Shown here in pieces: positions 1-36,553 of a stretch of 36,553 nt of DNA. The number at the start of each line of letters is the position of its first letter. Positions within the stretch are counted from its first letter, which is position 1. The stretch is from an uncultured Luminiphilus sp. (GTDB lineage: Bacteria; Pseudomonadota; Gammaproteobacteria; Pseudomonadales; Halieaceae): assembly GCA_905479205.1 (NCBI GenBank), contig CAJQLP010000228.1, forward strand, positions 1 through 36,553, given 5' to 3'. The translations under genes were made by a program, and so were the position numbers. The notes under the pieces are model-generated. The model was not told the origin of the DNA and made no database searches. It saw only the letters and a program-made list of their open reading frames with translations.

Positions 1-560
1 ATATCGCGCTCCTCGGCCAAGAACACCACGGTTGCCGGATCCCAGCCTGGGTTGTGTAGGCCGTCAGCTCCCCGATTGATGAATTCTTTAGGATCTTCGC
101 GCTTAGACCAATCGGTGCGATAAAGCACCCAGCTACCCTTGGGTATTTCGCCGTGCTGCGCTTCCCACGCTTTCACGAACTCGACGGTCATCAGAAAATC
201 CGCATCAGCGGCGGCTTCAGCGGAAGCGTCGATCACCACAAATGGCGCGACAAAATTTTCCAGAGGCAGCGTGTCGGTAGCGTGATGTTCATGATCTTTA
301 CCCGTAACCCAATGTATCGGGGCGTCAAAATGCGTGCCCGTGTGCTCGCCGCACTTGATGTTGTTCCAGTACCAAGCCGGTCCGCGCTCGTCATAGCGCG
401 AGATTTCTTCCTTGCTAAAGGGCCAAGATTTTTTCCAACCGAACTCTTCGGGCAACTCCAAAATTGGGGTGTCCGCTGCCAGTGTCACGCTCAGGTCGAC
501 AATACGGATGCCACCATTGCTAAGTGCCTGTGCCATTTGAGTGAGCGCATCCGTATTCAT
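1..560 (-). CDS. Cyclase family protein (kynurenine formamidase-like metal hydrolase), C-terminus cut by the window edge
   Basis: Minus-strand reading from ATG at 558-560: MNTDALTQMAQALSNGGIRIVDLSVTL...GEHTGTHFDAPIHWVTGKD..., with the HxGTHxDxPxH metal-binding motif. The frame is open to base 1. Confidence 0.85.
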   Translation of the reverse strand, partial: MNTDALTQMAQALSNGGIRIVDLSVTLAADTPILELPEEFGWKKSWPFSKEEISRYDERGPAWYWNNIKCGEHTGTHFDAPIHWVTGKDHEHHATDTLPLENFVAPFVVIDASAEAAADADFLMTVEFVKAWEAQHGEIPKGSWVLYRTDWSKREDPKEFINRGADGLHNPGWDPATVVFLAEERD

Positions 561-640
561 AGTATTTTCCCTTTCCCTGTGAGATTACGCAGATACTAAC
601 GGATTATCGGGTAAACGACGGCGTTAGGTCTGGTTAATAC

Positions 641-656
641 TTTAAGCCTAAAATAT
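641..656. promoter_or_regulatory. Candidate operator, sister copy (TTTAAGCCTAAAATAT)
   Basis: Matches 9293-9308 at 15/16 positions; contains TTTA-AGCC-TAAA inverted repeat. Confidence 0.3.
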
Positions 657-846
657 AATCAAGGGGTATGTTATGGGACAGGAAGCGACAAAATCTGTGA
701 GCGATCCATTTGGACGGGTGCATGACACCGAAAATTTATATGTAGCGGGACCAAGCTTATTTCCAGAAAGCGGCGCGGTTAACCCAGCGTTCACCCAGAG
801 CGCGCTTGCCGCCCACCAAGCTGAACACCTAAGCGAGCAGAGTTGA
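652..846 (+). pseudogene. Orphan C-terminal fragment of a GMC-family FAD oxidoreductase
   Basis: Frame after a stop at 649-651 reads NIIKGYVMGQEATKSVSDPFGRVHDTENLYVAGPSLFPESGAVNPAFTQSALAAHQAEHLSEQS*. This resembles the GMC_oxred_C end (MG..P..SVxD..GRVHxxxNLYVAGxSxFPxxGxVNPxxT..ALA...A.HL). No FAD domain lies upstream. Confidence 0.7.
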
Positions 847-968
847 GCGCTGCAACAGATAGCCAACCCTAATTTTGATACACTAAATCGACGAATAAAT
901 CAGAAAATGTGCGTAATTTCTTTTGCAAGAACCAATCCCCTTACCTCACGACTCATACAGGAACACAC

Positions 969-3062
969 ATGTCACCAGTTGTCAGCTACGCCCTCCACGG
1001 TAACATCGGTGTTATCAGTGTAGACAATGCCCCCGTCAACGCTCTGTCTCATGCGGTTCGCTCGGGTATTGCCGAGGCATTGACCGCTGCCTACTCTGAT
1101 GCATCTCAAGCCGTTATTATCAGCTGCGCGGGTAGAACATTTATTGCGGGCGCGGACATCACAGAATTTGGCAAGCCGCCGCAAGAGCCGTCACTGCCCG
1201 ATCTTCTTGAGCAACTGGATAATCATCCCAAGATCACCGTTGCAGCGCTCCACGGCACTGCGCTGGGTGGCGGATTCGAAACGGCACTCAGCTGTAACTA
1301 CAGAATTGCACTAGCCAGCGCGAAGGTGGGTTTACCCGAGGTGAAGTTAGGCTTGCTGCCTGGCGCTGGTGGTACTCAGCGAGTGCCTCGCCTGGCCGGG
1401 GTTGAGGGAGCCATCAGCCTCATGACAACAGGCAACCCCATTAATGCAAAAAAAGCCGCTGAATTGTCCTTAGTCGACCGAGTGGTGAACGGAGATGACT
1501 TAGTCGCCCAAGCCGTTGCCTATGCCGAAGAACTGGTCGCGGCAAACGCACCTCAAAAGCAAGCCCGCACGGCACAGATAACCCTCACCGACAGCGATCG
1601 CGCAATGTTGAACCAGCAGCGCACCCAGCTGCTGAAGAAAACTCGAGGCGAAACCGCGCCACAACGCATCATCGACTGCATTGAAGCAGCGGCAGAGCTG
1701 GGCTTCGAAGAGGGCCTGCGGCGTGAGCGAGAGTTGTTTATGGAATGCATGGCCGACCCTCAATCCGCCGCCATGCGTCACATGTTTTTCGCTGAGCGTG
1801 CCGCCGCCAAGATCAACAGCTTACCCAAGGATACGCCGATCGTTGATATTCAGCGCGTGGGCATCATTGGTGCTGGCACTATGGGTGGCGGTATCGCCAT
1901 GTGTTTTGCCCAAGTGGGCATCCACGTGACCTTGGTTGATATGAGTGAAGACGCCGTAAAAGCTGGTCTCGACAAGATCGCAAAAAACTATGCCATCAGC
2001 GTCTCTCGAGGTCGTTTCTCAGAGGCGCAGGTGGCCTCCATAATGGCTAACATAACACCTTCCTCAAGCTACCAAGATCTAGCCGAGGTTGATCTCGTGA
2101 TAGAAGCCGTCTTTGAGAACCTCGCGGTTAAACAGGAGGTCTTCAAAACGCTGGACGGCATCTGTAAACCCTGCGCCATCCTTGCCAGTAACACCTCTTA
2201 CCAAAATATTGACGAGATTGCGGCTGCCACATCGCGCCCGAGCAGCGTCCTTGGCATGCATTTTTTCAGTCCCGCAAACGTAATGAAGCTGCTTGAGGTC
2301 GTTCGTGGTGCCGAAAGCAGTGACTCCATCATCGCAACAGCAATGACGGTTAGTAAAAAGATTGGCAAAGTCCCCGTGCTGTCTGGGATGTGCTACGGCT
2401 TCATCGGGAATCGCATGCTGCGGCCCTACTCCCGAGAAGCCGCGCTTTGTCTTATGGAGGGCGCGACGCCTGCACAAATCGATGGCGCTATGGAGCGCTG
2501 GGGTATGGCCATGGGGCCCATGGCCGTCGGCGATTTAGCTGGCCTGGATATTGGCTACAAAGCCCGAGAGCAACTTACTGAAGAGCAAAAAGGAGAGCCG
2601 GCGAGCTATCTGGTTGCAGATCGGCTGGTGGAAGCCGGCCGCTTAGGGCAGAAATCCGGCGCAGGATATTATCAATACGACCCCGAGACTCGACGTCGTA
2701 TGGATGATCCCGCGGTAATGGAAATTGTCGCAGCGACCTGCGCAGAGCTAGGCATCAATCGTCGCACAATCAGTGACGAGGAAATCGTTGATCGTCTGAC
2801 ACTCGCCCTCGCCAATGAAGGCGCAAAAATCCTCGAGGATGGCATTGCCCAGCGGGCCAGCGATATCGACGTTGTGTACTGCTACGGCTATGGCTTTCCC
2901 CGCTTCAAAGGTGGACCTATGCACAACCTAGAGGCCGTGGGTATCCCCCGCGCGGTGGCTCGGATGGAGGAATTTGCCAGCAAGCTGAGTGCACAAAATT
3001 GGCAAACCGCAAAAACCTTGCAGGAACTGAGCACAAACGGCGGCAAGCTGGCGGATGTCTAA
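969..3062 (+). CDS. Multifunctional enoyl-CoA hydratase / 3-hydroxyacyl-CoA dehydrogenase (FadJ/FadB-like)
   Basis: N-terminal crotonase motifs (AGADITEFG, GTALGGGFE, LPGAGGTQRVPR), Rossmann motif VGIIGAGTMGGGIAMCFAQVG, and 3HCDH C-terminal domains. ATG at 969 is preferred over the GTG at 909. Confidence 0.93.
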   Translation: MSPVVSYALHGNIGVISVDNAPVNALSHAVRSGIAEALTAAYSDASQAVIISCAGRTFIAGADITEFGKPPQEPSLPDLLEQLDNHPKITVAALHGTALGGGFETALSCNYRIALASAKVGLPEVKLGLLPGAGGTQRVPRLAGVEGAISLMTTGNPINAKKAAELSLVDRVVNGDDLVAQAVAYAEELVAANAPQKQARTAQITLTDSDRAMLNQQRTQLLKKTRGETAPQRIIDCIEAAAELGFEEGLRRERELFMECMADPQSAAMRHMFFAERAAAKINSLPKDTPIVDIQRVGIIGAGTMGGGIAMCFAQVGIHVTLVDMSEDAVKAGLDKIAKNYAISVSRGRFSEAQVASIMANITPSSSYQDLAEVDLVIEAVFENLAVKQEVFKTLDGICKPCAILASNTSYQNIDEIAAATSRPSSVLGMHFFSPANVMKLLEVVRGAESSDSIIATAMTVSKKIGKVPVLSGMCYGFIGNRMLRPYSREAALCLMEGATPAQIDGAMERWGMAMGPMAVGDLAGLDIGYKAREQLTEEQKGEPASYLVADRLVEAGRLGQKSGAGYYQYDPETRRRMDDPAVMEIVAATCAELGINRRTISDEEIVDRLTLALANEGAKILEDGIAQRASDIDVVYCYGYGFPRFKGGPMHNLEAVGIPRAVARMEEFASKLSAQNWQTAKTLQELSTNGGKLADV

Positions 3063-4713
3063 GGTGACTGCAACAAACCCCATCCCGACATCACCAAGGG
3101 AGGCACTGGCGCAATCGGCGGCGAAGTTTCCTCGTCATGAAGCGCTGCATATTCCGGCCACGGCCTGCGCCCATTACGCTTCTGAGGGGGACGTACCCGC
3201 CGCGATTAGTCTGAGTTACGAGAAACTCGAAGCCGCCGTCACCCGAGGCACAGAAATTTGGGCTGGTACGGGCATTAACGGTCGGGTAGCGCTGGTACTG
3301 GAGAATCGTGTCGATTTTTTTGTCCAGTGGTTGGCCCTGAATGCACTAGGCATCAGTGTTATACCCATCAACCATGAAATGCCCGATGAAGAGATCCCCT
3401 ACTACCTTGAACACGGGGAAGCGGTCGCCATATGCGCGCTCGCTGAACATGTTGAGCGCCTCACGGACATCAGCAGCTCCTTGGAAACGCCGTTACCCGT
3501 GGTTAGCCCCCAGTCGGTAATCGCGCTTAACTTTGGCAAACCGTTATCTGCTCCCCGCATCGAGTTTAGCACCGAGTGTGCGCTGCTCTATACATCCGGC
3601 AGCACTGGCAAGCCCAAGGGCTGCGTGTTAGATAACGACTACTTCATTCAGCAAGGGCTATGGTATCGAAGCCTTGATGGCCACATCAGTCTGCAGGAAG
3701 GAGCAGAGCGACTTCTAACCCCTCTCCCCCTTAGTCACATGAACGCCATGTCGGTATCGACCATGGCCATGCTGATGACTGGTGGTTGCCTCATACAACT
3801 GGATCGTTTCCACCCTTCAACCTGGTGGCGCAGCGTCCGTGACTCGCAAGCTACCGCTCTGCACTACCTCGGAGTGCTGCCCGCCATTCTGCTGGCCCTC
3901 CCCGAGGATGAAGCAGACGATTTTTCTGATCAGATACGCTTTGGCTTTGGCGCGGGGGTAAATCCCGCCCACCATGCACGCTTTGAAAAACGTTTTGGTT
4001 TTCCGTTGATAGAAGCTTGGGCAATGACCGAGTGCGGCGCGGGAGGCGCCATCATTGCCAATAATGAACCCCGTCATGTGGGGCAGTGCTGCTTCGGTAA
4101 ACCCTTGCCCATCATCGAGTGGCAGATGGTGGACGAGGCCAAACAACCCGTTGATAAGGGCGTCCCCGGCGAACTCAGAGTGCGAGCAAAAGGTGCCAAC
4201 CCGCGCAAAGGCTACTTCGCAGGCTACCTAAACAACCCCGAGGCCACCGCCGAGGTCTGGGCTGACGGTTGGCTTAACACCGGTGATGTCGTGGTTGAGC
4301 TAGACGATGGATCACTGGCGTTTGTAGATCGACGGAAAAATATCATTCGCCGCTCCGGGGAGAATATCTCCGCCCTTGAGGTGGAAGCAGCCCTAGCTGA
4401 CCATCCCGCAGTTCACACCGCCGTAGTCACCCCCGTGCCCGACGAAATGCGCGGTGAAGAGGTGGCTAGCTGCATCATACTGAATGAGGGGTTTATCCCC
4501 GATCTTGCAACGGCTAAGAGCATTCAAGGTCACGCGTTGGGCAAGTTGGTGTATTTCAAGGCGCCTGCCTGGTTCATTTTTGCCAGCTCACTACCGGTCA
4601 CCGCATCCAATAAGCCCAAGCGAGCGGACATCAAAGCTCTCGCCCGCACCGCGCTCGAAGATGGATCGGCCATCGATCTACGCCCGCTCAAGAAAAGAAG
4701 CGCCAGCAAATGA
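3055..4713 (+). CDS. AMP-forming acyl-CoA synthetase/ligase (ANL superfamily)
   Basis: LLYTSGSTGKPKG P-loop, EAWAMTECG, GWLNTGD, RRKNIIRRSGENIS and C-terminal LPVTASNKPKR. Overlaps the upstream stop by 8 nt. Confidence 0.92.
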   Translation: MSKVTATNPIPTSPREALAQSAAKFPRHEALHIPATACAHYASEGDVPAAISLSYEKLEAAVTRGTEIWAGTGINGRVALVLENRVDFFVQWLALNALGISVIPINHEMPDEEIPYYLEHGEAVAICALAEHVERLTDISSSLETPLPVVSPQSVIALNFGKPLSAPRIEFSTECALLYTSGSTGKPKGCVLDNDYFIQQGLWYRSLDGHISLQEGAERLLTPLPLSHMNAMSVSTMAMLMTGGCLIQLDRFHPSTWWRSVRDSQATALHYLGVLPAILLALPEDEADDFSDQIRFGFGAGVNPAHHARFEKRFGFPLIEAWAMTECGAGGAIIANNEPRHVGQCCFGKPLPIIEWQMVDEAKQPVDKGVPGELRVRAKGANPRKGYFAGYLNNPEATAEVWADGWLNTGDVVVELDDGSLAFVDRRKNIIRRSGENISALEVEAALADHPAVHTAVVTPVPDEMRGEEVASCIILNEGFIPDLATAKSIQGHALGKLVYFKAPAWFIFASSLPVTASNKPKRADIKALARTALEDGSAIDLRPLKKRSASK

Positions 4714-4777
4714 GTCCCGTGTTCGCCTCATCATTACGGCGTGTGACTGCCCAGCAAACACCCATGGCGAACATGTT

Positions 4778-5962
4778 GTGAGGAACTACGAAGGTATCGC
4801 TCTGGTCTGCCCCGTGAGTCTGGGTTATGCCAAACAGAGCTCACACGGCGCCGCCTGGTATGTTGGGTCAGTGCTGAGAGAGATTATACACTCGGCGGGC
4901 ATTGCAAAATCCGACGTTGACGGCCTCGCGGTTTCGAGCTTTTCTCTAGGCGTTGACTCAGCTATCGCGCTCACTCAGCACTTTGGTCTCTCACCCCGCT
5001 GGATAGAACAGGCCAACATGGGTGGCGTGTCGGGAATTGTGGCCCTGCGCAAAGCCGCCAGAGCGGTGCAATGCGGCGAGGCGCAGATCGTGGCCTGCAT
5101 CGGGGGCGATGGTGCTGGTCACCGATCTTTTGAAGCGACCGCCGCCCACTTTTCCAGCTGGAGCATAGACGCTTCCTTTCCCTACGGCGCCGGTGGCCCC
5201 AACGCAGCCTTCAGTCTCATCACCCGCCACTACATGGAAAAGTACGGTGCAAAACGGGAGGATTTCGCTCGAATCGCGGTAGACCAGCGGTACAACGCCA
5301 ATCATTACCCCAAGGCGCTGCTGGGTCACAAACGCCTAAGCACGCAAGACTACCTGCAGGCGCGGCCCATCGCAGGACCGCTGCATTTATTTGACTGCGT
5401 AATGCCCTGTGCGGGGGGCGAAGGATTTCTGATCATGTCAGAGGCCCGGGCGCGCACCCTCAAACTCCCCTTCGTGCGTCTGCTGGCTGCTGACGAGTTG
5501 CACAACGCTCACCCGAAAGACTCAGTTCAAGACCGAGGGGGCTGGACCGAATACATGTCAGCGCTGTACCAGCGCGCCGGTGTGGGACCTGAGGATATCG
5601 ATTTACTGCAGACCTATGATGACTATCCCGTCATCAGCATGATGCAAATTGAAGATCTGGGATTCTGCGAAAAAGGCGACGGACCCAGGTTTGTGCAAGA
5701 AACCGATATGCGTTTCGATCACTCAGGCGCCCCGTCGCGCAAACTGCCTCATAACACCTGTGGCGGTCAATTGTCTTGCGGGCAGGCTGGATCTGCCGCG
5801 GGCTATCTGGGGCTCACCGAGACGATTCGTCAGCTGACCCACACCGCCGGAAGCAATCAGGTCCCTCGGGCTCGCCACGGCTTAGTGAGTGGCTATGGCA
5901 TGGTCAACTATGATCGAGGTTTATGTAGCGGTGCCGCGCTACTGGCGAGGGGTGACGCATGA
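4778..5962 (+). CDS. Thiolase-fold protein of the lipid-transfer/SCP2-thiolase-like class, probably non-thiolytic
   Basis: GTG start gives MRNYEGIALVCPVSLGYAKQSS...; thiolase-like core with NMGGVSG, LFDCVMPCAGGEGFL, QTYDDYP and CGGQLSCGQAGSAAG. The listed ORF from 4484 is an N-terminal over-extension. Confidence 0.85.
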   Translation: MRNYEGIALVCPVSLGYAKQSSHGAAWYVGSVLREIIHSAGIAKSDVDGLAVSSFSLGVDSAIALTQHFGLSPRWIEQANMGGVSGIVALRKAARAVQCGEAQIVACIGGDGAGHRSFEATAAHFSSWSIDASFPYGAGGPNAAFSLITRHYMEKYGAKREDFARIAVDQRYNANHYPKALLGHKRLSTQDYLQARPIAGPLHLFDCVMPCAGGEGFLIMSEARARTLKLPFVRLLAADELHNAHPKDSVQDRGGWTEYMSALYQRAGVGPEDIDLLQTYDDYPVISMMQIEDLGFCEKGDGPRFVQETDMRFDHSGAPSRKLPHNTCGGQLSCGQAGSAAGYLGLTETIRQLTHTAGSNQVPRARHGLVSGYGMVNYDRGLCSGAALLARGDA

Positions 5963-6504
5963 ATTTAAAGGAAAAGATGCAGCGCCGGCTGAAGCTGAGC
6001 CGACCTTCACTGCGAGCACGAGCCCGTCCTCCCAAGCACCGAACGACGTTAGGAGCTCAGTTCACCGCCGCCAATCTATCCACGGCGCTGGCGCTGCAGC
6101 ATTGCAAGAGCTGTGGACACACCCAGTACCCACCCACTGAACTCTGCGGTATCTGCCTTGAAGACCAGTTGATCTACCAACCGGCCGATGGCGCGGGGGT
6201 CATACTGGCGAAAACCGAGCTCCATCACAGCCTGTGGGAATACTTCAAACGTCGGCTGCGCCAGGGATCCTGGCCTTTGTGCTCAGTTGCGCTGAACTCG
6301 GGGCCCGAGGTCATTGCCCACTTGGGTTCTGATCACCTCAAGGCCGGCGATCCTGCGCGGGTGTTCAGTCACACGGACGCCTCCCAACAGGCGGTCTTGA
6401 TTGCGGTCGATGCCAACGTCGATGTTTCCTACCCCGAGGCTAGGCGTGAAATTGTTTCAGCGATGAACCTCGATATCCCCGCCATCAAAGAGGATGGTCT
6501 ATGA
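5959..6504 (+). CDS. DUF35 / OB-fold acyl-CoA-associated protein with zinc ribbon
   Basis: CKSCGHTQYPPTELCGIC rubredoxin-like zinc ribbon followed by an OB-fold-like segment. ATGA overlap with the thiolase-like gene, a usual DUF35 partner. Confidence 0.85.
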   Translation: MNLKEKMQRRLKLSRPSLRARARPPKHRTTLGAQFTAANLSTALALQHCKSCGHTQYPPTELCGICLEDQLIYQPADGAGVILAKTELHHSLWEYFKRRLRQGSWPLCSVALNSGPEVIAHLGSDHLKAGDPARVFSHTDASQQAVLIAVDANVDVSYPEARREIVSAMNLDIPAIKEDGL

Positions 6505-7235
6505 ATCTCACACACGAACATATTGTTGTCACTGGGGGCAGTACGGGTATTGGCGCGGCCATCTGTGACGCTTTTCTTGCTCAGGGGCTGTCGGTTATCA
6601 ACCTGTCACGACGCCCGCTGGAGCGCGCCAACGACCGGTTGCTCAACTTGGAATTAGACCTCAGCGATCGCGCGGCAACCGAGCGTGTGGCACAGGATAT
6701 TGCCAGTCGGTTCTCGGTGACCGGACTCATTCACAACGCGGGCTTGATTCGAGCGGATCTGGTCGAAGATGTAAAGCTGGATGACTTAGACTATTTGAGT
6801 CAGGTTCACATTGGCGCAGCTATTACCCTGACTCAAGCGTTTATCCCGGCAATGAAGGCTGCGGGTTTTGGTCGCATTGTGCTGATTACTTCCCGCGCCG
6901 CTCTTGGGCTGCAAACCCGCACCAGTTATACCGCGACCAAAGCCGGAATGATGGGCATGGCGCGAACTTGGGCGCTGGAACTGGGCGCCTTTGGCATCAC
7001 CGTCAACACAGTAGCTCCCGGGCCCATCCAAGATACAGAAATGTTTGCGGCGGTCATTCCAGAGGGAAGTGAAAAGATTCCCTCTATGGCAGCTAGCATT
7101 CCTGTGAAACGACTGGGCCGGTCGTCTGACGTTGCCAACGCGGTATGTTTTTTAGCCGCTGGAGAGTCGGGCTTTATAACCGGCCAAACCCTAATGGTTT
7201 GCGGTGGAGCCAGCCTTGGCTCACTGAGCCTTTGA
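6501..7235 (+). CDS. SDR-family NAD(P)-dependent oxidoreductase
   Basis: VVTGGSTGIGAAI (TGxxxGxG), NAG, and S...YTATK catalytic motif (SRAALGLQTRTSYTATKAG). ATGA overlap with the upstream gene. Confidence 0.93.
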   Translation: MNLTHEHIVVTGGSTGIGAAICDAFLAQGLSVINLSRRPLERANDRLLNLELDLSDRAATERVAQDIASRFSVTGLIHNAGLIRADLVEDVKLDDLDYLSQVHIGAAITLTQAFIPAMKAAGFGRIVLITSRAALGLQTRTSYTATKAGMMGMARTWALELGAFGITVNTVAPGPIQDTEMFAAVIPEGSEKIPSMAASIPVKRLGRSSDVANAVCFLAAGESGFITGQTLMVCGGASLGSLSL

Positions 7236-7252
7236 CCTCGGAGGGCAAGCTT

Positions 7253-8611
7253 TTGAATCGAGTACCCGACAGAAATTTTGACGCGCTTGTAACACCCACT
7301 CGCATCCACCGGAGTCTTTACACTGATCCAGCGCTATTTGAGCTCGAAATGGAGCGTATCTGGGGTCAGTCCTGGATTTTTATAGGTCACGAATCCCAGG
7401 TACCCAACCCCGGGGATTTCTTCACGACCCACGTAAACCACAACATTCCCGTGGTCATGATTCGTGACAAAGACGGCAGCGTTAACGTTCTACACAATCG
7501 CTGTGGCCACAAAGGCGCCAAAGTTGTGGAGGCGCGCTCCGGCACCGTGCGCGGGGCGTTGCGCTGCGGCTATCACGGATGGAGCTACCGGTTTGACGGC
7601 TCTCTGCTGAAAATTCCCAACGAAAAAGGGTATGAAAACACCGGCTTCGACCCCCAGTCCGCCTGCTACAGCATGCAGCGACTCGCCCAGGTAGACAGTT
7701 ACCGGGGCTTTGTATTTGCAACCCTGTCCAGCGACGCTCCGACGCTACAAACGTGGATGGGCGGCGCGAGGGAATGCTTTGACAATCTCTGTGACCGAGC
7801 CCCCGAGGGCGAAGTGGAGGTTGCGGGGGGCGTTCTGCGCTATGAACACGAATGTAACTGGAAGTTCATTCTTGAAAACTTGAACGACACCATGCATCCC
7901 ATGGTCGTTCACGAATCGGTGGTCAAAGCAGCCGAGCAGTACATCGCCACACTGCCCGACGATGCGGTGAATGAGCGCAGAGAAGCCGAGATTATTCCAC
8001 CCTTTGGCGCGAGCTATGAAAAGTTTGAAGACTCGGGGATAACGGGCTTCGACTACGGGCACCATTACGACGGCGGTAAAACCAGCATTCATGCGGATTA
8101 CTCGGTTGATCCCGAGTATCATGCGGCGATGATCGCCTCCTATGGAGAAGAGCGAACCCGAGAGATTTATGCGTTTAACACGCACAACGTCTGCTTTTAC
8201 CCCTCTCTCACCATTAAATGCGCTGTCCAAAATATCCGCGTCATTCGCCCCATCAGCGTTGGTCGATTCATTGTCGAGACCTGGTCGTTCCGACTCAAAG
8301 GCGCCCCAGACAGTATGCTGCAGCGAACGCTACTGTACTCACGATTAATTAATTCTTCGATGGGTATGGTGGGCCCGGACGATCTCGAAGTTTATCGACG
8401 CACCCAGGAGGGCTTGGCATCACCGTCTAATGATTGGGTCGAATTCCACCGTCAATATGGCAAAGATCAGCAACTGCCTGATCGGGTGGTGGGCGGCGGC
8501 ACTTCAGACCTGGACATGCGCACCCAATACCGTGCCTGGAAAGCCTACATGGAGGGATCAATTTTCTCTGCTAAAAGATCCGAGCGAGCCTCTATGGGGG
8601 AAACACAATGA
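7253..8611 (+). CDS. Rieske aromatic-ring-hydroxylating dioxygenase, alpha subunit
   Basis: Rieske CxH...CxxH (RCGHKGAKVVEARSGTVRGALRCGYHGWSY) and mononuclear iron motif NDTMHPMVVH. TTG start at 7253 preceded by GGAGGG; the 7145 start overlaps the SDR. Confidence 0.92.
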   Translation: MNRVPDRNFDALVTPTRIHRSLYTDPALFELEMERIWGQSWIFIGHESQVPNPGDFFTTHVNHNIPVVMIRDKDGSVNVLHNRCGHKGAKVVEARSGTVRGALRCGYHGWSYRFDGSLLKIPNEKGYENTGFDPQSACYSMQRLAQVDSYRGFVFATLSSDAPTLQTWMGGARECFDNLCDRAPEGEVEVAGGVLRYEHECNWKFILENLNDTMHPMVVHESVVKAAEQYIATLPDDAVNERREAEIIPPFGASYEKFEDSGITGFDYGHHYDGGKTSIHADYSVDPEYHAAMIASYGEERTREIYAFNTHNVCFYPSLTIKCAVQNIRVIRPISVGRFIVETWSFRLKGAPDSMLQRTLLYSRLINSSMGMVGPDDLEVYRRTQEGLASPSNDWVEFHRQYGKDQQLPDRVVGGGTSDLDMRTQYRAWKAYMEGSIFSAKRSERASMGETQ

Positions 8612-9117
8612 ATCAGCGACAGGCCGTTGAGGACTTTCTATACCACGAAGCCAGCTTGTTGGACCGTCCCGATTTGGATACATGGGTTTCATTATTTACC
8701 GAGGACGGTCGTTACTGGATGCCGGCAGCCGAGGATCAAGCCGATCCCATTAACCACATATCCCACGTTTATGACGATCGGGTCATGATGGAGATTCGTC
8801 GACGTAATTTTGTCCACCCGAGGGCCTCATCAAAAGATTGGCCGGTTCGGTGCTCCCACCTCATTGGCAACATCAGAATACACATTGACCCCAGTGCAGA
8901 CAGCTCTGCACCAGACAGCGGGTCAGCGACCGGCGATGTGCTCACGGTGACATCCAACCAACACGTCGTCGTTTGGTATCGCGATGAACAGCGGGTTTAC
9001 GCCTATCGAGGCACGCACCGACTGCTATGCGCGGGGAATCAATTCGCCATCAGAGAGAAGCGCGTCGACCTCATCAATCCCGACGCGCCACAACGATCCC
9101 TGATCATTTATTTGTGA
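8608..9117 (+). CDS. Rieske dioxygenase beta (small) subunit, SnoaL/NTF2-like fold
   Basis: MNQRQAVEDFLYHEASLLDRPDLDTWVSLFTEDGRYWMPAAEDQ... is typical of dioxygenase small subunits. ATGA overlap with the alpha subunit. Confidence 0.92.
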   Translation: MNQRQAVEDFLYHEASLLDRPDLDTWVSLFTEDGRYWMPAAEDQADPINHISHVYDDRVMMEIRRRNFVHPRASSKDWPVRCSHLIGNIRIHIDPSADSSAPDSGSATGDVLTVTSNQHVVVWYRDEQRVYAYRGTHRLLCAGNQFAIREKRVDLINPDAPQRSLIIYL

Positions 9118-9291
9118 GCACGTTTGTTATCGACTCGAGACCCAACCCTCAGTGTGTATAAGCTTAAGGACGGCAGTCGCAGCCCTTGCTGGGCCTGAGC
9201 CTGAAGCTGATCATTAGCGCGCCCTCCCCTCTGGGGGTGTGCCAATAACATAGAGCCTTTGGCAGAGTCTCGCAGATCGGTTACCATAACG

Positions 9292-9308
9292 TTTTAAACC
9301 TAAAATAT
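9292..9308. promoter_or_regulatory. Candidate operator upstream of gcdH (inverted repeat TTTTA-AACC-TAAAA)
   Basis: GTTTTAAACCTAAAATAT lies about 36 bp before the gcdH start; a near-identical copy is at 641-656. Confidence 0.35.
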
Positions 9309-9343
9309 CTGTGGCTGTTAAGAAACGCTGGAGGCAACGCCGC

Positions 9344-10528
9344 ATGGCCGCAAATACCCGCTGGAAAAAACTCGATTGGGAAGACCCCTTTGAACTCGAT
9401 GCACTGCTCACCGAGGAGCAACGCATGGTGCGCGACAGTGCGCGACAGTACGCCCAAAACGAGCTCGCGCCCCGTGTGAAGGAAGCCTTTCGAGAAGAAT
9501 CCACGGACCCAGGCATCTTCCGGGAAATGGGAGAAATGGGCCTATTGGGTCCCACCATCGAAGGCTATGGCTGTCCTGGCGTTGACTACATTTGCTATGG
9601 ACTCATTGCTCGGGAAGTGGAGCGGGTCGACTCGGGTTATCGCTCCATGTTGAGCGTGCAGTCGTCCCTTGTCATGTACCCTATCTACGCCTACGGCAAT
9701 GACGCTCAGCGCGAGAAGTACCTGCCCAAGCTGGCCACGGGGGAGTGGATTGGCTGCTTTGGTCTGACCGAGCCCGATCATGGTTCTGATCCGGGCAGCA
9801 TGGTCACTCGCGCCCGCAGCACCGAGGGCGGCTACCGCCTCACGGGCGCCAAGATGTGGATATCCAACAGCCCGTTTGCGGACGTCTTTGTTGTCTGGGC
9901 AAAAACCGACGATGACGTCATCCGGGGATTCATCCTGGAAAAGGGCATGGACGGCCTCAGCGCCCCCAAGATTGAAGGCAAGCTGGCATTGCGCGCTTCA
10001 ACCACGGGCGAAATCGTTATGGACAACGTTTTCGTCCCCGAGGAAAACCTGCTGCCCAATGTGCAGGGACTCAAGGGGCCTTTCGGCTGCCTAAACAACG
10101 CGCGCTATGGCATTGCCTGGGGGGCACTGGGAGCCGCTGAAACCTGCTGGCACACTGCTCGCCAGTACACCTTAGATCGAACACAGTTTGGGCGTCCGCT
10201 GGCATCGAATCAGCTGATTCAGTTGAAGTTAGCCGACATGCAAACTGAAATTGCACTGGGCTTGCAGGGTTGCTACCGAGCAGGGCAGCTATTGTCAGAC
10301 GGCGAAATATCCCCCGATCTCATCAGCCTGATCAAGCGCAATTCCTGTGGCAAAGCCCTTGATATCGCGCGCAAGGCAAGGGATATGCTAGGCGGAAATG
10401 GGATATCTGATGACTACCCCGTCATGCGACACATGATGAACTTAGAAGTTGTGAACACCTACGAGGGTACCCATGACATCCACGCCCTGATTCTGGGCCG
10501 CAGTCAGACAGACATACCTGCATTTTGA
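9344..10528 (+). CDS. gcdH: Acyl-CoA dehydrogenase, glutaryl-CoA dehydrogenase-like
   Basis: [27 protein letters not shown]...[17 protein letters not shown]...[17 protein letters not shown] is strongly GcdH-like. ATG at 9344 has a GGAGG upstream (9330-9334). Confidence 0.9.
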
Positions 10529-10862
10529 AGCGACGCTAACCAGTTAGCCTAACGATTCAGCCCTCGCTGCGTTGCACCGGGGGCTCTCCACTCAAGGGGC
10601 CGGCGCCCCAATCGCGACCGGATGCACCGGTGAACCCGATCCACCCTGTATTCACAATGGCATGATCATCGCGCAGAAATTCCAGACACCATCGGTAAGG
10701 AAGTTTCCGCGTGCTCTACTCTGTGTGGGTAATGAGCGCCCAAGCTACCGGCATCGGCTGGCTGAAACCCTGAGACACTAGAGCGTGCAAAAAGGGCTAG
10801 ACCGCAGCGGCAGCTGCTTCATTGGCATAGGTTTCGCGGCCCAGTGATTCGAGATAGCAAAT

Positions 10863-11390
10863 TCAAAGAGGATCCGCGGACTCGGCGGAAGGATCGTCAA
10901 GAGCATCCACCAACTCATGGAGCAGCTCATAAAGCTGGGTAAGATTTTTAGCACCAAACCGACTCTCAATGTAATCGTACCGTGACTCAGATTCCGGCGC
11001 GATCTGCGCAATCACGTTTAAACCTTTGTCGGTGATCGTAACCAGCGACCTGCGACTGTCACGCTCACAGGGTCGGCGACCAATAATCCCTCTGCCCTCA
11101 AGATTCTGCACGATTCGGCTAACGCTGGGTCTGAGCAGCGAGCACGCATCTGCCAACTCACTGACATCAAGCGCGTCAACTTCAGCAAGCGCACGCATCA
11201 CGCGCCATTGCTGAGTGGAGAGGTCGTGTGCGCGCAGGTGCGGTATAAAAGTTCTTAGCACCGCCTCATGGGCCTTAAGAAGACTCATGGGTAATGAGCG
11301 ATCGAAGCGACGTAAGTTAGTAAGGGGGTTAGTGCGCTGGCCGCTTTTGTTTTTAGCGTTACTTAATTTCGTTTTTGATGACGAAGTCAT
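10863..11390 (-). CDS. MarR-family regulator (HpaR-like)
   Basis: Winged-helix pattern LSTQQWRVMRALAEVDALDVSELADACSLLRPSVSRIVQNLEGRGIIGRRPCERDSRRSLVTITDKG. Confidence 0.88.
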   Translation of the reverse strand: MTSSSKTKLSNAKNKSGQRTNPLTNLRRFDRSLPMSLLKAHEAVLRTFIPHLRAHDLSTQQWRVMRALAEVDALDVSELADACSLLRPSVSRIVQNLEGRGIIGRRPCERDSRRSLVTITDKGLNVIAQIAPESESRYDYIESRFGAKNLTQLYELLHELVDALDDPSAESADPL

Positions 11391-11752
11391 GGAGCTGATC
11401 CTAGTTTAAAAGCACAAGCGCAGTGAGGCGACGGATGACCCCTCATATTACACCCTTGGCCGTCGCGAGTAAGCCATCCCCGATACTACAGACGGGCTAG
11501 GCGACATGGGTCCAACCAGATCCGTGGCCAGCAATCGGCTTCGCTGACGGGTCTAACTGGCTCCACACCAATGAATCTTATCTTTGTGTTCCGGGGCCCC
11601 CTGTCATCAATAAAACATTAACTGACCAAAGGCGAGACTAGTACGAATCCTAGCCCTTTAACTGCGCTGTTAAAAAACTGTCCGTATATGTCAATTACAC
11701 CAGTTACCCTTAACGTAGGATAGATCGACAAAAATATAAGAGCTCCACTGAC

Positions 11753-13195
11753 ATGCAATCTCTATTAAGCGCCACCCCAAATGATAGGCCGTTACCTAGA
11801 GCCCTGGACTTATTGACAAGCCTCCAGGAAGGTAGCTTGAGCGCTGAGGCACTGCTCAATCAGACTTATCAAACCATTGAACGCTGGAACCCAGCGGTTA
11901 ATGCCATATGCACGCTACTTCCATTGGAGGCGGTACAGGGCCAAGCTCGCGAGATTGATCGTTTGCGCGCGCGGAGCCAACCTGTCCCACCACTGGCAGG
12001 GATTCCCATTGCGGTTAAAGATCTTGCGGCGACCGCAGGTATAAGAACCACCCTAGGGACTCCATTGATGAAGGATAACGTCCCAGCGACGGACTGCTTA
12101 TTGGTGGCAAGGCTGCGAGCGGCGGGCGCCATTATTATTGGTAAAACTAATACCCCAGAATTGGGCGCTGGATCTCATACCTTCAATCCCATTTTTGGGA
12201 CCACACGAAATCCCTATAACTTTGATCTCATTGCTGGAGGCAGTAGCGGTGGTGCCGCAGCGGCACTGGCGACGGGGATGCTCTGCTTGGCAGATGGCAG
12301 CGACATGGGGGGCTCACTCCGCAACCCTGCCGCCTATTGCAATGTAGTGGGAATGAGACCAACCATGGGGCGCATACCCACTTGGCCACAGGTATCAAGC
12401 CGCTTCGCGCGCATGGCCGTTGAAGGACCGATGGCGCGAACCGTGGAAGACTGCACGCTACTCCTCCGATTACTGTCGGGCCCCGATGCTCGTGACGCGC
12501 GTTCGCTACACGATAATCACGGCATCGACGAGCACCTTCTTGAAAGAGACACAAGAGGGGTTCGAATTGGCTGGTCAGCCGCCCCCGCGGGATTAGCTAT
12601 GGAGCCCGCATTGAGGTCACTGCTCGAACAGGTACCCGAAACCTTGGCGCGCTTGGGCAGCGAGGTGGAGGCCACGGCACTGACCGAACTTCTAGGCGCC
12701 ATGGATGTGTTCAAAACCTTGCGAGCCGCTGCCTACGCCATGCTCGCAGGTGACCTCTATCAGCGGGGACATCAGGAGATGAAGCCCACGCTCACAGAGA
12801 ACATCAAACTAGGGTTTGAACAAACCACTAGCGACATTTACACGGCAGAAAAAGCCCGTACCGCCATGACCGCTGCGCTCGCGGAGCTATTCGAACGCTA
12901 TGACTACTTGGTCATGCCCACCACTCAGGTAATGCCTTTCCCCGTTGAGTTGGAGTATCCCTCCGAAATTGACGGAGAGCCCATGCACAGCTACATAGAT
13001 TGGATGGCGGTATGTTGTATCCTTAGCCCGTTCGACGTGCCCTGCGCCTCGGTACCCGCTGGCTTCAGCACAGAAGGTATTCCCTTTGGCATTCAAATTG
13101 TAGGTCGACCTGGGGATGATCAAGGGGTGATGCAAATGGCCTACGCCTGGCAACAGCAGACCCAACATTGGCGCACGCCACCAACGCTGGGTTAA
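11753..13195 (+). CDS. Amidase-signature family hydrolase
   Basis: GIPIAVKDLAATAGIRTTLGTPL (catalytic Lys) and AGGSSGGAAAALATGMLCLADGSDMGGSLRNPAAYCNVVGMRPT (Ser-cisSer region). Confidence 0.92.
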   Translation: MQSLLSATPNDRPLPRALDLLTSLQEGSLSAEALLNQTYQTIERWNPAVNAICTLLPLEAVQGQAREIDRLRARSQPVPPLAGIPIAVKDLAATAGIRTTLGTPLMKDNVPATDCLLVARLRAAGAIIIGKTNTPELGAGSHTFNPIFGTTRNPYNFDLIAGGSSGGAAAALATGMLCLADGSDMGGSLRNPAAYCNVVGMRPTMGRIPTWPQVSSRFARMAVEGPMARTVEDCTLLLRLLSGPDARDARSLHDNHGIDEHLLERDTRGVRIGWSAAPAGLAMEPALRSLLEQVPETLARLGSEVEATALTELLGAMDVFKTLRAAAYAMLAGDLYQRGHQEMKPTLTENIKLGFEQTTSDIYTAEKARTAMTAALAELFERYDYLVMPTTQVMPFPVELEYPSEIDGEPMHSYIDWMAVCCILSPFDVPCASVPAGFSTEGIPFGIQIVGRPGDDQGVMQMAYAWQQQTQHWRTPPTLG

Positions 13196-13199
13196 TGTT

Positions 13200-14576
13200 A
13201 TGAGTAAAAGTCTAGGAACCAAACTTCAGAACATCATCGAACAACGCGTTCCTGACCCGCTGACCTTCGCTTTGATTCTCACTGTAGTGATGGCGGCACT
13301 TGCCCTGGCATTCACCGACACAAAACCCGACAACTTGCTCCTGCAATGGGGTGATTCTCTCAGTGCATTACTGAGCTTCACCATGCAGATGACGTTGATC
13401 ATTATCACGGCCTATGTATTGGCACACACTCAGGTTGTAGCAACACTGTTAGATCGGTTAGCTGGACTTGCACAAAGTGCCAACCAGGCCTATGCCCTAG
13501 TCATACTCACCAGCGCTACATTCTCTCTGCTCTCCTGGCCGCTGGGACCGATTGCCGCCGGATTAGTCGCAAGAAAAATAGCTCAGCAAGCTCCCGAGCG
13601 AGGAATCAACGTACATTTCCCACTTTTGGCAGCCGGCGGCTTCGGTGGTTTTGTCGTCTGGGAAATGGGCTATTCTTCATCAATCGCACTGGCAGTAGCT
13701 ACCGAGGGCAATCCTACTTATGAGCTAATGGGAAGATTAATTCCCATACAAGAGACCTTGCTGACGACGTGGAATCTCCTGTCTATTGCCACGACGCTGG
13801 CGACGGTCATTGCTACAACGCTGTGGATTAATCGACGCCTCAACCTAACGGCCACTGTGGTACCCGACGACATGCTGCAACCACTAACAACGATGAATGC
13901 AAAACCCGTCGATGGCAGTGTCGATCACGGTGGCAATTACAGTGGTGATCAAAATGCGAATGCGGTAGAGGGAAGTAGGCACTTGTCCTTGTTTGCCGGG
14001 GGACTTGTTCTTGCTTATGTCTGCTTTTGGTTTATTGAAAACGGCATTTCACTGCAGCTCAACATTGTTAACTGGACGTTCTTGGGGCTGGGATTGCTAC
14101 TGGTAAGATCGCTGCCGCACTACAGTGATTTGTTCTCTAAAGGCGCCCACGTGGCGGCGCCTACGCTGCTCCAATATCCGCTCTATGCGGGCATCATGGG
14201 TCTGGCTATGCAAAGCGGGCTCGCACAGCAATTCTCTGCTTACCTAGTGGAAACTACCAACCAGACCTTACTCCCCATCGTTGCTTTTCTGTCAGCAGGC
14301 CTCGTGAATATATTCATCCCTTCGGGAGGTGCTCAGTGGGCATTGCAAGGGCCTTCTTTTGTACAGGCCGCGCAGTCCCTAGACGTTGATATGGGGGTTA
14401 TCAGCATGTCAATTGCCTATGGCGACCAGTGGACAAACCTGATTCAACCCTTCACTGCCGTGCCGATTCTCGCGTTGACCGGCCTCCGGCTGCGGCATAT
14501 CTATGGCTTCTGCTTAGTATTATGCGCCACCACCTCTGTCCCATTATTACTAGGCCTCGCCATCGCTAACAGCTGA
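13200..14576 (+). CDS. atoE: Short-chain fatty acid transporter, AtoE family
   Basis: Polytopic; RVPDPLTFALILTVV...NIFIPSGGAQWALQGPSF...SIAYGDQWTNLIQPFTAVPIL is characteristic of AtoE-type permeases. Confidence 0.87.
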   Translation: MSKSLGTKLQNIIEQRVPDPLTFALILTVVMAALALAFTDTKPDNLLLQWGDSLSALLSFTMQMTLIIITAYVLAHTQVVATLLDRLAGLAQSANQAYALVILTSATFSLLSWPLGPIAAGLVARKIAQQAPERGINVHFPLLAAGGFGGFVVWEMGYSSSIALAVATEGNPTYELMGRLIPIQETLLTTWNLLSIATTLATVIATTLWINRRLNLTATVVPDDMLQPLTTMNAKPVDGSVDHGGNYSGDQNANAVEGSRHLSLFAGGLVLAYVCFWFIENGISLQLNIVNWTFLGLGLLLVRSLPHYSDLFSKGAHVAAPTLLQYPLYAGIMGLAMQSGLAQQFSAYLVETTNQTLLPIVAFLSAGLVNIFIPSGGAQWALQGPSFVQAAQSLDVDMGVISMSIAYGDQWTNLIQPFTAVPILALTGLRLRHIYGFCLVLCATTSVPLLLGLAIANS

Positions 14577-14685
14577 AAGTCCTTGGTCAAGCATAGACGT
14601 CATGGCAGTAAAGAATCGGCACGCTGCTAACTCACCGAAAAGGCCTTAAACCGGCAAGCCATGTGTTTATCAAAAGACTCGACAC

Positions 14686-16218
14686 CTAGGAAAAAGGAGC
14701 GTTCCACTGCTCGCGCAGTAGTTTTTTCTGTATTTTACCCATAGCATTTCGTGGCAATGACGCCACCACTTGAATCGTCTTCGGCACTTTAAAGCTCGCC
14801 AGCTTGTCCTTGAGCAATATTTTGATGTTGCCCTCATCCAAGTGCGCATCCGCCAACGGCACAATGGCGGCAACCACCGTTTCGCCAAAATCTGGGTGAG
14901 GAACCCCAAAAACCGCTGATTCTTGGACCCCCGGCAGTTCATTCAGTACTAGCTCAACTTCTTTGGGATAGACGTTGAGGCCGCCAGTGATGACCATATC
15001 TTTTGAGCGCCCCACAATACTGAGGTAGCCGCGATCATCAATGCGACCCTGGTCACCCGTCACAAACCACTGATCTTCAGTAAAGTCCTGAGCGGTTTTT
15101 TCAGGCATTCTCCAATAACCTTTGAAGACATTGGGACCTCGAACTTCGATCTCGCCAATTTGTCCCACGGAGACGGGATGATGCTGCAGGTCACATACTC
15201 TGATCTCCACCTCCGGCAAGGGGAAGCCAACAGTCCCCGCGCGTCGCTCGCCTATGAGCGGATTAGAACAATTCATTCCAGTCTCACTCATACCATAACG
15301 CTCTAGGATCGTGTGGCCGGTGCGTTCGGCAAAGCTCGCAAAGGTCTCCTCCAGTAGCGGCGCGCTCCCAGACACAAATAAGCGCATGTTTTGGCAGTCA
15401 GCGCGCCCAAAGGACGCTTCGGCGAGCAAGCGGGTATAGTAGGTTGGCACACCCATCATGACCGTCGAAAGGGGTAATAACTCGCGCACCTTGTTGACCT
15501 CGAGTTTCGGCAGCCAGTGCATAGAGGCGCCGCTCATTAGCACGCAATGAATCCCCACAAAGAGTCCATGAACGTGGTAAATGGGCAAGGCGTGGAGCAA
15601 AACATCCTGCTGGGTGAAGCCCCATGACTCCACCAGCACCTCCGCATTGCTACGCAGGTTTTTGTGAGTCAACATGATGCCTTTGGGTCTACCGGTCGTA
15701 CCCGAGGAATACAGCAGCACCGCTAGGTCGTCGTCGGTGCGCAACTCAATGTCTACATCGGGCTCTGATTGCCGATATTGCTCCTGCAGGGACCCTTCAC
15801 CATTAGCATCTAAGGTCATCAAATGTGGTGTACCCACCTCGGCACACAGCTGGCTGTAACTATCGAGCTTACTGGGGTCACAAACCAGTAAGCTGGGCTC
15901 TGCGTTACTCAAAAAATACTGCATTTCATCGAGTGCATAAGCCGTATTCAATGGGTGATAGACCAAGCCTGCGCGCAACACACCCAGGTACAACCAAAGA
16001 TTGGTAACCGATTTTTCTACCTGTACGCTAACCCTATCCCCCGGCTGTAGTCCTAGGCGACGCAACAAGGCAGCCATGCGGGCAGACTCACGCTCCATAT
16101 CCCCAAAGCTGTACTCCTGACCGGCAAGATCTCGCAATAAAACCTTTTCCGCATCCGGTGAGCGTGCTGCAATGGCAGCATAAAAATTCACGTTTGCCAC
16201 GTTATCCTCCACTGGCAT
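14686..16218 (-). CDS. Malonyl-CoA synthase-like acyl-CoA synthetase (MatB-like)
   Basis: LLYSSGTTGRPKGIMLTHKNL, ERYGMSETGM, WFVTGDQGRID, LPRNAMGKIQKK. The N-terminus (GDRVSVQVEKS...LRAGLVYHPLNTAYALDEMQYFLSNAEP) is MatB-like. Confidence 0.85.
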   Translation of the reverse strand: MPVEDNVANVNFYAAIAARSPDAEKVLLRDLAGQEYSFGDMERESARMAALLRRLGLQPGDRVSVQVEKSVTNLWLYLGVLRAGLVYHPLNTAYALDEMQYFLSNAEPSLLVCDPSKLDSYSQLCAEVGTPHLMTLDANGEGSLQEQYRQSEPDVDIELRTDDDLAVLLYSSGTTGRPKGIMLTHKNLRSNAEVLVESWGFTQQDVLLHALPIYHVHGLFVGIHCVLMSGASMHWLPKLEVNKVRELLPLSTVMMGVPTYYTRLLAEASFGRADCQNMRLFVSGSAPLLEETFASFAERTGHTILERYGMSETGMNCSNPLIGERRAGTVGFPLPEVEIRVCDLQHHPVSVGQIGEIEVRGPNVFKGYWRMPEKTAQDFTEDQWFVTGDQGRIDDRGYLSIVGRSKDMVITGGLNVYPKEVELVLNELPGVQESAVFGVPHPDFGETVVAAIVPLADAHLDEGNIKILLKDKLASFKVPKTIQVVASLPRNAMGKIQKKLLREQWNAPFS

Positions 16219-16229
16219 ACAGCTAATAT

Positions 16230-17345
16230 TTATCGAATGTTGGCCAGCAACGGCTTGGCGGCATCAATCGCCGCTTGCTGATGGGGCTGCAGTTCTTGTC
16301 CGCCTAACCCCGCATGCATGGGCAGGAAGGGGTCTTCGGTCCCACTGCTAATGCCTGAGAGCGTCTCCATAACTGCCAGGCCAAAAAATGGCACCGTCCA
16401 ACTGTTGTAACCGCCCTCGTGGGTCATCAGTAATTTGCCACCGCAGTGTCTATCCGCGGCAGACAAGAGTTTCTGGGTGAGACTTCGGTAGCCATCACTG
16501 TGCATTTGCATGCGGCCAAGGGGATCGTAGGCGCCTGCATCAAAACCGCTGGGGACAATAATTAACTCCGGTTTGAAGGCATCTAAAGCGGGAAGTATCA
16601 CTTGATCAAAAGCGGCCTCATAGGCGCCCACACCCGAACCCGGAGGCATGGGTATGTTGAGGTTGTAGCCCTGTCCTAACCCCTCACCATTCTCGTGGGT
16701 GTAGCCGGAATCAGGGGGAAAGCAGTTGTCCTGATGAATGGAGATCGTCAGTGCGCGCGGATCATCATAGAACGCACTCTGGGTGCCATTGCCGTGGTGA
16801 ACGTCCCAGTCCACGTAGGCGATGCGCTGTAGTCCAAAATTGTCGAAGGCGTGCATTCCCGCCAGGGCAGCGTTACCAAAAATGCAGAAGCCCATGCCCT
16901 CCCCCGCTATGGCATGGTGACCGGGTGGACGCACCAAGGCGTAAGCGTTGTCGACTTCACCTTTCAATATCGCCTCTAGCGCCGCCAAAACGCCGCCAAC
17001 GGACAGCATTGCGATCTCGTAACTGCCCCGCCCCGCTGGCGTGAAAAACCCCGCGTCGCCACCGGTATCGGCGCTGATTTGCTTCACGTTCTCCAGATGT
17101 TCTACGGTATGAAATTTCAGCACCTCCGCCTCGGTCGCCATCCGAGGCTTGATGTGGTGCAAATGCTCATTCATCCCAGCCACTTCCAGCAAGTTCCTGA
17201 AGCGCCGCTTGGTCTCTGGATTTTCGGCGTGTACATCGGGTTGCACGGGGTTACCAAAGGGCATCGGGCCGGCGAAATTGCCGGTGTCGTGCCACATGTA
17301 AAGCTCGTGGCAAACCAATCCAGTGCGTCGTTTCGACAGGTTCAT
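16230..17345 (-). CDS. Class II histone deacetylase-like / acetylpolyamine amidohydrolase family deacetylase
   Basis: RPPGHHA, YVDWDVHHGNGTQ, SGFDAGAYDPLG, LMTHEGGYN: HDAC-superfamily active-site motifs. Confidence 0.92.
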   Translation of the reverse strand: MNLSKRRTGLVCHELYMWHDTGNFAGPMPFGNPVQPDVHAENPETKRRFRNLLEVAGMNEHLHHIKPRMATEAEVLKFHTVEHLENVKQISADTGGDAGFFTPAGRGSYEIAMLSVGGVLAALEAILKGEVDNAYALVRPPGHHAIAGEGMGFCIFGNAALAGMHAFDNFGLQRIAYVDWDVHHGNGTQSAFYDDPRALTISIHQDNCFPPDSGYTHENGEGLGQGYNLNIPMPPGSGVGAYEAAFDQVILPALDAFKPELIIVPSGFDAGAYDPLGRMQMHSDGYRSLTQKLLSAADRHCGGKLLMTHEGGYNSWTVPFFGLAVMETLSGISSGTEDPFLPMHAGLGGQELQPHQQAAIDAAKPLLANIR

Positions 17346-17439
17346 CGCAATCCCCTCGTCATAACCCTCAACCTTATATCCTCGGTCATCTTTTTCAGTG
17401 CCGTCCCTTCGTTAAGACTCAGCACCGCATTGGCTCGCA

Positions 17440-18948
17440 TTACCCTGCGTGAACAGGTGGACGTTGGTTGAAGCCGCCTACCGCTCGCTCCACGTCACTT
17501 GCAATACTGAACAGCAACGCATCTGCACCCACCGGTGCTGACAACATCACGCCAATAGGTAGGCCGCTTTCGCTCATTCCCAAAGGCAGCGACACCGAAG
17601 GCTGACCCGTCATATTGTACAAATGCGTAAAGGCTGCAACTCGCTTAAAACGCTGGGTATAACGCTGCAAATCATCGCCATCGCGATAAGTGATAGTGCC
17701 AAGCTCCGGCGCCGGGGTGGCAGTAACCGGTTGTAGCACCAAGTCGTAGCGCTGTTGGAACTGCCCCATCTGTCGGCCGAGGTAATGCATATGCTCAAGT
17801 GCAGCGGCAACACTAGAACCGGTAAGACCCGAGCCTTCGCGCCTAATCATGTGGGTCATAGGCTCCAGCTCTTGCTCGAGAATGGGCCGTCCGCGAGTCT
17901 GCTCTACGTAATCCAACCAGGCCGTCATACTCGAGACCATCAACACGTTCTGGGTCTGATTCAATTGGTCGTAATCAATACCAGGGGCTGCCTCCTCCAC
18001 GTGATGGCCCATCGCCTGCAACATCGACGCCGTCTCGCGAACGGCCCGCGCCACATCAGGATGAATATCAACCGCGGGTTCGGTTAGGTTCAGCGCCACT
18101 CGCAATGGCTTGCAGGGCGTCAATGTCGCTGCAAAAAAGCCTGATGTCGCCAAGCCAACACCATAAGGCGCGCCAGGCTCATAGCCTGAAATCGCCTCCA
18201 GCATCACAGCGCTGTCGCGCACAGAGCGCGTGACCACGTGACCCACAGACATGCCTGCACCAGAACCACCGGGGGTCAAGCCCCGAGTCGGTTTAAAACC
18301 AAAGACGCCGCAGTGGTTGGCGGGAACGCGAATGGAGCCACCGCCATCGGTGGCGTGGGCCATGGGAATAATCCCCGCGGCTACCGCTGCGGCAGATCCC
18401 CCACTCGAGCCGCCTGTACTGTGGGCGAGGTTCCAGGGATTTTTGCAATCTCCAAGGTGTGCGCCTTCAGTGGTTAAGGCCATACCAAACTCGGGTGTAT
18501 TGGTTTTACCGAATACAATGACGCCAGCGTCACGGAAGCGCTGCACCATGGTCGAATCCTGCGTCGCCACCACATTCTTCATCAGGGCAGAACCACCGCT
18601 GGTGACGGTTCCCTTGAGCTCTACACTTAGATCCTTTAACAGAAATGGAACGCCGGCGAAGGGACCTTTCGGCTGATAATCCGCGAGCTCTTTTCTCGCT
18701 CGCTCTATGTGATCCTGAGCCAAGAGATTTAACTGCGGGTTAACCTGATCGAGGCGGCGTATCGCTTCGTCCAACAATTCCTGAGCACTTGCCGTACCCG
18801 AATTCACCCAGTGCCCCATGGTGAGGGCATCAGCGTCATCCCAGGAATCGGCAACACCAACACGCGCTTGGGTTGCAGGTATGTGACTGGCTGCAGCGCT
18901 CACTGCAGCCAACTGTAACAGCGCCCTTCGGCTAAACGTCACGCTCAC
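17440..18948 (-). CDS. Amidase-signature hydrolase with predicted Tat signal peptide
   Basis: N-terminal MSVTFSRRALLQLAAVSAAASHIPATQA (SRRxLL twin-arginine motif). Amidase core FLLKDLSVELKG and STGGSSGGSAAAVAAGIIPMAHATDGGGSIRVPANHCGVFGFKPTRG. Confidence 0.9.
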   Translation of the reverse strand: MSVTFSRRALLQLAAVSAAASHIPATQARVGVADSWDDADALTMGHWVNSGTASAQELLDEAIRRLDQVNPQLNLLAQDHIERARKELADYQPKGPFAGVPFLLKDLSVELKGTVTSGGSALMKNVVATQDSTMVQRFRDAGVIVFGKTNTPEFGMALTTEGAHLGDCKNPWNLAHSTGGSSGGSAAAVAAGIIPMAHATDGGGSIRVPANHCGVFGFKPTRGLTPGGSGAGMSVGHVVTRSVRDSAVMLEAISGYEPGAPYGVGLATSGFFAATLTPCKPLRVALNLTEPAVDIHPDVARAVRETASMLQAMGHHVEEAAPGIDYDQLNQTQNVLMVSSMTAWLDYVEQTRGRPILEQELEPMTHMIRREGSGLTGSSVAAALEHMHYLGRQMGQFQQRYDLVLQPVTATPAPELGTITYRDGDDLQRYTQRFKRVAAFTHLYNMTGQPSVSLPLGMSESGLPIGVMLSAPVGADALLFSIASDVERAVGGFNQRPPVHAG

Positions 18949-20705
18949 GGTGCTTCATAGACCAACGTGCCGCGAAACCACGTTTGCTCCGGCTGTATCT
19001 CTGACACAGCATCAACAGAAATAGTATGAAGATCTGAATTCAGGACTACGAAGTCAGCGGATTTACCGGGAGTAATAGATCCCGCTACGTCGTCCATTCC
19101 CATGATGGCGGCTGGCCGTGTGGTCCACATCGTCATGGCTTCGTCAAGATTAATTGCCTGCTCAGCCCAGAAAGTTTCTTCGCGACCATTGGTCGGATGC
19201 TTGCGTGTCACCAGCGCCTCAATCGCGGGCCAGGGGTTCATATCTGCGGCGGCAGCGGGCCAATCAGAGCCGCCATTTATAGGCGCTCCGGCCTCAAGTA
19301 GATCCTTTGTGGGCCAGTACTGTGAACCTCTGGGCTCCCCTACTGCTTGCACTACCGAATCGATGATCGGTCGGGGATACCACAAATACGGCGTGAAATC
19401 GGCGACGGCATTCAAGGCCTTAAAGCGAGGAATATCCTCGACAGCGACGTAGCCCGCGTGTGCGAGGGATATAGGCAGTCCGCTGTCGCCATTAATCGAC
19501 CGCGCGTGCTCAATGGCGTTAAGCGCCAGCTGAACTGAACCGTCACCCGCGGTATGAATTTTTATCCTGTAGCCGGCCTTATCAAATGCCGCCACGGCAG
19601 CAAACAACTCGTCGCTAGGAATCATCTGCATGCCCTTTGTGGGCTCCGGGTGTTTTTCATCAACGGTGTACTCGTCCAACATCATCGCCGAGCGAGAAGC
19701 CGTAGGCACACCGTCTAGAAAAAACTTAATCGCTTTCGCATCGGTATTAACAGAGGCGTGTTTGATAGCCCGGTCATCATAAGCCGCAACATCCTCAAGA
19801 GGCTGGGGCTCTTTACCGTGACCATAACTTTGCTGATACAACAGCGCACGCATGGTCAGACGACCCTGTTCGTCAGCCTTTTGATAGTGCGCCAGCGTGT
19901 CCGCAGGAGCTCTTGCTTCTCCCACTGCTGTCACTCCAAAGGCGTTGGCAATGCGCGAAACTTCAGCTACCGCCTCAACTTTCTGCTCGAAGGTATAGGG
20001 AGGTATTACGCTGTGCACCACCCCAGCAGCAAATTCCAAAAGCACACCGTTGGGCACGCCATCGGCATCCCGAACAAACTTACCTCCCTGGGGGTCGGGG
20101 GTACTCGCGCTCAATTCTATACCCGCCAACTCGAGGGCCCGCGTGTTGGCCCACCCGTGATGCGCTGAGTCATCATCAAGGAAAACCGGATGACCGTTGG
20201 AGACCGCATCTAAAAATGCTCTGGGGGACTCAATGTCGTTATCCACGAAGAAGTTACTGCTCCATTGGCCGCCGACGAGCCACTCGGGCGCGTTGGGATC
20301 CTCAGCACAGCCTTGAATAATGGCCGCCAATTCTTCCGGCGTGGTCGTGAAAGCAAAGTTGCACATATAAAGGGTCTTCTCGCCACCCTGGAAAGGGTGA
20401 ACGTGGGCGTCCATCAATCCAGGAGTTACCGCTTTACCCTGAGCGTCGATAACGCTTGTCGCGTCACCCACCAATATCTGAATATCCTCGTTACTGCCTA
20501 CAGCGGCAAACACCCCGTCGCGGATCGCGAAGGCCTGCTGCAGTGAATCCGACGTGCCGTCGGTGTAAACCCGAGCGTTGAGGACCACGGTATCTGCCGC
20601 CATCTCAGTAACGGCATTCCCCGGCGAAGCCGGCGGCGTGTCGCCGCCACATCCGACCACCCCGGCTGAGGTCATAAGGCAAATGGCAATTATTTTTTTA
20701 TTCAT
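18945..20705 (-). CDS. Amidohydrolase family lipoprotein (YtcJ-like, Amidohydro_3)
   Basis: MNKKIIAICLMTSAGVVGCGGD lipobox; GLMDAHVHPFQGG; IKIHTAGDG; GGSDWPAAAADMNPW; GSITPGKSADFVVL. ATGA overlap with the downstream amidase. Confidence 0.88.
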   Translation of the reverse strand: MNKKIIAICLMTSAGVVGCGGDTPPASPGNAVTEMAADTVVLNARVYTDGTSDSLQQAFAIRDGVFAAVGSNEDIQILVGDATSVIDAQGKAVTPGLMDAHVHPFQGGEKTLYMCNFAFTTTPEELAAIIQGCAEDPNAPEWLVGGQWSSNFFVDNDIESPRAFLDAVSNGHPVFLDDDSAHHGWANTRALELAGIELSASTPDPQGGKFVRDADGVPNGVLLEFAAGVVHSVIPPYTFEQKVEAVAEVSRIANAFGVTAVGEARAPADTLAHYQKADEQGRLTMRALLYQQSYGHGKEPQPLEDVAAYDDRAIKHASVNTDAKAIKFFLDGVPTASRSAMMLDEYTVDEKHPEPTKGMQMIPSDELFAAVAAFDKAGYRIKIHTAGDGSVQLALNAIEHARSINGDSGLPISLAHAGYVAVEDIPRFKALNAVADFTPYLWYPRPIIDSVVQAVGEPRGSQYWPTKDLLEAGAPINGGSDWPAAAADMNPWPAIEALVTRKHPTNGREETFWAEQAINLDEAMTMWTTRPAAIMGMDDVAGSITPGKSADFVVLNSDLHTISVDAVSEIQPEQTWFRGTLVYEAP

Positions 20706-20787
20706 AGCAATTTTCCAGTATCCGCAATTTATGCACGAGGAGTGCCCAGACTATTGTTAATCAGCAAGCTGAAAGCGATTTTTCAGC

Positions 20788-20816
20788 AAAAAAAAGGGGC
20801 GCATTGGCCCCCTTTT
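20788..20816 (-). terminator. Probable rho-independent terminator for the TonB-dependent receptor gene
   Basis: Minus strand reads AAAAGGGG-GCCAATGCG-CCCCTTTTTTTT: G/C-rich stem followed by a T tract, just after the receptor stop. Confidence 0.75.
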
Positions 20817-20833
20817 CTCTCTCTAAGATGTCA

Positions 20834-23257
20834 TTACTTGCCGATGAAGTAGCTGAAGGTAACACCCATCGTGCGGGGCATGCCCCAGGTGCGCACATAG
20901 GGGCCATTACCACCGCCGTAGGCGGAGGGGTAGTAATCCTCATCAGCTAAGTTCTTCACCCAACCCATAACTCGCCATGAGCCGTCCACCGAACCGACAC
21001 CAATCCGGGCGTTAGCCACCGAGTAGTCTTCGGTTGCGTCTTCCGGTCGTGGACCACCTGTGGTCTCACCGGTGTAGTTGACGTCAGCAGAGACATCCAT
21101 GGTCAGGTTGTTGCCAATGGGGAACTCGTAGCGGGCAAACAGCGTGTAGGAGAAATCCGGAGTCATCGCTAAATCCTGACCCGACGCATCATAGTAGTTG
21201 ATGTTGTTGGGGTAAGAACTGTTAGCCGCGTCTACCGCCTGCCACTTGATCACCTCAGAGTCCAACCAAGCTGCATTGCCTGCCAACGTTAGGCCATCGG
21301 TGGGCTGCCAGGTGATTTCTAACTCGGCACCGGTAATCTCCGACTCATCAACGTTAGTCAAACCAGAGATATTACCCACCAGAGTAACGGCCCTATCCTG
21401 CTCCTGCTTGTCCTGATAATCGTAGAAGAAGACCGCACCGTTCACCTGCATCGTGCCATCCAACAGGGTGGACTTGGCACCTAGCTCATAAGCCGTTAAG
21501 ACTTCCTCCTCGTAGGGAATGAGCTGGGTAGTGGTATTGGAGTTGGCTCCGTTAAATCCACCTGATTTAAACCCGTTAGAAATAGAGGCATACACCAGCG
21601 TGTCTTCAACGGGGGTCCAATCCAGCCCGATCTTGCCCGTCAAACGGCCGGTGTCGATGCTGTCTTCATAGGGATTAAACGCCGGGTCAAAGCCACCGAT
21701 GTCATTAATGCTTCCACAGCTACCGGGAGTGCGTTCAAAGGGGCTACCCCAAAGTCCGAACACGTTGTTCAAGAATACGCCTAGGGAGCCATCTTCAGCG
21801 ACGTAAGTACAACCCTTCCAGTCACGGGTCTCTTCTGTGTAGCGCGCACCCACAATTAAATTAACGCTCTGACTGAGTGCATATTCAACGTGACCAAAAA
21901 TAGCCGCCGACTCGGTTTCCTGTTGGTACTTTGTATCCAATTCCAAAATGGGGTTCGGGGCAAACAAACCAACACCGAAGGGTTGGCTAGCGAAGCCATA
22001 AACCGAATCTGACATGAAGTAGTGGTAATACTCATCCATATCGTCGTAGGAATAATACAGGCCCGCTACCCAATTCAGCTTGTCGGACTCGCCGCTCAGG
22101 CGTATTTCTTGGCTAAATACCTGCAGATCGGTAGTGTTGATATTGCTCGAGTCATTATAAAAACCACCGTCCCAGTCGTTGCCCTCGACTCGCTGGAAGT
22201 CGCTGTAACCGGTGATGGCTGTTAGGGTCATACCATCCAAATCCAAATCAAAGCGCAAGACCATGTTGGTGGTCTGGTTGTCTCGCTGGGGACGGATATT
22301 AAAGGTCTTACCCGTAATAGGGCTGGTATAGCTATTGGTCCAACCTGCTTTTTCTGAATCGTTCACCGAGTACCAGGGTGGGGTCTCGCCGAAATTAGCG
22401 CCGCCGGGAATAATGTATTGATTCAACGGCAAATAAGGCGCAATGAAAGAATTGAGTCCAATGAGTGAACCGTCATAAGCGGTATTTGCAGTGTTCTCTG
22501 ACTGGTCATCGACGTAACTAGCAATGAACTTCACGCGCAGTGAATCCGACAGATCGGACTCTATGGTTCCGCGAATTGCCATCACGTCGTCGCGACCTAG
22601 GTCATCGTCACCCACGGTATTTTCTTGCCAACCCTCATTGGATTTTACGTAGCGCATAGCCAGGCGACCGCGGGTGCTGTCTGACAAGGGACCACTGACA
22701 TAACCCTCGGCATTAAAGGCCGAGTAGGAACCGTAAGATCCAGTGATACCCGCTTCAAACTCGTCAGTAGGTGCATTGCTGATAAAGTTTATTTGACCTG
22801 CAGTGGTGTTGCGTCCATACAGATCGCCCTGTGGGCCCTTCAAAATCTCGACGCGGTTGGTGTCGAACAAAAGGCCTCGGGTCATAACCGTATAAGGCAT
22901 CGCAACATCATCGAAGTACAGACCAACAGTGGATGACGCGGCTGTGGAGTAATCCTGGAAGCCCACACCCCGAATGGTGTATAGCGGAACACCGGTAGCA
23001 GCGGTCTCATTCACCGTCACACCCGGTGTATACATAGCAATTTCGTCAGCACTGAGAATACCCAGTTCACGAATCTGATCGCCGGTGAAGGTATTGATGG
23101 CAATGCCAATATCGTTGGCACTCTGCTCACGCTTCTGTGCAGTAACAACAACCTCTTCAAGCTGCATTGCCCCACTGGGCAAGGCCGCGGTTGCGGCCAA
23201 TACGGCAATGGCCAACTTGCTTCTTAGGTGCGCACTCGTGGTCTGGGTACTTTGCAT
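20834..23257 (-). CDS. TonB-dependent outer-membrane receptor
   Basis: Signal peptide, then LEEVVVTAQKREQSANDIGIAI (TonB box/plug), VEILKGPQGDLYGRNTTAGQINFISNAP plug motif, a long beta-barrel and an aromatic C-terminus. Confidence 0.93.
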   Translation of the reverse strand: MQSTQTTSAHLRSKLAIAVLAATAALPSGAMQLEEVVVTAQKREQSANDIGIAINTFTGDQIRELGILSADEIAMYTPGVTVNETAATGVPLYTIRGVGFQDYSTAASSTVGLYFDDVAMPYTVMTRGLLFDTNRVEILKGPQGDLYGRNTTAGQINFISNAPTDEFEAGITGSYGSYSAFNAEGYVSGPLSDSTRGRLAMRYVKSNEGWQENTVGDDDLGRDDVMAIRGTIESDLSDSLRVKFIASYVDDQSENTANTAYDGSLIGLNSFIAPYLPLNQYIIPGGANFGETPPWYSVNDSEKAGWTNSYTSPITGKTFNIRPQRDNQTTNMVLRFDLDLDGMTLTAITGYSDFQRVEGNDWDGGFYNDSSNINTTDLQVFSQEIRLSGESDKLNWVAGLYYSYDDMDEYYHYFMSDSVYGFASQPFGVGLFAPNPILELDTKYQQETESAAIFGHVEYALSQSVNLIVGARYTEETRDWKGCTYVAEDGSLGVFLNNVFGLWGSPFERTPGSCGSINDIGGFDPAFNPYEDSIDTGRLTGKIGLDWTPVEDTLVYASISNGFKSGGFNGANSNTTTQLIPYEEEVLTAYELGAKSTLLDGTMQVNGAVFFYDYQDKQEQDRAVTLVGNISGLTNVDESEITGAELEITWQPTDGLTLAGNAAWLDSEVIKWQAVDAANSSYPNNINYYDASGQDLAMTPDFSYTLFARYEFPIGNNLTMDVSADVNYTGETTGGPRPEDATEDYSVANARIGVGSVDGSWRVMGWVKNLADEDYYPSAYGGGNGPYVRTWGMPRTMGVTFSYFIGK

Positions 23258-23422
23258 TGACGAAACTCCCCGTTTTTTTTTGTGATTGGACGTCTACCGG
23301 CACAAGATGGCCCGACGTCCTGTTTATGTTTATGTGCTGAATATACCGATTGATTTTGTCTTTCGCCTTGACCGATTCGGCCACCCGTTTGACTCGGCTT
23401 GATCTATGCCCCATCGGCGAGT

Positions 23423-24457
23423 TTATTGGATCAATGAACGCACATTTTCTCGATAGGCCTGGGGCGTTTCACCAACCCATGCTCTGAACGCCCGACTGAA
23501 AGCGCTCAGTTCTGAATAACCCAATTCATAGGCGATCTCTGTTAACGAGGCAGAGGAATTAGCCAACAGGTATTTCGCGCGACGCTCGCGTGCAAGGCTT
23601 TTCGCCTCTTGGAATGTGTAGCCCTCATCAGCCAATCTTCTTCGAAGCGTTCTTGGCGATATGCTAAGCCGACCCGCTATGGTGTCCGAATCAGCATTCT
23701 GCAGGCTGTCCTCCAACATAATCTGTCGACAGACGGTACTCACAAATTCATTTTTGTGCTCACCCAAGGAAAAGTAGGTTTCCATGGCGTTACTCAGAAT
23801 TTTGAACAGCAGCTTGTTGCTCGTTAAAAACGGCTCTTCTAAGTACCGCGGGTGAAATCGAATGGAGTTACTGTCAGCGCCAAAGGTTAGCTGACAGTTG
23901 AAGAACGACCGCAAAACCGCTTCGTCGCTTGGCTCTGCGTGCTGAAAAGTCACCTCGAGCAGAGGCACCTGCTTGCGGGTTGCCGTCGCAAGGGTCTGCA
24001 CCAAAAACGCCATAAGATAATCGTTGAGCTGCACTAGCGTGGCACCGCCCTCATGAAGCAGATCTGCGGTAAATTCAGTAGGGGATGTGCGGGGATAAAA
24101 GGCGGTTTTTATGCCTGAATCTATGTGCCGATCATAGACATTCAAAAAGCGAAGGCCCTCACCCACGGTCGGCGCAGCCAGCATCGCAACGATCAACAAG
24201 CTGCTCGATTCATAGTGAAAGTTTTGGCCCATGGACAACCCCATGGTGGGATTCTGTGTGATCGCAGCCGCACCCTCAAATAGGTTGGCTACGGCTTCAA
24301 CGGGCAGCGCAGTGTCGTATTCTTCTTTGGAATTAAAATCGATGCCACAGGCGTCAAAGACCGGCGCTGGATTGACGCCTCGGTCCATAAGATAGTCGCG
24401 GACATAGGCCGCAAAGCGCGGAGAAAGACTGGGGGTGAACCCGCTTGCACCGGGCAT
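23423..24457 (-). CDS. AraC-family transcriptional regulator (OruR/ArgR-like, arabinose-binding-type N-domain)
   Basis: C-terminal AraC HTH: IAGRLSISPRTLRRRLADEGYTFQEAKSLARERRAKYLLANSSASLTEIAYELGYSELSAFSRAFRAWVGETPQAYR. Confidence 0.92.
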   Translation of the reverse strand: MPGASGFTPSLSPRFAAYVRDYLMDRGVNPAPVFDACGIDFNSKEEYDTALPVEAVANLFEGAAAITQNPTMGLSMGQNFHYESSSLLIVAMLAAPTVGEGLRFLNVYDRHIDSGIKTAFYPRTSPTEFTADLLHEGGATLVQLNDYLMAFLVQTLATATRKQVPLLEVTFQHAEPSDEAVLRSFFNCQLTFGADSNSIRFHPRYLEEPFLTSNKLLFKILSNAMETYFSLGEHKNEFVSTVCRQIMLEDSLQNADSDTIAGRLSISPRTLRRRLADEGYTFQEAKSLARERRAKYLLANSSASLTEIAYELGYSELSAFSRAFRAWVGETPQAYRENVRSLIQ

Positions 24458-24466
24458 TGGGGAGCC

Positions 24467-25045
24467 TCACTCCGCCGCAGGAGGCACTTGGGAGTAATAG
24501 GCGCCTAACGCTGCCATTGCGGTGGGATCTAAATCCTTTACCACGTTGACCATCAACGGATGGTAACGCAGCCCAGACTTGAACCCCGCGAGTTGGGCAG
24601 CAATGTAAGCAGCGTTTTGTCCGGCCAATATTGGCCACTCGTCCGCCACCGGCGCGCCCTGCATGCCGTGGCAGGCGTGGCAATAACCGGCCCTGTTACG
24701 GCCCTCTTCCACCATAGTTTGATCGCCATTGGCAGCAGTGAGCCTAGGTTGCGCGGCGTACCAAGTCGCCAGCTCCGCAATGTCAGCATCGCTCAGTGCG
24801 GCCGCCATACCATTCATCACCGCGTTGTTACGATCGCCGCTGCGGTAGGCTTTAAGCTGAATTTCTAAATAGGTTTCGTGTTGCCCAGCCAAATTAGGCC
24901 AGGCTGGATCGGTGGATTTACCGTCGCTGCCATGGCAGGCCGCACAGCTAGCTAAGGCTGCGGGCTCCGCCCAACTGACCAGACTGAAAAACACCGCGAA
25001 CACCAATGCGACTGTCGTGCGTAACCCATTCTTAACATTGAGCAT
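24467..25045 (-). CDS. Di-heme c-type cytochrome (c4-like), exported
   Basis: Two CxxCH motifs (CAACHGSDG, CHACHGMQG); start at MLNVKNGLRTTVALVFAVFFSLVSWAEP gives a signal peptide. Confidence 0.88.
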   Translation of the reverse strand: MLNVKNGLRTTVALVFAVFFSLVSWAEPAALASCAACHGSDGKSTDPAWPNLAGQHETYLEIQLKAYRSGDRNNAVMNGMAAALSDADIAELATWYAAQPRLTAANGDQTMVEEGRNRAGYCHACHGMQGAPVADEWPILAGQNAAYIAAQLAGFKSGLRYHPLMVNVVKDLDPTAMAALGAYYSQVPPAAE

Positions 25046-25055
25046 TTTTGGCTCC

Positions 25056-25493
25056 CTATTGCATTGTCGCGACAATTTCAGCTAACACTGTCGCTCGATA
25101 GTTTTCAATTTCCTGCAGCGGCTGCTGCCGTAACTGCGCCACCTCTGCTTCGGTGTACGGTTCATAACCACCCTCAGGCAGGCTGCTACCCGCAAAATTG
25201 TCGAGACTCCAATTCAGCACTTCTGCCAGCTGGGCACTGTTCAGCTTTGACGTAGCCGACCCGGGGACGCGTACCAAAAATCCTCGGCCTTTTTCGGTTC
25301 TAAGGAACAGGCCCATTTGGTTTTTTAACGCGGGAACCGCGTTTGCGCCGGAGCCGTCAGGGGTATGACACCCCTGACAAAACATCTGGTAGTGGTAGCG
25401 AGCGCGGGCGTCATTAACGTCCGCGCTCTGGATTGCTGGTGCTAACATGAGGCCAAAAAACGCCATGCCAAGCCACAAACACCTAGATAACAC
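25056..25493 (-). CDS. Mono-heme c-type cytochrome, exported
   Basis: Signal-like N-terminus MLSRCLWLGMAFFGLMLAPAIQSAD and one CxxCH (CQGCHTPDGSG). Confidence 0.85.
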   Translation of the reverse strand: MLSRCLWLGMAFFGLMLAPAIQSADVNDARARYHYQMFCQGCHTPDGSGANAVPALKNQMGLFLRTEKGRGFLVRVPGSATSKLNSAQLAEVLNWSLDNFAGSSLPEGGYEPYTEAEVAQLRQQPLQEIENYRATVLAEIVATMQ

Positions 25494-25499
25494 TGCGCC

Positions 25500-26021
25500 T
25501 CACTCCTCGAAGGCGACGCCTACAACCACCGCCGTCGAGCAATGGTAGGCGGCGCTGGCGGTACCGAGGCACCAGTTGATGTCATTAGTTTTATCGGGAC
25601 GATAAGGGGGACGATCACCTTCATCACGCTGGCAAAGACAAGCGCCACAGGTAGATTTCCCGCAACAGTCATTGTAAGAAATAACGTAGTTACGACCATC
25701 CGCGGGGTTGTGACAGGTTCCAATCCACGTCACCGGAGACATTTCTGTCCCGGGTGGGCAGGTGTTCGCGCTTCCGCCACAACAGCTACACAAGAAGCCG
25801 TCGATGGCACAGTAACGCCAGTAGTCGCAATCAGTATCACTGCCCTGTTCAACGGGCTTCTGCGGACCGCCGTGGTTGTCCGCGCGCGCGACCGGCAGCA
25901 AAGGCACAGCTGTCGCCCCCACCAGCGCGCCGCCAAGCTTTTTTAACATCCCACGGCGCGAGCTTGTTTGTGCAACGTTACGCGCTTGCTTTTCGAAAAG
26001 ACGATCAAGAAATGACATCAT
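25500..26021 (-). CDS. mauA: TTQ amine dehydrogenase light (beta) chain (methylamine/aromatic amine dehydrogenase type)
   Basis: Tat-like leader SSRRGMLKKLGGALVGATA. CDYWRYCAIDGFLCSCCGG...CPPGTEMSPVTWIGTCHNPADGRNYVISYNDCCGKSTCGACLCQ...NDINWCLGT...YHCST, with both candidate TTQ tryptophans (PVTW, DINW) and the conserved Asp (NDCCG). Confidence 0.93.
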   Translation of the reverse strand: MMSFLDRLFEKQARNVAQTSSRRGMLKKLGGALVGATAVPLLPVARADNHGGPQKPVEQGSDTDCDYWRYCAIDGFLCSCCGGSANTCPPGTEMSPVTWIGTCHNPADGRNYVISYNDCCGKSTCGACLCQRDEGDRPPYRPDKTNDINWCLGTASAAYHCSTAVVVGVAFEE

Positions 26022-26629
26022 GATTTGACCTCCACAAAGCGTGCTTCATCACGCTTGTTCATGTAATCCTGAATAGAGGCAATGTTGCGTTCCTTTGCCT
26101 CGAATAAACTGTCGATGTGCTCCCGGGAATTCACAATTCCCAGTGACGCAATCCGCTGCTGCTCGTCGACTAATACCGCATAGGGCAGCTTAGACACGCC
26201 GTAACTCTTACCCACTAACTCGCTCACGACATAGGGTAACTCGATACCCTTTCGACGAGCGTAGCCTGCGTGGTCCTGGGAATCGCCGTCGCTAACGAAT
26301 ATCACATCAATCCAATCCGCTTCACTCTTTGCCGCCGACAGTACAACCGGCGTCAGCTCGTTACAGACGGGACAATCGGGTGACATGAAGAACAACAGCT
26401 GAGCGCGTGCCTCAGGTGTTCCAATCGAAATTCTCTGATCGGTAATCGTTAACGCCTCCAGCGCGGGGGCGGCCTGTCCCACCTCAATGGTTCGGTTGAC
26501 CATTAATGCGCCCGCAGGTGCAACCCGCTCGTAGAGCACGCCAATCTGACGAACCAAAGCAAAGTTAATGATTGCCATCACAATGAAACCAATCCACAGG
26601 GCGATGTTAGAAGCTACCAACCAGTCCAT
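26018..26629 (-). CDS. mauD: MauD-like thioredoxin-fold disulfide protein for amine dehydrogenase maturation
   Basis: N-terminal membrane anchor MDWLVASNIALWIGFIVMAIINFALVRQIGVLYERVAPAGALM, and SPDCPVCNEL (CPVC). ATGA overlaps with mauE and mauA. Confidence 0.9.
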   Translation of the reverse strand: MDWLVASNIALWIGFIVMAIINFALVRQIGVLYERVAPAGALMVNRTIEVGQAAPALEALTITDQRISIGTPEARAQLLFFMSPDCPVCNELTPVVLSAAKSEADWIDVIFVSDGDSQDHAGYARRKGIELPYVVSELVGKSYGVSKLPYAVLVDEQQRIASLGIVNSREHIDSLFEAKERNIASIQDYMNKRDEARFVEVKS

Positions 26630-27150
26630 CACCGCACTCCCGCCATAGTTTGCTGATTTGCAATTAGTTGGTCTGCGGCGGCGTAACACAGCCCCAAGAG
26701 CAAGGCCATGGCAACACCGACACCCCAGCCGGAAATGCCTACCGGGGTGGCTACGATCAAACTGGTCAGCAGCAGCACGCCGGCCACGACTAGATTGCGA
26801 ATAACCAGAGCGACACTCACGCGGGTCTCTGCTGCCGGGCCGCTACAACCACACTTTAAATCCACCCGCCCCTGCAGGACCTGTCGCATCATGGCAACGG
26901 CATACAGGGACAGAAGAAGCCCCCCCGCGACCACGCCCCACATACGGCTGGCGGGCAATAACAGCGCCAGTGCCAGCAGCAATTCAGACACGCCAATAGC
27001 AACCACCCAAAAGGCCGTTGCAGGCCGTCCGGTATAAGCGGCAACGGTCTCAACGTAAGCCGCGGGCTTGGTTAACTTACCCCATCCCGCTTGTGCAAAC
27101 AGCGCAGCGGCAAAACAGCTGATACCCGTAGCGAGAATAGCCGAGACCAT
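26629..27150 (-). CDS. mauE: MauE-like integral membrane protein
   Basis: Multi-TM protein with GWGKLTKPAAYVETVAAY, and KCGC, located between mauB and mauD. Confidence 0.87.
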   Translation of the reverse strand: MVSAILATGISCFAAALFAQAGWGKLTKPAAYVETVAAYTGRPATAFWVVAIGVSELLLALALLLPASRMWGVVAGGLLLSLYAVAMMRQVLQGRVDLKCGCSGPAAETRVSVALVIRNLVVAGVLLLTSLIVATPVGISGWGVGVAMALLLGLCYAAADQLIANQQTMAGVR

Positions 27151-28347
27151 TTATTGGGCGCCCCACAAGAACAGCGGCGTCTCTTGGCCGAAACCGGTAA
27201 TCTTCTTAATGAACTCACCGCTGAGGCCGTCATAGAGCTCAACGCTCATATCTACAGGGTTGGTGACTAGCACCTTTGGCTCTTTGCCACGACTAACAGC
27301 AAAGGACAAACCCCACTCCTTCAATGCAATTCGTTGTACCCGGCGACGACTATCCGGATCAAAAATCCAGATCTCCGCACCACCCGCGTTGTGCATCCCA
27401 TCGACGCCATTGGCCTCGGGGTTCATTAAGAAATAAATGCGCCCCAGCTCGTCTTCACCGTCCAAACCAATACCTGATGGAGCCCAACCCTCTTCCCCTG
27501 CGCCCACCAAAGACCAGGGAGACATGGGCTGCGCAGCCGAACCCGACATCGCCACGGGATGAACCTTGCCGTCAAATGTAGGGAAGTAGGCCATGTCACC
27601 AACCCGGGCTGGTCGCTCAAAGATAGGTGAATCATCGGAATCAAAGAACACATCGCTGTGTTGTCGGCTTTTCTCGGTGCCGTCTGCGTTCAACTCAATG
27701 GTCAATAAACGACCGTCTGCGCACAGAGAGCTGAAGCCCATGTCGCCATTTTCATAGATGAAGCTACAACCGGGAATGGCGATTTCGCCCATGATCGAGC
27801 GCTGATTTAGGTCGATCAAGGTAATGGATGTTGACGGGCTGAAGTTGAAAACCGCCAGCCAGTTGTCTTTATTCAGAGTCTGCAGAACCACCCGCTCGGG
27901 CATGCCCATAAAGCGCTTGCCTGAGGGCAGTAGTGTTTCGCCCACGGGACTCAAATTGGCGGTATCCCAGAATGTCAGCACATCAATCCTATCCCCACGG
28001 GTTCCGCGGGTATGGAAGGTCTCAACTGAGGCGATCTCACCGCGAGAAGGAATCTGCAAAATGTTGCCCATGAGCGCGTTATTAAACATGCCCTTCACTT
28101 GTTCAGCCACGGTGTCTTTGCTGGCATCAATCACGTAAACCTTGCCGTCTGACATATGGAAGAAGGCGCTGTCCTGCACCAAAAACCACTCGGGCGGGTA
28201 CTGGCTGGGCAACGACTCTATGATGCCTGTTGGCTCAACAGGTAACGGGGGTGGTACCTCCGTTGCCTGCAAGTTCGCAACAAAACCGAACGACGCCAGA
28301 GCCGATGTCGCCAGCAGCACCTGGGCCAAATACTTTCGCTTCAACAT
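27151..28347 (-). CDS. mauB: TTQ amine dehydrogenase heavy (alpha) chain
   Basis: Signal peptide MLKRKYLAQVLLATSALASFGFVANLQATE, beta-propeller-like sequence ending IWIFDPDSRRRVQRIALKEWGLSFAVSR...VELYDGLSGEFIKKI. First gene of a BEDA-ordered cluster. Confidence 0.9.
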   Translation of the reverse strand: MLKRKYLAQVLLATSALASFGFVANLQATEVPPPLPVEPTGIIESLPSQYPPEWFLVQDSAFFHMSDGKVYVIDASKDTVAEQVKGMFNNALMGNILQIPSRGEIASVETFHTRGTRGDRIDVLTFWDTANLSPVGETLLPSGKRFMGMPERVVLQTLNKDNWLAVFNFSPSTSITLIDLNQRSIMGEIAIPGCSFIYENGDMGFSSLCADGRLLTIELNADGTEKSRQHSDVFFDSDDSPIFERPARVGDMAYFPTFDGKVHPVAMSGSAAQPMSPWSLVGAGEEGWAPSGIGLDGEDELGRIYFLMNPEANGVDGMHNAGGAEIWIFDPDSRRRVQRIALKEWGLSFAVSRGKEPKVLVTNPVDMSVELYDGLSGEFIKKITGFGQETPLFLWGAQ

Positions 28348-28401
28348 AAGAACGCCTCTTTGTCTTTCAGCGCCGAGCGATCTAACACTCGGCACCAAAT
28401 A

Positions 28402-29823
28402 TTAACCCTTAGCAATCTGCATCGTTTGGATGTTGGTGTACTCCACCAATCCATAACGACCAAATTCCACACCCAAGCCCGATTGTTTAACCCCGCCAAA
28501 GGGGGCGTCGGGTTGAATCATTGCGTGGTTGTTCACCCAAGCGGTACCACACTCCAAACGCGCGGCCAACGCTTGTGCTTGCTCGATATTGGAGGACCAC
28601 ACCGATCCGCCCAGGCCAACCGATACTGCGTTGGCGCGTGCCAGCGCGTCTTCAACATCGGTAAATTTAACCACTGGCAGAATGGGCCCAAAGGGCTCTT
28701 CCTGAACCAGACGGCTCTCCTCGGGAATATCGCGAACGATAGTGACCGGGAAAAAATAACCATCCCGCTCGAGGGGCGCACCACCGGTCATGAACGTTGC
28801 ACCGTCGGCTTTAGCGGCTTCGGCTAAGTCACAGACCTTATCGAATTGCATTTTGTTCTGAATAGGCCCGAAATCGGGACTCTCGCTGGCAGGACCCGTG
28901 GTCACGCTTGCTGCAATTCCCGCTAATGCGTCACACATCTCGTCATAGATGTCTTCGTGGACATACAGGCGTTTGAGCGCCGCACAGGTCTGACCGTTGT
29001 TGATCATTGCGGTAGCAAAAATTTTCCCTGCGGCCTCTGCGACGTTGGTATCCGGTAAAACGATAGCCGCATCGTTACCGCCCAATTCCAGAGTCAAGCG
29101 CTTCAGGTTGCCAGAGGCAGATTCCATGATGCGTTTACCAGTAGAGGTGGAACCGGTGAAGACGATCTTGTCGATATCTTCGTGGGCGGACATGCCCGCA
29201 CCAATATCTCCTTTGCCCGTCACCACGTTCAACACACCGGGAGGCAACAAATCATTGATGAGATGCGCAGCCTTGAGAACGGTTAACGGGGTGTATTCCG
29301 AGGGTTTTGCCACTACCGTACAGCCGGCCAATAAACCCGGAATGACGTGCCACATGGTTATGAGCAACGGGTAATTCCAAGGTGTAATAGAACCCACAAC
29401 GCCAACCGGCTTGCGATGGACCTCGATGCGGGCGTCGTCATTGTCTTGAATGACTTCCACTGGCAGATCAAGGGTGGCGGTATAACGAATCCATGCCAGG
29501 CACCCGCCCAGCTCAAACATGGCGCCGAGACCGGCAAAACCTTCGATGGGCTTGCCCTGCTCAGAACTGAGCAGTTGAGCGAGCTCACCCATATTCGCTT
29601 CAATGCGGTCGGCAATTTGTAAAACAACCGCGCGGCGCTCATCCATGGATTTAGCGCTCCAAGCCGGTAACGCAGCCCTTGCCGCTGCAACCGCCTGATT
29701 GAGATGGGCTTCCGTCGCCATCGGACATTGCGTAATCACCTGCTCGTTGGCGGGATTGATTACATCAAAGCTTGCGTCGGCGCCAACCGCCTCGCCATTA
29801 ATCAGCATGTTGAATTCAGACAT
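28402..29823 (-). CDS. NAD(P)-dependent aldehyde dehydrogenase (phenylacetaldehyde dehydrogenase by context)
   Basis: GSITPWNYPLL, FTGSTSTGKRI, LELGGNDAAIV (Glu) and NNGQTCAALKR (catalytic Cys). No signal peptide. Confidence 0.92.
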   Translation of the reverse strand: MSEFNMLINGEAVGADASFDVINPANEQVITQCPMATEAHLNQAVAAARAALPAWSAKSMDERRAVVLQIADRIEANMGELAQLLSSEQGKPIEGFAGLGAMFELGGCLAWIRYTATLDLPVEVIQDNDDARIEVHRKPVGVVGSITPWNYPLLITMWHVIPGLLAGCTVVAKPSEYTPLTVLKAAHLINDLLPPGVLNVVTGKGDIGAGMSAHEDIDKIVFTGSTSTGKRIMESASGNLKRLTLELGGNDAAIVLPDTNVAEAAGKIFATAMINNGQTCAALKRLYVHEDIYDEMCDALAGIAASVTTGPASESPDFGPIQNKMQFDKVCDLAEAAKADGATFMTGGAPLERDGYFFPVTIVRDIPEESRLVQEEPFGPILPVVKFTDVEDALARANAVSVGLGGSVWSSNIEQAQALAARLECGTAWVNNHAMIQPDAPFGGVKQSGLGVEFGRYGLVEYTNIQTMQIAKG

Positions 29824-30031
29824 TACGTTTCCTCTACGTAGTGGCTGCCCTCGCTTGGCCGCCTAGTTATTTATCTCTTAACGCAGGAGCTTTCGCTCCC
29901 CCTAGCCGTCTTTGTGGCCCGGCCCTTTCCGTAACATGTTACACAGTCTAGTCAGTTCCCAGCCCAATGCCTAGTGTCAACAACAGCTGTCAACATATTG
30001 GCCGATAACACCTATTCCTAAGCCCAACCCC

Positions 30032-31702
30032 TTAACCTACAGCACCCTCACCTGCAGCTTTTTCGCCGAACTCGGAGCGCACCAGAAGGCTGTGATAGTT
30101 GGCTCGATCTATCTCTCCCCGGGCGCTGCGATCTGTCACGGAAACCAGCCATATCACAGCGAATGCGAACGGCATGGTGAACAGTCCCGGATAATCATAA
30201 GGGAACAGTGGCTGCTCGTTGCCTATGACCGAGACCCAAACCTGAGGACCCAAGACGATTAACAATAGCGACGACAGGAAGCCTGCAATAGCACCATAGG
30301 TGGCCCCACGGGTGGTCAGTCCAGACCAGAACATGGAGAGCAACAAAATCGGGAACGTCACCGAGGCGGCAGTCACCATGGGCATGACCGCGATAAACGC
30401 AACATTCTCATTTTCAAAGGCGATACCCAAGACCACGGCAACCAAGCCAATGACAAACACAGCTATGCGCGTAATGCGCAGCTCAGTTTTGGGGTCAGGT
30501 TCACCCTGCTTGATGACCTGAGCATACAAATCATGGGAAATAGCAGCGGCACCCGACACCGTTAAACCTGCAACCACCGCGAGGATGGTGGCGAAACTCA
30601 CCGCAGACATAAATCCGGTGAGAATATCTCCGCCCATCGCCGAGGCAATATGAATGGCCGCCATGTTGATGCCGCCGGTGAGCTTGCCGTCGGCATCAAA
30701 ATATTCGGGATTCCCGTAAATAAAGGCCACGGTGCCAAAACCTAGCACCAACAGCACGAGGTAGAAATACCCCATGAACAGAGAGGCGTAAAAAGCGGAC
30801 AGCTGGGCCTGTCGCATATCAGGCACAGTAAACAGGCGCATGAGAATATGGGGCAAGCCCAGAGTTCCGAATAACATCGACACCTGAATGGTCGCTATTT
30901 GAACGGGATCTTTGAAAACCACGCCGGGGGACAGGATAGCCTCGCCCTTGGGGTGCTTCTCAACCGCTAGGGACAACAGCTCGTTGAAGCTGAAGCCCGT
31001 GCGCGCCAGAATCAGTATCGCAATGAGCGTGACCCCCGTTAACAGTAACGTGGCCTTAATGATTTGCACCCATGTGGTGGCTAACATCCCACCAAAAGCG
31101 ACATAGGCCAAAACGAGGGCGCTTACAGTTATCACGGCTACTTCATAAGGCAGACCAAACAGAAGCTGGATCAGTTTTCCAGCACCCACCATCTGGGCGA
31201 TGAGATACATAATCACAACAGCGATGGTGCCAATGGATGCCACGATTCTTATTTGACCACGCGCTAAGCGCTGGGACACCACATCGACAAACGTGAAGCT
31301 GCCCAGATTTCGCACCCGCTTGGCAAACATGAACATCAGCAGTGGCCAAGCAGCAAACGCGCCGAGGGACAAAATCATGCCATCGAAACCGCCCACGAAG
31401 ATCAGACCTGTGATCCCTAGGAAGGACGCCGCAGACATAAAATCTCCGGCAATCGCCGCACCGTTCTGCAGCCCGGTGATCTTGCCGCCGGCGTTATAAA
31501 AGGCTGCGCTGGAGGTTGTGGTTTTGGCCGCACGCCAAGTAATCAGCAGGGTCATCACCACAAACAACAGGAACATAACTATAGCGGTAGTGTTGAGCGG
31601 CTGCTGCTCTACTTCACCGTCAATTGAGCCGGCCGCCGCTGCGACACCAGACAGCACCAGCAAAGGAGCTGATCTCAGTAGAAACAAGAACATAGCCTTC
31701 AT
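30032..31702 (-). CDS. Sodium:solute symporter, ActP-like (candidate carboxylate/phenylacetate permease)
   Basis: About 13 TM; AFYNAGGKITGLQNGAAIAGDFMSAASFLGITG and LPHILMRLFTVPD are SSS/ActP motifs. Start at MKAMFLFLLRSAPLLVLSG, ATGA-coupled to the DUF485 gene. Confidence 0.9.
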   Translation of the reverse strand: MKAMFLFLLRSAPLLVLSGVAAAAGSIDGEVEQQPLNTTAIVMFLLFVVMTLLITWRAAKTTTSSAAFYNAGGKITGLQNGAAIAGDFMSAASFLGITGLIFVGGFDGMILSLGAFAAWPLLMFMFAKRVRNLGSFTFVDVVSQRLARGQIRIVASIGTIAVVIMYLIAQMVGAGKLIQLLFGLPYEVAVITVSALVLAYVAFGGMLATTWVQIIKATLLLTGVTLIAILILARTGFSFNELLSLAVEKHPKGEAILSPGVVFKDPVQIATIQVSMLFGTLGLPHILMRLFTVPDMRQAQLSAFYASLFMGYFYLVLLVLGFGTVAFIYGNPEYFDADGKLTGGINMAAIHIASAMGGDILTGFMSAVSFATILAVVAGLTVSGAAAISHDLYAQVIKQGEPDPKTELRITRIAVFVIGLVAVVLGIAFENENVAFIAVMPMVTAASVTFPILLLSMFWSGLTTRGATYGAIAGFLSSLLLIVLGPQVWVSVIGNEQPLFPYDYPGLFTMPFAFAVIWLVSVTDRSARGEIDRANYHSLLVRSEFGEKAAGEGAVG

Positions 31703-31944
31703 TCCTGAGTTTCCTTGCTTTCCATTTGCAGGAATAAAAATTCCATGCCAATAAAAATAAGCACCAACAGGATGAACATCAGCAATGAACCGGTGACCTG
31801 AGTCACCCCTAGTCGATGGCTCAAGGGCTCTCCCCAAGAGCTCCAATTCAGCGAGAACGAAAAGTAGAGTACCAAGTGCACCGCGGAAAATGCGAGGCGA
31901 CGGCGAGTCTTACGCTGTACATAGGCCAGTCTGGGATCTGTCAT
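31699..31944 (-). CDS. DUF485-like small membrane protein
   Basis: 81 aa with two hydrophobic segments, overlapping the symporter start; usual companion of ActP-type symporters. Confidence 0.7.
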   Translation of the reverse strand: MTDPRLAYVQRKTRRRLAFSAVHLVLYFSFSLNWSSWGEPLSHRLGVTQVTGSLLMFILLVLIFIGMEFLFLQMESKETQE

Positions 31945-32014
31945 ACAAAAACCTTTGTTATCGTTGTTTTGTCAGGGTTACATCACTGCGCTGCCAATAC
32001 CGTCAGCGGTTGGG

Positions 32015-33118
32015 TCACTCCCCGGCCCAGCGTTTGTCGAAGTCTACAACGACACGATCACTGATGGGATGCGCCTGGCAAGTGAGAATCATACCCGCCG
32101 CAATTTCATCCTGGGTGAGTCCCCGCTGGATGTCCATCTCCACCTCCCCCTCTACCAAGAGTGCTTTGCAGGTCGAGCATACCCCACCTTTGCAGGCGTA
32201 GGGCAAGTCCAAACCCACATTGATCCCGGCGTCCAATAGGTTTTCACCGTCAGCCGCTATTTCAATCATGTTTGTCCGGCCGTCAGCGACAATAGTGACA
32301 TTACATACCTTGCCGCCATAGGCCTCTGAGCGAGCATGATGTCGTGCCACTCGCTCCGCCGCATCCTCTGCCGAGCTGCCGAACAACTCGTATCGAATTT
32401 GATCTTCTCCGATACCAATGCCTTTTAAGCCCCGGGACACCTCCGAAATCATCGATTCAGGACCGCATAGTAAAAACAAATCAAACTGATTCAACTTCAC
32501 TAACTGGCGATTGAGCTCGGCACCTTTTTTGTTGTCCAGCCGCCCATTAAGAATGGGGGCCTCTTGGGCCTCGCGACTTAGAATATTGATCCAGTTGAAT
32601 CGATCTAGGTAGCGGTTTTTAAGGAACGACAATGTCTGACGAAACATAATCGTCGACGTTCGCTGGTTGCCATATAGCAAGGTAACGGAGCTCTGGGGTT
32701 CCGCCTCAAGCACAGCCTCAATATTGGACATAATGGGGGTAATACCCGAGCCAGCTGCGATGAACAGGTAGTTGTGGGCCTTCTGTGAATCCACATCGAC
32801 ACAGAAATGTCCCTGGGGCGGCATCACGTCAAGGGTTGATCCGACCTTGAGCTGATCATTGGCGAAGTTAGAAAACAAGCCTCCCTCAACCCGCTTGATG
32901 GCAACCTTCAAAGCGTCCCTGCCCGGACCAACACAAATTGAATAAGATCGACTCACGGTTTCGCCGTCGATGTCGGCACGCAGCGTCAAATACTGACCAG
33001 GCCTAAATCGAAAGGCATCCTTGAGTCCATCGGGAACATTAAACCCTACACACACCGCTTGGTCTGTTTCAGGTGTAACTTCCGACACAGTCAGCTGATG
33101 ATAAGCACCTGTCGACAT
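32015..33118 (-). CDS. paaE: Phenylacetyl-CoA 1,2-epoxidase reductase subunit PaaE
   Basis: FNR-type RFRPGQYLTL...SRSYSICVGP and C-terminal 2Fe-2S CKGGVCSTCKALLVEGEVEMDIQRGLTQDEIAAGMILTCQAHP. Confidence 0.93.
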   Translation of the reverse strand: MSTGAYHQLTVSEVTPETDQAVCVGFNVPDGLKDAFRFRPGQYLTLRADIDGETVSRSYSICVGPGRDALKVAIKRVEGGLFSNFANDQLKVGSTLDVMPPQGHFCVDVDSQKAHNYLFIAAGSGITPIMSNIEAVLEAEPQSSVTLLYGNQRTSTIMFRQTLSFLKNRYLDRFNWINILSREAQEAPILNGRLDNKKGAELNRQLVKLNQFDLFLLCGPESMISEVSRGLKGIGIGEDQIRYELFGSSAEDAAERVARHHARSEAYGGKVCNVTIVADGRTNMIEIAADGENLLDAGINVGLDLPYACKGGVCSTCKALLVEGEVEMDIQRGLTQDEIAAGMILTCQAHPISDRVVVDFDKRWAGE

Positions 33119-33120
33119 AA

Positions 33121-33642
33121 TTAGATCGCCTTAAACACGTCAAAGGGTTCGCTACAAGCCTTGCAGCGATACAGCGCCTTACACGCCGTTGAACCAAATT
33201 CACTGATGACAGCAACATCCTCACTGCCGCACTGGGGACATGCCGCTTTATCACCATCTGGGGCGGCAACGCCGTAGGCGGCCATCTTGCGCCGACTCTC
33301 TGGCGTGAGCCAAGCTGTGGTCCATGCGGGTGCCAAGCGGGTCTCGACTTCCACGTTGAGATAGCCAGCTTGGGCCAAGGCGGCGCGGGCGTCCTCCTCC
33401 ATGACCGTCATTGCAGGGCACCCGATGTACGTTGGCGTCATCACGATGTACACGCTGTCACCGCGCAGCTCCACGTTCTGAAGAACGCCCAGCTCATAAA
33501 GCGTAATCACGGGGATCTCGGGATCCATCACGGCGTCAAGAAGATCCCACAACTCAGGATTTGGCGAGTTGGCCCGACGAAGTCGGCGCGCCATCTCTTC
33601 CTCTGGGAGCAAGGGAATCAGATCAGCCACTTGAGTCATCAC
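33121..33642 (-). CDS. paaD: Phenylacetyl-CoA epoxidase-associated protein PaaD
   Basis: LLDAVMDPEIPVITLYELGVLQNVEL (DUF59) and C-terminal zinc motif CPQCGSEDVAVISEFGSTACKALYRCKAC. Confidence 0.93.
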   Translation of the reverse strand: MMTQVADLIPLLPEEEMARRLRRANSPNPELWDLLDAVMDPEIPVITLYELGVLQNVELRGDSVYIVMTPTYIGCPAMTVMEEDARAALAQAGYLNVEVETRLAPAWTTAWLTPESRRKMAAYGVAAPDGDKAACPQCGSEDVAVISEFGSTACKALYRCKACSEPFDVFKAI

Positions 33643-33654
33643 GATACTCGCCTG

Positions 33655-34413
33655 TTACCACTTAAGTCCGGGATAGGCTCGCTGCATGAACTGCAGTTCG
33701 GCCAGTAGATAGCCCAAATACTCCGTGTGGTGCCCTGTGCGTCCACCTCGGATAGACCAGTCGGCTTCTGGAAGGCTCAACGTGGCTTCCCTCAAAACCC
33801 CGGCCACGTTGTCATGCCAATCGTGCTGAAACAGACGGGGATCAACGGCTATACCTGAATCAATGAGGCGCTGCTCAAGCTCGTCTACCTCAAACAGCTC
33901 GTGGGTATAACCCCACAATTCGTCGACCGCCGCCTGCATACGGGCGTGACTTTCTTCAGTCCCATCCCCCAAGCGCAGCATCCACTCCCTACCACGACGC
34001 AGATGGTAGGTACTCTCTTTTTCGGCTTTGGCCGCGATAGCCGCCAGCCGGTCATCGTAGCTACCCTTGAGAGCCTGCAACATTGGTAAGGCATAAGCGT
34101 CATAAAAGAATTGGCGCACAACGCTGTGGGCAAAATCACCGCGGGGCAATTCGCAGAGCAGCAAATTGGTGAATGCTCTCGCGTCTCGGGTGTAAGCGAA
34201 GGTGTCCTCGGTTGTGTCCCCCCCCTCTAACTCCGCCGCATATTGGTAGAACATGCGGGCACGGCCCACATAGTCTAGTGCCACGTTGGTCACCGCCAAA
34301 TCTTCTTCAAGAAATGGGGCTCGACTAGTCCACTCGGAAACCCGGTGCCCCAAAATTAGGGCGTCATCACCGAGTCGCACCGCGTAGCGAGAGATATCCG
34401 TTCGTTCTGTCAC
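33655..34413 (-). CDS. paaC: Phenylacetyl-CoA epoxidase subunit PaaC
   Basis: LGDDALILGHRVSEWTSRAPFLEEDLAVTNVALDYVGRARMFYQYAAELEG: PaaC N-terminal pattern, in paaABCDE order. Confidence 0.93.
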   Translation of the reverse strand: MTERTDISRYAVRLGDDALILGHRVSEWTSRAPFLEEDLAVTNVALDYVGRARMFYQYAAELEGGDTTEDTFAYTRDARAFTNLLLCELPRGDFAHSVVRQFFYDAYALPMLQALKGSYDDRLAAIAAKAEKESTYHLRRGREWMLRLGDGTEESHARMQAAVDELWGYTHELFEVDELEQRLIDSGIAVDPRLFQHDWHDNVAGVLREATLSLPEADWSIRGGRTGHHTEYLGYLLAELQFMQRAYPGLKW

Positions 34414-34694
34414 AGGCTATCCACTCCCTCGGGCATCTCATACATGGAAGCATGACGATAGGGCTTGTCATCGAGGGGATCATAAAAACTCTCGCAGTCC
34501 GACTCCTGCGACGCAGTGATGTCTTTAGAAGCCACCACCCAGATGCTCACACCTTCACTGCGGCGGGTGTAGACATCTCGGGCGTACTCAAGCGCCTGCT
34601 CAGGATCGTCTGCATGAAGGCTACCAACGTGCTTGTGATCCAGCCCGCGACGGGAGCGGATAAAAACTTCATACAACTGCATGTGATCGGACAT
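34410..34694 (-). CDS. paaB: Phenylacetyl-CoA epoxidase subunit PaaB
   Basis: LYEVFIRSRRGLDHKHVGSLHADDPEQALEYARDVYTRRSEGVSIWVV is the PaaB signature. Confidence 0.93.
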   Translation of the reverse strand: MSDHMQLYEVFIRSRRGLDHKHVGSLHADDPEQALEYARDVYTRRSEGVSIWVVASKDITASQESDCESFYDPLDDKPYRHASMYEMPEGVDSL

Positions 34695-34715
34695 TGATCA
34701 TTCCCCCAGTAACAA

Positions 34716-35672
34716 TTAAGCGACGTTGGCCTTGCGAGCGCGACGTTTCGCGTCGTAAGCCGCCATTGCCTCCCGCACCCACGCGCCCTCTTCGTGAGCT
34801 TTGACGTGGTGTGCAAGGCGCTGGCGATTGCAGGGCCCGTTGCCAGAGACAACACGCTCGAATTCAGCCCAGTCGATGGCGCCAAAATCGTAGTGACCGC
34901 GCTCTTCGTTCCACTTTAAGTCGGGGTCGGGTACTTCCAGACCGATGGCATGGGCCTGCTGTACCGCCTGATCAACAAACTGCTGGCGTAGATCGTCGTT
35001 GGCTCGCCGCTTGATTTTCCACTTCATGTTCTGAGCGCTGTGTGCTGATTCGCCATCATGGGGGCCAAACATCATGAGGGCAGGCCACCACCAGCGATTG
35101 ACAGAATCCTGGGCCATAGCCTTTTGCTCATCGCTACCTTCCATGAGCGTCATCATGATGTGATAACCCTGACGCTGGTGAAAACTCTCTTCTTTACAAA
35201 TTCGCACCATGGCCCGGGCATAAGGACCGTAAGAGGTATTTTGCAGCGACACCTGATTAACAATGGCGGCACTGTCTACTAACCAACCGATGGCACCGAT
35301 ATCTGCCCAGGTGATGCTGGGATAGTTGAAAATTGAAGCGTATTTGCTGGTGCCCTTGTGGAGACGGTCAATCAGCTCTTCACGGGTAATACCCAAGGTC
35401 TCAGCTGCAGAGTACAGGTAGAGCCCGTGCCCCGCCTCGTCTTGAACCTTAGCGAGCAAGATGGCCTTGCGCTCCAGGGTAGGTGCCCGGCTGATCCAAT
35501 TTCCTTCAGGCTGCTCGCCAATCACCTCTGAGTGGGCGTGCTGGGAAATCTGCCGGATCAAGGTTTGCCGATATTTTTCCGGCATCCAATCCTTGGGTTC
35601 AATCTTCTCTTCCGCATCAATGCGAGCTTGAAACTGCTCTTCACTCGGCAGTGCTACTACGTTGTCCGTCAT
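34716..35672 (-). CDS. paaA: Phenylacetyl-CoA epoxidase catalytic subunit PaaA
   Basis: [74 protein letters not shown]. Confidence 0.95.
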
Positions 35673-35696
35673 GTTGCTGCTCCACTCAAGTTAACT

Positions 35697-36553
35697 TCAA
35701 ATTCGTTCGATAATCAGCGCGATGCCTTGCCCAACGCCAATACACATAGTGCACAGGGCGTACTGGCCGCCGCGCCGCTGTAGCTCATAGGTAGCGGTGG
35801 TCACCAGCCGAGCCCCGCTCATACCCAGCGGATGGCCGATAGAGATGGCACCGCCATTGGGGTTCACGTGTTCCGCGTCATCAGGCAAACCCAACCCGCG
35901 CATAACCGCTAAACCCTGGGCTGCAAAAGCCTCGTTGAGCTCAATAACATCCATCTGCTCAATGCTTAAACCCGCAAGCGCTAGCACTTTGTTGCTGGCT
36001 TCAAGGGGACCGTAACCCATAATGCGCGGCTCTAATCCACTGGTTGCCATGGCGACAATCCGCGACTTTGGCGTTAAACCATGTGCACGCGCGGCATCCT
36101 CAGAGGCCACCAGGAGCGCACAGGCGCCGTCGTTGACGCTTGATGCGTTGCCGGCGGTTACCGTGCCACCCTCTCTAAACGGGGTGGGAAGTTTAGCCAA
36201 AAGTTCGAGGGACGTTTCACGACGCGGCCCCTCGTCGGTATCGACGGTGATGGGATCTCGTTTTCTCTGGGGTATCACCACCGGAGCAATTTCCTCAGCA
36301 AGACGTCCAGCATCCTGCGCGGCCAGTGCTCTCTGATGGGATCGCAGCGCGAAGGCATCTTGATCTTCTCGGGATATGTTGAACTGCTCGGCAACGTTCT
36401 CGGCGGTCTCGGGCATAGAGTCGGTACCCCACGCTTTTTTAAACGCCGGGTTCACGAAGCGCCAACCAATCGTGGTGTCGTAGGTTTGAATATTTCGATC
36501 GAAAGCCGATGAGCCCTTACCGAAAACAAAAGGAGCGCGACTCATCGACTCAA
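35697..36553 (-). CDS. Acetyl-CoA acyltransferase (thiolase, PaaJ/PcaF-like), N-terminus beyond the window edge
   Basis: ...ESMSRAPFVFGKGSSAFDRN...NEAFAAQGLAVM...NPNGGAISIGHPLGMSGARL...CTMCIGVGQG: intact GHP and C-terminal Cys motifs. The frame is open through the right edge. Confidence 0.9.
   Translation of the reverse strand, partial: ESMSRAPFVFGKGSSAFDRNIQTYDTTIGWRFVNPAFKKAWGTDSMPETAENVAEQFNISREDQDAFALRSHQRALAAQDAGRLAEEIAPVVIPQRKRDPITVDTDEGPRRETSLELLAKLPTPFREGGTVTAGNASSVNDGACALLVASEDAARAHGLTPKSRIVAMATSGLEPRIMGYGPLEASNKVLALAGLSIEQMDVIELNEAFAAQGLAVMRGLGLPDDAEHVNPNGGAISIGHPLGMSGARLVTTATYELQRRGGQYALCTMCIGVGQGIALIIERI

Follow-up and report, generated by a model that had tools for sequence, protein, structure and literature searches.

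The window analyzed here, the whole 36,553-nucleotide stretch, carries on its plus strand a FadJ/FadB-like hydratase-dehydrogenase (909..3062), an AMP-forming acyl-CoA ligase (3055..4713), a thiolase-fold protein (4778..5962), a DUF35-only protein (5959..6504), an SDR dehydrogenase with intact TGxxxGxG and YxxxK motifs (6501..7235), the alpha and beta subunits of a Rieske oxygenase (7145..8611, an open frame whose true start is probably near 7235, and 8608..9117), and an acyl-CoA dehydrogenase (9311..10528). On the minus strand lie an isatin hydrolase (PF04199; 3..560), recognized by Pfam, BLAST, and PDB matches and cut by the contig end, and a HpaR-like MarR regulator (10863..11390). The thiolase-fold protein has a GTG start and 394 amino acids; a longer reading frame, starting with ATG at 4484, would share sequence with the ligase gene, and the homologues also begin near 4778.

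BLAST matched every core gene to the known pathway of aerobic indole-3-acetic acid (IAA) degradation: the ligase, thiolase-like protein, DUF35 protein, SDR, Rieske alpha and beta subunits, and isatin hydrolase correspond to IadF, G, H, J, D, E, and I, respectively, and iadF, H, I, J, D, and E are thus co-located with iadG. The SDR at 6501..7235 matches IadJ and not the SDR half of IadH. Identity to the iad proteins of Paracoccus, Sulfitobacter, and Ruegeria pomeroyi DSS-3 is 48 to 56% for IadG, 46 to 50% for IadF, 47 to 52% for IadJ, 48 to 51% for IadI, and 41 to 43% for IadD. The nearest annotated relatives of IadG are encoded on plasmids of Paracoccus, Sulfitobacter, Roseibium, and Neorhizobium (53 to 56% identity). 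Two of these plasmid loci, read whole, have the order (PDR/VanB reductase, in Paracoccus), Rieske alpha, Rieske beta, AMP ligase, thiolase-like protein, DUF35-SDR, cyclase, SDR. Gene types and their order correspond to those described as iadCDEFGHIJ for auxin degradation (PMC9613470, PMC10374108, PMC12633357). The same gene set as in the window is found in R. pomeroyi DSS-3, for which IAA degradation has been demonstrated by test (PMC9613470). Relatives of the window at 72 to 80% identity belong to Halieaceae, including Luminiphilus syltensis NOR5-1B. From its sequence, we identify the locus as the iad locus of a Halieaceae/Luminiphilus-like marine bacterium, so the gene context, which the first-pass annotation did not recognize from a characterized pathway, is a known one.

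The genome (83% complete) was searched for an IadC reductase, and none was found. The MarR regulator is a doubtful counterpart of IadR, since it is nearer to HpaR. The FadB/FadJ-like gene and the acyl-CoA dehydrogenase gene, the latter kept at the locus in Halieaceae, flank iad in this family only, with 70 to 91% identity among its members; their products might shorten longer indole acids.

Two proteins bear on the substrate. The Rieske alpha subunit is 46% identical to IadD of PDB entry 7YLS, and its best PDB matches are 9o71 and 7YLS/8H2T (E ~1e-131; next family, 1e-48). The paper on the IadD/E structure (PMC10374108) cites entry 7YLS, and the IadD residues it lists agree with the numbering of that entry. 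The window protein matches IadD at all nine residues of the IAA pocket and at the ligands of the iron and the cluster. Of 71 aligned sequences, a count that takes in the query structure and the window, 66 retain the core pocket, leaving aside position 211, which is Leu or Gln. The cyclase (3..560) has isatin hydrolases as its best PDB matches (1e-62). Elsewhere, Rieske alpha subunits with an altered IAA pocket (NIHHFQKRYD, NVHHFQKRYD, or NLHHNHHRYD) occur in the iad-like loci L024 (1193-2650, minus strand), L034, L042, L057, and L068 and possibly act on another substrate.

The same contig carries a TTQ aromatic amine dehydrogenase gene set (23423-31846, minus strand). The heavy chain (27151-28398) has aromatic amine dehydrogenase 2h3x as its best PDB match (5e-41; methylamine dehydrogenase, 1e-23), and the set also comprises a light chain (25500-26021), MauE, a thioredoxin-like protein, cytochrome c, a phenylacetaldehyde-dehydrogenase-like protein, a sodium symporter, and a QhpR-like regulator. 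Of the related genomes, all 8 that have IadG but only 2 of the 49 that lack it encode a heavy chain (Fisher, 2.7e-8, kinship ignored). This co-occurrence fits the idea that aromatic amine dehydrogenase could supply IAA from tryptamine; together with iad, the set would give a route from tryptamine through IAA to isatin. The same island holds a phenyl counterpart of the indole branch, with phenylacetyl-CoA epoxidase genes paaE, D, C, and A and a 3-oxoadipyl-CoA thiolase gene (32015-36551, minus strand). Two amidase-signature proteins are encoded near iad (11753-13195, plus strand, and 17440-18948, minus strand), and our guess is that they hydrolyze indole-3-acetamide or amide conjugates. A gene for a malonyl-CoA-synthase-type ligase adjoins one for a histone-deacetylase-family protein at 14686-17345 (minus strand).

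IadG is recognizably a thiolase relative (Pfam Thiolase_C_1, 4e-30; Thiolase_N, 4e-7), and its AF2 model (pLDDT 87) retrieved thiolases and thiolase-like proteins in Foldseek. At the position of the nucleophilic cysteine of thiolases (CxS/CASG), however, it has Gly83 (codon GGC, 5024..5026, plus strand; N80-M-G-G83-V-S-G86), the equivalent of Gly89 of CtSal, and the histidine of the GHP motif is replaced by Gln336 (G-Q-A; codon 5783-5785). Both substitutions, with their residues and coordinates, had been read correctly in the first-pass annotation. Other marked residues are a YDDY motif (Tyr280-Asp281-Asp282-Tyr283; 5615..5626, plus strand) and the pair Gln331...Gln336 (5768..5785, plus strand), which corresponds to Gln347 and Gln352 of the steroid aldolase Sal. 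We aligned the window protein with 38 homologues from 80 fetched loci, retrieved by peptide patterns outside the active site, to give 39 rows. Gly82, Gly83, Tyr280, Asp281, Asp282, Tyr283, Gln331, and Gln336 were invariant in all 39, and the invariance of Gly83 and Gln336 argues that their presence is not decay; the conservation of Gly82, Gly83, and Gln336 goes well past what chance would give. The R. pomeroyi protein likewise has Gly83, YDDY, Gln331, and Gln336. Invariant cysteines do occur in IadG, namely Cys207 and Cys211 (FDCVMPC). Gly-Gly at the cysteine site is also found in Sal, Ltp2, PDB 4u4e, and a paralogue in the same genome, L002, which indicates that loss of the cysteine is typical of the DUF35-associated thiolase-like class. 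Peculiar to the IadG family is the combination of YDDY (280-283) with Gln336. Paralogue L002 itself (G000:C86:21133-22146) is thiolase-like and has YDCF and HxHP. Related proteins occur in many genomes of the same genus, which suggests a further thiolase-fold enzyme that lacks the cysteine.

The gene downstream (5959..6504, plus strand) overlaps iadG by ATGA and encodes a zinc ribbon and an OB fold, with zf-ChsH2 above the Pfam gathering score, which bears out the DUF35 pairing noted at first pass. The Cys4 zinc-ribbon motif (C49, C52, C63, and C66; 6103..6156, plus strand) is invariant. This protein, probably a structural partner of IadG, is thus an adjacent zinc-ribbon/OB-fold DUF35 protein of the kind that accompanies Sal and Ltp2, and its model (pLDDT 93.6) best matches the DUF35 chains of Sal-Shy (9MYR) and then Ltp2-ChsH2 (6OK1). 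It corresponds to the N-terminal part of the fused IadH of other loci. The SDR half of fused IadH is still recognizable as a member of its family, with adh_short matches in all 25 proteins scanned. TGxxxGxG, however, is present in 0 of 51 sequences, all of which carry Asp at its second position, and the Tyr and Lys of YxxxK never occur together in the 51; IadJ of the same loci has both catalytic motifs in 71 of 71. The SDR half is absent from the window, its Halieaceae relatives, other gammaproteobacteria, and Alcaligenes. The simplest reading of these sequences is that IadH would be the DUF35 partner of IadG and its SDR half a pseudo-enzyme. A 2025 preprint inferred from annotation that IadG is a ketothiolase and IadH an alcohol dehydrogenase.

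The nearest solved relative of IadG is Sal (PDB 9MYR) by profile (3e-69), and the same entry ranked first in Foldseek (TM 0.85). In the tree, IadG forms a clade (100/100) whose sister is Sal (92/92); IpfD and Ltp2 branch elsewhere. The models and profiles of IadG and of the DUF35 protein independently match the Sal complex, so both subunits point to one heteromeric aldolase class. Mutagenesis showed that Sal cannot do without Tyr302, nor Ltp2 without Tyr294 (PMC12329534). Sal, which reads YDCY, also requires Cys304, whose replacement by Ala, Ser, or His abolished activity and for which Gln347 and Gln352 are the proposed support, while the catalytic pair of Ltp2 is Tyr294 of YDHF and Tyr344 (PMC12329534). 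Our alignment equates the invariant Tyr280 with the first tyrosine and puts Asp282 at the Cys304/His296 position. The second catalytic residue, whether Cys304 of Sal or Tyr344 of Ltp2, is missing, with Asp282 and Gln336 in its place, so that IadG counts as an orthologue of neither enzyme; of the two catalytic tyrosines of Ltp2 it has only one. We regard IadG, by its active-site residues, as a third variant of the DUF35-partnered thiolase-fold aldolase type, beside Sal and Ltp2. The likeness to Ltp2-type enzymes proposed in the first-pass annotation therefore holds for Gly-Gly, the DUF35 partner, and the first of the catalytic tyrosines it suggested looking for, but the closest relative is Sal, the second tyrosine gives way to Gln336 (Sal also has Gln there), and YDxx has Asp in third place rather than Cys or His. 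Its reading of a retro-aldolase that would act with DUF35 on a beta-hydroxyacyl-CoA, with no thiolysis, is still the one best supported by sequence, fold, and pathway logic.

Given an iad locus, the likely substrate is dioxindole-3-acetyl-CoA and the likely products are isatin and acetyl-CoA. Variovorax converts IAA to anthranilate; IadCDE and IadJ yield dioxindole-3-acetic acid, at the metabolite level, and this acid accumulates when iadF, G, H, or I is lost (2025 preprint). By orthology, IadDE and IadJ of the window would likewise convert IAA to dioxindole-3-acetic acid, and IadF would make its CoA thioester. Dioxindole-3-acetyl-CoA is a beta-hydroxyacyl-CoA, its tertiary C3-OH beta to the thioester carbonyl, and the complex of IadG with the DUF35 protein would cleave the C3-CH2 bond by a retro-aldol reaction. 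We propose that Tyr280, as base, takes the C3-OH proton while the Gly83 backbone holds the oxygen; the bond would then break to give isatin, and the acetyl-CoA enolate would be protonated, probably via Asp282 backed by Gln331/Gln336, by analogy with Sal. Neither a cysteine nucleophile nor free CoA would be needed for cleavage. IadI would then open isatin to isatinate, toward anthranilate. Taking the analyses together, we consider it highly probable that IadG-IadH(DUF35) carries out this retro-aldol cleavage of dioxindole-3-acetyl-CoA to isatin and acetyl-CoA in the iad pathway as proposed.

Several observations sit less comfortably with this reading. Asp282 is an unproven replacement for Cys304/His296, the oxyanion-hole Gln161 of Sal is Pro141 in IadG, and the 83%-complete genome yielded no IadC reductase. 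In addition, the product seen in Variovorax is C8H7NO2 (dioxindole level), two hydrogens above isatin (C8H5NO2) (2025 preprint), which requires side reduction of isatin or other chemistry. It carried four ring deuteriums only, as did all downstream intermediates (2025 preprint); this fits isatin reduced by another enzyme and disfavors cleavage before IadJ. A retro-aldol reaction of the 2,3-diol before IadJ, considered as a source of C8H7NO2, would keep the C2 deuterium (five rather than the four reported) and is disfavored. A joint reading, in which IadG has a third active-site type (Tyr-Asp rather than Tyr-Cys or Tyr-Tyr) and would release isatin and acetyl-CoA directly, IadH carries a pseudo-enzyme as its dehydrogenase half, and the published ketothiolase and alcohol dehydrogenase assignment is wrong, seems to us reasonably likely.

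Alternatively, the locus could be an iad-like paralogue for another arylacetic or 2-arylpropionic acid, working as the ibuprofen ipf cluster does by ring dioxygenation and retro-aldol release of an acyl-CoA. That cluster is made up of the same gene types (Rieske alpha/beta, ligase, thiolase-like, and OB-fold/DUF35), a retro-aldolase has been described for its cleavage step, and phenylacetate (paa) genes in the window and the FadJ and acyl-CoA dehydrogenase genes adjoining the cluster could be taken to favor such a substrate. IpfD, however, is only 30% identical to IadG and reads YDAF and GHLSGFY, the window's Rieske subunit retains the entire IAA pocket of IadD, and an isatin hydrolase gene makes sense for an indole substrate only. 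We consider this alternative unlikely, and on the IpfD identity, YDAF, and the Rieske pocket we rejected the idea that the locus is an ibuprofen cluster.

The published assignment, with IadG as ketothiolase and IadH as alcohol dehydrogenase, has in its favor the database annotation and the preprint's inference, the two invariant cysteines of FDCVMPC, and the accumulation of C8H7NO2 in Variovorax iadI mutants. Against it stand the absence of the nucleophile-site Cys and the GHP His from all 39 proteins, the lack of TGxxxGxG and of the Tyr/Lys pair in the SDR half of 51 of 51 IadH sequences, and the omission of that half from gammaproteobacterial and Alcaligenes loci. A thiolase, moreover, requires a beta-keto thioester. 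In dioxindole-3-acetyl-CoA, C-beta bears a tertiary alcohol, which cannot be oxidized to a ketone before the chain is removed, so the chemistry does not suit a thiolase. On residues and substrate chemistry together we rejected a canonical thiolase, and we judge the ketothiolase assignment very improbable. That IadG is a catalytically inert thiolase-fold scaffold of the complex, as loss of the canonical thiolase residues might suggest, is hardly credible, given active-site residues that are invariant and show no drift, an iadG deletion in Variovorax that blocks anthranilate formation and accumulates dioxindole-3-acetic acid, and no other good candidate for C-C cleavage among the enzymes of the locus.

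The iad pathway and its genes are already known, and iad loci decide whether root microbes leave or remove auxin; side-chain cleavage is the step of the pathway for which annotation has been the only basis for naming the enzymes. In the open-licence literature we found no report of an aldolase role of IadG, of the Tyr-Asp variant, or of a non-catalytic IadH, and a report in a subscription journal is possible. If IadG-IadH is an aldolase, the step would acquire a specific reaction, isatin rather than a reduced product, and defined residues, and a dehydrogenase would be unnecessary for it. Steroid-type DUF35 aldolases would also be extended to a plant hormone and to marine bacteria.

Among characterized systems, the iad loci of Variovorax, Achromobacter, Bradyrhizobium, and Ruegeria pomeroyi share the gene set of the window, with DUF35 directly downstream of IadG, and their IadG has the same invariant GG, YDDY, and GQLSxGQAG residues. 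They differ in order (CDEFGHIJ, compared with I(-)...F-G-H-J-D-E in the window), and the window has an IadH that is DUF35 only and the added FadJ and acyl-CoA dehydrogenase genes. The IpfD/IpfE pair for ibuprofen (Rhizorhabdus wittichii pIBU218) follows the same logic, in that a Rieske-made OH lies beta to a CoA thioester and a thiolase-like/OB-fold pair removes acyl-CoA, but IpfD (30% identity, YDAF) is on a separate branch of the tree, and its partner, of 132 amino acids, has no Cys4 ribbon. Ltp2-ChsH2(DUF35) (PDB 6OK1) shares with IadG the thiolase fold with DUF35, Gly-Gly, and the first catalytic tyrosine (Tyr294); at 28% identity, it differs in YDHF instead of YDDY and in having the second catalytic Tyr344 where IadG has Gln336. 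The best match in profile and fold, for both subunits, is Sal-Shy(DUF35) of Comamonas testosteroni (PDB 9MYR). IadG and Sal are about 30% identical and act on different substrates, with Asp282 for Cys304 and Pro141 for Gln161 in IadG, and the DUF35 partner of Sal is fused to a MaoC hydratase whereas that of the window stands alone, but the two have in common Gly-Gly at the cysteine site, the catalytic tyrosine, and both glutamines.
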